Shown here piece by piece: positions 1 to 64,000 of a stretch of DNA of 64,000 nt. The notes beneath the pieces are model-generated. The model was not told where the DNA came from. It was given only the letters and a program-made list of their open reading frames with translations, and searched no databases. The translations under genes and the position numbers were made by a program. Source of the DNA: a virus; the IMG/VR virus record IMGVR_UViG_3300036770_003943, positions 124,001 through 188,000 of that record; one strand, given 5' to 3'. Numbering within the stretch: the first letter of the stretch is position 1; every line of letters begins with the position of its first letter.

Positions 1-871
1 GATTTAGCTTCCTACAATTGCTAGTATGCTGCGCTAGATCCTTATTATACTGCTTTAGTTCTTTTTCAGTTTGTTGCCATTTAGTTAATAGCTTATGATT
101 TTCAAGTTCTTGTTGAATGTCGATGTTTAATAGTTCGTTTATAGTAGCTTCAAGTTTTTCAATATCTTCTTCCTGTTTGGCCTGCCAAAGACGACTACGA
201 CGTTCGAGATCCTCAATAGATTTTTTAACTTTATTGTTTGCATCTGTTACTGCCTTTATTCGATATTCTTCTTCTTTAATTTGATCTTTGGTATTTTTGA
301 TTAGTTCTTTCAATAGGTCAGCCTTTTGACTTAACTGTGTTATACCTAAGAGTTGTTCAATAATGCTACGTTGATCATTTGTTTTTAGACTTAAAAAAGG
401 TTCAGTGTAGGTATTAAGAGCACAGATGTGCTTGAACATGTCATGACCTACTCCTAGTAAACGCTCAATTTCAGCCTGAGTTTCTCTATTTTCTCCCTGC
501 TGTTCCTCGGTTTCTTCTTTATTGTATTCTTTATTATCCATAATAAAACGTAATACATTAGGTTTGCGTCCACGTTCTATTTTGTAGCTATGACCATTTG
601 ATTCTAGTTCACAGGTAACTAACATGTTTTTATTATTGGTCTTATTAATGAGATTATCTTTTTTAATGTTAGTCAAGGCGTTGCCATATAGTACATAGCT
701 AAGAGCATTTACTATAGTAGTTTTGCCTGTGCCATTGCGACTACCATCTCCACCTAGGTCGAGATTATTGCCTAACACCAATGTTAGGCCGCTTTGATCA
801 AACTTCAAAGCCTGGGTTACATTGCCCACAGAAAGAAAGTTACGTACTGTTAAGTTTTTTATACGGATCAT
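1..871 (-). CDS. 46: gp46-like recombination endonuclease subunit (SbcC/Rad50-type ATPase), C-terminus outside window
   Basis: Translated from an ATG at 871, the visible 290 residues begin MIRIKNLTVRNFLSVGN and carry a P-loop (RNGTGKTT, about residues 45-52), followed by a long charged helical stretch typical of the Rad50/SbcC coiled coil. In T4 gp46 pairs with nuclease gp47 to resect DNA ends for recombination-dependent replication. The gp47 gene lies 7 bp upstream, supporting the pair. There is no Shine-Dalgarno sequence before the ATG; a sigma-70-like promoter inside the end of gp47 would start RNA almost at the ATG. The gene is cut by the window edge, so the second half (Walker B, signature motif) is unseen. 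Confidence 0.9.
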   Translation of the reverse strand, partial: MIRIKNLTVRNFLSVGNVTQALKFDQSGLTLVLGNNLDLGGDGSRNGTGKTTIVNALSYVLYGNALTNIKKDNLINKTNNKNMLVTCELESNGHSYKIERGRKPNVLRFIMDNKEYNKEETEEQQGENRETQAEIERLLGVGHDMFKHICALNTYTEPFLSLKTNDQRSIIEQLLGITQLSQKADLLKELIKNTKDQIKEEEYRIKAVTDANNKVKKSIEDLERRSRLWQAKQEEDIEKLEATINELLNIDIQQELENHKLLTKWQQTEKELKQYNKDLAQHTSNCRKLN

Positions 872-877
872 AATTTT

Positions 878-907
878 ATTATACAGTAAGACTGTTGTAA
901 ATGTCAA
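878..907 (-). promoter_or_regulatory. sigma-70-like promoter for gp46, possibly leaderless
   Basis: On the minus strand TTGACA (907-902), an 18 bp spacer and TATAAT (883-878) match the bacterial consensus fully. It lies inside the last codons and stop of gp47. The gp46 ATG is at 871, about where transcription would begin, and lacks a Shine-Dalgarno sequence, so a leaderless message is possible. Confidence 0.6.
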
Positions 908-1901
908 CGAGAATTTGACGATCGACTACATCGCTTTCGATAGAACTTAGTTGTTTTATGACTATTTGATCTACACTTTCAAAATGTATATCACCGCTCC
1001 AATCTTGTGCGTGTTCTTCTTGTTTGGATGGGATCAAACTGAGTTCTCGGAGATTAAATGTTTCCTGCCAAGTTTCTTTTAAAAAGTTAGCTTCTTCAAA
1101 ACTAATATCAGCGTCACAGGTTACACGAAGAAAAGTATTTTTATTCATATAACGATCAGGGTCTTCGATCAATTTTGTTAGATTAATTGTTTTAAAACTA
1201 GGAGCATCAGGCCATGCTATGTATTCGGGTTCTTTATCCCATTCAAATATCATCATACCACGATTGTCATCCCACGCATCGGCATAATTATGGGGGAAAG
1301 CATTGCCTATATAGTGAACATTGCCTCTCTGCTGCCTTAGGTGAAAGTGTCCACTGAATACATATTCTTGATTAGGAAAATGATTAGAATTTAGGCCACC
1401 ATGATCAGGCATTTCTACCATGGCATTCATTTTAAAACTAGGTAGTTCAAAGTGTCCAAAAACATAACGACTGTCTAGTCGAGACATTTTAGTCCATTCA
1501 TCGCTTACAAGCCAAGGAACAAGACTAACCCCACCTTCAGAGTAGATTTCGTTTACCAAAACTACGTTATTTAAATGTCTAATAAACGGTAAACTATTTA
1601 AATCACGACGTTCTCGATAGTATAAGTCATGGTTACCAGGAATGAAAAAGAAACGCTCGAAGTGTTGACTAATATACTCTATGGCGTTAACAGTGTAATT
1701 CAGTGTACTGACGTTGACAGTGGCACGATGGTGATGCCAATCCCCTTGAAATATAGCAGTGTCGCAATCATGTTTATTAGCAGTTTCACAGAACCATTTA
1801 ACGAACTCCATACAGTCGTCGTTATGTGCTTTACTGTTTTGACGCATGCCAAAATGTATATCTGTAAATACTGCAGCTCGTTTAAACAATTGACTCATCA
1901 A
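879..1901 (-). CDS. 47: gp47-like recombination endonuclease subunit (SbcD/Mre11-type)
   Basis: A 340-residue calcineurin-like metallophosphoesterase. Visible metal-binding motifs in order: D14-x-H16, GD at 53-54 followed by three His, GNHD at 89-92, and GHFH at 184-187. Length matches T4 gp47 (about 340 residues). With gp46 it forms the nuclease-ATPase that processes double-strand ends in phage recombination and replication. Its ATG overlaps the end of the gp55 gene, with AGAGGAT upstream as ribosome site, so the two are translationally coupled. Confidence 0.93.
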   Translation of the reverse strand: MMSQLFKRAAVFTDIHFGMRQNSKAHNDDCMEFVKWFCETANKHDCDTAIFQGDWHHHRATVNVSTLNYTVNAIEYISQHFERFFFIPGNHDLYYRERRDLNSLPFIRHLNNVVLVNEIYSEGGVSLVPWLVSDEWTKMSRLDSRYVFGHFELPSFKMNAMVEMPDHGGLNSNHFPNQEYVFSGHFHLRQQRGNVHYIGNAFPHNYADAWDDNRGMMIFEWDKEPEYIAWPDAPSFKTINLTKLIEDPDRYMNKNTFLRVTCDADISFEEANFLKETWQETFNLRELSLIPSKQEEHAQDWSGDIHFESVDQIVIKQLSSIESDVVDRQILVDIYNSLTV

Positions 1902-2755
1902 TAATCCTCTGTCTTTAGATTGGCTATACGTTCTCTTTCGTCACGCATCATGGCTTCGTGTTCGAATTGACGAGTAAAGCTGGGGTTGCTTCCTAGTTCA
2001 ATTAATAGGTCATCTCGTATCATTTGATTTTTCTTTTCTATATTAAGTATACGAGTAAAACTGTTATCAATAGCAGCAGTGTAGTAGGCAAATGGGTTTT
2101 GACTTTTCGATTCGTCAAACTGTAGTCCAATTTGACTCAATTGTAATAGTGCTTGACTACGCATTTCGTCTACATAGGTATAGCCGCGCCAGTTGAACCT
2201 CATACTATATCTTTCAACTAACATCATAAAACTACGAGCTAGTTTTGGAGTCATTTGCCCGTCTAGATTAAAGCGTCCTGTTGCTAGATCTCCGCGCCAA
2301 TGACTTTTACCTACACAAACTAGCTCATCATTATCATTAAACTTCCAATGTTGATAGGGAGGAAAATTTACTTTACAGTGATGATCTCCGCGACTCTTTG
2401 GTGTTTTTTTACGTCCCGGTTCCAGCGGAATATGATCGTGGGTCATGATTCTAAACACTACATCATTTTTAGATATCTTTTTATAGTCGATTTCGACATC
2501 AGCTAATCGTGATTTGGGATTAATTTTTTGAGCCTCGGCTAGCGCAATATGACTTAGTTTAATAGCTCTATTACGTTTGGCTTCAGCAATAGTGCGTATG
2601 TTAATTTTGCTAACATCAGCTAATATCAAATCATAATCACTGTATTCAGGTTGCGAATAACTGCTATATCTGTTTTTACTTAGGTGAATCTCTTTGAGTA
2701 ACTCTTTGTTAGTCAAATATTGTTTGGCTTGTGTTGTGGTGGTCATAGTAGGCAT
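1898..2755 (-). CDS. 55: gp55-like late-transcription sigma factor with a large insertion
   Basis: 285 residues. Residues 185-250 match the sigma region 2 of T4 gp55: FNWRGYTYVDEMRSQAL, then NPFAYYTAAIDNSFTRIL and a basic EKKNQ segment. The N-terminal NKELL element of T4 gp55 is also present near residue 16. Between them lie about 120 residues absent from the 185-residue T4 protein, including RIMTHDHIPLEPGRKK and HWKFNDNDELVCVGKSHWRG. In T4, gp55 directs host RNA polymerase to the late promoter TATAAATA; several NATAAATA boxes occur in this window. Start is either M1 or M4 (2746); a promoter -10 abuts M1, favouring M4 or a leaderless start. Confidence 0.88.
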   Translation of the reverse strand: MPTMTTTTQAKQYLTNKELLKEIHLSKNRYSSYSQPEYSDYDLILADVSKINIRTIAEAKRNRAIKLSHIALAEAQKINPKSRLADVEIDYKKISKNDVVFRIMTHDHIPLEPGRKKTPKSRGDHHCKVNFPPYQHWKFNDNDELVCVGKSHWRGDLATGRFNLDGQMTPKLARSFMMLVERYSMRFNWRGYTYVDEMRSQALLQLSQIGLQFDESKSQNPFAYYTAAIDNSFTRILNIEKKNQMIRDDLLIELGSNPSFTRQFEHEAMMRDERERIANLKTEDY

Positions 2756-2784
2756 ATTTTAACATTTCCTTGTGGTAAAGTCAA
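2756..2784 (-). promoter_or_regulatory. sigma-70-like promoter upstream of gp55
   Basis: Minus-strand TTGACT (2784-2779), 17 bp, TAAAAT (2761-2756). The -10 directly abuts the annotated ATG, so RNA would start inside the first codons, near the ATG of residue 4. Weaker than the other promoters and could be coincidental. Confidence 0.4.
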
Positions 2785-2816
2785 TACTGAATAATTAAAA
2801 CTATACATTATTGTAC

Positions 2817-2824
2817 GATAAATA
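2817..2824 (+). promoter_or_regulatory. T4-like late promoter box (GATAAATA)
   Basis: GATAAATA ends 5 bp before the ATG of the first baseplate gene (2830). The T4 late box is TATAAATA and related aquatic phages use NATAAATA. Position at the head of a structural operon supports the call. The leader would be extremely short. Confidence 0.6.
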
Positions 2825-2829
2825 TCATT

Positions 2830-3498
2830 ATGAGTGTATATTTACAGCCCAGAAATCCAGTAGGTAACTTAAGGAAACTAGAATTTCCTTATGTGCCTCA
2901 AATTGACTATAGTAATGACGTAAAGTATGATGCGTACAATTTAGTTCATACCAATTATCAACCATATGCTTATAGTAAAACAGAAAACCCTCAAATTAAT
3001 CTACAGGCCAAGTTCAGTGCTCATACCACTGAACACTTCAAATTGAGTGAATTTGCTTTGAGATTTCTTAGAACCTACACTAAAATGAACTATGGTAGAG
3101 AAGATGACCGTCGTGGACAACCTCCAAGAATACTTCGATTTTATGCTCACGGTACTCAGATATTCCATAATATACCTGTGGTGATTAGCAAATTTGGTGT
3201 AACCTTTCCTGAAGATGTAGACTATTACAAAGGCATATTTGATTCTAGCAGTAAGGTTACTAAAACTGAAGAAGTTGACTCAAAAAGAATTGCCACAAAC
3301 AGCGAGCCTAAAATGAGTGCCGAATCAGTTCCTCCTACTGTGGTAAATGGGGAGCCTCAAAATTCAATACTATATTTACCGGCAATATTTACTATTAATA
3401 TTAGTCTTTTGGTCCAGCAAAATATCTATAAAACAGTGAATCAATTTACCCTAGAAAACTTTGCTCAAGGCAAGCTATATAAGGATGGATATATCTGA
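2830..3498 (+). CDS. baseplate tail-tube initiator, gp48/gp54-like
   Basis: 222 residues. The central part (NIPVVISKFGVTFPEDVDYYK) followed near the end by a hydrophobic strand block (YLPAIFTINISLLVQQN) has the pattern of the T4 gp48/gp54 family, which sits on top of the baseplate hub and nucleates the tail tube. A glutamate/serine-rich loop of about 40 residues lies between these parts. Its stop overlaps the next gene's ATG (ATGG at 3498), and gp53 follows, consistent with a baseplate operon. It could be gp48 or gp54; the sequence does not decide. Confidence 0.6.
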   Translation: MSVYLQPRNPVGNLRKLEFPYVPQIDYSNDVKYDAYNLVHTNYQPYAYSKTENPQINLQAKFSAHTTEHFKLSEFALRFLRTYTKMNYGREDDRRGQPPRILRFYAHGTQIFHNIPVVISKFGVTFPEDVDYYKGIFDSSSKVTKTEEVDSKRIATNSEPKMSAESVPPTVVNGEPQNSILYLPAIFTINISLLVQQNIYKTVNQFTLENFAQGKLYKDGYI

Positions 3499-3818
3499 TG
3501 GCTAAGAAAAGTCTAGCTAACCTTTATGATCAGCGTAGCTTTTTAAGGAATACTGGTCTTAGAAATAATTATCTTGGCAGCAGTAGATTACCAAGTCTAG
3601 ATACTAGTAAAGGTCAATATATTCAAGTACCAGTCGAGTGCGATAATAGAATGGATTTATTCAGTTATCAACAATACGGATCTAGTAGATTATGGTGGCT
3701 TATAGCAATAGCCAATGCCGATGTGATAAAAGATCCAATTTGGGACTTTCGGGCAGGCTTGTATGTTTTTGTTCCTGAAAACAGTGATCTATTAGAAAAA
3801 CTTGCCGAGGTTAACTGA
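3498..3818 (+). CDS. 53: gp53-like baseplate wedge protein
   Basis: 106 residues with the diagnostic core VECDNRMDLFSYQQYGSSRLWWLIAIAN...DPIWDFRAGLYVFVP, the LysM-like element of T4 gp53 that clamps neighbouring wedges in the baseplate. Shorter than T4 gp53 (196 residues) but typical for aquatic T4-like phages. It overlaps both neighbours by one base, indicating coupled translation. Confidence 0.82.
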   Translation: MAKKSLANLYDQRSFLRNTGLRNNYLGSSRLPSLDTSKGQYIQVPVECDNRMDLFSYQQYGSSRLWWLIAIANADVIKDPIWDFRAGLYVFVPENSDLLEKLAEVN

Positions 3819-4537
3819 TGTCTTATAGTCCGCCTAATTCAGGATGTAGAACACCTAGTCCTGGCGGAGGAGAATTTGGTGCCTCTAGATTACGTATAAC
3901 CGGACCTGGAAAACACGATGGGTTAGACTTTACTACTCCAATTGGCACACCTCTTTACAATAAAACTCCGATGACTGTACAAAAAGTCAGTAACAAAATT
4001 AATGATGCTAGCGGAAAATATATGATCCTAAGAGACAGTTATGGTTCTGATTATGTTTACGCACACCTAGATAAAATTCCACCAGGTGTTAAGCAAGGTC
4101 AAAGTCTACCACCAGGAACTCTATTTGGCTATACTGGAAACAGTGGATTAAAGCCCGCTGGATCAGGCCCCGGACGAGTTGGTTACGCTCCTCATTTACA
4201 TTTTGAAGCGTGGCCTAATGGCTGGAAAAATGGCAAGGCATCTAACCCTGAAAATACAAACCCCAATACCGGAGCTCCGTATTGGGCTAACACAACCTAT
4301 AATCTAGACCAAGCAGGCAATCCAGTAAACGATTTAAGATATGGATGTGCGGGGAAAAATCCTAATGCTAAACCAAATACTCCTCCGCCTCCTACACGAG
4401 CTCCTACACCACCCAGACCTATACCAGATGAAAGAGTAGGCAATAACAGGCCTGATCAACAGGCACCAGTATCGGTACCAAGAGCACCAGCTGGCATATT
4501 AATAAACCCAAGGCATAAAATACATGATGGCGGATAA
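3818..4537 (+). CDS. M23-family metallopeptidase, virion-associated cell-wall hydrolase
   Basis: 239 residues. An LytM/M23 zinc peptidase core is seen: HDGLD (HxxxD, about residues 32-36), GSDYVYAHLDKI, and HLHFEAW (HxH) about residues 126-132; together these give the zinc ligands and catalytic His. Such enzymes cut peptide cross-links in peptidoglycan. The C-terminal 60 residues are a proline-rich linker (PNTPPPPTRAPTPPRP). It has no signal peptide and sits between baseplate genes, so it is more likely a baseplate-tip enzyme for infection than a lysis endolysin. It may replace the lysozyme activity lost in the gp5-like protein at 6963. Confidence 0.8.
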   Translation: MSYSPPNSGCRTPSPGGGEFGASRLRITGPGKHDGLDFTTPIGTPLYNKTPMTVQKVSNKINDASGKYMILRDSYGSDYVYAHLDKIPPGVKQGQSLPPGTLFGYTGNSGLKPAGSGPGRVGYAPHLHFEAWPNGWKNGKASNPENTNPNTGAPYWANTTYNLDQAGNPVNDLRYGCAGKNPNAKPNTPPPPTRAPTPPRPIPDERVGNNRPDQQAPVSVPRAPAGILINPRHKIHDGG

Positions 4538-4539
4538 CA

Positions 4540-6948
4540 ATGGCTGATACCTACTACGCAAGATTGTCAATGGTACATCCTCAAATGGTCAATAGATTAG
4601 ATCCTAGACTAGGACTTGTCATTTCCGAAACAGCTACCAGTGGCAGATTTATCATAGCTGATATTGATTGGGAAACTACAGTTAGTCCTAATGCTTTGAC
4701 CAGCGTGGCGTACAATGCTACTGGAAATATAAAAATTTATGAACCTTTAGGTATGGGCTTATTTGATTATATCAGAGCAGGAGCATATGAGTTAGGCATG
4801 AATAATCATCTAGATGCTAGATTTCTATTAGAGATAGAAATACTAGGAGAAAACGTGCCTAAAGAAGGTACTGACTTGAAATACATTTGGCCTATAATGT
4901 TGATAAGCACTGAAGTAAAAGGAAGTGTAAATGAAAAAGGTACAGAGTATAACTTAAAATTTATACACAGCGGGCATCATACCCAGACTGATTTGGTTCA
5001 GCCTGCCAAAGACACTACCAAAATCAGTGCCGGCACTCTCGGTGAGTATTTTGATAAACTACAAATCGAATTAGAACATAAAGAATTTTTGTATGCCGAA
5101 GCTAGACAAAAGGCAGGCGGTAAGGTAAAAGCCGGAGGATCTAATCCCGCTAGTAGTGATCAATATCATGATGAGTATCACTTTATTTTAGAGCCTGAGT
5201 TAAAAAAGTTTACCTTTACCAGTAAAGGAAAAAGCGACCCGGGTATACAAGAAGCATGGTTTGCTAATTTGTTTAGAGGTAATGGCAACAAAGTGTTTAA
5301 TATTACAATGAGACCAGGCACTACTTTGATTCAACAAATCAATAAGGTATTACAAAGTACTAACGAAATAAGCAGTTTACTACCTGGTAAAGATCGTCCG
5401 CAAACTGCCGCAGCACAAGGCAGCAGTCAAACTAACAGAGACAATCTCAAAAGTCAACTAGAAAAACCCTATCAATTTTTTAGAATAGAAACATTTACAG
5501 TTTACAAGGCCTATGACTATATTCGAGGTCGATATGCGGTAAAACATGTGTTTCTTATCTATCTAGCTGATCAGCCTAACATGTATAACTATCCTGATGA
5601 GATTGATTTGTTTAATCAACTTAATAATAAAGACAAAGTGGTATCTAGACTTCGATATTACATACAAGAAGGACTATTACGTAAGGTATACTATCACAAC
5701 TATACTGGATTAAACACAGATGTTTTGCGAGTGGATTTAAGTTTTAATCAAGCATACAGCTTGCCTAGCTTTCCTGTGATATGGTCGGATCGAGGTGAAA
5801 CTAGCGAAGGGTCAATGACACCAGCTAACTTTGGTCGAAGAGTTAGTCCTTTCGTCGGAGATAATGCTAGAGAAGCTGTACTAGAAATTAGACGTAATCA
5901 AAAAGCTAGTTTATTTTATAATCAAAGGCTATCAGAAGTAATTAAAATTAATTCTAAAAATATTCCTTTTCTACAAGGAAAATCAGTAGGTGATGTTGAA
6001 AAAATGATTGCTAATAGAGACAGCCGTCTCAGTCGTTATCCAGGATTTGTCAATGAATATAACGAAATTAAACGTGCCAGTGATTATTTTGCTTCGTTAG
6101 CTGATGAAAGACAAAAAGAATTAGACTCGACTGGAATGAGCCAGCAAAAAAATGTAAACACTATAAACAATCGTAGTGAATTATTAGTTCAGTTGAAAGA
6201 TAGATATTTGGAAGACATAACCGGGGAAGATTTTAAAGCCATACTAGAAGATTATATTAAAGCGGAATATCCTGGCCTAAGACCAAGGATGGAACCTGAT
6301 GCTATTGCTGACTATATTGACATTGCTAAAAGCGAAAATGAAAGAATGATGGAAAAAGTGTTTAGCGTGTTATTAAGCCCGCGGGATATCGTCGAGTTAG
6401 ACATGGAAATATTCGGAGACCCGTACTGGCTTTGCGTACCAAATATTATGAGTCAAGGTAGCCAAACACTAGATCGCATACAATTAAGTGCTAAAAATGA
6501 ACAAAGTGTAAAAGAAGAATTAAACAACAAAATGATTCAAATTGATCCTGATTGGTCTAATAGACAACCAACATGGGGCACTTACGGGGGCGCACAAATC
6601 TATAAAGGCAGTCCACTGTTTTATTTTACAAGTCAAATTCCCGAACCAAATTTTACTGCTGATGATCTGTTAACGTACACTCCGGGAGATCAAGTTGTAG
6701 GAATTTATCTTGTTAGATCTGTGATAAATGAATTCAAGGATGGAAAATGGACACAAAAATTACGCTCAGTCAAAGATATTACTATTCCCAGTCATGTTTT
6801 GCCTCGAGGTACTATTGGCACTCAAACTTTCGAAGAATACGTATCGTCAGTGATTGAAAGTCTAGATAGGGAATCTGAAAACGCACAAGAGAGGAAAGAA
6901 AACCTTGAAGCTGAAAGACAACGGCAAAAAACAGACAATGGTTTATAA
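4540..6948 (+). CDS. large baseplate hub protein (gp27-like position)
   Basis: 802 residues. I recognise the hub-type segment KVYYHNYTGLNTDVLRVDLSFNQAYSLP around residues 385-410, common in large hub proteins of T4-like phages, and a late segment (DPYWLCVPNIMS) typical of hub/wedge beta-domains. It immediately precedes the gp5-like spike, as T4 gp27 is the partner of gp5. At twice the T4 gp27 length it must carry extra domains; the C-terminus is a charged helix rich in Glu, Arg and Gln. Exact assignment to gp27 is by position and that motif, not by clear full-length similarity. Confidence 0.6.
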   Translation: MADTYYARLSMVHPQMVNRLDPRLGLVISETATSGRFIIADIDWETTVSPNALTSVAYNATGNIKIYEPLGMGLFDYIRAGAYELGMNNHLDARFLLEIEILGENVPKEGTDLKYIWPIMLISTEVKGSVNEKGTEYNLKFIHSGHHTQTDLVQPAKDTTKISAGTLGEYFDKLQIELEHKEFLYAEARQKAGGKVKAGGSNPASSDQYHDEYHFILEPELKKFTFTSKGKSDPGIQEAWFANLFRGNGNKVFNITMRPGTTLIQQINKVLQSTNEISSLLPGKDRPQTAAAQGSSQTNRDNLKSQLEKPYQFFRIETFTVYKAYDYIRGRYAVKHVFLIYLADQPNMYNYPDEIDLFNQLNNKDKVVSRLRYYIQEGLLRKVYYHNYTGLNTDVLRVDLSFNQAYSLPSFPVIWSDRGETSEGSMTPANFGRRVSPFVGDNAREAVLEIRRNQKASLFYNQRLSEVIKINSKNIPFLQGKSVGDVEKMIANRDSRLSRYPGFVNEYNEIKRASDYFASLADERQKELDSTGMSQQKNVNTINNRSELLVQLKDRYLEDITGEDFKAILEDYIKAEYPGLRPRMEPDAIADYIDIAKSENERMMEKVFSVLLSPRDIVELDMEIFGDPYWLCVPNIMSQGSQTLDRIQLSAKNEQSVKEELNNKMIQIDPDWSNRQPTWGTYGGAQIYKGSPLFYFTSQIPEPNFTADDLLTYTPGDQVVGIYLVRSVINEFKDGKWTQKLRSVKDITIPSHVLPRGTIGTQTFEEYVSSVIESLDRESENAQERKENLEAERQRQKTDNGL

Positions 6949-6962
6949 ATGGAGAATGTACG

Positions 6963-9308
6963 ATGAGTAGAGTAGGAAATCCATACGGACAAAAAAGAGT
7001 ACCTCGTGCCTATGACACGGGAGATTTTTCTCAAGGTCTAGCTCCAAGTCAAGGCATATTTATAGGTGTTGTAAAAAAGAATGATGATCCTCAACGCATG
7101 GGTAGGCTACAAGTATGGATCGAAGATTTTCACGGCGATCCCGATGATGAATCTAGTTGGATCAGTGTAAATTATGCTAGCCCTTTCGCAGGAACTACTA
7201 GCTTATATGATCAAGGTGCTAATGTAACAGAATATGATGATACTATCAAAAGCTATGGCTGGTGGGCAGTACCGCCTGATATTGACGCCAGGGTTCTAGT
7301 TGGCTTTGCTGGAGGTAAGCTAGATTTAGGTTATTGGTTTGCCTGTTTATATCAACGTGGTACACAGGTTACAGTACCTGGAATTCCAGCTCTTAAGACT
7401 TATGCCGGAGAAAATATACCAGCAGCACCTAAAAATAAAAGAGATCTTGATCAAGATCAAGACAAATATGTAGAACATAAACCCATGAGCAATGCTTTAA
7501 AAAAGCAAGGACTGGAAACAGACCGTCTAAGAGGTATTACTACTCACAGTGCTCTGAGAGAAAGTCCTAGTAAGGTGTTAGGTCTACTGACCCCGGGACA
7601 GCATCAATTTATTCTAGATGATGGAGATGCTCAAGGTAACAGCAAGTTAATCAGGTTGCGTACCACTAACGGCACGCAACTTTTATTAGATGATCAAGCT
7701 GGACATATTTACTTAATAAGCAAAAACGGAGAAAATTGGTTAGAATTAAGCGCAGATGGTCATGTACACTTGTATGCCAGTGGTGATATAAATGTACGCA
7801 GTCAAAACAATATAAACTTTTATGCCGATAATAATATTAATCTTGAAGCCGGCAATAGTGTAAATGTCAAAGCCCAAGGCAGCAATATCAATCTACAAGC
7901 AGGCACAGACGTAAACAGTTTTGCAGGTGGGACTACTAGGATTAGTAGCATAGAAACTAGTAATATCAATAGCGGAGTGGGTCATTTTGAAACTGCTGGT
8001 GTTATACATATGAACGGACCGACAGCAGAAATAGCCACTGGCATACAAACTTATCAGTTAGCCATTAACCAAGGTATAACAGAAAGTATTTGTAACACAG
8101 TACCAGAACACGAACCATGGCAAGGTCATAGCGGCCTTATTAATCCAGTTGGCTATGGTAATCAACAAATGAAAGAAGATCCTTCTCCTAGCCAACAACC
8201 AAGACAGCCTGAGCCAAGCGAATCTGGTAGTACCTTGATAACCAAAGAAGAACAAGGACCTACAGTTAATCTAACTCAAGCAAAAACATCAGATCAAGGA
8301 CGAGATTTAATTAAAGAACAAAATAGTTATAGCCCCGTCAACGTAAATGATAATGGAGTAAGTAGCGGAGGTTACGGAAGTGTGGTGATGAATCAAGAAG
8401 TTGAAACAACTACCACAGCTAAAGAATTGGCCAGTGCTAAAGGTACAGAAGCTGCTCAAAATTCTCCTTCGGTTGATGGTAAAACAAGAGGTTACGAAAC
8501 AGCCAATCAAGATAGTAAAGCAAGAATTAGTATTGACGAGAAAGCTCTTAAAGACTTTCAATCTGCGGTACAAGCAGCAGAAAATGCCTATAATCTAGAA
8601 AACATGGCACAAGGACAGATCGCAGCCGTGACTGGTGCTGATAAAAATTTACCCAAGTTAAGTTCAGCTGATAAAGTATTGGCGTCTAATTTAACTAGTT
8701 CGCTTAGTAACAGTGTAAAGTCTGGAGAGTTACTAGAAACATTAACTAAAGGTATTAGTGCCGACAAAGCTTCTAAACTTTTAAATACCGACTTGGCTAT
8801 CAATGAATCTGCTGTTAAGAATAGCCTTAGCAGTCTAGGTGTTCAAAAAATTCCACAGAATGTCTTTGACGGCTTGGTAAGTTTTCAAAATCAAACCGGA
8901 GATATAAATTATGCTTATGTTAACGGAGAAAAAATTGATTTGACTCAATTATATAGGTCTGGAGAATGGGATAGAGCTGCTGGATTTATTGCTGCTGATG
9001 AACGTGATAGGCCAAGACGAATAGCCGAAGCTACTTTAATGACTACTAATTCTTATGGAAATCCCCGTAGCGAAGATGATCTAGTTCAACAGGGCCTTAA
9101 CAGAGCTAATGAGCTTATTGCCAAAGGCAAACTTAATCAACAAACCGGCGCTCCTGCTACAGCACAACAAGCCTTAGCAGCAAGCTCAAGTTATTTTGAT
9201 CAAATCGGAAAAGTATTGCCGAATACTAAGTTTGTTTTCAATAATATAGTAACCAGTAATAGTTTGTTTAATAAGCTAAACAAACAACCGGGCCCATGGC
9301 CTTACTAA
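6963..9308 (+). CDS. 5: gp5-like baseplate spike protein with degenerate C-terminal lysozyme-like domain
   Basis: 781 residues. Residues about 22-135 form the gp5 OB-fold (FIGVVKKNDDPQRMGRLQVWI; YGWWAVPPDIDARVLVGFAGG). Residues about 225-325 are a VgrG/gp5C-like beta-helix with repeats such as INFYADNNINLEAGNSVNVKA. Residues about 595-695 resemble the C-terminal lobe of GH24 phage lysozymes (ISADKASKLLNTDL..., FDGLVSFQNQTGDI, DRPRRIAEA) but the preceding region lacks the E...D...T catalytic triad segment. Unlike T4 there is no lysozyme between OB-fold and helix. It ends convergently with the MazG-like gene, overlapping by 4 bp. Confidence 0.85.
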   Translation: MSRVGNPYGQKRVPRAYDTGDFSQGLAPSQGIFIGVVKKNDDPQRMGRLQVWIEDFHGDPDDESSWISVNYASPFAGTTSLYDQGANVTEYDDTIKSYGWWAVPPDIDARVLVGFAGGKLDLGYWFACLYQRGTQVTVPGIPALKTYAGENIPAAPKNKRDLDQDQDKYVEHKPMSNALKKQGLETDRLRGITTHSALRESPSKVLGLLTPGQHQFILDDGDAQGNSKLIRLRTTNGTQLLLDDQAGHIYLISKNGENWLELSADGHVHLYASGDINVRSQNNINFYADNNINLEAGNSVNVKAQGSNINLQAGTDVNSFAGGTTRISSIETSNINSGVGHFETAGVIHMNGPTAEIATGIQTYQLAINQGITESICNTVPEHEPWQGHSGLINPVGYGNQQMKEDPSPSQQPRQPEPSESGSTLITKEEQGPTVNLTQAKTSDQGRDLIKEQNSYSPVNVNDNGVSSGGYGSVVMNQEVETTTTAKELASAKGTEAAQNSPSVDGKTRGYETANQDSKARISIDEKALKDFQSAVQAAENAYNLENMAQGQIAAVTGADKNLPKLSSADKVLASNLTSSLSNSVKSGELLETLTKGISADKASKLLNTDLAINESAVKNSLSSLGVQKIPQNVFDGLVSFQNQTGDINYAYVNGEKIDLTQLYRSGEWDRAAGFIAADERDRPRRIAEATLMTTNSYGNPRSEDDLVQQGLNRANELIAKGKLNQQTGAPATAQQALAASSSYFDQIGKVLPNTKFVFNNIVTSNSLFNKLNKQPGPWPY

Positions 9309-9670
9309 ATTACAAAATTATTTAGAAACGGCGGCCGCCAACCTTCAGGCTTTAGTACTTTGCCATCCTCACGTTTGCGAACCTTGCCAGTAACTGGATC
9401 TACTTTAGCCATGTTAGTTCGCATGACTTCTTTCCAAGCCGCTTCTCCATCGGCACCCATGCTGTGAATAGCACCAATGGTAACAACTAGAATGTCAATG
9501 AGCGCATCCAGTGTTTCTACTCGATCATTATTATTAACGGCTTCTTTGAGTTCTTTTACTTCCTCGTCAATTAGGCTAGCATACATGACAAATTGCTGTA
9601 TGTTATATTCTTTAGTAGTTTGGTCGCAGGCTGTCATAAAGTCTGCTTGATCCTTAAAAGGGTTTGTCAT
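9305..9670 (-). CDS. MazG-like nucleotide pyrophosphohydrolase
   Basis: 121 residues. The all-alpha NTP pyrophosphatase pattern is visible: E36-E37-x2-E40 (LIDEEVKELKEA) and a second helix with D55 and D59 (ETLDALIDILV), the metal-binding acids of the MazG/dUTPase-alpha superfamily. The C-terminus (RTNMAKVDPVTGKV...KPEGWRPPF) is the typical tail of the short phage members. It probably hydrolyses a (d)NTP or a related alarmone; the substrate is not evident. ATG overlaps the upstream gene's stop by 4 bp. Confidence 0.82.
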   Translation of the reverse strand: MTNPFKDQADFMTACDQTTKEYNIQQFVMYASLIDEEVKELKEAVNNNDRVETLDALIDILVVTIGAIHSMGADGEAAWKEVMRTNMAKVDPVTGKVRKREDGKVLKPEGWRPPFLNNFVI

Positions 9671-9894
9671 AGTTTTAATGTTTCCATGAGTTGTTCTTCT
9701 GCGGTCATATAAGCCACAGGTTTAAGCCATCCTCGGTCTATACACTCTGAAATTACCATACGATATGATTGAGGACAGCCTGTACTGACTTCAAATCCAG
9801 CACGATGTGTCATTGTTAATCCGTCAATAATAGTAAACAAGGGATCGCCCTGTCGAATAGTTCGAATCTTACTTTGACGAGTAGTAATTTTCAT
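9667..9894 (-). CDS. small conserved-type phage protein, function unknown
   Basis: 75 residues, no recognised domain. It has a basic N-terminus (KITTRQSKIRTIRQGD), one Cys (GCPQSY) and an acidic C-terminal helix. ATGA-type 4 bp overlaps with both neighbours place it firmly in the 9305-10413 operon with the MazG-like enzyme. Confidence 0.7.
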   Translation of the reverse strand: MKITTRQSKIRTIRQGDPLFTIIDGLTMTHRAGFEVSTGCPQSYRMVISECIDRGWLKPVAYMTAEEQLMETLKL

Positions 9895-10121
9895 TTCTTC
9901 ATCTGCTCCAACATGAATTCTTTGGCTTGATCTTCAAGTTGTTTTTCCTGTGCTGCTATCAAGACAGGAACCATGGTTTGAATAAGTTCACTCATTAGTC
10001 GTTCACCGTTTTCGGTAAGATGGCTGTAGCCTTTTATTGTACTGCGATGACAATAGATTCTATCATGGACAATATTACTCAGTGTTGATATTAAAACTTT
10101 GCCGACTTCATGTTCGTTCAT
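9891..10121 (-). CDS. small helical protein, function unknown
   Basis: 76 residues from ATG 10121 (MNEHEVGKVLIS), chosen because an ATG at 10241 would overlap the upstream gene by over 110 bp, while 10121 gives a 7 bp gap. Helical with Gln/Glu/Lys-rich C-terminus. No family recognised. Confidence 0.6.
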   Translation of the reverse strand: MNEHEVGKVLISTLSNIVHDRIYCHRSTIKGYSHLTENGERLMSELIQTMVPVLIAAQEKQLEDQAKEFMLEQMKK

Positions 10122-10128
10122 TCTGGTG

Positions 10129-10413
10129 TTAGCCTTTTTTAAGCATTTCCGTGAATATAATTCGGCCAATGCTGTCTCCAAAGTTCTCGTTATTTTCAAT
10201 AACATGAAGGCTTGAACTCCAGCGATCCGTTCTTTTATCATAGATTCTAGTTTCTAAAATTTTGCCACCATTAGCATTATACAAGGTAAATCTAATGGGA
10301 TCGTTTGCGTCTTCATCTATGCCCGAGTGAGCACGTAGGGTTCCTATATGACTCGGCTTAGATTCTTCATCGTATAAAAAATTGCGTAGTCGTTGTCTAA
10401 TCCAGTTTCGCAT
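10129..10413 (-). CDS. small protein, function unknown; first gene of the MazG-like operon
   Basis: 94 residues, basic N-terminus (MRNWIRQRLRNFLYDEE), no recognised family. AAGGAACA precedes the ATG. A full-consensus sigma-70 promoter lies 20 bp upstream, so this heads the four-gene operon running to 9305. Confidence 0.7.
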   Translation of the reverse strand: MRNWIRQRLRNFLYDEESKPSHIGTLRAHSGIDEDANDPIRFTLYNANGGKILETRIYDKRTDRWSSSLHVIENNENFGDSIGRIIFTEMLKKG

Positions 10414-10433
10414 AATTGTTCCTTTGCCCTACA

Positions 10434-10462
10434 ATTATACAAAATTAGTATGACATTGTCAA
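10434..10462 (-). promoter_or_regulatory. consensus sigma-70-like promoter for the 10413-9305 operon
   Basis: Minus strand TTGACA (10462-10457), 17 bp, TATAAT (10439-10434), a perfect match to consensus in both hexamers, sitting between the 10459 stop and the 10413 start. Confidence 0.82.
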
Positions 10463-10650
10463 GACTTTTGTCTTAGCTTTTCGTTAAATTTTTTCTGTAC
10501 CACCAAGTCATAGTAAAACTTGGGCAACGGACTGTCAGTATATAAGAAACTGCGACCAGGCCTTAGATCACAGGTAAATGATCTGCCTGCCTTTAGGGCA
10601 GGAGGATTGTCTCCAAAGTCAAAGTTAAAATCAAATGTGTTTGTGCTCAT
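10459..10650 (-). CDS. small protein, function unknown
   Basis: 63 residues, aromatic-rich (FDFNFDFGDN; SFLYTDSPLPKFYYDL) with a basic end. The ATG overlaps the ligase stop (ATGA), so it is cotranslated with the ligase. No family recognised. Confidence 0.65.
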   Translation of the reverse strand: MSTNTFDFNFDFGDNPPALKAGRSFTCDLRPGRSFLYTDSPLPKFYYDLVVQKKFNEKLRQKS

Positions 10651-11939
10651 AGTTTTTCGCCAGCTTCGAATCCACGAAAACGTAGGAAACGTGGAAAGCG
10701 TAAACTATAGCTACCATCTTGGTTTTGTGTAATAGCATCAGCACGAACTTCTACCAACTGGCCAAGTAGTCTATCACGATTAAGCCAATACTCATCGCGA
10801 TTGTTGTCACTAAAACCGCTACCAACATTAACGCGAATGTCTCGTCCTCCGTCTCGCCCTTCGCAGATAAAGGCTCCAAGTCGTCTTTCATTTCGTCCAG
10901 TACCTTCTTCAACATCTTTAACCTCCAATGTAACTTCAATGAATGGCTTGAGCTTAAGCCAGCTAGTGCTACGCTTACATTCGTAAGGAGCTTTGGGATC
11001 CTTAATCATAAGGCCTTCGTAGCCAAGTTCTACTGCCTGTTTATTTACTTGCTTAAATTTCTCTTGCCCTTGTTCTGTGTCCAAATCAACAGCAACATGT
11101 TCAAGTACAGCAACATTAGGTAAATGTTGTTTATTGTACTCGTACCATACTTTTAGGTGATTTGAGCGAAATGCTTGATCACTAGCCCAACGACCAGACT
11201 CAAATTTAGATAAAGGCAAACTATCAAAGAGATGCAGAACAGCGTCCTTAGCATTAACATTGTCTTTCCTATGAACTTGCTTCATCAAGTCTTGAAAGCT
11301 ACTTGACATTACTTCACCATCAAAGACCCAGGGTTCTGTCAATCCATCTGCTACTTTAGCAAACTGGTTTTTGATATGACCAAAGTTTAATAGTTCCTTG
11401 CCATTGCGGCTAAACTGGTCTACTCTGCCCTCGGGATAGACGATTGTGATTACTCTCACTCCATCTAGCTTTACTTCTAGTAATTTTTGGCCGCTTAGTT
11501 TGGCTTCATGGTCTGTGCTGTCATGTGCTAGCTGGCAACTAAACACAGGCACGGTACCTTTGACAACTTTGTTGATAGTCTTTTCGCTGACACCGCAGCG
11601 TAGGTCCTTGATAAGAATGCGACGATACCAATTGTTCCATTGGTCATTGGTACTATTGCTCATCATTTCTGTGATCATATCCCTGGCTAAATTACCAGTA
11701 ACTTGTCTAGTTACAAAGCCTGTTAGGACTAGGACAAATGTATCCCAGTCTACACCTTTGCCATCTGGACCCCAACGTTCAGGAATCTGCTTGAGTCCAA
11801 AAGTAATCGTAGAGTCCAGTGCTAGCCTACAACCTTCTAAAAATTCCTCATTGTCGCGATTAGCGTTAATAATCTCTTCTTTGTTGGTACGTAGATTATG
11901 TACTTCTAGGTCGCGAATAATTTGCCACGGCTTATTCAT
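10647..11939 (-). CDS. ATP-dependent DNA ligase
   Basis: 430 residues. Nucleotidyltransferase motifs in order: motif I K157-LDG-VR (the AMP-accepting lysine), a DGEVMSS motif III-type element near residue 208, EGLMIKDP (motif IV) near 305, and STSWLKLKP (motif V) near 320; then an OB-fold region with RVNVGSGFSD. It seals nicks in phage DNA. Length is close to T4 gp30 (487). A sigma-70-type promoter lies about 70 bp upstream. Only one other gene (10459) follows in the unit. Confidence 0.92.
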   Translation of the reverse strand: MNKPWQIIRDLEVHNLRTNKEEIINANRDNEEFLEGCRLALDSTITFGLKQIPERWGPDGKGVDWDTFVLVLTGFVTRQVTGNLARDMITEMMSNSTNDQWNNWYRRILIKDLRCGVSEKTINKVVKGTVPVFSCQLAHDSTDHEAKLSGQKLLEVKLDGVRVITIVYPEGRVDQFSRNGKELLNFGHIKNQFAKVADGLTEPWVFDGEVMSSSFQDLMKQVHRKDNVNAKDAVLHLFDSLPLSKFESGRWASDQAFRSNHLKVWYEYNKQHLPNVAVLEHVAVDLDTEQGQEKFKQVNKQAVELGYEGLMIKDPKAPYECKRSTSWLKLKPFIEVTLEVKDVEEGTGRNERRLGAFICEGRDGGRDIRVNVGSGFSDNNRDEYWLNRDRLLGQLVEVRADAITQNQDGSYSLRFPRFLRFRGFEAGEKL

Positions 11940-12012
11940 TAATCAATGCCCTAATAGGAAGTTGACGGAAAACAATAGTATTCACATCTGTAATCTGTAT
12001 TTACATACTACA

Positions 12013-12041
12013 AGTATATGATATTTGGTAATTTGTGTCAA
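12013..12041 (-). promoter_or_regulatory. sigma-70-like promoter for the ligase operon
   Basis: Minus strand TTGACA (12041-12036), 17 bp, TATACT (12018-12013). It shares the TTGACACAAA start of the early promoters at 52-56 kb. The leader to the ligase ATG is about 65 nt. Confidence 0.78.
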
Positions 12042-12509
12042 TTAAAATGTATCACTGAGTACCTTTTGGGGTAAAAGTCCAAAAAACTGTAGTGTTTCCG
12101 CCACTTCATTGGGTAGTTCTATCCTATGTAGTTTAGCAGTAATTTTTTGCCGCTCTTTGGTTTTATCTAATATCTTTATTTGTAGATCTTTAATACTAGT
12201 AGACAGTTGCTCTAGATCTATTTCATTGGCTTGTAGATAGAATTCTTTGAGTTGAGTTATTCTCAGATTTAAATACTCTAGCTCAAAGTCTAAAGCAGTT
12301 TTTCCTATTTCTACTTGCCAAAAACTACGCAGATTTCTAAGATGATATAATGACCTTAAACAGCGACTGGTATTGCCATCAGCAATCTTATAGTCATCAG
12401 ATGGATATAGTTTTTTAGCAGTTAGATGATTATTCTCTGCTAGCTTTTCTAGATGTTCTATAAAAATGTTCAGGTTATCAAAGGTAAAGTCAGTCCCAAT
12501 CAACTGCAT
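12042..12509 (-). CDS. helical protein, function unknown
   Basis: 155 residues, predominantly helical with Leu/Glu/Lys heptad-like stretches (DLEQLSTSIKDLQIKILDKTKERQ). It overlaps the end of the DUF465-like gene by 20 bp, so the two are probably cotranslated. No enzymatic motif recognised. Confidence 0.65.
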   Translation of the reverse strand: MQLIGTDFTFDNLNIFIEHLEKLAENNHLTAKKLYPSDDYKIADGNTSRCLRSLYHLRNLRSFWQVEIGKTALDFELEYLNLRITQLKEFYLQANEIDLEQLSTSIKDLQIKILDKTKERQKITAKLHRIELPNEVAETLQFFGLLPQKVLSDTF

Positions 12510-12699
12510 TCATTAACTCGTATCGTTTTTTGTGCATTTTAGTCAGCTCGTCCTTTATTTTAAGTTTTTCTTTTTTGAGTTTTTCAGCTTCAAACTCATT
12601 CCAACTTTTTTGCTTGTATAACTTTTCTAAAGTTACTTCCAACAGGGTATGACGGTGGGTCAGTGTTTTAATATGATGATCCAGTGATTCGATATTCAT
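12490..12699 (-). CDS. DUF465/YdcH-like small coiled-coil protein
   Basis: 69 residues. The pattern HHIKTLTHRHTLLEVTLEKL followed by EAEKLKKEKLKIKDEL matches the short DUF465 (YdcH) family, whose hallmark is a KKEKLKLKDEI-type basic helix. Function of the family is unknown. AGGAGACTAGG precedes the ATG. A minus-strand sigma-70-like promoter sits 45 bp upstream. Confidence 0.7.
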   Translation of the reverse strand: MNIESLDHHIKTLTHRHTLLEVTLEKLYKQKSWNEFEAEKLKKEKLKIKDELTKMHKKRYELMNAVDWD

Positions 12700-12724
12700 C
12701 CTAGTCTCCTGGTGATTGCCAACG

Positions 12725-12753
12725 TTGACAATTCTTATTTAAGATTATATAAT
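12725..12753 (+). promoter_or_regulatory. consensus sigma-70-like promoter for the HNH gene
   Basis: TTGACA (12725-12730), 17 bp, TATAAT (12748-12753): perfect consensus on the plus strand. The leader to the HNH ATG is about 50 nt. Its -10 overlaps the -10 of a divergent minus-strand promoter. Confidence 0.8.
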
Positions 12754-12772
12754 AATTTCTGATTATATTCAA
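12744..12772 (-). promoter_or_regulatory. divergent sigma-70-like promoter for the DUF465-like gene
   Basis: Minus strand TTGAAT (12772-12767), 17 bp, TATAAT (12749-12744). The shared ATTATATAAT makes the two -10 elements nearly the same DNA, so both promoters cannot easily be occupied at once. Confidence 0.62.
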
Positions 12773-12787
12773 GCCTATATTTTATCA

Positions 12788-12795
12788 AATAAATA
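12788..12795 (+). promoter_or_regulatory. possible late box (AATAAATA) before the HNH gene
   Basis: AATAAATA ends 14 bp before the ATG at 12810. It matches the late box used elsewhere here. AT-rich context lowers its weight; the gene also has a strong host-type promoter. Confidence 0.35.
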
Positions 12796-12809
12796 CACTT
12801 ATAACTAAA

Positions 12810-13352
12810 ATGTCTGATGTTCTTTTACTAAATCAAGATGGTAGTCCACTTAGTATGCTGCCTCCCAGCATAATTGATTGGACATATGCTATTAAACTAT
12901 ATTATCTTAACAAAGTATCTATTGTTAAGGAATACGATGATTGGCTTATACATAGTCAACGCATCACTATGAAGGTACCTAGCATAGTAATGACCAAGCG
13001 ATATGTCAAGCCAAGACAAAGAGTTTTATTCAATCGCAAAATGGTTTATTTGAGAGACAATTATACTTGTCAATATTGTGGAGATCAATTTACAGCTAAA
13101 GATTTAACTCTCGACCACGTTAAACCACGTAGTCTTGGCGGTATCAGCAGTTGGAGCAATTTGGTTACTTGTTGTGCTACCTGTAATTGGCTTAAAGGAA
13201 CTAAGGTTATTGAGCCATTAACTAAGCCTAAAGAGCCTAACTATTGGCAAATGGTAAAAGCAAATAAAAAGCACATTCATGCCCATAGCCAGCTTAGAGA
13301 CCCAGCTTGGGCAGAATATTTAGGCTACGAACAGCGTAGAGCAAGTGCTTAA
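12810..13352 (+). CDS. HNH endonuclease family protein
   Basis: 180 residues. It has a zinc-bound HNH core: CQYC, then LTLDHVKPRSLGG, then WSNLVTCCATCNWLKG (about residues 88-133). The N-terminal part (VLLLNQDGSPLSMLPPSIIDW...RQRVLFNRKMVYLRDNYT) matches the widespread bacterial/phage stand-alone HNH family rather than an intron-encoded homing enzyme. It may be a restriction-like or host-genome nuclease; the target is unknown. Its tail overlaps the convergent gene 13349-13564 by 4 bp. Confidence 0.85.
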   Translation: MSDVLLLNQDGSPLSMLPPSIIDWTYAIKLYYLNKVSIVKEYDDWLIHSQRITMKVPSIVMTKRYVKPRQRVLFNRKMVYLRDNYTCQYCGDQFTAKDLTLDHVKPRSLGGISSWSNLVTCCATCNWLKGTKVIEPLTKPKEPNYWQMVKANKKHIHAHSQLRDPAWAEYLGYEQRRASA

Positions 13353-13564
13353 TTAGTATAGACTAGATCAAGTCCGCCCATTTTCCCCTCGTATATTCCA
13401 TTTAAATTTCGGCTAACTAGGGTAATTTTTACACCGGAAATGGCAGCGATTAACTGCCTTTCACTGAGGCTAATTACATCAGCTTCCATTTCACGTCCGT
13501 TGTTTTCGCAGATAATCTTTACACGGTCCGGTCTACGTGGTCGATTCCAATCATTTTTGTTCAT
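13349..13564 (-). CDS. small protein, function unknown
   Basis: 71 residues with a basic start (NKNDWNRPRRPDRVKIICENNGREMEADV) that reads like a small beta-strand domain. Placed between the HNH gene and gp25 on the opposite strand. Start and strand are supported by coding-like composition only. Confidence 0.5.
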   Translation of the reverse strand: MNKNDWNRPRRPDRVKIICENNGREMEADVISLSERQLIAAISGVKITLVSRNLNGIYEGKMGGLDLVYTN

Positions 13565-13603
13565 AGTAAGTGCTCTGGGTATTAACTACTTATATTATTC
13601 TAT

Positions 13604-13611
13604 AATAAATA
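13604..13611 (+). promoter_or_regulatory. T4-like late promoter box (AATAAATA) for gp25-gp6 operon
   Basis: AATAAATA ends 5 bp before the gp25 ATG at 13617, the same arrangement as at 2817-2830 (box, TC, then A-rich, ATG). It heads a structural operon of over 12 kb. Confidence 0.58.
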
Positions 13612-13616
13612 TCAGT

Positions 13617-14003
13617 ATGAGAGTATTTAAAGGCTATAGTACAGTGGATAAAACATGGGGAAACTTCAAGTTATATGATGTTGACCTAGCCAAACGTGAT
13701 TTATTAAACGAAATGTATACTCGCAAGGGAGAGCGTTTAATGAGTCCACAGTTTGGTTATATTGTGTGGGATGTGTTATTTGATCCCTTAACAGAAGATA
13801 CTATTTCAATTATACGTGACGACACTTTGAGAATAGTAACAAAAGATCCACGTTTCAACCTAGAGCAGCTAGATGTTACCGAAAATATAGATGCTAGTAC
13901 AATTACTGTAGCTCTTGTATTAAGATATGTGCCCACTGCCACAGTGACCGATCTAGTAGCAGTGTTCACTAGAGATACCGCAGTGTCGAGACTTGAAGGA
14001 TAA
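13617..14003 (+). CDS. 25: gp25-like baseplate wedge protein
   Basis: 128 residues from ATG 13617 (MRVFKGYSTV). An upstream ATG at 13440 is rejected because it runs through the late box and the opposite gene. Core motif GERLMSPQFGYIVWDVLFDPLTEDT is the conserved gp25/GPW signature of sheath-baseplate connectors. Length equals T4 gp25 (132). gp6 follows 3 bp later, its usual partner in the wedge. Confidence 0.9.
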   Translation: MRVFKGYSTVDKTWGNFKLYDVDLAKRDLLNEMYTRKGERLMSPQFGYIVWDVLFDPLTEDTISIIRDDTLRIVTKDPRFNLEQLDVTENIDASTITVALVLRYVPTATVTDLVAVFTRDTAVSRLEG

Positions 14004-14006
14004 GCA

Positions 14007-17000
14007 ATGCCAAAAGCTATAAGACAAGAAAATTTGTATGGTGCTGAAGATTGGACTCTAGTTTATACCAGTTTTAAAAATGCTGAGTTTACTAGCTATG
14101 ATTTCGACACCCTGCGTGACAGCATGATTAACTACATGCAGGTTAATTATCCGGAAGAATTCAATGATTATACACAAAACAGCGAGTTCATTGCCCTATT
14201 AGACCTTGTGGCTTTTGTGGGTCAAAATCTAGCTTTTCGAATGGATTTAAATGCTAGAGAAAATATTTTAGACACTGCTGAAAAACGTGAGAGTGTACTA
14301 CGTATTGCTCGTATGCTTAGTTACAAACCAAAGCGTGTTAGACCGAGCTTAGGTTTTCTTAAAGTAACTGGTATAGTTACCACAGATCAAATAATTGATA
14401 GTACAGGAGCCAATCTTGCCAACAAGTCAATCTCATGGGGAAGCGATCCTAGCGAGCTTGATTATGAAAGATTTATAACTATACTAGATGCAGCCTTAAG
14501 TAGTAATAACAAGTTTGGTATGCCAGTTAAACGTAATCAAAACACTGCTAACAATACAATCTATGAAATTTACAATTTTAATAATGCGCTAGGGTTAACT
14601 AACTATCCGATTAATGCCACAGTAGATGGTGTGAATTTAAATTTTGATATTCTCCCAGTAACATTAGATACTAACAATTTACTCAGCCAGGCTGATCCTA
14701 GTTTTGATACAGCTTTTAGTTTAATGTATCGAAATGATGGCAAAGGAGTAGGCAGCACTAAAACCGGATTTTTCTTTTTAGCTAAACAAGGTTACATAGC
14801 TAACACTATTGAATCAGTTAGCAATCCAGTTGCTAATATGAGCATAGATATTGGTCAAAGTCAAAACATCAGTGAAGAAGATTTTTTTGTTCAAACATTA
14901 GATGACAACGGTTCAGTAGTAAAAACTTGGAAACGAGTGGGCACATTGGATTTTAGTAATATTGTAGTAAATGAATATAGTGGAGTTGATAAAGATGTAT
15001 ATGAAGTAATTTATAGCGATAACGATGTTACTAGCATTAAATTTGGTGATGGTACGTTTACTAACTTGCCTACAGGTAATATAAGAATTTGGTATCGTAC
15101 AGCAGAAAATAGAGTAATTAAAGTCAAAGCAGGTGAAGTAAGCAATATTAATTTTGATTTAAATTATTTTAACTCTGATAATCAAATTCAAACTCTAACA
15201 CTTACACTTGAACTACAAGATAACATGGTTACTGGTATACCTGCAGAAACAGTAGATGAAATAAAAATTAATGCACCTGAAGCATTTTATAGTAAAAATC
15301 GAATGGTTACCGGTGATGACTACAATGGTTTCTTGCCCAGCCTTAACAATGATGTTTTAATAATGAAGGCAGAAAATAGAACATTTAGTGGCCACAGTCG
15401 TTATGTAGATCTCAAGGATCCAACTGGAAAGAGTAGACCCTTAGTTGAATTCGCCGACGATGGATATTTATATAAGCAAGAATCATTAAAAAATATCTTT
15501 ATCGCCGACGATCCCACTCGACGTACTATAGATTTGCTAGACGAATACATAGAAAAACAACTTGGAGATTTAGGGCTGTTAAATTTCTATTACGGAAGAC
15601 TTAATTTAACAGGAATTACTGGAACAACTGCTCAAAAATATTTCGATGGTGTACCATTGGGTAAAACAATTTATTATAGCCCCACTGTCGCTAGTATCCT
15701 AGCGACAGGATCGGTCAGCAGTATTACGGTTAGTAGTATTAACACCAGCGCTGCCTACGATAATTTTGATGTAGACGGGGGACTTTTACAAATAGACAAC
15801 GAGTTGTTTAGCTACACTGGAATATCAGGTAGTACATTTACTGGGGTTACTAGAGCTCGTCAAGGAACTGCTGCAGCCGCTCATACAGCCGGTGCAAATG
15901 TTTATAAGGTCTATGATTATCGTTGGAGAGCAGCTTATTCGGATTTAACTACAAGCAATGGCTTTATCAGTGAAAGCAATATCAGCGCCGCACCACAAAA
16001 ATTAGGATTTACCACAGGCGGCCCATTGAGGTCATTGCGTCCTGGCAGCTTAGTTAAGTTTGAAGAATCGGATGGAGATCTTAAATGGGTAACTATTGTT
16101 GACATCAAAGGTGACGGGTTAGGTATAGAAAATACCAGTGATATCTACACCGGATTATTGATTGATGGTAGCGGTCCAGTTGAAATAAACAAACGAGTAA
16201 CCAGTCAAGACTTATTGAAATTTATTATACCTCCGTTTCCAAGAGTTTTTGATGATTTAACAAGGGCAGCTATTATAGATAAACTAGATTCAAATCAAAG
16301 TTTTGCCTTAAAGCTAGATAATATTACTCCTAAATGGGATATAATTACTACATCGGTTAGCTTAACCAGCGAATTTAATCGCAGCAGTAATAGCACAGCA
16401 TGGTTGATTTATGTTAAAAGAGAAACCAATGGCTGGACATTAACTTTTAGACAATTAGACTATATTTTTGGTAGCTTAGAGTTGATGCGATTTTATAATA
16501 TTAACTTTGCGCCTAGCTTTAATCCTAATTTTAAGTCAGTAAGCAAAGATGATATTGTAGTTCTTACACTTAATTCAAGCAATAAATTGACAGAACAAAA
16601 GAGATACAGAATTAGTGGCTATTATGTCTATGACGACGGGTATACTGACAATAGTAAAGTTAAAGTTACTCCATTAGATTTAGACAACGATTTTTTGCCT
16701 GACGATCCCGATCATTTTAACGAAATAGTAGGCACTAGTAGCTATATTCTACTAAACAGTTACCAAGAAGGCGATTTTACCTACAAGGTACCAGCAGCTG
16801 GAACTAGTAGTGATTTACCAGGAACTTTGAATCTTGCCTTTAAATGGGAGCATAATGTTGACATTGATCAAACACTTAATCCTAGCCTAACTAATATAAT
16901 TGATGTTTATGTACTAACAAAAAGTTACAATGAAGATTTTATGTCATGGAAGCGTCGCAATGATACCACTGTACAACAACCTTTGCCCGAAACAAGTGAA

Positions 17001-17450
17001 GAGTTGAGGTCTAGTTTTAATAACTTAATTAGTTATAAAATGATGACTGATGAAATCATTTTTCATCCAATCAAATTTAAACCGTTGTTTGGTTCGTTAG
17101 CCGAGCCCGAATTTCAAGCTCAATTTAAAGTTGTTAAAAGTTTTAAGAGTACTTTAACTGATAGTGAAATTAAAAGCAAGGTGATAAATGCCATCGATAC
17201 ATTTTTTACTCCCGGTAATTTTAGCTTCGGAGAAACATTTTATTTTACTGAACTAGCAGCCTATATTCATACTAGTTTAAGTAGAGATTTGAGCAGTGTG
17301 GTTATTGTTCCTACTAGCGAAACTAGTAAATTTGGAACACTGTTTCAGATCGAAAGCAGTCGCAATGAAATAGTAACTAGTGTAGCTTCGGTAAATGATG
17401 TAATAGTTATAAACGAAATAACTGACAATAACATTAGGATTGGACGATGA
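14007..17450 (+). CDS. 6: gp6-like baseplate wedge protein
   Basis: 1,147 residues. The N-terminus (YMQVNYPEEFNDYTQNSEFIALLDLVAFVGQNLAFRMDLNARENIL, about residues 45-90) is the conserved gp6/J core that forms the inner baseplate iris, followed by AEKRESVLRIARMLSYKPKR. T4 gp6 is 660 residues; the extra length is mostly beta-rich sequence with Ig-like short repeats around residue 570-640. Follows gp25 and overlaps the next gene by 4 bp. Confidence 0.9.
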   Translation: MPKAIRQENLYGAEDWTLVYTSFKNAEFTSYDFDTLRDSMINYMQVNYPEEFNDYTQNSEFIALLDLVAFVGQNLAFRMDLNARENILDTAEKRESVLRIARMLSYKPKRVRPSLGFLKVTGIVTTDQIIDSTGANLANKSISWGSDPSELDYERFITILDAALSSNNKFGMPVKRNQNTANNTIYEIYNFNNALGLTNYPINATVDGVNLNFDILPVTLDTNNLLSQADPSFDTAFSLMYRNDGKGVGSTKTGFFFLAKQGYIANTIESVSNPVANMSIDIGQSQNISEEDFFVQTLDDNGSVVKTWKRVGTLDFSNIVVNEYSGVDKDVYEVIYSDNDVTSIKFGDGTFTNLPTGNIRIWYRTAENRVIKVKAGEVSNINFDLNYFNSDNQIQTLTLTLELQDNMVTGIPAETVDEIKINAPEAFYSKNRMVTGDDYNGFLPSLNNDVLIMKAENRTFSGHSRYVDLKDPTGKSRPLVEFADDGYLYKQESLKNIFIADDPTRRTIDLLDEYIEKQLGDLGLLNFYYGRLNLTGITGTTAQKYFDGVPLGKTIYYSPTVASILATGSVSSITVSSINTSAAYDNFDVDGGLLQIDNELFSYTGISGSTFTGVTRARQGTAAAAHTAGANVYKVYDYRWRAAYSDLTTSNGFISESNISAAPQKLGFTTGGPLRSLRPGSLVKFEESDGDLKWVTIVDIKGDGLGIENTSDIYTGLLIDGSGPVEINKRVTSQDLLKFIIPPFPRVFDDLTRAAIIDKLDSNQSFALKLDNITPKWDIITTSVSLTSEFNRSSNSTAWLIYVKRETNGWTLTFRQLDYIFGSLELMRFYNINFAPSFNPNFKSVSKDDIVVLTLNSSNKLTEQKRYRISGYYVYDDGYTDNSKVKVTPLDLDNDFLPDDPDHFNEIVGTSSYILLNSYQEGDFTYKVPAAGTSSDLPGTLNLAFKWEHNVDIDQTLNPSLTNIIDVYVLTKSYNEDFMSWKRRNDTTVQQPLPETSEELRSSFNNLISYKMMTDEIIFHPIKFKPLFGSLAEPEFQAQFKVVKSFKSTLTDSEIKSKVINAIDTFFTPGNFSFGETFYFTELAAYIHTSLSRDLSSVVIVPTSETSKFGTLFQIESSRNEIVTSVASVNDVIVINEITDNNIRIGR

Positions 17451-20400
17451 GTCGACAAGTTAGAAAACCCGCAGAGCAGCAGGCTACTAAAGTAAAAAAT
17501 ATTAACCTGCTGCCCGCAGTACTAGCCACTGACCCGAATAAAAAGATGCTGGACAGTACGGTTGATCTAATGACCAGTAAAGGCCAGTTAATTCCTTTTA
17601 GAGAAACTTTTGGATTACGCACAGCTAGTAACAAAACAACTGAATTTTTTAGACAAGAAACAGATCCAGTAAGAAAAGAAAGCACAGGTAACATCAGCTT
17701 GATTAGTAAATCCAGTACAGATGAGTACCTAGGAAAAGCAAGTTACCTAGACATTGAAAACTACCTTCGTGTAAAAGGTTGCGAACTAACCGACGGAGTA
17801 TTACTAGATAAGAATATTAATGTTTTAGATTTGCCAATTAATTCCAGTAAACTTACTGATTACCATTTTTACTATTGGGTACCAAATACCTTGCCCTACT
17901 GTAGATTACACTTTACGGAAGCTAGCGGAGGAGGCAATAAATTTAGTATTATCAATGACTTATTATATAAACCTTTTGCAACAATTGTCGACGATTTAAC
18001 TGGTAGACCACTAACCTTACATACCGGTATGGTTGTGTATTTTACTGGATTCATTGATACTGCTTATAAAACAACAGACTTAGATAATCCTTTACTGTAT
18101 TATGTAATTGGAGTGGGAGAATCTATTAATCTTATAGCAGTTTCTAGTTTCGATCGTCGTATACCTTATGCCTATAAAGTAAAAAGAAATTGGGACAGTG
18201 ATGATAGTTTAAATTTCCCTCCGCCAATCAATTGGGACAGTGAAGTATGGGACGGCAGTGAAATTATAGCCGGAGAGCCTGAATACATTGTACAAGATAG
18301 ATATAGCTCTAATGCTAATCATTGGCAAATGACTGATAATTGGTATCATATTAGTGTAATTAGAACAGTGGCAACATTTTTGAATATTAGCGCAGGCGAG
18401 ATAGCTAAAGCACAATATAAAGCGACTCGCCCAATTATTAGTTTTTTTAGAGGCACTAAACTATATAATTGGCCTAACACGCAAATTTCAGAAGTTAAAA
18501 GTCTATTACCAGGTCAACTCAGTGACTATACTGGTCAAGTTAATCTACAAGATCAATACGGATATACCTTTGTTAATAATGATAGAGTAGTGTTTGAAAA
18601 TACATCTGGTGTATATGCTATTAGTAATGTATCAACTGGGGCAACATTTACACTAATAGTTAACAGTTCAAATCTCGACGGAGTGTTAGTTACAGCAAAC
18701 AGTTCAATTCAATTTTATCGTTGTATCTACAAAAACAGTAAGTGGATATTTGCTCAAAACAAACTAAGTAAAAACCAAACTCCTCTGTATGAATTTTATG
18801 TAAGTGATGGAACACATCTGGAGTCATTTAATGAAACAAACTATCGCGGCGGCATAATTTTAGGCTACAAAGAAGGATCAGTAACTGACACAGTACTAGA
18901 CATAGATATTGAAATAAGTAGCATTGATTTTGATTTAATTGATGAAACCAACAGTAGCGCAATAAGTCCTAATCAAATAAAGTTTATAACTGATATTGAC
19001 AAAGAGTTTCATTATTACGATAGTGTCTCTGGAGAAAAGCTGGCTATTGTTGGTCCGTATGGTTACCGTTATAATTCAAGAATAGTTCCTTTCTATCAAC
19101 CTAGAAGCGGACTAGACTTTACTAAGCAGATACAAGATTTAGTCTATGAACAAAGTGAAACTACAACATGGTCAGCTGAAATAACTCCTCCTGCTCAAGG
19201 TTTTGATAGAATACATATTTTCCATGATAGTCAAAGTAATCTTAAGTTTTATTTTGAAATACAAGGGTATGGCCTTATTAGATTTAGCAGTCGTCGAGGA
19301 GTTCATATATTTGAACAAGTTCTTCCTTTAATTTCAGGAGGTCGTGTAGAAATTGTTTGTCATGACTTGCCGTTTGCTGTTACTTTTTTCAGATCTGATT
19401 TAGTTAATAATCTAACCAGACCTATTGCAATAGGTAGTCCATATGTTTTAAACAACGGAATAACCAATGGTGTCATTGAATTAGATCTTAGTCTAACCAT
19501 TGATCCGGGCAGCGGAAGTGTGTACAATATTATTGGCGCTGAAGATACAAGATTGTTCATTCGTTACGGTTCTAGCACTTGGAAAACAGCCATAGTTAAA
19601 AATATTAACAACTGGAATTTTATTCAAAATGTCTTTTTTAAAGATGATAGTAATCCCTTATACAATGAATATGATTTCACTATTGGAGATGTGTATGATA
19701 ACACCGGGTCTCTCAGTTATAATAGCAAAATAATTGAGGACAGTGGGATTCGTAAAAAACTAAATGACAAAGAAAAAATTTGTGTCAAAAGCATCATTGA
19801 ATATCCTATAGCAAAAACAGCACCGTTATCTCTAACAAGAAATCCATTAAATGAAAAATTAAGTACTATAAATTATTTTAGTATCTATCAACACGCAACA
19901 GATGTTAAGGCAAATAGTACAAATATTAGAAAGTATGTTGATCCGGAATTGATACTAACTACAAGTTCGCTGGGAGGTGGTACATTAATTAAACATAATG
20001 ATCCTATCAGTAAGTTTGCTATTATGACTACCAATATGCCTTTCGACTTTGGTGATGTAATTATCAAACAAGGTAAGCATTATGATTTGTTTTTAAATAA
20101 GTTAAAGTTTGAACTAGCTAATATAATTAACTCAACTACCCTTTCATCTTTATCGTCATTGGATGTTTTGAGTTTAGCTATTGCTCGAATATATCGATCA
20201 ATGACCAATAGCACAGGTTTTTGGCGACATAGTAACATGCTTGGTTGGGGAGAACAAACAGGCAATTATGTAGAACAACTTCATGTGATTAGTAGTTCTA
20301 GTAGAACCTGTTACTTATGGGATAAGTTGCTACCCATTCCTCACAGAGCAGGAAAAGAGTTACTAACTCATATTATATATGACAATAAGATTTTACTCAG

Positions 20401-23400
20401 GGGACAGGACTACGATTTTATCAGTGAAGGTAACTATTATACCGCAATTGAATTTGATGCTTCATTGGATGGAAATACAGTTAAAGTTTTACAATGGAAC
20501 AAAGACTTTGACAGTCAGATTCCTGCTAGCTTGGCTAAAATTGGATTAGCGCCTATTTACAGACCCGAAATATATTTAGATACAACCAATGGTTATCGAT
20601 ATCTAGTAAGACATGACGGCACACGCTATTATCTAGAAGATGGTGTTGATGTGAACAATTATCCATCCAATCTTGTTGAACAATACTTATTTGAATATGA
20701 AAAAGCAGTGTTCAGCAGCATTGCTTATGATATTGAGAACAATGGTTTTACTAATTTAATAACCAGTATGCCGGGATATTTTAGAACTAAAGATAAGCTC
20801 TATAATGCTGCCAGACAAACTGTTATAAACGAATTTAGAAAATGGCAATTAGAAAATAACATTTATACAATGCCTAATACAACCTATGACAGCGGGGATG
20901 ACTTTACTAAAATTTATCAATTGGGAACCGGAGACGATGACAGTGTAATAATAGGCTCATGGAGATTAATTTATAAATTCTTATACGATACAGATAGACC
21001 TCATAGTCATCCATGGGAAATGATGGGCTATACTATCAAACCAATTTGGTGGGATACGCATTACAATTGGACAGACAGCACTAAGCGCAGCAATTTGATT
21101 CGAGCCCTTAGAGTTGGTAATTTTACTGAACCTACTAACAAATTAGTAAATCCGGATTTAAGCAGAATCAGAGATATTACTGTTCCTGAAACTTTTCCAG
21201 TAGACACATTAGGTAATCTTTTACCTCCTACTAGTTTGTCTTGGCTGCCTGCCATTGAATTAGATAGTGATACCATGTGGAGTCCGGGCAACTACGGTCC
21301 GTATGAACAAGTATTTTCTAATACCAATCATGGTCTAGCAGCATGGTCGAGACAGTTATTTTTATTGAATCCAACACAGTATGTCAATAATAATTGGGTA
21401 CCTGGTCAAATTAAATCTAATGCTTGGGGACAACGTATAGACATATCAACTGGATTTTGGAATCAAGGTACTATTAATCACTATTATCATAGACAGTTAG
21501 TTACAGGACAGGACACTGACATACCTCTTAATAGTGAAGAATGGGGCGGTGCTTTAGTAGTTGAAGGCGAATTAGCTTCAGGTGTTGTTAGTCCTTTATT
21601 TTCTGCTGAAGTTACGCCAATTTACACTCCAATGGAACCTACCATACTAAATGGGTACTATGTTGATGGTAGTGTATCTGAAAATGTAATTAGAGATCTC
21701 AATGTAGAAGTTAGTGTATATACTGCAGGCATTGAAAGTCTCATGGTTGAATTTTGTGTATTGTATAATAAAGATTATGCTACTGAAATTATCAGCAAGT
21801 TTAATAATCTTGTTGTAAACAAAGAATTTTTACTCAATGGGTTTACTAATAAAGATAATGTAAGAATTGAAAGTACTAGTATAAACAGTCAAAGGCAAAC
21901 ATTGTTTGTTCCTGAAGAAAGTTATAGTGTACGGACGGTTAAACATTATCCTCACAAAGAAATGTTTTTCTCCGGCATAAGAATTATTTGGGATGGTAAT
22001 GAATATAGTTTAAATGGCTTTGCCAACGAATATGGATTATTTCCGTATTTTAGTCCATCACCAACATCACCAACAGCTACAAGACAAATAGGAGAATCGA
22101 GTATCAAGGAAAAGCTGTATTACAATACTAGTTCGATTAATTATATTCCTTACGGTGCTAGTTTTACTAATAGACAAGAAATTTATGATTTCTTAATAGG
22201 CTACGGAAAGTATTTAGAAAATCAAGGATTTGAGTTTAATGAAGTTGAAGGCTCGGACATAAGAAATTGGCAGTTAAGTGCTAAACAGTTTATATTTTGG
22301 AGTAATGATTTACTTGCTCCTGGAAACTATATTGACCTTAATCCTTTCGCTGACGTTATTCAATTAGTTAATCAACCCGGCCAATTGGAAAATCTTGAGG
22401 GGACTAACGAAAATGTCGGTCAAATTGTGAATAGATCAAATCGAGCTTTATTTGGCAAAGACTTATTGGTTTCTCGCAATGATGATTATATTACTATCAG
22501 GCCGAAGCTAAAAGAAAACAGCATATATGGTATCAAGTTAACCTTTGTCGTATACGAAACTGTGGTACACTTAGATAGTACAAGTATTTTCAATGACAAC
22601 TATTTTGTACCAAGCCAAAGCACCAGTAAAAGAAGTTTTGTTATTGGTGGTAAACGTAGCCAAGATTGGTCAGGAAGATACTTTGTTCCTGGTTATGTTT
22701 TCAACGGCGCAAATTTATTACCGAACTATGACAGTATGTCGGAAGTGGGTCGTAATTTACTTGATATTGAAAATGTTGTTTTCGACCAAACTATTCTTGG
22801 TGCCAGTAGAAATCAATTTGGTCTAAATAGAAATAGTGAACTAAGACAGCTATTCTTAGAAGAAGACAACGAAATATTGTTTAAAAACAGTATAACTTAT
22901 AATAAAGGTACAGTACAGGTATTCAATAGTCTGAATCCATTGACACATAAAGATGGTAGTAGTACTCGCGCCTATGAAGAATATATGGTACGCACCGGCG
23001 AAGTTGGTAATACCAAAAATATAGAGTATTTTGAGTTTGAATTATACAACGACGATATTACAGAAAATAATCAAGTAATTAAGTTTATTTCTGATGGAGA
23101 CACTGAGGTTAGTAATAGAATATTGTATGTTAAAGATAGCAGCGAACGCTGGGTTCATAAGCCAATTAATGTCGATCTACGATTTAATACATATTCCGGT
23201 CAATTAGCTGCCTTAGATAAAAATAGCCCTATAATTGAAGGCGATACTACACTAATAGTTGATAATCTAGATCAGCTATCAAAAATATATGATAAGTTTG
23301 TAGATTTATGGAGTATTCCAGCTTATAGCGCTACAATTAGCTATAAAACCAATGACCAAGTAAGAATCAATGGTAGACTTTATTATGCTATAACCACTGT

Positions 23401-26053
23401 TAGTCCAAATACATGGACTAACAACAGTGATAAATTTACTGAAATTGGAGAACCTAGTTTGCCTAATATCTTTGTCAAGGACTACACAATTAAAAATCCT
23501 GATATTAGTCTAACCGGATCTGGTATATGTGATCCAGGTACTTGGGCTGGAACTTGGCAAGTCCTACAAACGACTGATAGGAATGTTGCTATAACTGAAA
23601 TATGTCCAGGAATTGATGACACTAACCGTGCTAGAGTAACTTGTAATAAGGAACATAAATTAACCATTGGTGATTATGTCTTACTCATTAATGCAGATGG
23701 AGACAGTACTAGCGCAAACGGTATTTGGCGTGTAACTGGTTTGGAAACAGGCAACGCTACACAATTTTATATTGATACAAGAATAGTAAACAACATAACC
23801 AGTGGAAAACTGTTTACTTTTAAGCCCGTACGATTCCGAAACCTTACAGAACTAAACTTAGCTACTGGAAGTTCAGCTGACACGTATGGCTATAGCTGGA
23901 AAAAGAAATATAATCCTTTTACTAATGCCAAAGGAGATACTGTAATTCCTCAAATTAGTACACCTAGCGGATACAACAATACTTGGCCAATAGCCATAAT
24001 ACAAGATACCGCACAGTGTGGTTACTATAGAGTCTATGTAGTCTATACTCAAGGGACGAGTGTAAACAAAGCTATAGCTAAAGAAGACAGTGCTATAGTA
24101 GATCCAAGTAATATTGAACATCTTATCATATATGATTATGCTGCTAATATGACTTTGGCTAAGGTTGAATTATATGATCCAAAAAAACTATATCTACCTC
24201 AGGTGTTAAAAGATGATATAGATATTATAGGTCGTGTAGACCCAGCACGATATAATAGAACTAGCGATCCAAATAAGAGCGTGTATACTAGTCTAGGATG
24301 GTATGAAGAATTTGTAGGACGCCGTTGGTGGGATACTAGCACTATGATTTACAATGATTACGATCATGGACCTGATTTAACTAAAGCACAGTACTGGGGC
24401 ACAGTAATTGAAAACACCACCGCTGATGTTTATGAATGGACTAAGAGCACAGTACACCCCAGTCAGTGGCAAAAACTAGTAGCACAAGGTACAGAAGTAT
24501 TCGGAGAAACTGCCAGCGGTACAGCCTATGTTGAACGTGTACAAGGCGTAGATTATTACCATTGGGTGGAAGAAGTAGATTATCTAAACGGACGTAATTT
24601 TATTGTTTACTATTTTTGGGTAAAAGATAAAAATATTATACCAGTTGAAAGTAAACATAAAAGAATTTATAGCACTGGTCAATTAGGAAACGCTCTAATT
24701 AATCCAAGTAGTATTGGATTGCCATGGTACGCTCCTATAGGCACTGATGCTATTGTAGTAAAAGGCATCAAGCAGTATTTAAACAACTCTAGCACAGTGG
24801 TTCAAATTAAGAAAAAAATCAAAGGCAATGATAAGCATCACCAGTGGGTGTTTGTCAGTGAAGAAAATACTGCCGAAACTATTCCGCAATGGCTACATGT
24901 TAGACTACGAGACAGTATAGCAGGACAAATTGTCTATAATAGAACAGCAGCTTACACTAATTACTCAGCGACAGAAATTTATAGTCAAGGTAGTATTGTC
25001 AAGTACTCGGGAAATTTTTATGGCTGTAAAGTTAATATGACTTCGCCAGCTGGATCATTCAACCTTAGCCAATGGCAATTATTGACTGCTGTATATGAAA
25101 TGACTGGATCATTGATAGGTACTATCGACATAGAAGTCACAGATCCTCTGCGTGTATATTTTAAAGTTAGTAAAAGTGTGCCAAATTTAGTTGACCTACA
25201 TCCTTATAATAGACTAGGAAATACTGTACGTCCTTACATACAAAGTTGGTTCATGGATGTGCTAGAAGCTAGACGTACTATGATCAAACGGTTAAATGAA
25301 ATCATGATCAATATTGACTTGATTAGTCAACCAAATTGGGGGCTAACTGCTTTAAACAATGCTATGTATGCCATTGACGGAGAAACTTTAGATATGACTA
25401 CTTTTTGGTCTTATTCAGATTATCGAAGTGAAGACTATGATTCTGGCATTGTAGTAGGTTATTCTGTTTCAACATTACCTGAAATGTATACGCTGCCAGC
25501 TGTTGCGGGCAGCTATATTAGAGTTAATTCTGGCATGACTGAATATACCATATATGAAAAAATAGCAGACGGTAGTTACAAGGTAGTATACAGAAAAAAT
25601 GGTACAGTACAGTTTAGTGAACTACTATACAGTAACTTAGGTTACAGTGGATGGGATACAGCAGTTTGGGATAGTACACGAATTACTTGGGATTTTAATT
25701 TAAATTCTGTATTTTTTGTATTACTAAATTCTTTAAGAACAGAAATATTCATTGGTCGATATCAAAAATATTATAGCAGTATAATGTGTACTATGCTAAG
25801 ATATGTTCTCAGTGAACAGGTTAATGTTGATTGGTTGACTAAATCCAGTACTATTGAACCAATTAATCTAGCCGGCAGCAATTTGGCTAATAGAGATACT
25901 TTAACTAGAGATGAGATTACTGTATTAAGCACATTTTATACCAGTGTTAAAAGTTTCAGAGATAAACTTCGTGGAGGCACAGTAAATAAATCCAGTGAAG
26001 AAAATGCTGATTTTGACATAACAGAAACACTAACTATCACAGATATTACATAA
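17447..26053 (+). CDS. giant baseplate/tail structural protein (gp7 position), 2,868 residues
   Basis: The largest gene in the window. It begins with LLPAVLATDPNKKMLDSTVDL, a start I associate with large virion proteins of aquatic T4-like phages. It directly follows gp6, where T4 has gp7 (1,032 residues), and overlaps it by 4 bp. The body is beta-rich and Asn/Tyr/Ser-rich. Two short modules resemble the CBM5/12-type sugar-binding fold: YKTNDQVRINGRLYYAI near residue 1965 and YSQGSIVKYSGNFYGCK near residue 2510. No enzymatic motif seen. Likely a wedge or peripheral baseplate protein; identity with gp7 is by position only. Confidence 0.65.
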   Translation: MSRQVRKPAEQQATKVKNINLLPAVLATDPNKKMLDSTVDLMTSKGQLIPFRETFGLRTASNKTTEFFRQETDPVRKESTGNISLISKSSTDEYLGKASYLDIENYLRVKGCELTDGVLLDKNINVLDLPINSSKLTDYHFYYWVPNTLPYCRLHFTEASGGGNKFSIINDLLYKPFATIVDDLTGRPLTLHTGMVVYFTGFIDTAYKTTDLDNPLLYYVIGVGESINLIAVSSFDRRIPYAYKVKRNWDSDDSLNFPPPINWDSEVWDGSEIIAGEPEYIVQDRYSSNANHWQMTDNWYHISVIRTVATFLNISAGEIAKAQYKATRPIISFFRGTKLYNWPNTQISEVKSLLPGQLSDYTGQVNLQDQYGYTFVNNDRVVFENTSGVYAISNVSTGATFTLIVNSSNLDGVLVTANSSIQFYRCIYKNSKWIFAQNKLSKNQTPLYEFYVSDGTHLESFNETNYRGGIILGYKEGSVTDTVLDIDIEISSIDFDLIDETNSSAISPNQIKFITDIDKEFHYYDSVSGEKLAIVGPYGYRYNSRIVPFYQPRSGLDFTKQIQDLVYEQSETTTWSAEITPPAQGFDRIHIFHDSQSNLKFYFEIQGYGLIRFSSRRGVHIFEQVLPLISGGRVEIVCHDLPFAVTFFRSDLVNNLTRPIAIGSPYVLNNGITNGVIELDLSLTIDPGSGSVYNIIGAEDTRLFIRYGSSTWKTAIVKNINNWNFIQNVFFKDDSNPLYNEYDFTIGDVYDNTGSLSYNSKIIEDSGIRKKLNDKEKICVKSIIEYPIAKTAPLSLTRNPLNEKLSTINYFSIYQHATDVKANSTNIRKYVDPELILTTSSLGGGTLIKHNDPISKFAIMTTNMPFDFGDVIIKQGKHYDLFLNKLKFELANIINSTTLSSLSSLDVLSLAIARIYRSMTNSTGFWRHSNMLGWGEQTGNYVEQLHVISSSSRTCYLWDKLLPIPHRAGKELLTHIIYDNKILLRGQDYDFISEGNYYTAIEFDASLDGNTVKVLQWNKDFDSQIPASLAKIGLAPIYRPEIYLDTTNGYRYLVRHDGTRYYLEDGVDVNNYPSNLVEQYLFEYEKAVFSSIAYDIENNGFTNLITSMPGYFRTKDKLYNAARQTVINEFRKWQLENNIYTMPNTTYDSGDDFTKIYQLGTGDDDSVIIGSWRLIYKFLYDTDRPHSHPWEMMGYTIKPIWWDTHYNWTDSTKRSNLIRALRVGNFTEPTNKLVNPDLSRIRDITVPETFPVDTLGNLLPPTSLSWLPAIELDSDTMWSPGNYGPYEQVFSNTNHGLAAWSRQLFLLNPTQYVNNNWVPGQIKSNAWGQRIDISTGFWNQGTINHYYHRQLVTGQDTDIPLNSEEWGGALVVEGELASGVVSPLFSAEVTPIYTPMEPTILNGYYVDGSVSENVIRDLNVEVSVYTAGIESLMVEFCVLYNKDYATEIISKFNNLVVNKEFLLNGFTNKDNVRIESTSINSQRQTLFVPEESYSVRTVKHYPHKEMFFSGIRIIWDGNEYSLNGFANEYGLFPYFSPSPTSPTATRQIGESSIKEKLYYNTSSINYIPYGASFTNRQEIYDFLIGYGKYLENQGFEFNEVEGSDIRNWQLSAKQFIFWSNDLLAPGNYIDLNPFADVIQLVNQPGQLENLEGTNENVGQIVNRSNRALFGKDLLVSRNDDYITIRPKLKENSIYGIKLTFVVYETVVHLDSTSIFNDNYFVPSQSTSKRSFVIGGKRSQDWSGRYFVPGYVFNGANLLPNYDSMSEVGRNLLDIENVVFDQTILGASRNQFGLNRNSELRQLFLEEDNEILFKNSITYNKGTVQVFNSLNPLTHKDGSSTRAYEEYMVRTGEVGNTKNIEYFEFELYNDDITENNQVIKFISDGDTEVSNRILYVKDSSERWVHKPINVDLRFNTYSGQLAALDKNSPIIEGDTTLIVDNLDQLSKIYDKFVDLWSIPAYSATISYKTNDQVRINGRLYYAITTVSPNTWTNNSDKFTEIGEPSLPNIFVKDYTIKNPDISLTGSGICDPGTWAGTWQVLQTTDRNVAITEICPGIDDTNRARVTCNKEHKLTIGDYVLLINADGDSTSANGIWRVTGLETGNATQFYIDTRIVNNITSGKLFTFKPVRFRNLTELNLATGSSADTYGYSWKKKYNPFTNAKGDTVIPQISTPSGYNNTWPIAIIQDTAQCGYYRVYVVYTQGTSVNKAIAKEDSAIVDPSNIEHLIIYDYAANMTLAKVELYDPKKLYLPQVLKDDIDIIGRVDPARYNRTSDPNKSVYTSLGWYEEFVGRRWWDTSTMIYNDYDHGPDLTKAQYWGTVIENTTADVYEWTKSTVHPSQWQKLVAQGTEVFGETASGTAYVERVQGVDYYHWVEEVDYLNGRNFIVYYFWVKDKNIIPVESKHKRIYSTGQLGNALINPSSIGLPWYAPIGTDAIVVKGIKQYLNNSSTVVQIKKKIKGNDKHHQWVFVSEENTAETIPQWLHVRLRDSIAGQIVYNRTAAYTNYSATEIYSQGSIVKYSGNFYGCKVNMTSPAGSFNLSQWQLLTAVYEMTGSLIGTIDIEVTDPLRVYFKVSKSVPNLVDLHPYNRLGNTVRPYIQSWFMDVLEARRTMIKRLNEIMINIDLISQPNWGLTALNNAMYAIDGETLDMTTFWSYSDYRSEDYDSGIVVGYSVSTLPEMYTLPAVAGSYIRVNSGMTEYTIYEKIADGSYKVVYRKNGTVQFSELLYSNLGYSGWDTAVWDSTRITWDFNLNSVFFVLLNSLRTEIFIGRYQKYYSSIMCTMLRYVLSEQVNVDWLTKSSTIEPINLAGSNLANRDTLTRDEITVLSTFYTSVKSFRDKLRGGTVNKSSEENADFDITETLTITDIT

Positions 26054-26098
26054 AACACAAACTTAATAATACGAGTAAATAATGTATAAGGATAAATC

Positions 26099-26680
26099 AT
26101 GCCACAAACAATGAACCTATCAATTGAAGGACATGTCAAAATTGTTGATCTAACAGCAAATCGAGTGTTATTCGAAGGGCATAACGCCATCAACTCTGAA
26201 ACAATGAGTATAGTTATTGCCAACATGTTGAAAGGAAACCTAAGTAATTACATCAGCGAATTACATATTGGCAATGGCGGCACAGTAATCGACGAAGACG
26301 GTAATATCACATATAAGGATGTTGTTGAAAACTTAGAATTAGGGACCCTAGCTGAGTTGTATAATCCATTATACTATAAGATAGTAGATGAATTAGATAC
26401 TGCTGCCAATGATGATCCAACACGTAATTTCTTGTCAGTTGTTCATAGTGAGGGTCTTAGCTATACAGATTTGACAATTACCTGTACCTTGGAAGAAGAT
26501 CAGCCCAGTTTACCAGGTAGCAGTGCAGGCGAAGTAATATTCAATGAACTAGGATTAAAAAATCGCAATCGTACAGGCCTAAACTCGGGATATTTACTTA
26601 GTCATGTAGTATTTGAGCCAGTTACTAAGAATGCTGGTAGAGTTGTTCAAATTGTTTATACTCTACGAATACGGTTATAG
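26099..26680 (+). CDS. virion/tail-associated protein, function unknown
   Basis: 193 residues (MPQTMNLSIEGHVKIVDLTANRVLFEGHNAIN). Beta-rich, with a central acidic stretch and a strand-rich end (GRVVQIVYTLRIRL). Lies between the giant baseplate protein and tail-fibre genes, so a structural or assembly role is likely. The start has AAGGATAA upstream. Confidence 0.6.
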   Translation: MPQTMNLSIEGHVKIVDLTANRVLFEGHNAINSETMSIVIANMLKGNLSNYISELHIGNGGTVIDEDGNITYKDVVENLELGTLAELYNPLYYKIVDELDTAANDDPTRNFLSVVHSEGLSYTDLTITCTLEEDQPSLPGSSAGEVIFNELGLKNRNRTGLNSGYLLSHVVFEPVTKNAGRVVQIVYTLRIRL

Positions 26681-26714
26681 CTTGAACTAAATATAACATA
26701 AAGGAATTGAGCAG

Positions 26715-27641
26715 ATGGCATATGATGTAACTAAAACAGATGGAACTAGACTAACCATAGTCGCAGATCGTACCATAGATACAACTAGTCCTATCAAATT
26801 AGTCGGTAAAAACTACGCAGGCTACGGAGAAATAATGGCTGAAAATCTAGTTCAATTATTAGAAAATTTCAGTAATCCCTCGGCACCTGCTAACCCTATA
26901 ATAGGACAATTATGGTATAACAGCAGTCTTGGTATTTTAGGTGTGTATACTTCGGGCGGGTGGGCACCTATAGGCGGCCTGGGCATAATTGGCGGCAGCG
27001 TAACAGGATTCAGCACTGCTACTATTAAAGATACTGGTGGAGTATTTCATCAGGCTATAAAAATTCGTGTTAACAGTGTCAATGTTGCTATTATTAGCAG
27101 CGATGCAGGAACCTACACACCGGCATTGGAAACAGGATTACAAAGTGCTTTCCCTACCATTGGACAAGGTATTAATTTAAATCAAAGCGGTACTGCTGAT
27201 GTAGGCGAAGAAGCAGGTGGAAACTTTAAAATCCGTGGACGAGCAGTAGAAGCTGAATTTGCTGATATGGCAGAAATTTACCTAAGCGACACGGAGTTGG
27301 TTCCAGGAAATCTAGTTAAACTAGGTGGCCAAGCAGAGATTACTAAAACTGAATGCGAATTCGATGATGAAATTTTTGGAGTGATCAGTACAGCTCCAGG
27401 ATTTTTGTTAAACGCTAAAGAAAAATTTACTGAACTAGCTTATCCAGTAGCTCTTAAAGGTCGTGTTCCTTGTTTGGTCACAGGCCCAGTTAAAAAAGGT
27501 GAGCGCATTGTAGCCAGCAGTATACCAGGTGTTGGTATGGCAGCTGAACGTTATGATCCTCGAGCAATTATTGGTAGAGCGATTTCAGCAAAAGCACATC
27601 AGGGCCTGGGCACTATTGAATTAGCAGTAGGTAATAAATGA
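26715..27641 (+). CDS. tail-fibre protein with typical phage-fibre N- and C-domains
   Basis: 308 residues. Residues about 30-75 (KNYAGYGEIMAENLVQLLENFSNPSAPANPIIGQLWYNSS) match the common fibre N-terminus 'xxLLENFxxPxxPxxPxxGQLWYN'. Residues about 185-308 (DMAEIYLSDTELVPGNLVKLGG, FGVISTAPGFLLN, VALKGRVPCLVTGPVKKGE) are a beta-domain common at fibre ends. It overlaps the next gene (ATGA). AAGGAATTGAGCAG precedes the ATG. Confidence 0.75.
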   Translation: MAYDVTKTDGTRLTIVADRTIDTTSPIKLVGKNYAGYGEIMAENLVQLLENFSNPSAPANPIIGQLWYNSSLGILGVYTSGGWAPIGGLGIIGGSVTGFSTATIKDTGGVFHQAIKIRVNSVNVAIISSDAGTYTPALETGLQSAFPTIGQGINLNQSGTADVGEEAGGNFKIRGRAVEAEFADMAEIYLSDTELVPGNLVKLGGQAEITKTECEFDDEIFGVISTAPGFLLNAKEKFTELAYPVALKGRVPCLVTGPVKKGERIVASSIPGVGMAAERYDPRAIIGRAISAKAHQGLGTIELAVGNK

Positions 27642-28609
27642 CCATTGGTGTTGGTAAAAAGGTTTCGGCCAGCGATTTTAATTCATTGGTAATTCAGACC
27701 AATAAGATTTTCTCCGATAATTATCCTAACGTAGTCCCCCCTACAAATACTACAGAAAAGAATAATCAAAGTTTTGGATGGGGAAATTCGGAAGCTAATA
27801 TCATTACAGCAGGGCAAAAAATTACAGCCGCATCAATGAATCAATTGGTACATAGGCTAAACATAGCCAGTGATCATACTGGTGGAGTATATGAGCTTAC
27901 TCCAGTAATACAAGGACAAAAAATTACAGCGGCAATTTGGACAGATGTTCAAACAGTAATAGCATCAGTCACTCCAAACAAAAATTTGGCAGGATCAGGA
28001 CAAACAGCTCTAACTACACTAGGCTCATTGACTAGAGTTGGTAGTTTTAGCACCACATTAACCTACACTGTAAATATTGATTTTGCTGATTATGATCGTG
28101 CTAGATATTTCTTTAATAGCGGCAGTGAAATTAGATTAAGCCTTAGTAAAACTGGAGGAGGTACTACTGATAATGATTGGCAGTCAGTCTATAATCGATT
28201 TGGTGTAGTAAAGCTAGGCGTAGCCAATACCTTAAGCACCAGCTCTAATGTAATTAGTGAAGGCAAAGGTTTTCTCGATCTTAACAGTTCGGAACAGTTG
28301 TTGCTTACTTGTAATGCGGTAGCTGGGGGTTACGGTTATGGCTATGGCTATGGCTACGGTTATGGCTACGGTTACTATGGTTCAGCTAGAAATATTAAAG
28401 TATACGGCAGAATTATAGCTACGGGTGTAAACTATGTCACTGGCCCGGTTAGATTAATCATGAGAACTACTCTTTCAACACTGGATACAGCTACAGCAAC
28501 AGGAACTCATGTGCTTAGTATCGTTAGCAACAAGGCCACTAATAAAACACAAGGTGGTGTCACATTCAGTATAACTCAACCAACATATTCAGGCAGTGTA
28601 GCTGTTTAA
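27638..28609 (+). CDS. tail-fibre/adhesin protein with Gly-Tyr repeat
   Basis: 323 residues. Residues about 230-248 contain eight consecutive Gly-Tyr pairs, encoded by near-tandem 6-base units (28328-28375). The N-terminal part has two short repeats built around GQKITAA (about residues 64 and 88). The C-terminal third is a strand-rich domain. Gly-rich loops in T4-like adhesins (gp37/gp38 tips) contact the receptor, so this is a candidate receptor-binding tip. Coupled to the fibre gene upstream by a 4 bp overlap. Confidence 0.6.
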   Translation: MTIGVGKKVSASDFNSLVIQTNKIFSDNYPNVVPPTNTTEKNNQSFGWGNSEANIITAGQKITAASMNQLVHRLNIASDHTGGVYELTPVIQGQKITAAIWTDVQTVIASVTPNKNLAGSGQTALTTLGSLTRVGSFSTTLTYTVNIDFADYDRARYFFNSGSEIRLSLSKTGGGTTDNDWQSVYNRFGVVKLGVANTLSTSSNVISEGKGFLDLNSSEQLLLTCNAVAGGYGYGYGYGYGYGYGYYGSARNIKVYGRIIATGVNYVTGPVRLIMRTTLSTLDTATATGTHVLSIVSNKATNKTQGGVTFSITQPTYSGSVAV

Positions 28610-28623
28610 TTGCGTTTTACTAT

Positions 28624-28650
28624 CATAAATAGATTAAACTAGTATATAAT
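28624..28650 (+). promoter_or_regulatory. late box CATAAATA followed by TAGTATATAAT, heading the accessory island
   Basis: CATAAATA at 28624-28631, then 8 bp, then TAGTATATAAT (TATAAT at 28645-28650) just before GGAG and the ATG at 28661. The same pair recurs at 45118-45143 and, on the minus strand, at 51114-51092. This is the only clear promoter before the 14 kb unit 28661-43099. Confidence 0.55.
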
Positions 28651-28660
28651 GGAGTTCTGA

Positions 28661-29014
28661 ATGGATGACAAGCTAAAAGCAGCTTTGGAATTTAGTAACT
28701 ATAGACTTACGCTAAACAATCAAAAACAAAACCTTAAGCAACGTATGATAACCATGTTAACCATTGGTTATGCCAGTGCGTTGTTTACAGCTCGTCCTGA
28801 GCTTATTGTATTTGTCAAACAGTTAGTAGACTCAAATGTAGAAAAATTTGTTCTATTAGATGATAATGATAATCCTGTTTTGATCAGTGACTTAGCGGAT
28901 TTTCATAGTAAATTAATCAGTGCTTATTCCGAAGCTATGAATGAATATTACACCGAATCACAAAATCTAAAAAAACACCGCGACACAAAAAGTTTAATTG
29001 GAATAAATGGCTAA
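28661..29014 (+). CDS. helical protein, function unknown; first gene of the island
   Basis: 117 residues, helical, no recognised family (MDDKLKAALEFSNYRLTL...). GGAG lies 9 bp before the ATG. It overlaps the first glycosyltransferase-type gene by 8 bp. It could be a fibre-assembly chaperone by position, but nothing in the sequence proves that. Confidence 0.6.
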   Translation: MDDKLKAALEFSNYRLTLNNQKQNLKQRMITMLTIGYASALFTARPELIVFVKQLVDSNVEKFVLLDDNDNPVLISDLADFHSKLISAYSEAMNEYYTESQNLKKHRDTKSLIGING

Positions 29015-29903
29015 CATGGACAAGGGTGTTTTATTGATTGCCTATAATAATGACTATATTGCCTACGAAAAGTTAGCAGCATTAGCAGCGAGATCTGTCA
29101 AACAAAATATGTTGGTTAATCATGTTACATTGCTAACAGATACTCCTACTTTTGCTGCGGTCAAGAGAGAATTCAGTGAATCGGAAATACTAGACACATT
29201 TGATCATATTATTGTAGAAGATATAAAACATGAACCAAACAGTCGAGCTCATAGAGATAGCCCATGGTACGAATTTTTAACACAGTTTAATAACAAAAAC
29301 AAACACAGCATATTTGAAAAAAGTCCGTATCGTCAAACTTTAATGATCGATGTTGATTATTTTATCGGCAATAATAGCTTAGACGCAGTATTCGACACTG
29401 ACTACGAACTAGCCATGTACAAAGACGCAATCAGTGTAAGAAACTATCAGCCTAGAATCTGGGAACGAAAGCTTCAACCGAATGGAATTGATATGTGGTG
29501 GAGTACCGTGATATATTGGCGCAATGATAGTGAAACTGCTCGATTATTTTTTGATTTGTGGCAACATGTCAAAGAAAACTATCAATACTATAAATGGGTA
29601 TACAAATTTCCAGGCGCTTTATTCAGAACAGACTATGCTGTTAGCATAGCCAGTCATATCTTAAACGGTCAAATTGGCCACGGACTGATACAAGAATTAC
29701 CAGGCCGTACTATGCGGTTCAGTGAACAAATTGATGATATTGTGGAGTTTTCTAGCTTGAATGACTATGTTTTACTTTGTCCTGATCCAAAAGAATTATG
29801 GAAAAATATTTGTAGCCGAATACGTAGAGAAAACGTACATTTAATGAACAAAATGGCCATACTCAGGCACTATCATAAATTAAAAGAACTAGCTTATGAA
29901 TGA
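29007..29903 (+). CDS. glycosyltransferase-like protein (GT-A type)
   Basis: 298 residues. The N-terminus (KGVLLIAYNNDYIAYEKLAALAARSVKQN) and RQTLMIDVDYFIGNNSLD near residue 115 fit the nucleotide-sugar-binding half of a GT-A enzyme, with D-x-D as the metal motif. Acceptor unknown. It overlaps both neighbours by 8 bp. Together with 29896 it forms a pair at the start of the island. Confidence 0.55.
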   Translation: MANMDKGVLLIAYNNDYIAYEKLAALAARSVKQNMLVNHVTLLTDTPTFAAVKREFSESEILDTFDHIIVEDIKHEPNSRAHRDSPWYEFLTQFNNKNKHSIFEKSPYRQTLMIDVDYFIGNNSLDAVFDTDYELAMYKDAISVRNYQPRIWERKLQPNGIDMWWSTVIYWRNDSETARLFFDLWQHVKENYQYYKWVYKFPGALFRTDYAVSIASHILNGQIGHGLIQELPGRTMRFSEQIDDIVEFSSLNDYVLLCPDPKELWKNICSRIRRENVHLMNKMAILRHYHKLKELAYE

Positions 29904-30738
29904 AGGTTATTTAATCATTGGTGCTAACAAAGACACAGTTAGGCAAACCAATTTGTTAATCAGTAGCATACGCTATAATGATCCCACACGTCCAGTAGCA
30001 GTAGCTACACAAGACAAATCTATACAAAAAGAATTTACTGCTGACACAGTAGTTGTTGTACCTTATGAAGATGATATTACCACTGTGTTTAAATCTTATC
30101 TTTTAAGTCCTTATGAAAAAACCATAGCATTTCAAACTAATCAACTGCTAACAGATTTTACACCAAGTGTTTGGGAAAATCTAAGAGGTATGAATAGCAT
30201 AGTTATTTTGAAAACAAGACATAGCCACTGTATGTCAGCAATTGATCCAATGGTCTACTATAAATCATCAACTGAACAAAAAAGTTTTTCCACACATAGT
30301 TTAATTAATGCGATATATTTTAACAAAGAACAAGGATCAGATTATGTGTTTGGTTTAGCTGTAGTAATTGCCAGTAATTATGATCAAAACTTGTTAATCG
30401 ACTATTTCAGTAACAAAGAAAATAGCATGCCTGCTTTTCCTAAGTATATATGGCCTGAATGGTTAATGAGTTTGTTTTACCAATGTTTAGAATACAAAAT
30501 TGTCAAGTATGACTTTGTTAGACTAATAGACCTACGTCGACGAGAAATGATTGATCAACAAGACGATTGGAATAGCAGTAATTGGCAGGATTTTTTAACT
30601 TATTGGGTAACACAAGACGGACTAGTTAAAATAGAAAATTTTATACAACTAGGTCTTATTCAGTTTAGAGGGGACGAATGGTTAGATGATCGATACATCA
30701 AACATCTAGAATCTAGATTTGCCAATGGAAAATCTTGA
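29896..30738 (+). CDS. glycosyltransferase-like protein, probably divergent GT-A
   Basis: 280 residues. The start (GYLIIGANKDTVRQTNLLISSIRYNDPTRPVAVATQ) parallels the upstream protein, and EKTIAFQTNQLLTDFTP sits where a D-x-D motif would be, but no D-x-D is seen. It may be an inactive paralogue or have another role. Translation is coupled by overlaps at both ends. Confidence 0.45.
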   Translation: MNEGYLIIGANKDTVRQTNLLISSIRYNDPTRPVAVATQDKSIQKEFTADTVVVVPYEDDITTVFKSYLLSPYEKTIAFQTNQLLTDFTPSVWENLRGMNSIVILKTRHSHCMSAIDPMVYYKSSTEQKSFSTHSLINAIYFNKEQGSDYVFGLAVVIASNYDQNLLIDYFSNKENSMPAFPKYIWPEWLMSLFYQCLEYKIVKYDFVRLIDLRRREMIDQQDDWNSSNWQDFLTYWVTQDGLVKIENFIQLGLIQFRGDEWLDDRYIKHLESRFANGKS

Positions 30739-31696
30739 ACTAGAAGATGGCGAATTTGATGTACAAAAAACTATTCTTAGGACTCGATCTCCTAAGAATA
30801 TAACGTACTATATTGAGTATGATAAACTAACCGGCGGTGTGCTGACTATTAGCCCAGAGGTTATTCAAACAGATAGTCCTCGAACTCTGGTACTAGAACA
30901 ACCAGCAAATGAAATAATAACTAATGTATTTGGCAGTAAAGTGCCCATGGCCAGCCTGCGAGTTGTCTACGATCAAAAAACAAAAACTAAATTACTAACC
31001 AAGCAGTCGGATTTGGTTTACAATGAGTTCGCTTATAGTCATCCAGATAGTGAGCTTAAACAATTTGTACACTTGAATGTTGATGTCGTATCCAAAAGAA
31101 TAAGAGTTAAATTACGCTCAGATCAATTTAAAGAACAAATAACCAATGAACTTTTAAACGAAACAGAAATAGCACAATACCCAGATTATCTAGACGTTTA
31201 TTGCTATAATACCTATGATTCTAGTATTTTATATGACAAGCTATCCATTAGATTAAGAGACTTGTTTATGGGTAAGGATATCTTTTTCAACTGCTCTTGG
31301 CTACCAAATACTAAATCAGACTTTGCGAACTACAATTTTGTCTACTATGGCAAGGGCTTAAAGATAACTGTAAGCTGTAACGATATTTATGAAACTCAAA
31401 GACGTCAAGTACACAAACCATTAATTGTCTATAAACAAAGAAGAAAAACCATTATGCTTCAAAGTCTCATGAGTAATCATGAATTTTATTATATAAACAA
31501 CGCAATAACTTTTTACTGTATGAAAGAATCAGACCCTGACATCTTGCTAGATACCATTACAGTTACTAGTGATCAATTAAACGATTTTAACATGATAAAG
31601 ATGTCAGTTAGCTTCACTGAACCCGTAAAAATAATAAGTAATTATTCCCATATACACATGGAACACACAGATGAAAATTCCTATTACCAATTTTGA
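30719..31696 (+). CDS. beta-rich protein, function unknown
   Basis: 325 residues (start could be 30725, MENLELEDGEFDV). No recognised family. Regularly alternating strands suggest a structural or carbohydrate-binding protein, in keeping with its place between glycosyltransferase-like genes. Overlaps upstream by 20 bp and downstream by 26 bp. Confidence 0.55.
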   Translation: MPMENLELEDGEFDVQKTILRTRSPKNITYYIEYDKLTGGVLTISPEVIQTDSPRTLVLEQPANEIITNVFGSKVPMASLRVVYDQKTKTKLLTKQSDLVYNEFAYSHPDSELKQFVHLNVDVVSKRIRVKLRSDQFKEQITNELLNETEIAQYPDYLDVYCYNTYDSSILYDKLSIRLRDLFMGKDIFFNCSWLPNTKSDFANYNFVYYGKGLKITVSCNDIYETQRRQVHKPLIVYKQRRKTIMLQSLMSNHEFYYINNAITFYCMKESDPDILLDTITVTSDQLNDFNMIKMSVSFTEPVKIISNYSHIHMEHTDENSYYQF

Positions 31697-32639
31697 TATA
31701 GTTTTTATCAGTTATGATGAACCTAACGCCGATAAAAACTACAGTGATTTGTTAAACAAAGCACCATGGGCTAAAAGAATTCATGGAGTAAAAGGGTTCG
31801 ACAGCGCACATAAAGCAGCAGGGCAGGCTGCTGAAACAGATAGATTTATTACAGTAGATGCTGACAATATAGTACATGATGAGTTTTTTAATGTAGAATT
31901 AGAAATGGATAAGATTGGTCGACATGATACTATAAGCTGGGCAGGTAAGAATATGATAAATGGATTAGTTTATGGAAACGGCGGCATAAAAATTTGGAGC
32001 AAGAATGTAGTTGAACAGATGAGAACTCATGAATTAGCCGACGACGATAAAAGTAAAGTAGATTTTTGTTGGGATATTTACTACCATCAAATGAATAATA
32101 TCTACAGTGATGTTTACAATAATGCCAGTGCTTATCAGGCCTATAGGGCAGGATTTCGAGAAGGTGTAAAATTACTACTTGATGGAGGTCAACAAGTCGA
32201 TCCTGTCAACATACGAACTCTAGTTCATGATCGTAATTACAAAAGAGTCTTAGTATGGGCCAGTGTCGGATCAGATGTAGATAATGGTCTATGGGCTATG
32301 TATGGAACACGATTAGGCATACAAATGGCTAACTTTGATAAAAACTTTGATTTTACCTTGGTAAGAGATTTTGATTGGCACAGTGATTTTTGGAAACGAG
32401 AAATAGCTGACAAATTCAAAGGACAAGATGGTTTATGTAAGGGCACTGGATGGACTTATAGTATAGAAAAACTAAAACAGGAAATATACAAGCTAGGGCA
32501 AGATCTTAGAAATAGATTGGATTTAGAAATAGCTGAATTAGATCAAAACGGGAGTAGATTTTTCAAAGAGAGTTTTATCAATCCACCCAGACTGGGTGCA
32601 ATGGTAAAAGAATCACATGTAAATAATACCATAGCATGA
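31671..32639 (+). CDS. GT-A-like protein, tandem paralogue 1 of 4
   Basis: 322 residues. Shared signature: VFISYDEPNADKNYSDLL, then RIHGVKGFDSAHKAA, then DRFITVDADN (D-x-D near residue 62), then NGLVYGNGGIKIW and FREGVKLLL. This is the pattern of glycosyltransferase-type proteins in large phages, with the DxD expected to bind metal and nucleotide-sugar. The long form (about 320 residues) matches paralogue 3 at 35682; paralogues 2 and 4 are the short form. It overlaps the radical-SAM gene 32636 by 4 bp. Confidence 0.6.
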   Translation: MKIPITNFDIVFISYDEPNADKNYSDLLNKAPWAKRIHGVKGFDSAHKAAGQAAETDRFITVDADNIVHDEFFNVELEMDKIGRHDTISWAGKNMINGLVYGNGGIKIWSKNVVEQMRTHELADDDKSKVDFCWDIYYHQMNNIYSDVYNNASAYQAYRAGFREGVKLLLDGGQQVDPVNIRTLVHDRNYKRVLVWASVGSDVDNGLWAMYGTRLGIQMANFDKNFDFTLVRDFDWHSDFWKREIADKFKGQDGLCKGTGWTYSIEKLKQEIYKLGQDLRNRLDLEIAELDQNGSRFFKESFINPPRLGAMVKESHVNNTIA

Positions 32640-33583
32640 ATCACAACTATATTAAATTAGAACATAAAAATCCTGACAATCTAGATTGGTTCGTGGTCAA
32701 TTGGTGCTTGGGCAATGTCTGTAACTATAGTTGTAGTTACTGTCCAGAGTATCTACACAATTCTACCAAGCCTTGGCCCTTACCGGATGTCATAAAAAAG
32801 TTTATTATACAGATAAAGAATCATTTTTTTGACAAACAGATATATTTTGAATTTACCGGTGGCGAAGTTACCATGTACAAGCATTTTGAAAGCATAGCTA
32901 AATTTTGCCATAGTATAGGTATCAGAGTAGGTTTAATCAGTAACGGATCAAGGACCATAAGATATTGGCAAGAAAATAAACAGTATTTTGATCATATCTG
33001 CTTGAGCTTCCATAGCGAGTTTGCTGACGCCGATCATTTTGTAAATGTAGTAAAAACTGTACACATGGATGTGAAGACTCATGTCAACATCATGATGAAC
33101 CCAAATCATTTTGATCTAGGACTCAACGTAGCTAGACGATGTAGGGAATTAGGTAATCTCAGTCTTGCCCTACAACCTTTATTACATGATATGAATCGGG
33201 GTCTTTTTGAATATAGCGACAATCAAAAAACTGTTCTAGACAATCAATATGAACTAATTACTAAAAATATTCCTATCTATAAACAGTATGATTACTATCG
33301 TGGAGCCATGCGTAAAGTTCGAACAGATGGATCGAGTGAAATAGCCAATACCTACGATTTTATTAATGAAAAAAGCAATGACTGGAGTGGGTGGAATTGC
33401 TATGCTGGCCTTGAACAAATAGTAGTTGACACTGACGGAACTGTGTTTAGGGGATGGTGTAAGCAAGGCGGCGAAATAGGCAACATTCATGCTGAAGTAC
33501 ATTTGCCTGAACTGCCAGTATTGTGTGCCAGTACTAACTGTGCTTGTGGTCTAGATATTATGTGTACGAAAGAAAAGATATGA
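32636..33583 (+). CDS. radical SAM enzyme 1 with C-terminal auxiliary-cluster cysteines
   Basis: 315 residues. CX3CX2C is C-N-Y-S-C-S-Y-C near residue 31 (after WCLGNV), followed by FTGGEVTM, a GGE motif with Val in place of Pro. The end (CYAGLEQIVVDTDG...WC...CASTNCACGLDIMC) has SPASM/twitch-like cysteines for an auxiliary [4Fe-4S] cluster. Such enzymes often modify peptides or small metabolites; the substrate here is unknown. Closest in layout to the enzyme at 46035. The next radical-SAM gene starts inside its stop (ATGA). Confidence 0.82.
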   Translation: MNHNYIKLEHKNPDNLDWFVVNWCLGNVCNYSCSYCPEYLHNSTKPWPLPDVIKKFIIQIKNHFFDKQIYFEFTGGEVTMYKHFESIAKFCHSIGIRVGLISNGSRTIRYWQENKQYFDHICLSFHSEFADADHFVNVVKTVHMDVKTHVNIMMNPNHFDLGLNVARRCRELGNLSLALQPLLHDMNRGLFEYSDNQKTVLDNQYELITKNIPIYKQYDYYRGAMRKVRTDGSSEIANTYDFINEKSNDWSGWNCYAGLEQIVVDTDGTVFRGWCKQGGEIGNIHAEVHLPELPVLCASTNCACGLDIMCTKEKI

Positions 33584-34971
33584 CTGAACAGTTAGACATA
33601 ACTCAAACTATTTGTCGATATGCTTGGGATTACCCAGTGGTAAACTTCAGCAGACACGAGCTAAGAAACTGCTGTAGAACTTCGGGTTCCTACGTAAGTA
33701 AAGAAGATTTGGCTCTAGGCCCTGATTTGTTTAAAAAATTTAAGCCAATCATCGAAATTAAAACCGACCTCCTTCGAGGTATTAGATCTAGTCAATGCGA
33801 AACCTGTTGGATTACTGAAAGAGCTGGAAGTCAAAGTCCAAGACTTGGCTTTGAACATTTTGTATCATTGGTACAGAAAAAATACCCCAACTTAACTAGG
33901 CTAGAATTAGTAGAAAAACTTAAAAATCTTACTGACAGTGAGATTCAAGAGCTGGCTAATTGGGAAAGTCCTAATAGGATTGAAATCATGCTGAGTAACA
34001 CCTGTGATTTAAAATGTCTTTATTGTAATCATGTGTTCAGTAGCCAATGGGCAGCGGAAAAATTAAAGTATAGGGAAATAACTGACAATGAAATTCACAA
34101 GCCAATTTCCAACGAATTTGAATCAGTTTGGTGGGAATGGTTTCATAAATCAGCAGTCAAAACAGTCAAACATATTACATTTGTAGGTGGTGAACCTTTA
34201 CTTAACGAAAAAACTTATGAATGGCTAGATAGATTATTGAACTTCTATAATAATCAAACCGACTATACAGCTGACTTGTTTATTGTTACTAATTTTAATT
34301 GTACTGAAAAACTTTTTAATAGATTTATGAAATTCGTAGAGAGAATAGCTGATCCACAAAGTAAAATGGATTTAGGTATTGGTATTAGTTTTGAAAGTAT
34401 CGGCGACAAAAATGAATTTATTCGTACAGGATTAGACTGGGATAGATTTGATTCGAATATTAAAAAATTATTAGAATACCTTAGGGTAAACCAGGTATCT
34501 TGGGATAAAATTTTTATTAATGCTTTGCCTGCCTTTAATTGCCTTAGCCTAAGTGATTTACCAAACTATATTACCTACATAAGAAGTCTAAATGAAAAAT
34601 ATAGGTTAACCGACTTACCACGCAAACATAGACCTTCCTCTGGAATAGAAATAAGTTTTACTCACGTGGCTAATCCTGAAAGATTATCTCCTTTTATATT
34701 AACTAATGATTATATCAAACACATTGATCATGCTATTAATCTTGTCAAGGAATTAAACCAATTGGATATCTATAAAAGAGATTTTGTAAATTATCTGCTT
34801 ACACTAAAAGATGGCATCGTTAATAACAATGAAAAACTCGATAAGCAGGTCTATTTAAGAAAACGATTTATCGACGATATTACTCAAATCTCAGCAAGAA
34901 GAAATCTAGATTTACATTCTACATTTCCAGAGATGCAGGAGTTCTTTGATCTTTGTAAAAGCTATGCTTGA
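33580..34971 (+). CDS. radical SAM enzyme 2 (N-terminal twitch-type)
   Basis: 463 residues from ATG 33580, chosen over 33544 because ATGA overlaps the preceding stop. The N-terminal block (TICRYAWDYP...LRNCCRTSG...CETCWITERAG) supplies cysteines of an auxiliary cluster, and the radical-SAM core has CDLKCLYC near residue 140, then ITFVGGEPLL. C-terminal helices end with FPEMQEFFDL, a terminal motif shared with enzymes 5 and others in this island. Confidence 0.8.
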   Translation: MTEQLDITQTICRYAWDYPVVNFSRHELRNCCRTSGSYVSKEDLALGPDLFKKFKPIIEIKTDLLRGIRSSQCETCWITERAGSQSPRLGFEHFVSLVQKKYPNLTRLELVEKLKNLTDSEIQELANWESPNRIEIMLSNTCDLKCLYCNHVFSSQWAAEKLKYREITDNEIHKPISNEFESVWWEWFHKSAVKTVKHITFVGGEPLLNEKTYEWLDRLLNFYNNQTDYTADLFIVTNFNCTEKLFNRFMKFVERIADPQSKMDLGIGISFESIGDKNEFIRTGLDWDRFDSNIKKLLEYLRVNQVSWDKIFINALPAFNCLSLSDLPNYITYIRSLNEKYRLTDLPRKHRPSSGIEISFTHVANPERLSPFILTNDYIKHIDHAINLVKELNQLDIYKRDFVNYLLTLKDGIVNNNEKLDKQVYLRKRFIDDITQISARRNLDLHSTFPEMQEFFDLCKSYA

Positions 34972-35710
34972 TATATTTTTTCTAAGTTACAACGAACCTT
35001 ATGCTGACGACAATTACAAAAAATTGTTACAGCGATTTCCTACTGCTAAACGGGTAAATGGCATAACGGGTTTTAGAGCGGCACATCAAGAATGTGCTCG
35101 ATTAAGCATGACTGAAAACTTTTATGTAGTAGACAGCGACGCAATAATACAGGATGATTTTAACTTTAGTTTCAAACCTAGCAAGTTTATGCGTTGGTGG
35201 GATATACCGCAAACCAAGTTTATTTGTCTTTTTCAAAGTGTAAATCCCATTAATGGATTGATTTATGGTCATGGAGGTGTTAAAATACTACCTAAGCAGG
35301 GCATACTTGAATCGGATACTAATAGCGTAGATTTTACTACGGGATCAAATTTACCAATTAAAATGTTTGATCAAGTCAGCAATGTTACTAAGTTTAACCA
35401 TGATGAGTTTAGTACTTGGCGCTGCGCCTATAGGGAAGCAGTTAAGTTAGTCATGAACTTGAATAATCAAAGTATATACTACAAATTAAATGATGATGTG
35501 CTGATCAATCAATATTTTAAGGACAGTAAGGACCGTCTAAGAGTATGGTGTAGTCTGGGTAAAAATAAGCCTTATGGGGAATACTGTATAGAAGGTGCTC
35601 GGCAGGGTAAATTCTACGCCCAGTCGAACAAAGACAATAATGACGCATTGTCTCTAATAAACGATTTAGAATGGATGAAAAATGAGTTTGATAAATTCAT
35701 TAAATCATAG
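34964..35710 (+). CDS. GT-A-like protein, tandem paralogue 2 of 4 (short form)
   Basis: 248 residues from ATG 34964, overlapping the radical-SAM stop by 8 bp. It has IFFLSYNEPYADDNYKKLLQ, RVNGITGFRAAHQECA, NFYVVDSDAI (D-x-D) and NPINGLIYGHGGVKI, as in the other paralogues. Most like paralogue 4 at 36676. Acceptor unknown. Confidence 0.6.
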   Translation: MLDIFFLSYNEPYADDNYKKLLQRFPTAKRVNGITGFRAAHQECARLSMTENFYVVDSDAIIQDDFNFSFKPSKFMRWWDIPQTKFICLFQSVNPINGLIYGHGGVKILPKQGILESDTNSVDFTTGSNLPIKMFDQVSNVTKFNHDEFSTWRCAYREAVKLVMNLNNQSIYYKLNDDVLINQYFKDSKDRLRVWCSLGKNKPYGEYCIEGARQGKFYAQSNKDNNDALSLINDLEWMKNEFDKFIKS

Positions 35711-36674
35711 ACAGATAGAATTTGGCAAAGTACCAGTAGTTTTTATCAGCTACGACGAACCTAACGCCGATGAAAATTATCAACATCTTCGAGATAATCA
35801 TCCCAACCCTTCAATGATATCTAGAGTACACGGTGTTAAAGGTTTTGACTCTGCTCATAAATGCGCTGCTAGACAAGCTGACTTTGACAGATTTTTCAGC
35901 ATTGATGGTGATTGTCAAGTTGATCCAGCATTATGGCAGAAACGATTGACCTTAGATAGAGATCATCAATCAGCTACTCTAAGTTGGAGCAGTAGAAATC
36001 TAGTAAATGGGCTAGTTTATGGTAATGGTAGTGTAAAACTATGGCATAGTGAATATGTACTAGCCATGCGTAGCCATGAAGCAGCAGATCCAAATGACAG
36101 CCAAAATAACATCGACTTTTGCTGGGACGCTGATAATTACAAATTAATGAACAATACCTACGGGCTTATCTTTAATAATGCCAGTCCTAAACAGGCATTT
36201 CGTTCAGGCTTTAGAGAAGGCATAAAAATGGGCCTAAACCAAGGAGTTAAGATACTGCCTAAAAATTTTGCCAAAGAAATGTATCCTGCTAATTATGCTC
36301 GTTGGTTAATATGGATGACAGTGGGTAGAGATGTAGCCAATGGCAATTGGGTTATGTACGGTGCTAGATTAGCAGCCAGTTTACTCTACATAGAAGGCTT
36401 TGACTATAGTTTAATTGCTGATTATGATTGGTTTGATGAGTTATGGGAACAACAATTAGACGCACTAGACGATGGAGAATATCTAGAACATCACAGTCGA
36501 AATCTTGCTAATCAGCTTAAAGAACAGCTAGATCTTCCTGTGGAAGAACTTACCAGTGAACAAAGCATATGGTTTAAACACTGTAATTTTAGCCCTCTTA
36601 AAGGCACACCATGGTCTGTGTTATTAAATCAAAGCTCATTGCCTTTATTTGGATTTGAAACACCAAACTTTTAA
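35682..36674 (+). CDS. GT-A-like protein, tandem paralogue 3 of 4 (long form)
   Basis: 330 residues with VFISYDEPNADENYQHL, RVHGVKGFDSAHKCA, FFSIDGDCQV (D-x-D), NGLVYGNGSVKLW and FREGIKMGL. Very like paralogue 1 at 31671, including the segments after residue 130 (DFCWDADNYKLMNN against DFCWDIYYHQMNN). It overlaps paralogue 2 by 29 bp. Confidence 0.6.
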   Translation: MSLINSLNHRQIEFGKVPVVFISYDEPNADENYQHLRDNHPNPSMISRVHGVKGFDSAHKCAARQADFDRFFSIDGDCQVDPALWQKRLTLDRDHQSATLSWSSRNLVNGLVYGNGSVKLWHSEYVLAMRSHEAADPNDSQNNIDFCWDADNYKLMNNTYGLIFNNASPKQAFRSGFREGIKMGLNQGVKILPKNFAKEMYPANYARWLIWMTVGRDVANGNWVMYGARLAASLLYIEGFDYSLIADYDWFDELWEQQLDALDDGEYLEHHSRNLANQLKEQLDLPVEELTSEQSIWFKHCNFSPLKGTPWSVLLNQSSLPLFGFETPNF

Positions 36675-36675
36675 T

Positions 36676-37359
36676 ATGATTCCTGTATATTTTTTATTCA
36701 CTAACGAAGCTAACGCTCAAGAAAACTTTGAAAGATTGTGCGATAAGTATGAAAATGTAATACCGGTTGAAGGCACTAACAGCATATTTCTAAGTCATAA
36801 ACGAATAGCAGATCAGTGTGACTACGATAGGTTTTATGTAGTAGATGCTGATTGTTGGCTAGTAGATAATTTTAAATTTCAACACAATATTGAATTAAGA
36901 TCAGGTAGTGTAGCAGTATTTAGAGCAAAAAATCCTATCAATGGTTTGGTTTATGGACACGGCGGAGTAAAATTGTTTAGTAAAGATTGTTTTAGTTTAG
37001 CCAGGCTAGAACGTCCTGATATGACAACCAGCTTGGCTGACGAATATATTAAGGTCAATATATTGGCCAGCGAACATAGATTTAATTATAGTCCTTATAG
37101 CACCTGGAGAACTGCCTTTAGAGAAGCTGTTAAGTTAAGTGCTGGATTGAATAAAAATAACAATGACCAAGAAAGTAAAGATCGATTGGCCATGTGGTCT
37201 ACAGCAGGCATAGAAAATCTCTATGGATATTTCAGTATACAAGGGGCAAAACAAGGAATTGACTTCGCTCATGATCCAGGCAATGATCCTAATAAAGTAA
37301 ATGATTTTGAGTATCTTAGATCTAGATTTGTAGCATGGACTGGCATCAATGACCAATGA
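36676..37359 (+). CDS. GT-A-like protein, tandem paralogue 4 of 4 (short form)
   Basis: 227 residues from ATG 36676, two bases after the preceding stop; an ATG at 36649 is less likely. Signatures: YFLFTNEANAQENFERL, FYVVDADCWL (D-x-D), NPINGLVYGHGGVKLF, STWRTAFREAVKLS. Same family as paralogue 2. Overlaps the methyltransferase-like gene by 11 bp. Confidence 0.6.
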   Translation: MIPVYFLFTNEANAQENFERLCDKYENVIPVEGTNSIFLSHKRIADQCDYDRFYVVDADCWLVDNFKFQHNIELRSGSVAVFRAKNPINGLVYGHGGVKLFSKDCFSLARLERPDMTTSLADEYIKVNILASEHRFNYSPYSTWRTAFREAVKLSAGLNKNNNDQESKDRLAMWSTAGIENLYGYFSIQGAKQGIDFAHDPGNDPNKVNDFEYLRSRFVAWTGINDQ

Positions 37360-38200
37360 TGTTTCATGGCTAGTGGGATTAGAAAAATATTTTCGATTTG
37401 TTAACCAAGTCGAACAAGCTCAGTTTGTCAAACATATCAGTAGCTTATTCTATACCAGTCAATTAGATAAACCATGGACATTAAAACATCTAATAGCCGA
37501 TGACTACGAAAATTTTACCAGCAGTAATAGAAATTTAAGGTCTGCTTTTTATGTTAAACTATTCAATGCCACAGAACTATCAGCCAAAGAGTTTTTGGAT
37601 ACAATGAAGTCTATATGGCCCAGTGATATTTTCATTGATAATCTAATCAAACTAAACAATATAAACGACAGAATATTACAGACTGTTTTTGCCAAAAGTC
37701 AAGTGTTAAGTAAAATATGGCTATCTGAAATTTTAGAAAAGAATGAAACAACGTTTGATCACATTCTTCTACTTGGCGGGTGGCTAACACAGCATACCTT
37801 ATATTTTCGTAATATAAAATATAATAAGTTGTTTAGTATAGACATGGATAAAGAAACGAATACTTTGGCCAAGATACTTAATCCGTTCGCAGTTATCTTA
37901 GACAACGATTGTAATAGTTGTTTTGACGAATCTAATAACATAGTAATCATGGATAAAGTTCTTGAACCTGATTTGATAATTAATACCAGCGCCGAACACA
38001 TGGCCGATGACTGGTTTCATAAACTTAAACCCGGCACACGAGTAATTGTACAGAGCAACGATACTGCTCTAGAAGATCACATTAATTATTGTAGAGATTT
38101 CAATGACTTTTTACGCAAGTATCCTGTTGACACTGTGATATATAGAGGAGAGCTAGTAATGAGTAAATATACAAGATTCATGCTATACGGAATAAAATAA
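37349..38200 (+). CDS. class I methyltransferase-like protein
   Basis: 283 residues. The second half has a Rossmann pattern: ILLLGGWLTQHTLYF near residue 137 (motif I), LFSIDMDKETN (acid after strand 2), LIINTSAEHM (strand 4), KPGTRVIVQSND (strand 5), and SKYTRFMLYGIK at the end. I know this INTS-EHM/QSN pattern from SAM-dependent methyltransferases in phage genomes. The first 130 residues are helical and unrecognised. Substrate unknown. Shares an A (TAATG) with the next radical-SAM gene. Confidence 0.62.
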   Translation: MTNDVSWLVGLEKYFRFVNQVEQAQFVKHISSLFYTSQLDKPWTLKHLIADDYENFTSSNRNLRSAFYVKLFNATELSAKEFLDTMKSIWPSDIFIDNLIKLNNINDRILQTVFAKSQVLSKIWLSEILEKNETTFDHILLLGGWLTQHTLYFRNIKYNKLFSIDMDKETNTLAKILNPFAVILDNDCNSCFDESNNIVIMDKVLEPDLIINTSAEHMADDWFHKLKPGTRVIVQSNDTALEDHINYCRDFNDFLRKYPVDTVIYRGELVMSKYTRFMLYGIK

Positions 38201-39372
38201 TGTATAAGTATCACCAAATTGAAGTAGTACATTTAGAAATGACAGAAGCCTGTAATGCCAGCTGCCCTATGTGTGCTCGTAACCTAAATGGAGGGGAAGT
38301 TAATCCGTATTTAGACAACAGAGAGCTTAGTATAGAAGATATACATAAAATATTTTCTCATGACTTTGTTAGACAATTGAAGCGTATTTACATGTGCGGC
38401 AATTACGGAGATCCTGCTGTGGCTCGTGATACACTGGCAGCATTTAAGTATTTTAGAAGCACAAATCCTCAGATTAATCTTAGTATGCACACTAATGGTT
38501 CAATGAAAAAACCCGAATGGTGGGCAGAACTAGCCCAGGTAATTAATCGAAAAGGATATGTGGTATTTGGTCTAGACGGACTTGAAGATACTAATCATCT
38601 ATATAGACAAGGCACAGTGTGGGCTCGTATAATGGAAAATGTAGCAGCCTTTATTGCCGCTGGCGGCCGAGCTAGATGGGATTTCATCGTCTTTGCTCAT
38701 AATGAACATCAAGTTGAAGAAGCTAAAAAGCTGTCTAACCAAATGGGCTTTGAACGTTTTCAATACAAAAAATCTGCTAGGTTTTTTAGCAATACCAAAG
38801 CTAGTACAAAGGATCAACATCAAGCACAAAACCGTCGAGGATTTACTACTTTATTACAAGCACCTACTAATCCTAAATATAGAAACTCTGTGTTAGATCA
38901 ACTCACCAAGCAGGCTAGCTCATCTGTACAGAATATTACAGTAGATAATATCGTACGTCGAGAAAATCTAGATCAAGTACAAGGCTATCAAACGTTTAGT
39001 CTAGATCCCGCCAAGAAAAAACCAATAGAACCTGTATGGGATGAAGCAGTAATTGATTGTAAAGTAGCCAAAGAAGGTAATTTGTACGTCACAGCTGAAG
39101 GTGTACTACAACCATGCTGCTGGACGGCAGGACAGATGTACCTTTGGTATTATCGACCGCAGGGTAGTCAGATGTGGCAGTTTATCAATCAAGTCGGAGT
39201 AGATAATCTAAATGCTAAAAATCACAGTGTTGAATCTATAGTGAACGGTGATTTCTTTCAGAAAGTAATTCCCGAATCATGGGCCAAACCTAGCTGTGCT
39301 GAAGGAAAAAGTGCTATGTGTGCTAAAATATGCGGCACTAAATATGATGCGTTTCAGGAACAGTTTAAATGA
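38200..39372 (+). CDS. radical SAM/SPASM enzyme 3
   Basis: 390 residues. CNASCPMC near residue 13 is CX3CX2C, followed by YMCGNYGDPA in place of the usual GGEP, then FGLDGLEDTNHLYRQG and MENVAAFIAAGG. C-terminal cysteines (VLQPCCWTAG; CAEGKSAMCAKICG) fit an auxiliary cluster. Enzyme 4 at 39369 is a close relative; both form a pair overlapping by 4 bp. Confidence 0.82.
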   Translation: MYKYHQIEVVHLEMTEACNASCPMCARNLNGGEVNPYLDNRELSIEDIHKIFSHDFVRQLKRIYMCGNYGDPAVARDTLAAFKYFRSTNPQINLSMHTNGSMKKPEWWAELAQVINRKGYVVFGLDGLEDTNHLYRQGTVWARIMENVAAFIAAGGRARWDFIVFAHNEHQVEEAKKLSNQMGFERFQYKKSARFFSNTKASTKDQHQAQNRRGFTTLLQAPTNPKYRNSVLDQLTKQASSSVQNITVDNIVRRENLDQVQGYQTFSLDPAKKKPIEPVWDEAVIDCKVAKEGNLYVTAEGVLQPCCWTAGQMYLWYYRPQGSQMWQFINQVGVDNLNAKNHSVESIVNGDFFQKVIPESWAKPSCAEGKSAMCAKICGTKYDAFQEQFK

Positions 39373-40445
39373 AGCACTACCTACCAAAGCCTAAGGTAAT
39401 TCAATTTGAACTAAGTTCGGTATGTAATCTACTTTGTCTTGGTTGTGTACGCACAGATCCCGGCAGCTTTAACACCGCTAAATCTTTTATTAATCGTAAT
39501 GAATATCTTAGCAAAGAAACTTTTTTGAAAATTTTATCAAGTGATTTTTTTAGTCCAGTTGAAAAGCTAGATTTTTGTGGAACTATAGATGATCCACTTA
39601 CTCATCCTGACTTTTTAACCATGCTAGATATGTCTTTAACAGTTAAACAATATGAAGTTATTATTCATACAAATGCCAGCTTAAGAACACCTGAATATTT
39701 TGTAAAATTGGCTAAAGTTTTAGGCAAGCATAGACAACATACTGTACACTTTAGTATTGATGGACTGGAAGATACTAATCATTTATATAGGCAAGGTAGT
39801 TCATGGTCTAAGATTATGGAGAATGCTCAGGCCTTTATTGCCGCTGGCGGCCATGCCATGTGGCAATTTTTAGTATTTCCATGGAACAAACACCAAATTG
39901 ATCTAGCTAGGCAAAAAAGTAAAGACATGGGATTTCGTTTATTTCAGCTTAGGCATGATCGTAGTCTTATCACTAAAATAGGCCTAGAAAAAGTTCAACA
40001 GCGTAAACTAATCAATAAGGTAAGCATATCAGAGCCTGGAGATTTTCATGACTTTACTCGAAGTTTAGATGTTAGACTTGCTGAGCCTGTACTGTGTAAT
40101 ACACAAAAATATAGTCAGTATTTCATAGGTCATGATGGTCGCATATGGCCGTGTTGTTTTATACATAACGGTTTTCTGGCTACTGATTCAGCTAAAACGT
40201 CTTCGCTTAAGCAAAGACTTTACACAGTCTATAACGATACTGATTGGAATAATGTAAATAATCATGAAGTTGACGATATTATACAGCATAGATTTTATGC
40301 CGAAGATTTAGTGGATAGCTGGCAGTCAACTCAGCATGGAACAGCTATGAAAGATAGAATATTTAGATGTACTGAAGTTTGTAGTAAAACCAATATAACT
40401 GAGTTACCAATTGGTAATCATGAAGTAGAAACCTTAAATGTCTGA
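39369..40445 (+). CDS. radical SAM/SPASM enzyme 4, paralogue of enzyme 3
   Basis: 358 residues. CNLLCLGC near residue 18 is CX3CX2C, then DFCGTIDDPL replaces GGEP, then FSIDGLEDTNHLYRQGSSW and AFIAAGGHA. C-terminal WPCCFIHNG and FRCTEVC match the SPASM-like end of enzyme 3. Tandem duplication with divergence is likely. Overlaps enzyme 5 by 8 bp. Confidence 0.82.
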   Translation: MKHYLPKPKVIQFELSSVCNLLCLGCVRTDPGSFNTAKSFINRNEYLSKETFLKILSSDFFSPVEKLDFCGTIDDPLTHPDFLTMLDMSLTVKQYEVIIHTNASLRTPEYFVKLAKVLGKHRQHTVHFSIDGLEDTNHLYRQGSSWSKIMENAQAFIAAGGHAMWQFLVFPWNKHQIDLARQKSKDMGFRLFQLRHDRSLITKIGLEKVQQRKLINKVSISEPGDFHDFTRSLDVRLAEPVLCNTQKYSQYFIGHDGRIWPCCFIHNGFLATDSAKTSSLKQRLYTVYNDTDWNNVNNHEVDDIIQHRFYAEDLVDSWQSTQHGTAMKDRIFRCTEVCSKTNITELPIGNHEVETLNV

Positions 40446-41847
40446 AAATAAATCACCTAGTAAAACATTTTGTATATTACCCTGGGTACACCTAAGTACT
40501 AGACCAAATGGTCATATGAGGGTCTGTTGTACTGCCAATGCCAGTAGTGTAGGACCTACCAATGATAAGAGTCACGGCGGTGAAATTGGCGTACTCAAGC
40601 AGGCAAATGGTAAACCTGCTAATCTTAATCAAACAGATTTTCTTACTAGTTGGAATAATCAGTACATGAAAAATGTTCGAATACAGATGTTAAATGGTCT
40701 AGAACCTCCTAGCTGTACCAAATGCTACAAAGAAGAACGTGCAGGTCATCAAAGTAAACGCCAATGGGAAACAAGGTATTGGAGTGAACGGGTTGATGTC
40801 GATCAACTAATAGCTAACACAGCTGAAGATGGTAGTGTACCTCCACAGGTAACCTATATTGACATGAGATTCGGGACTAAATGTAATCTAGCCTGTGTAA
40901 TGTGTAGCCCCCATGACAGTAGTTTATGGATACCTGAATGGCAAAAATTGTATCCTAAGTTTCGTAATGTCAGTTTAAAGGAAACCATGCAATGGGACAA
41001 TAAAGGACAAGTAAACGGAGCTAGCTACAATTGGCACAAAAACAATCCTAAGTTTTGGGAACAATTATGGGAGCAGGTCCCCAACATGAAACAGTTGTAT
41101 TTTGCTGGTGGTGAACCATTGATTATTGACGAACACTATGATATACTGGAAGAATGTATTCGTCAGGGATATGCCAAAGATATGGAAATACGCTATAACA
41201 GCAATGGGGTAGAATGGCGAGAAGATCTGTTTGATTTATGGCGACAGTTTAAGTTAGTTAGATTCCATTACAGTGTAGATGCCTACGGAGAAAGAAATGA
41301 TTACATTCGTTATCCTAGCAAGTGGAGTCGAAACCTAGAAGCGTTTCGTCAACTCGATACTGAAACCAGCAATAATGTTGAAGTTACCATAGCCTGTGCT
41401 GTACAAGCTCTAAATATATATTACATTCCAGAATTCTTACGTTGGAAACTTGAACACGGCTTTAAAAAAATTAACATGTGGCCTTTTGGGGCTGGGGGTA
41501 TAAACTACCATTTTGTTTATCATCCTCCGCACCTAAATGTCAAAGTTTTACCTATGTGGTTTAAAGATGAAATTGAACGCAAATACGAAGAATTTATACC
41601 ATGGTGGATTGAGAATTGGGAACTAGGTGTACCTACATGGTACAGAGGTAAGGTAACAAAAGAAAAATGGCTGGCAGCAGACTATGGCATTAGTAGACTA
41701 CGAGGTATGGTTCGTTTCGCAAAAAGCGAAGATTGGAGTTTACGCTTGCCAGAAACACAGGAATACTTAGAATTATTAGATCAACAACGAGGTACAAACT
41801 TTTATACTAGTTTTCCAGAAATGAAAGACATATTTAAAGATGTTTAA
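40438..41847 (+). CDS. radical SAM enzyme 5 (N-terminal twitch-type)
   Basis: 469 residues. N-terminal FCILPWVHLSTRPNGHMRVCC and CTKCYKEERAG give the auxiliary-cluster cysteines characteristic of the 'twitch domain' group. Core motif CNLACVMC (C149, C153, C156), then LYFAGGEPLI. Many aromatic and charged residues follow, and the end FPEMKDIFKD matches enzyme 2. Enzyme 9 at 47194 is its nearest relative here. Confidence 0.85.
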   Translation: MSENKSPSKTFCILPWVHLSTRPNGHMRVCCTANASSVGPTNDKSHGGEIGVLKQANGKPANLNQTDFLTSWNNQYMKNVRIQMLNGLEPPSCTKCYKEERAGHQSKRQWETRYWSERVDVDQLIANTAEDGSVPPQVTYIDMRFGTKCNLACVMCSPHDSSLWIPEWQKLYPKFRNVSLKETMQWDNKGQVNGASYNWHKNNPKFWEQLWEQVPNMKQLYFAGGEPLIIDEHYDILEECIRQGYAKDMEIRYNSNGVEWREDLFDLWRQFKLVRFHYSVDAYGERNDYIRYPSKWSRNLEAFRQLDTETSNNVEVTIACAVQALNIYYIPEFLRWKLEHGFKKINMWPFGAGGINYHFVYHPPHLNVKVLPMWFKDEIERKYEEFIPWWIENWELGVPTWYRGKVTKEKWLAADYGISRLRGMVRFAKSEDWSLRLPETQEYLELLDQQRGTNFYTSFPEMKDIFKDV

Positions 41848-43099
41848 CAGTAAAACTTTTTGTATAATGCCCTTTATACATCAGAATATAAAACAAGAAG
41901 GTAAGGTCAGTGCTTGTTGGCGTTATCCGGATAGGATCGGCGATTATCGCAAACAGACTTTGCCAGAAATTTGGAACAGCGAACAAACCAAAGAACTAAG
42001 ACGTAGTTTGCTTAATAATGAGCGACCGCAAGGATGTCGTAGTTGTTGGGATTTCGAAGATAGCCGAGTTCCTAGTACTAGACAAACTTGTTTGGATACT
42101 TATAAAGAACAGTATAAAATAAATTTTGATCAGATTATTGCCAAAGTAAACGATGATTACTCTATGCCTTACCAGCCACGTTCAATTGAAATACGCTTTG
42201 ATAATACCTGTAATTTTAGATGTAGACACTGCAGCCCTACTTATAGCAGCCAGTGGGAAAATTTGGCTTTTCAAAATTCCGAAGTAAAACAATTTTTTGA
42301 TCAACATGAAGTAGGCAGGTTAGAAAAAAAGCATATTAGTTTGCCCGATACAACCATGGAGGAATTCATTACAGCAATTCCTTATCTTAAAGAAGTTCTT
42401 ATCGCAGGAGGAGAACCGTTACAGCAACTAAGACATTGGCGTGCTATGGATGCTATGTTACCCTATGCTGAGAACATAACTCTTAGCTATAATAGCAATC
42501 TTAGTTCGTTAGGTATAAAAAATTATAATGTCTTAGACTATTGGCCGAAGTTTCACAAAGTTGTTCTTAGAGTAAGCATAGACGGTGATTCAAGTACCTT
42601 TAGTTATTTTAGAACCAATGGACAGCTTGATCTAGTACTGGCCAATGTTGAACAACTACATAAGTTAACCAACTTAGAAATGAGTCTAACTACCACTGTA
42701 AGCATATATAATATATCTAGACTAATTGATATAGTTAAGCTGGTAAATCAAGCAGGGGGATACTTTCATACCAGTCTTGTTCAATATCCTAGGCCCATTA
42801 ATCCTAAAGTATTACCCAAGCACATCAAAGAAAAAATTTCTGATGAATGGTATTCTTTTACCAAAACCTTGAAAGAAAACACTAGACTTTGGGAGCATGA
42901 CATTTGGCTCAATGAGGATCTAGTTGAAAAACAATGTAAACGTATCAATTGGTACGGTCACTATGTAATAAAATATATGAATGCCGAAGATTATTCCAAC
43001 AGCCTACCAAAAACTAAAGAGTACATTAGGTTCTTGGATCAACTTAACAATACTAGTTTTGCTGATGTTTATCCTGAACTTGCTGAGTTAATAAATTGA
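41840..43099 (+). CDS. radical SAM enzyme 6 (N-terminal twitch-type)
   Basis: 419 residues. FCIMPFIHQNIKQEGKVSACW and CRSCWDFED form the N-terminal cysteine set (one Cys in SACW where relatives have CC). Core CNFRCRHC near residue 128, then VLIAGGEPLQ. It overlaps enzyme 5 by 8 bp and converges with enzyme 7, overlapping it tail to tail by 31 bp. Confidence 0.85.
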   Translation: MFNSKTFCIMPFIHQNIKQEGKVSACWRYPDRIGDYRKQTLPEIWNSEQTKELRRSLLNNERPQGCRSCWDFEDSRVPSTRQTCLDTYKEQYKINFDQIIAKVNDDYSMPYQPRSIEIRFDNTCNFRCRHCSPTYSSQWENLAFQNSEVKQFFDQHEVGRLEKKHISLPDTTMEEFITAIPYLKEVLIAGGEPLQQLRHWRAMDAMLPYAENITLSYNSNLSSLGIKNYNVLDYWPKFHKVVLRVSIDGDSSTFSYFRTNGQLDLVLANVEQLHKLTNLEMSLTTTVSIYNISRLIDIVKLVNQAGGYFHTSLVQYPRPINPKVLPKHIKEKISDEWYSFTKTLKENTRLWEHDIWLNEDLVEKQCKRINWYGHYVIKYMNAEDYSNSLPKTKEYIRFLDQLNNTSFADVYPELAELIN

Positions 43100-45105
43100 T
43101 GTAAGTTAGCCAGTAAAATAGGATTTACATCGGCTAATTTGTTTGATCTTATCTTTTCCATTTTTTCAATATAGGTCATAAATTGTTCTGCCAGCTTATG
43201 ATTGCCTTTTGAACCACTACATAGTTTGCGTATTTTTTTAACACTGACTAATATAGATTCTGGTAAACTAGTATATCTAGGATGTATGGAGGTAAAATTG
43301 GCTTGATAATTATCGCACCAGTCAATAATGTTTTTGTAATAAGACTTAGGCAGTATGTTAACAGACAGATATGATGGGTCAAACGCTGGCTGTATTTTAA
43401 AAAATCCGTCATATTCTACACTGTCTAAGGAACAAGGGTTATCTTCATTAAAGTAATTTCTGTATTGATTAGTCCACCAAGTAATCAAGTCTTGAATGTT
43501 ATAGACATTTAATACGCTAAGAGTGGTGCTCATTATAATTAAAAAGTTATCGTTCTGTCGACTAATCTCAAGCCAGTAGGTTAAGGCACTGCTGACAGAA
43601 TGTTTTTCTCCTGACCAAATACTGGGATAACGTATGTAATCGTTCAATGACCCATAGCCATCTATGCTTAAATTAAGGTATATTTTTTTGAATCTATTCA
43701 AGTTGGCTAGTAATCGAGCACTTGGTATATAGCTACAGTTAGTGTATATTTCTAAACTGACCTGTTCGGGCTTTCCTTGCTCGCATATCTGGTCAATGAA
43801 CTTGACAAACTCAGGATTAATCATTGGCTCTCCGCCAGTAAATTTTACTAGATTAACCGTGAGTAAGGACTGTTTACTGAGTTTAAATTGTAAATTGTCT
43901 AATTTTGGATAGACTATTCTTTTTAAGTTCGAGTCTTTTTCTGACAACATACTGTTTAATTTTAGTTCGTCATCGTGCCAAGTTGTGCTAAGGTTGCTGT
44001 TACAAGTCAGGCAGGCCATATTACAGTAGTTCCCAAATCCTACTTCAAGAAATTCTAATCTTGGATTAGGAAACTTTGGCCTACGATGCAGATAACCATG
44101 GTTATACAATATATTTGAGCCTAATCTCATGCTCAATCCTACATCAGTTTCGTTATCAGCTTGTTCTTCTTTGTAGCATTTGTGGCAACCTTCTAAGGAT
44201 TGATTGTTTAATATATGCTGTCTTGCTGTTTGCCAATAAGGGCTGGTATAAAATACACTGTCTATATCTTGTTGACGTATACTGGGTCGTTGATCAGTCA
44301 ACTTCATATAGTCATTAATATGATCATGATTGGTGATCTTTTCATAGACACTGCGTTTATAGACTGTGTCATAACGACAACATAGTTTACTTTGACCGTC
44401 TGGCTTGTACTGTATATGATTCCATGGAAGTATACAAAAAACTGGATTCAGTTGAGCATATAACTTGCCAGCATAATTTTCATAGTGGCTATTAGTTGAA
44501 TCAACTAGTTCTATCAGTGTATTGTGGAATCTCCATCCAATGGTCCAGTTCCTATGTAGTATTTCGTTCAAGGCAAAATCAAATTTTGAGTCTTTGTACT
44601 TGGATCTATTGAAACCCATGTACATGTATTGATTTTTATTGTTGTCTAATTTAGTTAGTTTGCTTAGTATAGCTAAAAATTTATTTGTGTCGTCGACTAG
44701 GTCTACATGATGAAATTCAAATTTTGATTGACGAAATGCTTGCCAGCAGGCCTTAAAAAATTCTATATTATAGAAGTTTTCTGGTATATGTTTTTGGTAA
44801 TTATCAAGGTCAATTACCATTGGTGTTGAAAATTTTTCTTCGGCAGACAACGTTAGTTCGAACAAACTGTTGAGATCTCCGTCCCATGATAAAAGATATT
44901 TGAATATATCTATATTATTTTGATTTTTATCGTAGACAACGAATTCGGGACGATAGCCTTGTAGATCTACTGGGCTTCGATGACCAAAAGATCTTAGGAA
45001 TAATCTAAATAGGCTGTCTCCTGTACCTATGTATCTTAGAAAATTATTAGTACATCGGCCTCGTTTTTGATTAAGCAAAGCCTGGTTAATAAGAAAATAA
45101 CTCAT
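43069..45105 (-). CDS. radical SAM enzyme 7 with extra N-terminal domain, inverted
   Basis: 678 residues, the longest radical-SAM protein here and the only one of the island on the minus strand. Residues 1-220 are an added domain with no recognised family (RPEFVVYDKNQNNIDIFKYLLSWDG within). Residues from about 222: FCILPWNHIQYKPDGQSKLCC, CHKCYKEEQAD, then CNMACLTC and VKFTGGEPMI, as in the twitch group. The added domain could be a degenerate methyltransferase-like fold, but I cannot show this. It would be driven by the palindromic late box at 45118. Confidence 0.8.
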   Translation of the reverse strand: MSYFLINQALLNQKRGRCTNNFLRYIGTGDSLFRLFLRSFGHRSPVDLQGYRPEFVVYDKNQNNIDIFKYLLSWDGDLNSLFELTLSAEEKFSTPMVIDLDNYQKHIPENFYNIEFFKACWQAFRQSKFEFHHVDLVDDTNKFLAILSKLTKLDNNKNQYMYMGFNRSKYKDSKFDFALNEILHRNWTIGWRFHNTLIELVDSTNSHYENYAGKLYAQLNPVFCILPWNHIQYKPDGQSKLCCRYDTVYKRSVYEKITNHDHINDYMKLTDQRPSIRQQDIDSVFYTSPYWQTARQHILNNQSLEGCHKCYKEEQADNETDVGLSMRLGSNILYNHGYLHRRPKFPNPRLEFLEVGFGNYCNMACLTCNSNLSTTWHDDELKLNSMLSEKDSNLKRIVYPKLDNLQFKLSKQSLLTVNLVKFTGGEPMINPEFVKFIDQICEQGKPEQVSLEIYTNCSYIPSARLLANLNRFKKIYLNLSIDGYGSLNDYIRYPSIWSGEKHSVSSALTYWLEISRQNDNFLIIMSTTLSVLNVYNIQDLITWWTNQYRNYFNEDNPCSLDSVEYDGFFKIQPAFDPSYLSVNILPKSYYKNIIDWCDNYQANFTSIHPRYTSLPESILVSVKKIRKLCSGSKGNHKLAEQFMTYIEKMEKIRSNKLADVNPILLANLHQFINSASSG

Positions 45106-45117
45106 TGTGTTTTGTGT

Positions 45118-45143
45118 GATAAATATTTATCTTAGTATATAAT
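45118..45143. promoter_or_regulatory. palindromic bidirectional late box plus TAGTATATAAT
   Basis: GATAAATATTTATC (45118-45131) is a perfect 14 bp palindrome with GATAAATA readable on each strand. To the left it serves enzyme 7 (ATG 45105), to the right the operon from 45147. On the plus side TAGTATATAAT follows (TATAAT 45138-45143), as before 28661. Confidence 0.6.
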
Positions 45144-45146
45144 GAT

Positions 45147-45374
45147 ATGCCAGATCTTAAAGAACTATCCCTAAGACAGCTACAACGTGAAGCAGCTAGA
45201 GTAATCAGCAGCATGCCGGCTACCAATGATAATATTTATAAGTTTAATAAAGCCAGCAGACATAATAGTCAAGGATGGTATATAGCGGCCATAGAATGGT
45301 ATATTAATGAATATGGTGGTCTGCCCAGCGAATGTGGACCAGGCAAAGATGTAACATTTATCATGGAGGAATAA
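45147..45374 (+). CDS. small protein, function unknown, heading the second radical-SAM operon
   Basis: 75 residues (MPDLKELSLRQLQREAARVI...), no recognised family; a helical start and a mixed aromatic/Gly end (WYINEYGGLPSECGPGKD). It has one Cys and could be considered as a peptide substrate or partner, but no leader/core layout is visible. It ends one base before the nitroreductase-like gene. Confidence 0.6.
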   Translation: MPDLKELSLRQLQREAARVISSMPATNDNIYKFNKASRHNSQGWYIAAIEWYINEYGGLPSECGPGKDVTFIMEE

Positions 45375-45375
45375 T

Positions 45376-46038
45376 ATGGAAGAAATGTTTTGGAAAGAAT
45401 TGATTAAAAGTAGAGCTCAAAATTTTACATGGGATATGACTGCAGAAGTTGATAAAGAATTAATTGAAAGCATTGCTACCGACATACATCACAGAGCACC
45501 TAGTAAACAAAATAGAGTACAGTATCAGATGCATATCTTTGATTGGAGTGATAGTGAATTTAGAAATGATTTTTATCAATTTGCCGTAGATAGAGATAAT
45601 CCTAATCCAAGATATAATCCACAGACTCTCGCTCACTACTTGTTTGTTTTTGTTGGCAGAAGTCCTGGGTATTTTGCCAATAGTTTTAGTAATTGGGGTC
45701 CTGGCATTCACCCACAAATCAGCCATTTAGAAATTGGTCTTGCCAGTCATATGCTTATACATGGTGCGTTTGTTAGAGGGTTAGCCTCTGGATTTTGTAG
45801 ATGCTTTGATCACAATTATACTAAGGCACCAGCTATTGCGACGAAATTAAACTTACCATCAAACAAGTCTGATCATATATTTTTAAGTGTGGGCGTTGGT
45901 ATTGAAAGCTATAATAAATTTCAAACATTTAATCCATTTACAAATTCCATGATTCCAGTATCTAAAAACAGCGGAACCATTTGGTACCATGAACCAAAAC
46001 CTGATCCTGCTGAATACATTGTTTATCATACCGCATGA
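45376..46038 (+). CDS. nitroreductase-fold flavoprotein-like
   Basis: 220 residues. HHRAPSKQNRVQYQMHIF near residue 37 is the FMN-binding start typical of the nitroreductase family, and SHLEIGLASHMLIHGAFVRGLASGF near residue 115 matches the core helix; IFLSVGVGIE fits the glycine-rich end. Such proteins transfer hydride to varied substrates, including oxazole/thiazole oxidation in peptide modification. GGAGGAATA precedes the ATG. Overlaps enzyme 8 by 4 bp. Confidence 0.62.
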   Translation: MEEMFWKELIKSRAQNFTWDMTAEVDKELIESIATDIHHRAPSKQNRVQYQMHIFDWSDSEFRNDFYQFAVDRDNPNPRYNPQTLAHYLFVFVGRSPGYFANSFSNWGPGIHPQISHLEIGLASHMLIHGAFVRGLASGFCRCFDHNYTKAPAIATKLNLPSNKSDHIFLSVGVGIESYNKFQTFNPFTNSMIPVSKNSGTIWYHEPKPDPAEYIVYHTA

Positions 46039-47201
46039 CTGATTTAACTACTAGCGAATACGATTTTACTAAGATTCCCTATAAAGACATAGTGCGAGTT
46101 GGTCAACGCACTATGTTATATAGAGATATGTTTACAGTGAGCTGGCTATTGGGTCGCTACTGTAATTACCGTTGTAGCTACTGCTGGCCCTATGCTCGTA
46201 GTGATACCAAAGATCATCGTCCTACTCCTTTGATGTTACACACAGTAAATGAAATTAAACGTCAAGCTAGAGAACGTGGGTTTAATAGTTTTCATTTTAG
46301 TCTAAGTGGCGGAGAACCTACTTTTCATCCTTCTTACATACCCATCTTGAACCATCTCAATGAAGATGCTGCCAATACTAACTATACCAGCGTACATATG
46401 ACCAGTAACATGAGCAGACCTATTCGATGGTTTGAAAATGAATATGTTCCAGCAGTACGTAATTTTCATCGTGCTAGTATTACAGCCAGTTATCATCGAG
46501 AACATGTTAATAGTAAAGAAAAAATGGCTGAGTTTGCTGACAAGTTAATCTTATGCCAAGAATATGATACTCAAATTACCATAAACATGGTAATGGTACC
46601 AGAAAACTTTGATCAGTTATATGAAGAAGCTCTTTATTTTCATGAACGTGGAATTAATGTTACCCTAAAGCCACAGAGCGATCCTACTGCCAGTCGTGTA
46701 GTCGATGGATATACCAAAGACATGTATAAAAAATTACATAATGGTATGCCGCAACGTGCCTTTACTGAATATAAGGCCAGACGAGCCGGTCTAGTGGAAA
46801 GGCCTCGCCCAACCTATATGATTGATCGCGCCGATCCTCTTAGAGAACAACAGGCTGCTATCTCAGCTCACTATCAAATTGAGTTTATAGATAAAAATGG
46901 TCAGTCATGGTACATGGATCAAGCCGAACGGTTTAATGCTTTTAACTTTAACAATTTTAAAGATTGGGAGTGTAGCAGTGGATATCGAAGTATTATTATT
47001 CGTGAACCAGACGGCACAATTAAGCGTAGCTACAGTTGTGCCGAAGTACCCTTAGGGCATATCGAAACCGGCTTTAAGTTATATGACAAACCCATGCCAT
47101 GTGGTAGTTCTAGTTGCGTAAGTAGCGCAGATAGCAAAATACCTAAACGTGCCCCTGGAACTAAGTTACCCTTATTTCCAGTTGATCGAACTTATGAGTG
47201 A
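46035..47201 (+). CDS. radical SAM enzyme 8
   Basis: 388 residues. SWLLGRYCNYRCSYC near residue 36 (CX3CX2C) followed by FSLSGGEPTF; late cysteines CSSGYRSIII..., SYSCAEV and MPCGSSSCV may bind a second cluster. Most similar in design to enzyme 1 (W-LG--CNY-CSYC). Coupled to enzyme 9 by an 8 bp overlap. Confidence 0.82.
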   Translation: MTDLTTSEYDFTKIPYKDIVRVGQRTMLYRDMFTVSWLLGRYCNYRCSYCWPYARSDTKDHRPTPLMLHTVNEIKRQARERGFNSFHFSLSGGEPTFHPSYIPILNHLNEDAANTNYTSVHMTSNMSRPIRWFENEYVPAVRNFHRASITASYHREHVNSKEKMAEFADKLILCQEYDTQITINMVMVPENFDQLYEEALYFHERGINVTLKPQSDPTASRVVDGYTKDMYKKLHNGMPQRAFTEYKARRAGLVERPRPTYMIDRADPLREQQAAISAHYQIEFIDKNGQSWYMDQAERFNAFNFNNFKDWECSSGYRSIIIREPDGTIKRSYSCAEVPLGHIETGFKLYDKPMPCGSSSCVSSADSKIPKRAPGTKLPLFPVDRTYE

Positions 47202-48510
47202 TACTTTTTGTCCAATCCCTTGGATATTTCAAGCTGTACGTAACAACGGCGATATTCGTATCTGTTGTCAAGCCAACGTGACTGAAAATCAAGGAGTAGT
47301 ACGCAAGGAAGATGGAACCCCATTTAATGCTGGTAAAGATGTGATGGAAGAGGCACGCAATGCCGAATTGATGCGAGCAGTTAGGCTTAACATGCTCGAG
47401 GGACAATGGAGTACAGAATGCGGTCGTTGTCAGCAGGAAGAAGCCAGCGGGCTTAGTAGTAGACGACAATATGAAAAGGAAAATTGGAAGTTTAATATCG
47501 AAGCTGCCAAAAAAATTACTAATCAGGATGGATCAGTTACTGGTCCGAAATTAGAATACTACGATCTACGGTTTGGTAACCTGTGTAATCTAGCCTGTCG
47601 TATGTGCGGACCAACTGACAGTCATACATGGTACGAGCAATGGACAGACTATCATGGATCTCACAGTTATACTGATACTCATGGCACAGTTAAATTAACA
47701 CGTAACGACAATGGAAGATTGACTACCAATGACTATGATTGGCACGGCAGCGAAACATTTTGGCAGCAGTTAGAAGCCAACATTCTTAATATACGACATG
47801 TATATATGGCAGGCGGTGAACCCATGATGATAGAACGCCACTATGAGTTTTTACAGCGTTGTATTGATCAAGGCCAATCAAGCAAGATGATTTTAGAATA
47901 TAATACCAACATGACAAACTTGCCTAACCGTGTTCTAGACATGTGGACTAAGTTCTTACAAGTCCGTGTAGGTGCTAGTATTGATGGTATAGAAAATGTC
48001 TTAGAATATCAGCGTTGGCCACTAAAATGGAATCAAGCCTACAAAAATCTACAAAAATTAGATCAATACGCAATAGATAATAAAAACATACTAGCTTGGC
48101 TTGCCTGTACTATAACTGCTTACAATGTATGGCACATACCTGAATTCATGCGATGGAAACTTGAACAAAGTGGTTTTAAGAAAATTAATAGTACTCTAAA
48201 ACGCCCAATAATTACTCATCATGTAGCCCATGGACCCAAGCGTGTTAATATAAGAATTTTACCAGATGGGCTAAAACAAGATTTATCCAAATTCTATGAG
48301 AAGCATGGAAACTATTTTGCCAGCAAATATTCAAGTGAAATAAGCCAATCCGCTACAATGATATTGAATAGCATACTTAAGTACACAACCACTGGCAACT
48401 ATTCTGATAAATTAACTGAATTTGTTAAGTTTACTAGGTACTTAGACAAAGCAAGAAATAACAATATTCTAGATATTGTCCCACAGTATAGAGCCTTATT
48501 TGACCAATGA
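47194..48510 (+). CDS. radical SAM enzyme 9 (N-terminal twitch-type)
   Basis: 438 residues from ATG 47194 (MSDTFCPIPW), preferred over 47149 by family start. FCPIPWIFQAVRNNGDIRICC and CGRCQQEEASG form the N-terminal cluster set; core CNLACRMC near residue 132, then VYMAGGEPMM. Nearest relative is enzyme 5 (shared NLACxMC, ASIDG-type and EFMRWKLE segments). Overlaps the SDR-like gene by 4 bp. Confidence 0.85.
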   Translation: MSDTFCPIPWIFQAVRNNGDIRICCQANVTENQGVVRKEDGTPFNAGKDVMEEARNAELMRAVRLNMLEGQWSTECGRCQQEEASGLSSRRQYEKENWKFNIEAAKKITNQDGSVTGPKLEYYDLRFGNLCNLACRMCGPTDSHTWYEQWTDYHGSHSYTDTHGTVKLTRNDNGRLTTNDYDWHGSETFWQQLEANILNIRHVYMAGGEPMMIERHYEFLQRCIDQGQSSKMILEYNTNMTNLPNRVLDMWTKFLQVRVGASIDGIENVLEYQRWPLKWNQAYKNLQKLDQYAIDNKNILAWLACTITAYNVWHIPEFMRWKLEQSGFKKINSTLKRPIITHHVAHGPKRVNIRILPDGLKQDLSKFYEKHGNYFASKYSSEISQSATMILNSILKYTTTGNYSDKLTEFVKFTRYLDKARNNNILDIVPQYRALFDQ

Positions 48511-49064
48511 AAATTTTAATATCAGGTAATTCAAAATTAAATTTTGCTCATTCATTGAACAAAGTACTGATTGATCATGACTTGAAGTTCATAAGTCGTG
48601 CTAGCTCAGGTCATGATTTGACTAGACATGATGATCAACTAGCTTTTGCTAAATTAGCCTGCGAGTTTGACGTTGTTATTATTAATAGTGCTTTATGGAA
48701 ATTTAATCAAACTGTTTTACTTGATTATGTCTATAAAGCCTGTGTCGAAGCCAAACATAGAAACTATATCATTTGTATAGGTAGCACAACGGATCGAGTT
48801 AAAAAAGGAGGAGCTTGGTTATATAATGCTGAAAAAAAAGCTCTGCGTGACTATTGTAATACACTAGGATTAAATGGTGTTTGGGAAAGTGGCCCAAGAA
48901 TAACCTTAGTTAGTTTAGGCACACTTACTAATAATCAAGCTAAACATCCTACAAGACGTTGTATGGATATTGACTTGGCTGCTGGTTATATAAAATGGGT
49001 TATTGAACAACCAGCTGGAGTTCATGTAAATGAACTCAGTATAGATCCTTTACAGAATCCCTAA
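48507..49064 (+). CDS. short-chain dehydrogenase-like protein
   Basis: 185 residues. Rossmann pattern with VVIINSALWKFN, CIGSTTD (Ser93) and Y106-NAE-K110 (YxxxK), the SDR catalytic Ser/Tyr/Lys set. The start ILISGNSKLN is a shortened dinucleotide-binding loop, and the protein is about 60 residues shorter than classical SDRs. Presumably an NAD(P)-dependent reductase for the island's product. It ends convergently with thyX. Confidence 0.62.
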   Translation: MKILISGNSKLNFAHSLNKVLIDHDLKFISRASSGHDLTRHDDQLAFAKLACEFDVVIINSALWKFNQTVLLDYVYKACVEAKHRNYIICIGSTTDRVKKGGAWLYNAEKKALRDYCNTLGLNGVWESGPRITLVSLGTLTNNQAKHPTRRCMDIDLAAGYIKWVIEQPAGVHVNELSIDPLQNP

Positions 49065-49922
49065 TTTTGTTTTAAATTCAGCAAGTTCTCGTTGTCCGAG
49101 ATTAAATTCTCTGGCTAGAGACTTTTCATCTCCGTGAGCTGCCACTATTCCCTCAAAGCGACTTGAATTTAATAGTTGTTTGAGTAAGTCAAATTCTTTA
49201 GCACTGAACTTAACTGAGTTTACAGCATAATCTTCAAATGCAGAACATGCTTCAGGAAACAACGGTTTTGCTAGATCATACATAGCACGAGCATATTCTT
49301 GAATCTCCCATTGAGCATGACGGTCCATACGTAAGCGAGCCATGTGTAAGAAATTCTTTAGGTTAGCTTTCCAGTATAATTCAGTATATCCGCTTACTGG
49401 CAGCACACTTCTTGCCAACTCCCTTGCCATACCCTCGTTGAGTAATTGTTCATAATCGCTATAATTTGTTTCAAAGAAGACTTCAAAACGTTGCTGTAGT
49501 TTTTGCTTCTTGGCAGTGTCCCAGTCTGATTCTTCTCTACCTTGCTTGTTAGTAGTGCTTTGTTTTTGTAATTGTTCCAGTTCAGGAATATAAAACTCAT
49601 CCGTTAATATGCTATAACGAGCACTATATTCATTGATACTAGCAGTGCGATGGCGTACCAGTTGCCTCATGACAAAGATAGGCAGTTTAATGTGAAACTT
49701 TAGTTCACACATTTCAAATGGTGTAGTATGTTCATGACGCATTAGGTAACGAATAAGGTTACGGTCATCTTGAACTTGCTTTGTGCCGGCACCATAACTA
49801 ACACGAGCTGCTTGGACAATGGCACTGTCATCGCCCATTGAATCTACTAGACCTACAAAACCATGATCTAGTACTGGAACATAATTGGTATTATCAAAAT
49901 CTATATCTTGTCTAAGTGTCAT
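49050..49922 (-). CDS. thyX: flavin-dependent thymidylate synthase
   Basis: 290 residues. The ThyX signature RHRX7S is seen as R90-H91-R92 ... S100 in RHRTASINEYSARYS. It makes dTMP from dUMP using FAD and methylene-folate, supplying phage replication. The body is otherwise full length for the family. Its ATG overlaps the upstream gene by 4 bp. Confidence 0.95.
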   Translation of the reverse strand: MTLRQDIDFDNTNYVPVLDHGFVGLVDSMGDDSAIVQAARVSYGAGTKQVQDDRNLIRYLMRHEHTTPFEMCELKFHIKLPIFVMRQLVRHRTASINEYSARYSILTDEFYIPELEQLQKQSTTNKQGREESDWDTAKKQKLQQRFEVFFETNYSDYEQLLNEGMARELARSVLPVSGYTELYWKANLKNFLHMARLRMDRHAQWEIQEYARAMYDLAKPLFPEACSAFEDYAVNSVKFSAKEFDLLKQLLNSSRFEGIVAAHGDEKSLAREFNLGQRELAEFKTKLGIL

Positions 49923-50224
49923 CTTTCTTCGCCGAACTGTGTTTGTAGTAGTGATTTAACATAATGGATTACTCTAGACTTTATTTTTGTACTGTCAATA
50001 AAAACTTCTATGTCAGCTACCTTTTCTCTAAGATGTTCTAATCCCTGTGCCTTTAATACTTCTCTAGCATCTTTCATTCCAACTAATTCTTCTTGACTAA
50101 ATTCCAATACTTCTCCATTGGTCAACTTTAATTGAATGTGTGTAATGTACTCTATTGGAACTTCTTCCATGACCACATCTTTAAGGATTTCTTCAAAACT
50201 TCTATCCTTTCTCCTAATCGCCAT
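49919..50224 (-). CDS. small protein upstream of thyX, function unknown
   Basis: 101 residues, charged, with a start MAIRRKDRSFEEILKDVV and an acidic central part. No recognised family. AAGGAC precedes the ATG; overlaps thyX by 4 bp. Confidence 0.65.
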   Translation of the reverse strand: MAIRRKDRSFEEILKDVVMEEVPIEYITHIQLKLTNGEVLEFSQEELVGMKDAREVLKAQGLEHLREKVADIEVFIDSTKIKSRVIHYVKSLLQTQFGEER

Positions 50225-50240
50225 GTCCTTGCGTCCTTAG

Positions 50241-50840
50241 TTACTTTTTTTTAGTGTACTTCCTCTTGGGCTTATCCACTGTAGTTTCTGTTATTACACT
50301 AGTATTTACTGCTTTCGTAGGATCTAGTGATTCTGCCTCTTTCAATAATCGTTCTGCTTCTTTATGAAAATAGGCTGCTTGACTACGCATTTGATTGGCT
50401 ATCTGAGTATCACTTAATGTGCCTGGACTGTTGTCCTGAGCAGGTGTAGCATTGATGTCACCGCTGGTTGTACGACCTTCGCTTTTCATTGAGTCAAGTT
50501 GATCATTAAGTAGATTTAACTTAATGGTAGCTTCTCTAGTTGGTAGCATGGTTACTTCGGTAGTGTTAACTTTTCTTAACCAACCACTAAGGTGAAGAGC
50601 TTCTAACATGTTACGGCCATCATGGAAACTGGTTCTACTTAGATAAGGATAAAAATCAACCTCACGCTGAGCACCTTCACTTTCCACAGCAGTAATAATA
50701 TCATCATGATATTGCCGTGGAAGTGATTCGGTTTCGACAACTAAACAACTATTATTTTCACCTGGCACTTGTCTAAATACCACAACACACTTCTGGCCAG
50801 TAGCGTCAACTTGCCCTACGTGTTTTAAAAACTGGGGCAT
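50241..50840 (-). CDS. conserved-type phage protein, function unknown
   Basis: 199 residues. The N-terminal 115 residues form a compact domain (MPQFLKHVGQVDATGQKCVVVFRQVPG...LVVETESLPRQYHDDI) that I associate with aquatic T4-like phages without known role. Then a Gly/Thr/Asp-rich linker, a helix (AAYFHKEAERLLKEAESL) and a Lys-rich end (KPKRKYTKKK), suggesting nucleic-acid contact or a disordered tail. Start has AGGAGTCGTT. Confidence 0.65.
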   Translation of the reverse strand: MPQFLKHVGQVDATGQKCVVVFRQVPGENNSCLVVETESLPRQYHDDIITAVESEGAQREVDFYPYLSRTSFHDGRNMLEALHLSGWLRKVNTTEVTMLPTREATIKLNLLNDQLDSMKSEGRTTSGDINATPAQDNSPGTLSDTQIANQMRSQAAYFHKEAERLLKEAESLDPTKAVNTSVITETTVDKPKRKYTKKK

Positions 50841-50851
50841 AACGACTCCTA

Positions 50852-51079
50852 TTAGGCTTTAGCGTCAGCAACTGGCTGAGCTTGTTCGGCAGATGCTGCT
50901 TGCTCACCTTGAGCTTCTTTTTCTGCTTTTTCTGCTTGCTCACGGGCATCATTTAAAAAGGCGGTTAGCTTTTCACTTACTGCGCCTACTTGTTGAATTT
51001 CAAGTATACTAAATGCGCCTCTTTTTACTGCTAATTCAACAGCGGCTAGCAAAATTGTCATATCATTAATGGTCATCAT
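50852..51079 (-). CDS. small helical protein with Ala/Glu/Gln-rich end
   Basis: 75 residues; residues 1-45 are a helical module (TILLAAVELAVKRGAFSILEIQQVG), the rest low-complexity EQAEKAEKEAQGEQAAS. Strong AGGAG before the ATG. A late box lies upstream, so this and 50241 to 49050 may be expressed late. Function unknown. Confidence 0.65.
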   Translation of the reverse strand: MMTINDMTILLAAVELAVKRGAFSILEIQQVGAVSEKLTAFLNDAREQAEKAEKEAQGEQAASAEQAQPVADAKA

Positions 51080-51091
51080 AATCTCCTGTAA

Positions 51092-51114
51092 ATTATATAC
51101 CTAGTTTATTTATT
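51092..51114 (-). promoter_or_regulatory. late-type box AATAAATA with downstream TATATAAT
   Basis: Minus strand AATAAATA (51114-51107) followed by AACTAGGTATATAAT (TATAAT 51097-51092), then AGGAG and the ATG at 51079. Similar to the sites at 28624 and 45118. It lies just after a strong terminator, so a new transcript must start here. Confidence 0.6.
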
Positions 51115-51137
51115 GTATAAGTTCGTATTATACAGAT

Positions 51138-51165
51138 AAAAAAAGGCAGAGTCAAGCTCTGCCTT
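51138..51165 (-). terminator. rho-independent terminator after the VWA gene
   Basis: On the minus strand AAGGCAGAG, 5-base loop CTTGA, CTCTGCCTT, then a run of T. A 9 bp perfect stem with U-tract, 16 bp after the stop of the VWA gene. It separates the MoxR/VWA unit from the thyX unit. Confidence 0.88.
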
Positions 51166-51180
51166 AATCGTTTTAAGTAT

Positions 51181-52368
51181 TTAGGTTTTCTTAAATGTAT
51201 AATGAGCAGTTAACCCAAATGGTGCTGTAATAGTTTCATTGCCATGAACTACGAACAAGGTGTCGCAGTAGTTCTCATCACCCCAGCTTCCAAAAGGACA
51301 ACCATCTGTAAACATAATAAACTGCTTGGGCGAGATGTCATTATCTTTCATGTAAGTCCAGCAAGCCTCGAAGTCAGTACCACCTCCGCCTTGAGCATCA
51401 TAGTCAGCAATATCCTCGCCATTGTCATCAGTAAACACTACCGGGTTATAAACTTCAGTGTCAAAACTAAACACTAAGATGCTGTAAGTAGTATACATAT
51501 CCATCATGCCCTTGACTTCGCTGAGAAAGTCTCGCACCATGTCATCGCTAATACTGCCCGAAGTATCAATACCAACTACAATATCCAAATGTTCTGCTGG
51601 TAACATGCCAGGTAATACTGCTCCAGTGTGCCAACTTTTACGACTGGGACGCATAAACGAATAGTTATTCTTGAGACTGGACTCCAACTGAATACGCAAC
51701 AAATCTTGCCAACGCAATTTTGGAGCAGTAAATTGCTGAATTAAGCGACGAATACCTGCGGGAGTATTGCCTGCTCCTGCGGCTTGAGCACTTTGAAGAA
51801 CAGCCTCCTTGATCTCATCACGGATCTTCTTCATAGTTTCTTCGTCAATCTTAATGCCGCTTGACTTACTTTTACCGTCGCTGCCTTTGCCGTCTTCGCT
51901 TTCCTTGCCCTCCCCGTCTAGGTGCATGTCCAAAGTTACTTGGATTTCTACAGCGTTCTCCATGAGCTTGTCATAGACTTCTTCTGCGGTCATGTTGCGA
52001 TATTGAACATCCCACAGGATAGGAACTTTATTGATCTTTTTACCTACGTTATTTTCAATAAGCATGTCATTGACAAGATAGTCACCTGCCATGTTCCAAA
52101 TTTGGGGATGGCGTTCACCTCGGCGGCTCATGTGATTGTAGACGCAGTGTCCTACTTCGTGTCCAAACAAAAACACCAACTCGTCGTCATCTAACTTGTT
52201 GATGAATTCACTGCTGTAATAAAAATTACGTCCATCTGTTGCCGCAGTCTTGCACCAATCACTGGACTCTATTAATTTCAATCGAGTAGCAAGATTGCCC
52301 CAAAATGGATGCTTAAGCAGCATCTTAACACGAGCTTTAGTTAGTCTGTCCCGTACATCTAGTGTCAT
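51181..52368 (-). CDS. VWA-like protein with metallopeptidase motif (DUF2201-type)
   Basis: 395 residues. H70-EVG-H74 (HExxH) sits in a helix near the start, then a Gly/Ser/Asp-rich linker (about 150-175), and a C-terminal VWA-like domain with a MIDAS-type DTSGS (268-272), GGGTDF near 332 and MFTDG near 357. This two-part layout is typical of VWA partners of MoxR ATPases. It would act with the MoxR at 52741 as a chaperone or remodelling pair; the target is unknown. A consensus promoter lies 25 bp upstream. Confidence 0.85.
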   Translation of the reverse strand: MTLDVRDRLTKARVKMLLKHPFWGNLATRLKLIESSDWCKTAATDGRNFYYSSEFINKLDDDELVFLFGHEVGHCVYNHMSRRGERHPQIWNMAGDYLVNDMLIENNVGKKINKVPILWDVQYRNMTAEEVYDKLMENAVEIQVTLDMHLDGEGKESEDGKGSDGKSKSSGIKIDEETMKKIRDEIKEAVLQSAQAAGAGNTPAGIRRLIQQFTAPKLRWQDLLRIQLESSLKNNYSFMRPSRKSWHTGAVLPGMLPAEHLDIVVGIDTSGSISDDMVRDFLSEVKGMMDMYTTYSILVFSFDTEVYNPVVFTDDNGEDIADYDAQGGGGTDFEACWTYMKDNDISPKQFIMFTDGCPFGSWGDENYCDTLFVVHGNETITAPFGLTAHYTFKKT

Positions 52369-52392
52369 TGTTCACTCCTATATAATATACTT

Positions 52393-52421
52393 ATTATATG
52401 ACACATAATATATTGTGTCAA
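52393..52421 (-). promoter_or_regulatory. consensus sigma-70-like promoter for the VWA gene
   Basis: Minus strand TTGACA (52421-52416), 17 bp, TATAAT (52398-52393). Both hexamers are perfect. The -35 abuts the stop of the 52422 gene. Confidence 0.84.
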
Positions 52422-52754
52422 TTAATTGCCAAAGTGTAGCCTAAACAAAAAGGCATCATGTGGATTTCGAAACCATATTAGCATGGCACTGTTAAATGGA
52501 ACATGGTAGTCTAAACCACGTAGATTAGTCTTTTTGGTCCAACCAAAGATTTCACTGTTACTGATGCCGTACCTGCTGATACTAGTCCATTCTTTTTTGG
52601 CACGTTCAAAGTATTCGTGCATTAAGGCTCTTGTCACATGGTCAGTACCTAGCACACTTCTCACATAATCCATGTCACCATAGACTAACTCTAACACAGT
52701 GTTAGAAAAGGGGATCAAGTCCCCTTCTTTTGCTAAGAACTTAGTTGCTGACAT
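52422..52754 (-). CDS. small protein between MoxR and VWA, function unknown
   Basis: 110 residues, mixed alpha/beta (MSATKFLAKEGDLIPFSNTVLELVYGD...). No recognised family. It overlaps the end of the MoxR gene by 14 bp, so it is made together with it and may belong to the same complex. Confidence 0.65.
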   Translation of the reverse strand: MSATKFLAKEGDLIPFSNTVLELVYGDMDYVRSVLGTDHVTRALMHEYFERAKKEWTSISRYGISNSEIFGWTKKTNLRGLDYHVPFNSAMLIWFRNPHDAFLFRLHFGN

Positions 52755-53847
52755 CGACTACCAAGTGAGCGTAACGCTTGAAGAACTCTGGGAAGTTCTT
52801 GAGCTTCTTGTGGTCGAAGGGCAAGTTGTAATTCTTGAGCGCAGTATGAGCACCCATAATTACCATCTCGGGTTCAAAATTATCCATCATATACTGGATA
52901 AAGTTTTCGCACTGACTATGCCATTTGTCTACCTTATTATTCTTGCGAGCATCTTCGTAGCCATCCTTGAGCTCATAGCACAGGCTAGTGGTCAAACTAT
53001 ACATAGCACTGACTTCTTTGACCTTTAAGTCCTTGACCTTGCCAGCAAGAATATCTGCTGGGTTGGGTAAGTCTGCGGCAATCTTACGATGTGCCATAAA
53101 CTTAATAGCAAGTCCTTCACCAATAGTGCCAGCAGCCATATCAGTCTGCTCGTTCTCAGTCATAGTGTCGTCAATAAGGTCACTAAGGAAAGCCCAACTA
53201 CGAGGAGTAGCAAAACTGCGGTCATGCACTGCGGGATCAAAGTTAAACAAGTCACTCTTGGCCCAGTTCAAGTAGCCTACAATATCTGAATGAATACGAT
53301 TTTGCAGAGCCCATACGTTCCAGTCAGCAAAGTCAACACGCAGTTCAAAGTGAACAAAACGGTTAGCCAACGGAGTAGGCATGCGATACGTCACACCCTT
53401 GTCAGTCATACGATTACCTGCTGCCATAATAACTACATTATCGGGCAGTCGATAAGTACCAACACGGCGGTTAAGAATAAGTTGGTAAGCCGCAGCCTGA
53501 ACAGCGGGAGGAGCACCTGCAAGCTCATCTAAGAACAGTAACACCACAGGATGTTTACTGGCGAATTCTTCGCTGGGCAGTTCTGCTGGAGGAGCCCACT
53601 CCATAGTGTTAGAACCGGCATTGTAAAAAGGAATGCCTTTGATGTCAGTGGGTTCCCACAAGTTCAAACGAACATCAATAAGAGCACCACCTAGATCCTC
53701 TGCCAATTGTGCGGCAATATCACTTTTGCCTACACCTGGGGGACCCCACAACATAACAGGTCGGCGAACATTCATAGCCCTGCGGATTAAACGCTTGGCT
53801 TCAGTAATCTTTACTGTACGACCTTCAATTTTTTCTTGCTTTGCCAT
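52741..53847 (-). CDS. MoxR-family AAA+ ATPase
   Basis: 368 residues. Walker A GPPGVGKSD (35-43), Walker B VVLLFLDELAGAPP near residue 105, sensor-type GNRMTDKGV near 148, and an arginine-rich lid. MoxR ATPases work with VWA proteins to mature or remodel protein complexes. The VWA partner is two genes downstream. A TAGACA-17-TATAAT promoter precedes it. Confidence 0.92.
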   Translation of the reverse strand: MAKQEKIEGRTVKITEAKRLIRRAMNVRRPVMLWGPPGVGKSDIAAQLAEDLGGALIDVRLNLWEPTDIKGIPFYNAGSNTMEWAPPAELPSEEFASKHPVVLLFLDELAGAPPAVQAAAYQLILNRRVGTYRLPDNVVIMAAGNRMTDKGVTYRMPTPLANRFVHFELRVDFADWNVWALQNRIHSDIVGYLNWAKSDLFNFDPAVHDRSFATPRSWAFLSDLIDDTMTENEQTDMAAGTIGEGLAIKFMAHRKIAADLPNPADILAGKVKDLKVKEVSAMYSLTTSLCYELKDGYEDARKNNKVDKWHSQCENFIQYMMDNFEPEMVIMGAHTALKNYNLPFDHKKLKNFPEFFKRYAHLVVDVSN

Positions 53848-53875
53848 CTCAAACTCCTTGTTAAGTAATATGGCT

Positions 53876-53904
53876 ATTATATGTTAGTCTGTATTTTGTG
53901 TCTA
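53876..53904 (-). promoter_or_regulatory. sigma-70-like promoter for the MoxR gene
   Basis: Minus strand TAGACA (53904-53899), 17 bp, TATAAT (53881-53876). TAGACACAAAAT matches the TTGACACAAAAT block of neighbouring early promoters. Confidence 0.78.
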
Positions 53905-54225
53905 TTAAACTTCTTCGGCCGCACGTTGAGCCATGAGTTTCATGTCCATCTCCACACTTTTGGGACGTCGTGGAACATGAGCTTTGATTGGAATATCCGC
54001 AGTCTGCGGAGTATCCCCAAATTCTTGTCTTACATAAAAATTAATAAGTTGTCGCATGACGATACCAACTAAACCTTCAGGTCCATGTTCGTCAGGGCAG
54101 ATGAATCTTACTGGGCACCGTCCCCAAGTTTTGGTAATAAGGAATTCATGAAAGTAAGCACGATGGTCCTTGTCCTCAGCATCAAAAGCAACTAAAGGAC
54201 GCTGATAATATTCTAGTCTACTCAT
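53905..54225 (-). CDS. small protein, function unknown
   Basis: 106 residues from ATG 54225 (MSRLEYYQRPLVAFDAED), with AGGAT upstream; an ATG at 54252 would start within a hairpin. It has CPVRFICPDEHGP, two Cys and a His that could bind metal, and a Lys/Arg-rich end. No family recognised. Confidence 0.65.
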   Translation of the reverse strand: MSRLEYYQRPLVAFDAEDKDHRAYFHEFLITKTWGRCPVRFICPDEHGPEGLVGIVMRQLINFYVRQEFGDTPQTADIPIKAHVPRRPKSVEMDMKLMAQRAAEEV

Positions 54226-54355
54226 TGTAATCCTAATAAAAAGGTGGGGCACCTTATCGGTTATTTAAGACTGGCCCGTCTGTGAGCACTGTCCCCTTGC
54301 CTTCACACGGCAGTTAATCTTGCGGGGCATTGCACCCCGCCGAGTTATACGTTAA
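54226..54355 (-). ncRNA. candidate structured RNA or processed 3' leader between two early genes
   Basis: This 130-base intergenic stretch is GC-rich in an AT-rich genome and holds three stems: GCGGGG/CCCCGC (54322-54340, loop 7), CCGTGTGA/TCACAGACGG with a 2-base bulge (54276-54310), and AAGGTG/CACCTT (54241-54255) followed by T. It could be an independent small RNA, or a stable 3' end/terminator for the 54356 gene. No ORF is seen on either strand. Confidence 0.45.
54238..54255 (-). terminator. terminator hairpin before the 53905 gene
   Basis: Minus strand AAGGTG, loop CCC, CACCTT, followed by TTTTT-ATT partly formed by the stem's own T. A short stem (6 bp) with a modest U-tract, so termination may be incomplete. 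Confidence 0.5.
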
Positions 54356-54616
54356 TCACTCGCCCTGTGCGGCGGCAACTACGTCTTCAGCAGAAGCATC
54401 AGTGTCTGCTGGCACTGCGAACAACTTGTTCGCACGAGCGAATTCAATACCTGCCTCTTTGGTCATTGCTTGGGGCAGTTCGAACAGCTCAACATCAGTG
54501 TGACCGTTCTTAACAAGATTCTTAATACGAGTTGCCAAGTCATTGGCAAAACGAACCTTAGTCTTGCCGTTAAGAGTTGAAACACCAATTACCTTAAAAA
54601 CTTTATTAGTAGCCAT
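54356..54616 (-). CDS. small protein, function unknown
   Basis: 86 residues (MATNKVFKVIGVSTLNGKTKVRFANDLATRIKNLVKNG). Compact alpha/beta start and an acidic Ala/Asp-rich end. It has a dedicated promoter and a structured region downstream, so it may be highly expressed early. No family recognised. Confidence 0.65.
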   Translation of the reverse strand: MATNKVFKVIGVSTLNGKTKVRFANDLATRIKNLVKNGHTDVELFELPQAMTKEAGIEFARANKLFAVPADTDASAEDVVAAAQGE

Positions 54617-54671
54617 TTTAAAAATTACCTCTCTCTGTGTAAAAACATGGTAAAAAACTTACCATACCATT

Positions 54672-54700
54672 ATAGTAGCACTACTACCATTTTGTGTCAA
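54672..54700 (-). promoter_or_regulatory. sigma-70-like promoter for the 54616 gene
   Basis: Minus strand TTGACA (54700-54695), 17 bp, TACTAT (54677-54672); a TATAAT at 54674-54669 would give a 20 bp spacer. Contains the TTGACACAAAATGGTA block. It overlaps the 3' end of the small ORF 54684-54842. Confidence 0.65.
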
Positions 54701-54842
54701 CGTCCCGCTTGTCCGTTTTCTTGCGGTTGTAGACCTTGGCACTAGGAACTACCTGTGGGCGAAATTGCCCGTTATGGAACAGAAAATCAGCACGTCTGCG
54801 ACTGTGAGCAATCTGCATTGTAAACTTCATAATCTGTTTCAT
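54684..54842 (-). CDS. small basic protein, function unknown (52 residues)
   Basis: MKQIMKFTMQIAHSRRRADF then a basic tail rich in Lys and Arg (KVYNRKKTDKRD). Strong AAGGAGATTGTT before the ATG and a sigma-70-like promoter 31 bp upstream support it. The next gene's promoter lies in its final codons. It is short but its control signals are as good as its neighbours'. Confidence 0.55.
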   Translation of the reverse strand: MKQIMKFTMQIAHSRRRADFLFHNGQFRPQVVPSAKVYNRKKTDKRDVDTKW

Positions 54843-54872
54843 AACAATCTCCTTGTTACTTACTATACCTAT

Positions 54873-54901
54873 AGTATAGTATCAACTCAATTTTGTGTCA
54901 A
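54873..54901 (-). promoter_or_regulatory. sigma-70-like promoter for the 54842 ORF
   Basis: Minus strand TTGACA (54901-54896), 17 bp, TATACT (54878-54873), with the shared TTGACACAAAAT block. It abuts the stop of the 54902 gene. Confidence 0.75.
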
Positions 54902-55162
54902 TTATTTACCGCGAATTCGATTTATCACCTCCTCAACTTCAGTGCCTTCAAAGTTCTTGAAATCTTCAAATAATGCGTCCTGAACTGCTAAGACCAGCAG
55001 TTGTTCGCAAGTTTTTGCCAGTTCTAGTTCACGTTCGTCTAAGCAGGCCTTAAAACTTTCTAACTCTCCTTCAGTATCAATGCTGTATAATACATCCAAC
55101 ATTTCAACCGCTTCAGCAGTTAAGCCTTCAATATTGATCTTTAGGTCTCGTTGAGACTTCAT
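54902..55162 (-). CDS. small acidic protein, function unknown
   Basis: 86 residues from ATG 55162 (MKSQRDLKINIEGLTAEAVEML), chosen because the ATG at 55201 overlaps the upstream gene by 37 bp. Acidic, helical, with two Cys. No family recognised. Confidence 0.6.
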   Translation of the reverse strand: MKSQRDLKINIEGLTAEAVEMLDVLYSIDTEGELESFKACLDERELELAKTCEQLLVLAVQDALFEDFKNFEGTEVEEVINRIRGK

Positions 55163-55164
55163 GC

Positions 55165-55446
55165 TTATTTCCGCTCCATAACATAAGTTGATAAGATCCA
55201 CTTGGCACGATTCAACAATTGACGTTGGTCTTCCAGGATGTTAGCCAGTGTATCGCTGTCATAAGGGCCATAGCTGACCATTTCTTGTGCGTCGCTCATC
55301 ATGCTCATGGCATACATAGCAGCACCACTAAAACGATAAGTCAAACTTTGTTCTACTGCTTCACGCATTTGAGCTTCAGTACATCCATACATACGGACTT
55401 CACGGCGTTGCTGTTCAGTTAATGCTTGGTAAGTCGCTGTAGTCAT
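55165..55446 (-). CDS. small protein, function unknown
   Basis: 93 residues (MTTATYQALTEQQRREVRMYG), Met/Ala/Ser-rich helix in the middle (GAAMYAMSMMSDAQEM), basic C-terminus. AGGAGTACCGA precedes the ATG. It follows the duplicated tail remnant at 55460. No family recognised. Confidence 0.62.
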   Translation of the reverse strand: MTTATYQALTEQQRREVRMYGCTEAQMREAVEQSLTYRFSGAAMYAMSMMSDAQEMVSYGPYDSDTLANILEDQRQLLNRAKWILSTYVMERK

Positions 55447-55459
55447 TCGGTACTCCTAA

Positions 55460-55601
55460 TTAGTCGTTGAGTTCGTACTGCTCATCATACCATGAATCGT
55501 TGTCAAACCACAGTTCAGCATAAGCCTGTATAGAGGTTCTTAAACCAAAACTCATCTCCACGGGCTTCAGCATACCGCTCTGCTCTTTGTAGAAACTCCA
55601 C
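55460..55601 (-). pseudogene. broken small gene with duplicated 3' end
   Basis: From a GTG at 55601 (good AAGGAGAGTAGA before it) one frame reads 28 residues, VEFLQRAERYAEARGDEFWF and onward, to a TGA at 55515. In another frame the DNA continues with QAYAELWFDNDSWYDEQYEL, the same C-terminus as the 55753 gene. The 57-base segment 55472-55528 matches 55768-55824 at 55 positions. It may be a frameshifted gene fused to a duplicated tail, or the 28-residue ORF may be real. Confidence 0.45.
55472..55528 (-). repeat. 57 bp direct repeat, copy 1
   Basis: Matches 55768-55824 at 55 of 57 bases in the same orientation. It encodes the C-terminal segment AYAELWFDNDSWYDEQYEL of the gene at 55753. Confidence 0.85.
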
Positions 55602-55602
55602 T

Positions 55603-55749
55603 CTACTCTCCTTCAACTAAGTAGTCTCTCAAGTATTCTTTAGGGCATTGAGCTAGTAGGATCTCCAAGTCCTCGGTCTGTCCCAACTCAAAGTCCCACT
55701 TGATCTGCTCTATAACCTTTTCAATTAACTCTACAAGTTCTGTATCCAT
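55603..55749 (-). CDS. small acidic protein, function unknown (48 residues)
   Basis: MDTELVELIEKVIEQIKWDF, then a stretch ending KEYLRDYLVEGE. Similar small acidic proteins occur in aquatic T4-like phages. GGAGTGAGAG lies before the ATG. It sits between the repeat copies, one base before the GTG of the broken gene. Confidence 0.6.
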   Translation of the reverse strand: MDTELVELIEKVIEQIKWDFELGQTEDLEILLAQCPKEYLRDYLVEGE

Positions 55750-55752
55750 CTC

Positions 55753-55953
55753 TCACTCCATGTCCAATTCGTACTGCTCATCATACCATGAATCGTTGTC
55801 AAACCATAATTCAGCATAAGCCTGCAACATATTAGAATAAGCCTGCCATACCCAATCGATGGGTACATTGAAGTAGTCGGCAACATCCTCAACGCTAGAG
55901 CCACGCTCTAACATCTCCTGCATCTCAATGTCCAAGTCGCTCATTCTGCTCAT
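55753..55953 (-). CDS. small acidic protein, function unknown, paralogue of repeat remnant
   Basis: 66 residues from ATG 55953 (MSRMSDLDIEMQEMLERG), preferred since GGAG lies 8 bases upstream; a GTG at 55977 is less likely. It contains VEDVADYFNVPIDWVWQAY, resembling a short helix-turn-helix, and the duplicated end AYAELWFDNDSWYDEQYEL. Confidence 0.6.
   Translation of the reverse strand: MSRMSDLDIEMQEMLERGSSVEDVADYFNVPIDWVWQAYSNMLQAYAELWFDNDSWYDEQYELDME
55768..55824 (-). repeat. 57 bp direct repeat, copy 2
   Basis: The copy within the intact gene at 55753-55953; two bases differ from copy 1. Confidence 0.85.
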
Positions 55954-55954
55954 A

Positions 55955-56095
55955 TTATTGACTCCAAAAAGATTCACTATCTACACGGCAACTCCAGGGA
56001 GTGTCCACGGGCTGCTGGATCCACTGCTCTGTCATCAAGTTCCAAACCCACTCATATCCTTCTTGGGGCTGCTCTAGGGGTTTCTCTGGTTTCAT
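55955..56095 (-). CDS. small Trp-rich protein, function unknown (46 residues)
   Basis: MKPEKPLEQPQEGYEWVWNL, with five Trp in 46 residues. TTAGGAGTCAGCG precedes the ATG and a sigma-70-like promoter lies 31 bp upstream. Stop is one base before the ATG of the 55753 gene, so it is the first gene of that operon. Confidence 0.55.
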   Translation of the reverse strand: MKPEKPLEQPQEGYEWVWNLMTEQWIQQPVDTPWSCRVDSESFWSQ

Positions 56096-56125
56096 CGCTG
56101 ACTCCTAATTGCTTACTATAACCAT

Positions 56126-56154
56126 AGTATACTGCCAAACCGATTTTGTGTCAA
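56126..56154 (-). promoter_or_regulatory. sigma-70-like promoter for the 56095-54902 operon
   Basis: Minus strand TTGACA (56154-56149), 17 bp, TATACT (56131-56126), with the TTGACACAAAAT block; it abuts the stop of the 56155 gene. Confidence 0.77.
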
Positions 56155-56403
56155 TTAACGGTATTTTGCCATAATTTCAGCGTGTTGTTGTTTCATTTCC
56201 TCAGTGCTACGCTCGGTTTCTAGCCGATTTAGGTTAATCTGGTAAATCATGTAGATACAAAATGCTATGAAAAACCATGTTAGTCCTGTAGATATTTCAT
56301 CTGGGCTAAAACGACTACCCAAAACTTGTAACGTAATTACTGCGGCATTGACGCCTAAAATAAAGGCTCCAACTTGGAGAGCTGCTTTTAACTTCAAGTT
56401 CAT
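56155..56403 (-). CDS. small membrane protein with two transmembrane helices
   Basis: 82 residues. Hydrophobic segments at about 8-28 (LQVGAFILGVNAAVITLQVL) and 40-57 (GLTWFFIAFCIYMIYQI) with a charged C-terminal helix (RLETERSTEEMKQQHAEIMAKYR). Likely acts at the host inner membrane, for example superinfection exclusion or lysis control, but this is inference. Own consensus promoter upstream. Confidence 0.65.
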   Translation of the reverse strand: MNLKLKAALQVGAFILGVNAAVITLQVLGSRFSPDEISTGLTWFFIAFCIYMIYQINLNRLETERSTEEMKQQHAEIMAKYR

Positions 56404-56427
56404 TTTTTCCCTTTCATATTATGCCAT

Positions 56428-56456
56428 ATTATAGCAATTTTACCATTTTATGTCAA
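56428..56456 (-). promoter_or_regulatory. consensus sigma-70-like promoter for the membrane-protein gene
   Basis: Minus strand TTGACA (56456-56451), 17 bp, TATAAT (56433-56428). Its -35 begins one base after the U-tract of the terminator at 56458. Confidence 0.82.
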
Positions 56457-56457
56457 T

Positions 56458-56483
56458 AAAAAACAAGCCGCATTGCGCGGCTT
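56458..56483 (-). terminator. rho-independent terminator
   Basis: Minus strand AAGCCGC, 5-base loop, GCGGCTT, then GTTTTTT. It ends the transcript arriving from 56956/56494 and is directly followed by a new promoter. Confidence 0.82.
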
Positions 56484-56493
56484 CAGTACGACC

Positions 56494-56760
56494 CTATCCC
56501 AGGGTTGTAGTTTTTTCGAACTTCAATATGGCTAATAATCTAGCTAACTTGAGTCGACTTTTCACATAATCACTTAATTCTTCGTTTTTATTGTTGGTAT
56601 TTAGTTCTTGTATTTCTAATCTTCTTAGATTACGACCTAAATCGAGCTCTAGAGCAATAACGTTAGAATCTAGATCGCCATCGTCGAGATTACTTCTTAG
56701 CAGTCTCTGCTGGTTTCTTTTCGTCCTTGGCAGGAGCAGCAGCAGGTGCTTTTGCGTCAC
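56494..56760 (-). CDS. possible small protein, start uncertain
   Basis: The C-terminal 60 residues (VIALELDLGRNLRRLEIQEL; LSDYVKSRLKLARLLAILKF) look like a genuine helical protein. The only in-frame start (GTG 56760) lies inside the 56690 gene and has no ribosome site, so translation may depend on coupling to the upstream stop at 56690 via a rare start. A terminator follows it. Low certainty. Confidence 0.4.
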   Translation of the reverse strand: MTQKHLLLLLPRTKRNQQRLLRSNLDDGDLDSNVIALELDLGRNLRRLEIQELNTNNKNEELSDYVKSRLKLARLLAILKFEKTTTLG

Positions 56761-56956
56761 TTTTAGTATCGGCTTTTTTGCTATCTGCTTTGGCAGCTTC
56801 TTTCTTAGCAGGTTTTTCTACTTTTGGCATTTCCTTTGGAGTAGCGGGTGCTTCAACTTTAGCTGGAGCTACAGCTTTTTCGTCTTTCTTAGCGTCGGCG
56901 GCATAGACTGAAGTAGCCAAGGCAGCCGTAATTACTAGAGCGATAAATGATTTCAT
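56690..56956 (-). CDS. secreted Lys/Ala/Pro-rich protein with signal peptide
   Basis: 88 residues. MKSFIALVITAALATSVYAAD is a clear Sec signal peptide with AxA-type cleavage (VYA). The mature part is a low-complexity array of Ala, Lys, Glu, Asp and Pro, similar to small periplasmic proteins of proteobacteria, and may be host-derived. AGGAGATTAAT precedes the ATG. Confidence 0.68.
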   Translation of the reverse strand: MKSFIALVITAALATSVYAADAKKDEKAVAPAKVEAPATPKEMPKVEKPAKKEAAKADSKKADTKSDAKAPAAAPAKDEKKPAETAKK

Positions 56957-57024
56957 ATTAATCTCCTATAAATTCGAAATCTAAGCAAAATTAACTTGCT
57001 TACTATATTTAACGCCTTAGGAGC

Positions 57025-57744
57025 CTAAACAGTTGACAAACTTGGTAAACCTGTAAAGATATTGTCAACCTGTCGCATTTTTGCCGCCATGGTCTGGCTG
57101 GTTATGTGTATCAATAAGGCTCTTCTATTTTGATTGGTTATATTTGGCATAGTGCTGTGTAGAAGTTTTGGATGATATACTAATACATCTCCAGGTCCTA
57201 TACTTGGTTGTATCATGTCTTTTAAAAAGATATCATTATATAAACCCTTATAGCTATCCGCAACTATCCAAGTTTTTCGATGGCTCCCTGGAAGAATACC
57301 AGTGCCTCCATTGAATTTGGTAAATTCACACAAAGGTAATATACACTGTAGGCCTAATAATTCTTCGCTAGCGTGCCATTCTTTGAACCTATAAGGACTG
57401 TCGATATGTGGTTTAATGTACTTATTTTTTGGGGTATTGGATATTATGTCAGCAACATAAACACAAGGATCATCGAACAAATCACCTAAAGTATTAATTA
57501 AAAGATTTGAAATTTGCTGAACCTGTACCCAATGAGTCAACTGTTGACTCCACCAAAGAGCCAATTCAGGGCAGGTTTCGATTACATTTTGGTTAAAGTA
57601 TTTGTTATCTACACCATGCCCACGTTGAGGAATCAATTCTGCTTGTCTTCGATCCAAGCTATAAATTAAAGAGGGATCAATTAGATCCCTGAAAATTATA
57701 TATCCTTGTGAAAAGAAAATATCTTTTAACTCTTGTTGGCCCAT
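57025..57744 (-). CDS. PhyH-type Fe(II)/2-oxoglutarate dioxygenase
   Basis: 239 residues. Iron ligands H113-x-D115 (KPHIDSPYR) and a distal His (H191 or H196, YHPKLLHSTMPN), with Arg at 207-208 for 2-oxoglutarate, fit the phytanoyl-CoA dioxygenase family. N-terminus FFSQGYIIFRDLID is typical. Substrate unknown; family members hydroxylate small molecules. Phages carry such enzymes commonly. It overlaps the upstream gene by 19 bp. Confidence 0.82.
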   Translation of the reverse strand: MGQQELKDIFFSQGYIIFRDLIDPSLIYSLDRRQAELIPQRGHGVDNKYFNQNVIETCPELALWWSQQLTHWVQVQQISNLLINTLGDLFDDPCVYVADIISNTPKNKYIKPHIDSPYRFKEWHASEELLGLQCILPLCEFTKFNGGTGILPGSHRKTWIVADSYKGLYNDIFLKDMIQPSIGPGDVLVYHPKLLHSTMPNITNQNRRALLIHITSQTMAAKMRQVDNIFTGLPSLSTV

Positions 57745-58061
57745 AAGTTAATGTCACCTTGATAAAGACTAAATTCGAAAGCGTCCATTTCGTTGAACAA
57801 TACTAGTTTTGTATTACTTAGATAATAAGGCCATGTCATACGTTGATCTAGCATAACCAATGCTTTGTTTTTCACTACGGTGCCTTTTTGAATACGTACA
57901 ACATAGATAGTCCATATTTTTTGAGCTAATTCGTAGCCCAGTCTGGTAAACCGTGTTCCTTTTGGATTTTTGAATACACTGAAAAATTCCAATGGTTTTT
58001 CACTGTGTTTACCTAGTTCGCTTAACACAAGATCACTTATCTGATTTTTTGATAATGTCAT
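57726..58061 (-). CDS. small protein, function unknown
   Basis: 111 residues. C-terminal segment MLDQRMTWPYYLSNTKLVLF, followed by a short aromatic/acidic end, looks like a single-domain fold. No family recognised. It overlaps the genes on both sides by 19-29 bp. Confidence 0.6.
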   Translation of the reverse strand: MTLSKNQISDLVLSELGKHSEKPLEFFSVFKNPKGTRFTRLGYELAQKIWTIYVVRIQKGTVVKNKALVMLDQRMTWPYYLSNTKLVLFNEMDAFEFSLYQGDINLWANKS

Positions 58062-58350
58062 GCTCTTTTACAGGCACGCCGGATCTAAGTTCAACCACTG
58101 TGAAATCACTACACTTGAATAATAAGTTTAGCTTTTCCATTAGATTAAAAGCATGTCCAGGATTGCTAAAGCTAACTTTTTTGTATTTTGGCCCTGGATA
58201 ATCCTGTAGACTATTTAGATGTGTGCGTAGATTAAAAGGCTTGTTTTTGTAAAACACAGCATAGATGGCATCGGCCTCCAATATCTCTTCGCTTTTGAAG
58301 GTAGTCGAATCAACGTGAGTTAGTAAGATTGTAGGTTTCGGCCTTGCCAT
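58033..58350 (-). CDS. small protein with late-type hairpin control, function unknown
   Basis: 105 residues (MARPKPTILLTHVDSTTFKSEE). Alpha/beta with a basic end; no family recognised. Its ribosome site GGGAGAT lies in the right arm of a hairpin that also contains a late box, so it is expected to be translated mainly from late transcripts (see 58351-58384). Confidence 0.65.
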   Translation of the reverse strand: MARPKPTILLTHVDSTTFKSEEILEADAIYAVFYKNKPFNLRTHLNSLQDYPGPKYKKVSFSNPGHAFNLMEKLNLLFKCSDFTVVELRSGVPVKEHDIIKKSDK

Positions 58351-58384
58351 GTGTATCTCCCTAGTTTATTTATCAGAGATACAC
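58351..58384 (-). promoter_or_regulatory. late promoter inside a ribosome-site-sequestering hairpin
   Basis: On the minus strand GTGTATCTC (58384-58376) pairs perfectly with GAGATACAC (58359-58351). The loop holds TGATAAATAAACTAGG (GATAAATA 58374-58367). Transcripts coming from upstream would hide the ribosome site; those starting at the late box would lack the left arm. Confidence 0.68.
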
Positions 58385-58397
58385 ATTAAATACCGTT

Positions 58398-58865
58398 TTA
58401 ATCTTCTATGATATCGCCGTCTTTCTTTTGATTTAGGACAACTTTAAGATCCATTTTAGTTTTATACGGACCGACATGTTGATTAGTTTTAATGGTACTT
58501 AGCCTGGGGCATAGGCTACATACCCAACCATTCTTAAATTTTAATCCGTACCAACCTGCCACATGAGTGCTTTTGCTAGCGGCTTTTTTAGTAAATGTTG
58601 GATAGCCTTCGATTTCTTTTACATTAAAAACTTCTTCTTGATCAGTAGGATAGCCCATAACTTCAAGATGTCCGCCATGAGTATAGTCTCTTACTACGAT
58701 TTCTATGCCAAGATTTTTAAGTTCTTTAGTATCTCTGGCTAGATAATCTTTACGTTTAAGACTGATAACATAATTGTCATCTTTGAAATTCATCATACCT
58801 ACACGTTTGGCATTTTCTTCTAAGATCCAGAATTTATCTTTTATTACATTTTTTGCTAAAATCAT
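58398..58865 (-). CDS. phage protein, function unknown
   Basis: 155 residues. Start KDKFWILEENAKRVGMMNF and later GWYGLKFKNGWVCSLCPRL are features I associate with an uncharacterised protein beside the 5'-3' exonuclease in T4-like aquatic phages. CSLC may bind metal. Overlaps the exonuclease gene by 4 bp. Confidence 0.62.
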   Translation of the reverse strand: MILAKNVIKDKFWILEENAKRVGMMNFKDDNYVISLKRKDYLARDTKELKNLGIEIVVRDYTHGGHLEVMGYPTDQEEVFNVKEIEGYPTFTKKAASKSTHVAGWYGLKFKNGWVCSLCPRLSTIKTNQHVGPYKTKMDLKVVLNQKKDGDIIED

Positions 58866-59851
58866 TTATAGCTTGCTCCTAAATAGTCACTATGTTCAGT
58901 CATTTTGTCCGCAATATTAGTTAGTTGAAATTTTCCACAAAACCTAACAAAATGTAAACCAACCTGACTTATTCTTTCTTTTTGACTGGCTGTTGTAATA
59001 ACAGTATCAAGTGCTAGTTTAATATCTTCTGGCTGTTCTGTCAAGTCGATTAGTGTTTTATTGAACTGATATCTGTCACGAACTCTATGTTCTTCACCAT
59101 TATGATCAACCCAACGCTGTAACATCATATTATTCCAGTTATAGCCTTTGGAATTTCGATCAGCGAAGGCTTCGCGTAGACCAACTTTGTTTTTAGTACC
59201 TTTTTCACGCACACCTGGAAAAGCACTAAAAATATTATCTGTACTATCTCCACGCATACATTTTTCAAATAGTAGCCAAGCCGGATCTGGAGCAGGTAAT
59301 GGTTCTTTAGTTTTTTTATCTACTACAGCACGACCCTTTTCGTCAAATACACCTTCTACTGTGATTAGTTGTTTAGTAATACCATTAAACTGCCTAACAT
59401 TAGGTGCCAGTAATTGATAGAAATCACTATCGCTGCTAACAATAACATGATTATCATTAGGATGATTTTGTATCCAGCGAGCAATGAAATCATCTGCTTC
59501 ACAGCGTTCATGCCGTAATACTGTACAGTTAGTCTTGTCGGAAAAATAGTTTTTTAGTTCATCAAAGGCTTGCCAAAAAACTCGATCCTCTTCAGCTTCT
59601 TTAGGACTAAGAGCAGCACGAGCATCTTGACGATTACGTTTATATCCTTCGTAAACATCCTTTCGCCAACTACGCCCTTCTAAACAGATAACAACATGAC
59701 TGCCTTTAAAGTCACGCCATACCTTGTTAATACTGTTAAACATAATGTGATAGGCCATGCCTACTTTGGTTTCAGGATCTTCCCCTCGCACAACATGTCT
59801 GGCACGAAAGAACAGGTTAGCGGCGTCAACTAGTAGATACATTTTAGTCAT
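58862..59851 (-). CDS. rnh: 5'-3' exonuclease / T4 RNase H-like flap nuclease
   Basis: 329 residues. Metal-binding acids are visible in LLVDAANLFFRA, ERCEADDFIARW, IVSSDSDFYQLL and CMRGDSTDNI, in the order known for the FEN-1/T4 RNase H family. It removes RNA primers and flaps on the lagging strand. Length is close to T4 RNase H (305). GTG/ATG choice: ATG 59851 overlaps upstream by 8 bp. Confidence 0.88.
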   Translation of the reverse strand: MTKMYLLVDAANLFFRARHVVRGEDPETKVGMAYHIMFNSINKVWRDFKGSHVVICLEGRSWRKDVYEGYKRNRQDARAALSPKEAEEDRVFWQAFDELKNYFSDKTNCTVLRHERCEADDFIARWIQNHPNDNHVIVSSDSDFYQLLAPNVRQFNGITKQLITVEGVFDEKGRAVVDKKTKEPLPAPDPAWLLFEKCMRGDSTDNIFSAFPGVREKGTKNKVGLREAFADRNSKGYNWNNMMLQRWVDHNGEEHRVRDRYQFNKTLIDLTEQPEDIKLALDTVITTASQKERISQVGLHFVRFCGKFQLTNIADKMTEHSDYLGASYK

Positions 59852-60056
59852 TTAAATAAGATTCAATTAATTTTTGGTCAATCTGTTCGCGAAATACTGA
59901 ATTAAATTCCTGTAACAGGCTCATCCACTCCGTATATTCTCTTACTGTAAATAGGAATTCTTCCCAATCATTGTTTTCTTGCGTTTTATATGAAACTAAT
60001 ATATGATCGGAGCCAACCCAATTTACACGAAAGCTCCAGCGTAGTTTACTGGTCAT
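59844..60056 (-). CDS. small protein, function unknown
   Basis: 70 residues from ATG 60056 (MTSKLRWSFRVNWVGSDHIL), overlapping the upstream stop by 11 bp; the 60104 start is less likely. Aromatic-rich alpha/beta protein. No family recognised. Confidence 0.58.
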   Translation of the reverse strand: MTSKLRWSFRVNWVGSDHILVSYKTQENNDWEEFLFTVREYTEWMSLLQEFNSVFREQIDQKLIESYLND

Positions 60057-60372
60057 CGGATTTTTTGTCAACTTTTTTACGTCGTTTTGGTAAAATGTCC
60101 GCATCAGCTACGAATTTGCTTTCTTCGTCTATCTGTGCTCCTATATTTTTACAAAGATCTGTAAACCAACGATCCACTATTTCTTCGTCGTTTTTTCCGC
60201 TATAGCCATGGGTTTTTAGAAACTCAATGAAAGCATTGTTCCATTCTAATTCCATAAAGCCTTGTCTTGGATTGTTTTCATCAAAATCGGTATTGATTAC
60301 GTTAACCCAAGGTTCATTAGACTCTTTGGGATTTTTTGTTTTGCTGAATAGTTTTTTAATTTTTTCTAACAT
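60046..60372 (-). CDS. small charged protein, function unknown
   Basis: 108 residues with a basic start (MLEKIKKLFSKTKNPKESNE) and basic end (PKRRKKVDKKSDDQ) around an aromatic centre (FMELEWNNAFIEFLKTHGY). No family recognised. Immediately follows the 60374 gene. Confidence 0.6.
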   Translation of the reverse strand: MLEKIKKLFSKTKNPKESNEPWVNVINTDFDENNPRQGFMELEWNNAFIEFLKTHGYSGKNDEEIVDRWFTDLCKNIGAQIDEESKFVADADILPKRRKKVDKKSDDQ

Positions 60373-60373
60373 A

Positions 60374-60667
60374 TTATTTCATTGTTTTAGCATGTGTGCT
60401 TAGGACTGCTGCAAGTTTTTCTGTAGTTTTCTTGTCCAACAATATTTCTTGGAAAGCACCATAATCACACTGATGACCTAGAATATACTTGACAGCATAT
60501 TGTACTCTATTCCAAAATTTCTTTTTTGATAAATGAATGTTCACGTATATATGATCATTCCATCCAGGATCTGGGTCGTAGTTTATTACAAATTGATGTT
60601 CAAGACTACCGCAATCACAGACAAATAGTTTATTTTCCACTACATTTTCCAAAAGTTGTTTTGCCAT
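60374..60667 (-). CDS. small protein with Cys pair, function unknown
   Basis: 97 residues from ATG 60667 (MAKQLLENVVENKLFVCDCGSLEHQF). CDCGSLEH gives a possible metal site with the later HQCDYG. Overlaps the upstream gene by 38 bp. No family recognised, although similar proteins occur in aquatic phages. Confidence 0.6.
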   Translation of the reverse strand: MAKQLLENVVENKLFVCDCGSLEHQFVINYDPDPGWNDHIYVNIHLSKKKFWNRVQYAVKYILGHQCDYGAFQEILLDKKTTEKLAAVLSTHAKTMK

Positions 60668-60833
60668 CCTGACAAAGTAACACATACTCTACACCAGCAG
60701 CACCACCCACATATTCTTTTTCTGTTCGAGGAGTTTCGGTTCTATCAATCCTGGTCCAATCTGCTCTTAGAGCCTGCGATGATACCATGATGATAAATGC
60801 TGCTAGTAATATGTTAGTATAAGTTCTGAACAT
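60630..60833 (-). CDS. small secreted protein with signal peptide
   Basis: 67 residues from ATG 60833 (MFRTYTNILLAAFIIMVSSQ), sharing an A with the QueE-like stop (TAATG). A hydrophobic signal peptide ends near ALRA-DW. The mature 37 residues have two Cys (LLCQDGKTTFGKC) that could form a disulphide in the periplasm. Function unknown. Confidence 0.6.
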   Translation of the reverse strand: MFRTYTNILLAAFIIMVSSQALRADWTRIDRTETPRTEKEYVGGAAGVEYVLLCQDGKTTFGKCSGK

Positions 60834-61687
60834 TATTTGCCCCAACCATTGCTCCAAATATCTACATGAAGTCTTGGACTGTAACGATAGCCACGCTCTA
60901 GAGCCATATCTGCTACCTGCTTGTTATTAGCAAAATAACTTTCATCGGTGCCACCAATACTCATAACATATATTTGTCCACGAAAACCTTCATGCCGATA
61001 TTCTTGGACTACTTGATCTACTTCATCAAAATCTTCCTTAGTGCTAACAACAAATTTAAGATAAACATGACCTACGTCTTGATAATCAATAATTATACTA
61101 GGCTTAATTGCCTGTTCTTTTGTTTCACCACTGCTACTGAGTTTCGGGCTGACACTAAATGTAATATTATCTTTGTTTAAGTGACATTGATTTTTGAGAT
61201 AATCTTTAAAATCTTTATGTAGCAACTGGGTACCATTAGTTTCGAATGTTAAGTTAGATAAGTCACGCATAGCAGCATGGCTTAACAGCTCGGGATATAA
61301 GTATTGCCATGCCAACAAAGGTTCGCCGCCAGTGATAACAAGATGAACGTCATTGCCATTATCTTGAACCCAACGGTGATTGGGTGTAAGTTTAAGCATG
61401 GCGCTAATACTTTCTTCTATAGTGTATCGAGGACTAAATTTTCTAAAGTTTGGATGCCAGCTAGCATAACTATCACATCCATGTTTTACCAAAGGTAAAT
61501 CCATAAAATTAGCATATTTACTAGGATCAATTTCATCAGGCTCTGTAGTTTTTTGTCCTCGAGGCAAGCCAAAACCCGCACACTGGAAATTACAGCCAAA
61601 TGTTCTAAAAAACACACTGGGAACTCCTGTAAATCGTCCTTCTCCCTGTGCGCTGTAAAAAATTTCACTTACTTTAAACGTTTCCAA
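60833..61687 (-). CDS. queE: QueE-like radical SAM enzyme with displaced third cluster cysteine
   Basis: 284 residues. It starts VSEIFYSAQGEGRFTGVPSVFFRTFGCNFQC and has ITGGEPLL near residue 118, typical of 7-carboxy-7-deazaguanine synthase. The usual CX3CX2CDT cluster motif is split: C32 and C36 are followed by AGFGLPRG and only C71 (HGCDSYASW) supplies the third cysteine, a 34-residue gap. In the canonical enzyme C is followed by D-T/S, as here. Family role is making the deazaguanine precursor used for tRNA or phage DNA modification. No partner queC/queD/folE lies in this window. Confidence 0.82.
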   Translation of the reverse strand: METFKVSEIFYSAQGEGRFTGVPSVFFRTFGCNFQCAGFGLPRGQKTTEPDEIDPSKYANFMDLPLVKHGCDSYASWHPNFRKFSPRYTIEESISAMLKLTPNHRWVQDNGNDVHLVITGGEPLLAWQYLYPELLSHAAMRDLSNLTFETNGTQLLHKDFKDYLKNQCHLNKDNITFSVSPKLSSSGETKEQAIKPSIIIDYQDVGHVYLKFVVSTKEDFDEVDQVVQEYRHEGFRGQIYVMSIGGTDESYFANNKQVADMALERGYRYSPRLHVDIWSNGWGK

Positions 61688-61904
61688 ATCTTATTCCACT
61701 CCTAATTTTATCACCATACTTGAGTCTAAGTAGACACTCAAACTCTGTATCAATTGGGCCTTCTAGAGCATACCATTCTTCGGACTCCGGCGGACTCCAG
61801 GTGTCATACAATACTCTGATTTTAACATCAGGATAATTGTCTGTCAACCAGTATTCTAATTGTTTACTTTCCCAAAAGTTAAGAGTCAGAAGTATTTGAC
61901 TCAT
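61674..61904 (-). CDS. small protein, function unknown
   Basis: 76 residues from ATG 61904 (MSQILLTLNFWESKQLEYWL), overlapping the HIT gene by 26 bp; the 61973 start would overlap it far more. It has acidic and Trp-rich segments (WSPPESEEWYALEGPIDTEF). No family recognised. Confidence 0.58.
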   Translation of the reverse strand: MSQILLTLNFWESKQLEYWLTDNYPDVKIRVLYDTWSPPESEEWYALEGPIDTEFECLLRLKYGDKIRSGIRFGNV

Positions 61905-62313
61905 ATTGTGTATAGTCACCTTTTCCTGGTATGACATGCCGTACTCCACCTTTTGGATTTTCGCAATCACCATTTTTTCTTAAAATAAGATGTATATGCG
62001 GCCACATCACAGTTTGTCCAGCCGCTTCGCCATAGTTTATGCCAACATTGAAACCATCGCAGTGTTCTTCATCTACCATTTGTACTCCTTGTCGCACCGC
62101 AGCAATTAAACATTCAGCCACATCATCCATATCATTGGTTTTTGGTACGTACAAGTAATGACCAGCAGCACTTACAGGAAAACTATCTTTATAGACAACC
62201 ATACTGCCATTGTCTTTAATTGGATCCCGCCAGGGATAATTTTCTGGAATATAGTTTTCCACACCATACTTAATGATAACTTCTGATTGTTTACCGGCTC
62301 GTTTTCTTTTCAT
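61879..62313 (-). CDS. HIT-family nucleotide hydrolase/transferase-like protein
   Basis: 144 residues. WPHIHLILRKNGDCENPKGGVRHVIPGKGDY holds HxH of the histidine triad with a final GD/GGVRHV portion typical of the HIT family; the triad is HIH plus a further His rather than the textbook HxHxHxx. An earlier AAGHYLYVPKTNDMDD is the family beta-strand. Such enzymes cleave nucleotide-phosphoramidates or dinucleotides. Overlaps the PRTase gene by 23 bp. Confidence 0.72.
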   Translation of the reverse strand: MKRKRAGKQSEVIIKYGVENYIPENYPWRDPIKDNGSMVVYKDSFPVSAAGHYLYVPKTNDMDDVAECLIAAVRQGVQMVDEEHCDGFNVGINYGEAAGQTVMWPHIHLILRKNGDCENPKGGVRHVIPGKGDYTQYESNTSDS

Positions 62314-62890
62314 TCTTTTTCCCTACAAATGGTTCTTCCCATGGAAACACTACCCATGGATCAACAAGAGGATCCTTATTGTGTATGGTATAATCAACTT
62401 TACGTTGAAAAAAACTAGCCGGATTATTCCATAGCGTAGCAAATCGAACATTATCGTTCCAAACGTCATTCCACCTAGGATTACTAGGAAGAGTTTGCTC
62501 AGGTAAGTTTTCAATTATGTAATTAAACGTAGCACCACTGTCGTTGATGTCATCACAAATCAGTATTTTTTTACTGCGCTTCTTGTAATCCGCTCGATAT
62601 GAACTGTTGTTATGCGACAACTGAGTATCTTCAACATGAGCATTGTACCAACCAAAAGCGTCATCTGCTATAGTTTTATCCATATCAATACGCACATGAT
62701 CTCGCAGACTAATTGATATTACCCTTAAAGGTATGTCCATATAATTACTCAAACTTACTCCTAGGGGTAATCCACCTCGAGTTATTCCAACTAGATAATC
62801 TGGAATCCATTTACTTTTAGTGATTTGATTAAACAGTTTAACAACGTCTTTATCAAAATCTTTCCATGTGTAATAAATTTTATTCACTTT
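62291..62890 (-). CDS. phosphoribosyltransferase
   Basis: 199 residues from GTG 62890 (VNKIYYTWKDF), the start expected for the family; ATG 62965 would overlap the upstream gene by 86 bp. Core features: PDYLVGITRGGLPLGVSLS near residue 30 and the PRPP motif KILICDDINDSGATF near residue 108. It probably salvages a purine base or related compound. Downstream HIT overlaps it. Confidence 0.82.
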   Translation of the reverse strand, partial: KVNKIYYTWKDFDKDVVKLFNQITKSKWIPDYLVGITRGGLPLGVSLSNYMDIPLRVISISLRDHVRIDMDKTIADDAFGWYNAHVEDTQLSHNNSSYRADYKKRSKKILICDDINDSGATFNYIIENLPEQTLPSNPRWNDVWNDNVRFATLWNNPASFFQRKVDYTIHNKDPLVDPWVVFPWEEPFVGKKNEKKTSR

Positions 62891-63245
62891 TCTTTTTTTT
62901 AGCCTTAGATGGTTCGCTAGTAATGATAGCGCCTTCGTATCCTGGGTGATAGGGAGCTTCTTCAACTAATTTGCTACGTTTATGTTCTTCTATCGCCTGC
63001 TCTACATTCGTAGCCAACTTGTCCCAATCAATAGTAAGATCAACTCGTCCGTCACTGTAAACAGTGCGTACACTATAGTTGCCAATATGTACGCCTGGTT
63101 CTTCGGGCTTAATGTCAAACAACTTAGTTTCTTTCTTTATGCCCTTAGGTTTGACTGCGGAGTCTTTTAATTTTTTTACTGTCTTTTTAGACAAAGCACC
63201 ATCATCCTTGGGATATGCTGGTTTGGTAGATTTTTTAGTTGCCAT
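62880..63245 (-). CDS. Lys-rich protein, function unknown
   Basis: 121 residues, both ends rich in Lys (MATKKSTKPAYPKDD; EPSKAKKKKSE) around a small strand domain (VHIGNYSVRTVYSDGRVDLTIDWD). May bind nucleic acid. AAGGAAAAGT precedes the ATG. Confidence 0.62.
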   Translation of the reverse strand: MATKKSTKPAYPKDDGALSKKTVKKLKDSAVKPKGIKKETKLFDIKPEEPGVHIGNYSVRTVYSDGRVDLTIDWDKLATNVEQAIEEHKRSKLVEEAPYHPGYEGAIITSEPSKAKKKKSE

Positions 63246-63253
63246 ACTTTTCC

Positions 63254-63493
63254 TTATTCAATGTATTTTTCTGCTTCTTCAGATTTGGTTTTTAATAAGT
63301 AATTGTTGTTAATTCTTTTATTAAATTCATCAGGTATGCTAAGTAAGTCTTTAATTTGAATTTGCTGTTCTTCTGATAGTAAAGGCATTATTTCTGATGC
63401 GGTAAGCCATACAAGTCGTTCAAGTCTAGTACGCTCATAAGTGTTACTAAATCCAGCTCGATATATTAATTTTTCTAATCGATTGTTATTCAT
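63254..63493 (-). CDS. small helical protein, function unknown
   Basis: 79 residues (MNNNRLEKLIYRAGFSNTYERTRLERLVWL). Overlaps the upstream gene by 8 bp. No family recognised. Confidence 0.6.
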   Translation of the reverse strand: MNNNRLEKLIYRAGFSNTYERTRLERLVWLTASEIMPLLSEEQQIQIKDLLSIPDEFNKRINNNYLLKTKSEEAEKYIE

Positions 63494-63842
63494 TTTTAAG
63501 TGAATCCATTAACCAAGAATGAGCAAACTCAGTTACATCGGGCATTTTTTTAGACAACTCTTTATCATTGGCTATATTAATTGCCATAATTTTCATGATC
63601 TTAACTACTCTGAACAAATCGTCAATTTTAATAATTTGTCCTTGATGCTCTAGTGTACCATTAGAATTTACCTTTAGTACCGCCTCTCCTGCCGATGATG
63701 TAACTGCTAGGAGGGCTGTGTTTGCTGTTATTGTACCGTTATTTACATTGGTTAGAGTGGTATTTGTATGACTTAGTGTACCACCAGATCCACCAGATCC
63801 AGTAACTACATTATGAACTATAAAAGGTTTATGAGTAGTCAT
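63486..63842 (-). CDS. Gly/Thr/Asn-rich protein, function unknown
   Basis: 118 residues. The first half (GSGGSGGTLSHTNTTLTNVN) is low-complexity and strand-like, the second half a helix (DDLFRVVKIMKIMAINIAND). It may be a virion decoration or scaffold component; nothing proves this. Overlaps the upstream partial gene by 14 bp. Confidence 0.55.
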   Translation of the reverse strand: MTTHKPFIVHNVVTGSGGSGGTLSHTNTTLTNVNNGTITANTALLAVTSSAGEAVLKVNSNGTLEHQGQIIKIDDLFRVVKIMKIMAINIANDKELSKKMPDVTEFAHSWLMDSLKNE

Positions 63843-63999
63843 GTGATTGAATAATACTAGTGACAGATATTAGTGTGGGTTTTATGTTGCTATCTCGACC
63901 TACCGTTAGTTGTATAATGACATCATGATCATGTAAGCTAGACATGATACCGTTAGCTTCCTCGAGCTTTGTTTTTAGTTGACTCACTAAATCAGATAC
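63829..63999 (-). CDS. partial gene at window end, function unknown
   Basis: The final 56 residues of an ORF that begins beyond the window (VSDLVSQLKTKLEEANGIMS then LTVGRDSNIKPTLISVTSII), ending TAA at 63831-63829. Overlap with the next ATG supports it as coding. No family recognised. Confidence 0.5.
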   Translation of the reverse strand, partial: VSDLVSQLKTKLEEANGIMSSLHDHDVIIQLTVGRDSNIKPTLISVTSIIQSHDYS

Positions 64000-64000
64000 T

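Follow-up and report, generated by a model that had tools for sequence, protein, structure and literature searches.

The window, a stretch of 64,000 nucleotides that forms part of a 231,776-base virus record, carries on its minus strand a small gene, here called gene X, whose start region lies in an RNA hairpin with a T4-type late promoter box in its loop (Table 1). The minus-strand sequence of the locus, 5'-AATGTGTATCTCTGATAAATAAACTAGGGAGATACACATGGCA-3', comprises the hairpin and the start of the open reading frame. X had been described as a gene of unknown function, and we found no convincing Pfam, PHROG or PDB-sequence match for it. Its AlphaFold model is a confident small mixed fold (pLDDT 90). 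With this model, a fold search of the PDB gave no match at E ≤ 0.001, and all relatives that a viral fold library yielded at that threshold were uncharacterised. The genes ahead of X are of replication type, with an exonuclease in both the window phage and PA5oct and a glutaredoxin or polymerase I elsewhere, and an ATPase gene lies downstream of X in several phages.

Table 1. Positions in the window of gene X, its hairpin and promoter, the genes upstream of it and the late sigma factor gene.
Feature	Position	Strand	Remarks
gp55-like late sigma factor gene	1898..2755	-	T4 gp55, E 8.9e-9; phrog_12791, E 6e-78
Gene X, conserved protein of 105 aa	58033..58350	-	consensus MSRPKPxVLLE...YPGPKYKKVSFSNPGHA
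3' (right) arm, reads GAGATACACAT on the minus strand	58349..58359	-	relatives show compensatory changes between it and the left arm
Predicted late transcription start, box + 6	58361	-	predicted from T4 geometry and the spacing peak
T4-type late promoter box GATAAATA, in the hairpin loop	58367..58374	-	conserved ahead of gene X in relatives
5' (left) arm, reads ATGTGTATCTC on the minus strand	58376..58386	-	wholly upstream of the predicted late start; only in read-through RNA
Same-strand gene upstream of X	58398..58865	-	47 nt before X; presumed source of read-through RNA
5'-3' exonuclease / RNase H-like replication gene	58862..59851	-	upstream of X, in the same run
Strong sigma70-like promoter TTGACA-17-TAAAAT, extended -10	61819..61847	-	consensus match only

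The original prediction placed a perfect 9-bp inverted repeat over the ribosome site of X. The repeat lies exactly at 58351-58359 and 58376-58384, but the true perfect arms are longer, 11 bp, reading on the plus strand ATGTGTATCTC (58349-58359) and GAGATACACAT (58376-58386), and RNA folding adds one G-U to make 12 pairs. Read along the minus strand, the 5' arm is followed by a 16-nt loop, TGATAAATAAACTAGG (58375-58360), and then by the 3' arm. The Shine-Dalgarno sequence of X, GGGAG, occupies 58361-58357 and the AUG 58350-58348; the right arm takes GGAG together with the A and U of the AUG, in agreement with the predicted cover over the ribosome site, and the promoter box was found in the loop as expected. 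The 71-nt hairpin RNA has a folding energy of -21.8 kcal/mol (z = -5.66), which none of 200 shuffles equalled, and an Rfam search gave no match. We rejected the idea that the repeat is remarkable merely as an inverted repeat, as the 64-kb window holds 3 perfect 11-bp short-loop inverted repeats versus a mean of 1.75 in block shuffles, a count not above chance. The case against chance comes from its placement over the start region and around the promoter box, and from its conservation with compensatory changes. An intrinsic terminator was also rejected, because no T run follows the stem.

We read the box as the putative late promoter of this phage, which encodes T4-like baseplate genes as well as the gp55-like protein; sequence searches for a gp45 clamp, run without a positive control, gave no match. 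The window shows no enrichment of the exact T4 consensus, TATAAATA, of which it has 3 copies against an expectation of about 11. The usual box in this phage is NATAAATA, mostly GATAAATA, and GCTAAATA is a variant reported for phage Aeh1 (PMC2988020). When boxes of the form NATAAATA or [AG]CTAAATA were counted over 124 kb of the genome (the window and three 20-kb stretches), 19 of 30 lay within 60 nt upstream of a same-strand gene start, where about 1 was expected, and the same was true of 8 of 9 GATAAATA boxes. The genes preceded by boxes include those for the portal, baseplate wedge, baseplate hub and tail fibre, and other virion genes. The late box of T4 occupies 8 bases, with its first at -13 and its last at -6 (PMC2988020), so that +1 falls on the sixth base past it. 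From this geometry we infer that the late RNA of X starts at 58361 with an 11-nt leader, GGGAGAUACAC. As an independent sign, 15 boxes of other genes in the phage and its relatives stand exactly 5 nt before the ATG, a sharp peak, as any other spacing accounts for at most 4. This peak fits leaderless late mRNAs beginning at the A of the ATG, that is, a start at box + 6, and such mRNAs are predicted for the genes with this spacing.

Relatives of gene X were found in at least 599 candidate stretches. With the PA5oct protein as query we obtained 220, a number from which overlap with the first set was not removed, and the SCTP-2 protein as query yielded no additional ones. Aligned relatives are 48-82% identical to the window's protein. 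A NNTAAATA box lies within 60 nt of the start in 78 of the 79 leaders of unique relatives (59 of these boxes being GATAAATA), whereas among other genes, taken from the window and the first set of loci, 29 of 583 have one. Furthermore, a same-strand open frame ends within 300 nt upstream in 97 of 97 leaders. A literature search for transcript maps of PA5oct-like phages found none, and neither mapped RNA ends nor expression data turned up for any relative.

For each leader we calculated how much energy it takes to free the start region, using the read-through RNA, the predicted late RNA and RNA shuffled upstream of the late start. Given a late start about 6 nt past the box, on which the result depends, opening the start region of the read-through RNA cost 9.2 kcal/mol on average over 100 leaders, as against 2.8 for late RNA and 5.3 after upstream shuffling. 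For these leaders, which are less than 85% alike but were thinned at 85% identity only and are not independent, the mean z was 2.19 (Wilcoxon p about 1e-16), with 51% at p < 0.05; the first 79 leaders gave the same picture. Control genes showed no effect either with a box (z 0.24) or without one (z -0.05). Within the window genome, gene X reached z 6.3, and among 18 other genes with boxes one exceeded 2 (L183:3740, z 3.2). The T4 genes e, 49 and soc scored about 4, 2.7 and 1.3, respectively. The start-blocking structure was lost once the RNA 5' end passed box +2 to +5: in the commonest class, with leaders of 16-28 nt, the cost was 7.9 at box -1, 5.9 at +2 and 3.4 at +5, and in shorter leaders it drops earlier because the left arm precedes the box. 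Swapping the upstream parts between leaders lowered the pairing, with a swap z of 1.49 overall and 1.19 in the 16-28 nt class.

In the minimum-energy fold, 93 of the 100 leaders contain a helix that blocks the start region, and all or most of its 5' strand precedes the predicted late start. Seven leaders, including that of PA5oct, have no such helix in this fold; a weaker CCAGTAA/TTACTGG pairing is present in the PA5oct leader. The left arm of the 93 helices stands before the box in 34, over it in 4 and just after it in 55, and the predicted switch on gene X is present in at least two anatomies. The protein tree of X is poorly resolved, so the number of changes between anatomies is only a rough minimum. 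With the arms placed by hand in the pairing register, which favours structure, and each arm confirmed to be present in its leader, the window and five of its nearest relatives show pairing at 91.7% of cells and changes on both sides in 6 of 10 pairs; the covariation score was reached by none of 500 shuffles and by no slid register.

In the commoner anatomy, with the arm after the box, the late RNA loses 7 of 11 pairs on average and has a mean fold energy of -2.2 kcal/mol. One pair there is G-C in 13 of 28 leaders and A-U in 12. The sequence after the box, TATGCGTA, also follows boxes of other genes (L036, L044 and L053) and may therefore belong to the promoter, with the right arm having adapted to it; the left arm in this anatomy may be partly promoter sequence, and the swap control is weaker there. 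In the same three loci, which belong to relatives, an extended promoter, GATAAATATATGCGTAC, stands before a second gene (MTEIHAKP...) and is followed by a different leader hairpin.

Together, these data lead us to propose, with a probability of about 0.85, that the late promoter sits in a translation-silencing hairpin and that X is translated late only. RNA entering X from upstream early or middle promoters would carry both arms; it would fold with the Shine-Dalgarno sequence and AUG paired, and X would not be made. The sigma70-like promoter upstream is a candidate early source of this RNA, and its presence, along with the absence of a listed terminator-like site between X and the gene before it, fits read-through. 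The gp55-like sigma factor would steer the host RNA polymerase to the box, and the RNA, beginning about 6 nt past it, would have no left arm but a short open leader, GGGAGAUACAC-AUG, from which X would be translated late only. The original prediction took this logic from T4 e, soc and 49. It is supported by the gp55 homologue and the GATAAATA-type boxes ahead of virion genes, by the joint retention of hairpin and box in diverse relatives with covarying arms, by the disappearance of the structure past the predicted late start, and by the scores of T4 e and 49, which behave as X does in the opening-cost test. We also infer from this arrangement the late-only need for X that had been suggested.

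Only a few genes, in T4 and its close kin, are known to carry the T4 hairpin switch. The mechanism of the switch has been demonstrated for e and I-TevI (PMC3014915, PMC2988022). In T4 e, as predicted for X, the start region is paired in the early read-through RNA, the late RNA arises from TATAAATA without the 5' strand, and the two leaders give the same opening-cost signature; however, e is a different gene, and the box of X is GATAAATA, placed in the loop. T4 49 and soc also have a late promoter within or beside the left arm of a start-blocking hairpin, although both genes are unrelated to X. Gene 49 (z 2.7) resembles the commoner anatomy of the relatives, with the arm right after the box, and soc is weak in the test (z 1.3). 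In the leaders of I-TevI, I-TevII, I-TevIII, segB and Aeh1 mobE, a hairpin silences early or middle read-through RNA and the late RNA is translated (PMC2988022). The same is predicted for X, but the I-TevI-type genes encode homing endonucleases, whereas X has no detectable nuclease family match. The T4 gp43 and gp32 operators likewise control translation through RNA structure at the start region, as predicted here, but they require a bound protein and a conserved operator, and no conserved operator was seen among the relatives of X.

This last difference bears on an autogenous operator, in which X or another phage repressor would bind the hairpin and repress translation of X, the box serving only to transcribe the gene. 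A stem over the start region is the usual form of such an operator, and X is small with an unknown function, but stem and loop vary in sequence even between the closest relatives, the left arm is found before the box in some relatives and after it in others, and in most leaders the hairpin would be missing from the late RNA that is to be regulated. We therefore regard this explanation as unlikely. The inverted repeat might instead function at the DNA level, where a repressor of the late promoter would recognise it as a two-fold operator, and in the window and close relatives the arms are indeed symmetric around the box. This is very improbable, since it is the pairing of the arms that is kept and not their sequence, G-U pairs are tolerated, the position of the arms relative to the box varies, and the right arm tracks the start codon rather than the box. 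That box and hairpin coincide by chance, or that the hairpin merely stabilises or processes the RNA, is hardly credible either: perfect repeats of 11 bp are no rarity in 64 kb, but the compensatory conservation, the shuffled and swapped controls and the lack of effect at other gene starts argue against coincidence.

On our preferred reading, a late promoter within a silencing hairpin, X would be a new, widespread carrier of the switch seen in T4 e, soc and 49. Large phages far from T4 would then have such a switch, with covarying stems, on a conserved gene whose function is unknown. Such a switch suggests that selection acts against early expression of X, and this gives a testable clue to its role. 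The leaders of X represent a natural set of solutions to one design and could help in studies of late promoters and translation control in phages that have not been worked on at the bench. We give an even chance to a broader view, that a late-only switch of the e/49 type has been kept and rebuilt several times, with differing geometries, on this one gene throughout a broad group of large T4-like phages, some of which are predicted to have a leaderless late mRNA and a box that is part of the right arm. If true, early synthesis of X would harm a very wide range of infections.

Several other sites were noted during the analysis. Boxes exactly 5 nt before the ATG of unrelated genes are found in the window at 2817-2832 and 13604-13619 (both plus strand), elsewhere in the same genome at L183:8679, L183:3740 and L185:19508 (all minus strand), and in the relatives L009, L011, L013, L014, L016, L017, L019 and L020. 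For gp25, this spacing makes 13617 the likely true start instead of the longest-ORF start at 13440. The gene at L183:3330-3734 (minus strand), whose box at L183:3740 is 5 nt from the ATG, may be a second one with a start-blocking fold (z 3.2). A palindromic box, GATAAATATTTATC, lies between divergent genes at 45114-45135 of the window and could be a late promoter on both strands. At 51096-51114 (minus strand), AATAAATAAACTAGG, which is nearly the 15-mer of the loop, stands upstream of another small gene without a hairpin. Finally, a long run of genes at 29007-48510 appears to resemble glycosyltransferase and radical-SAM/SPASM genes, in a number unusual for a phage, as judged from sequence with one of the genes checked.
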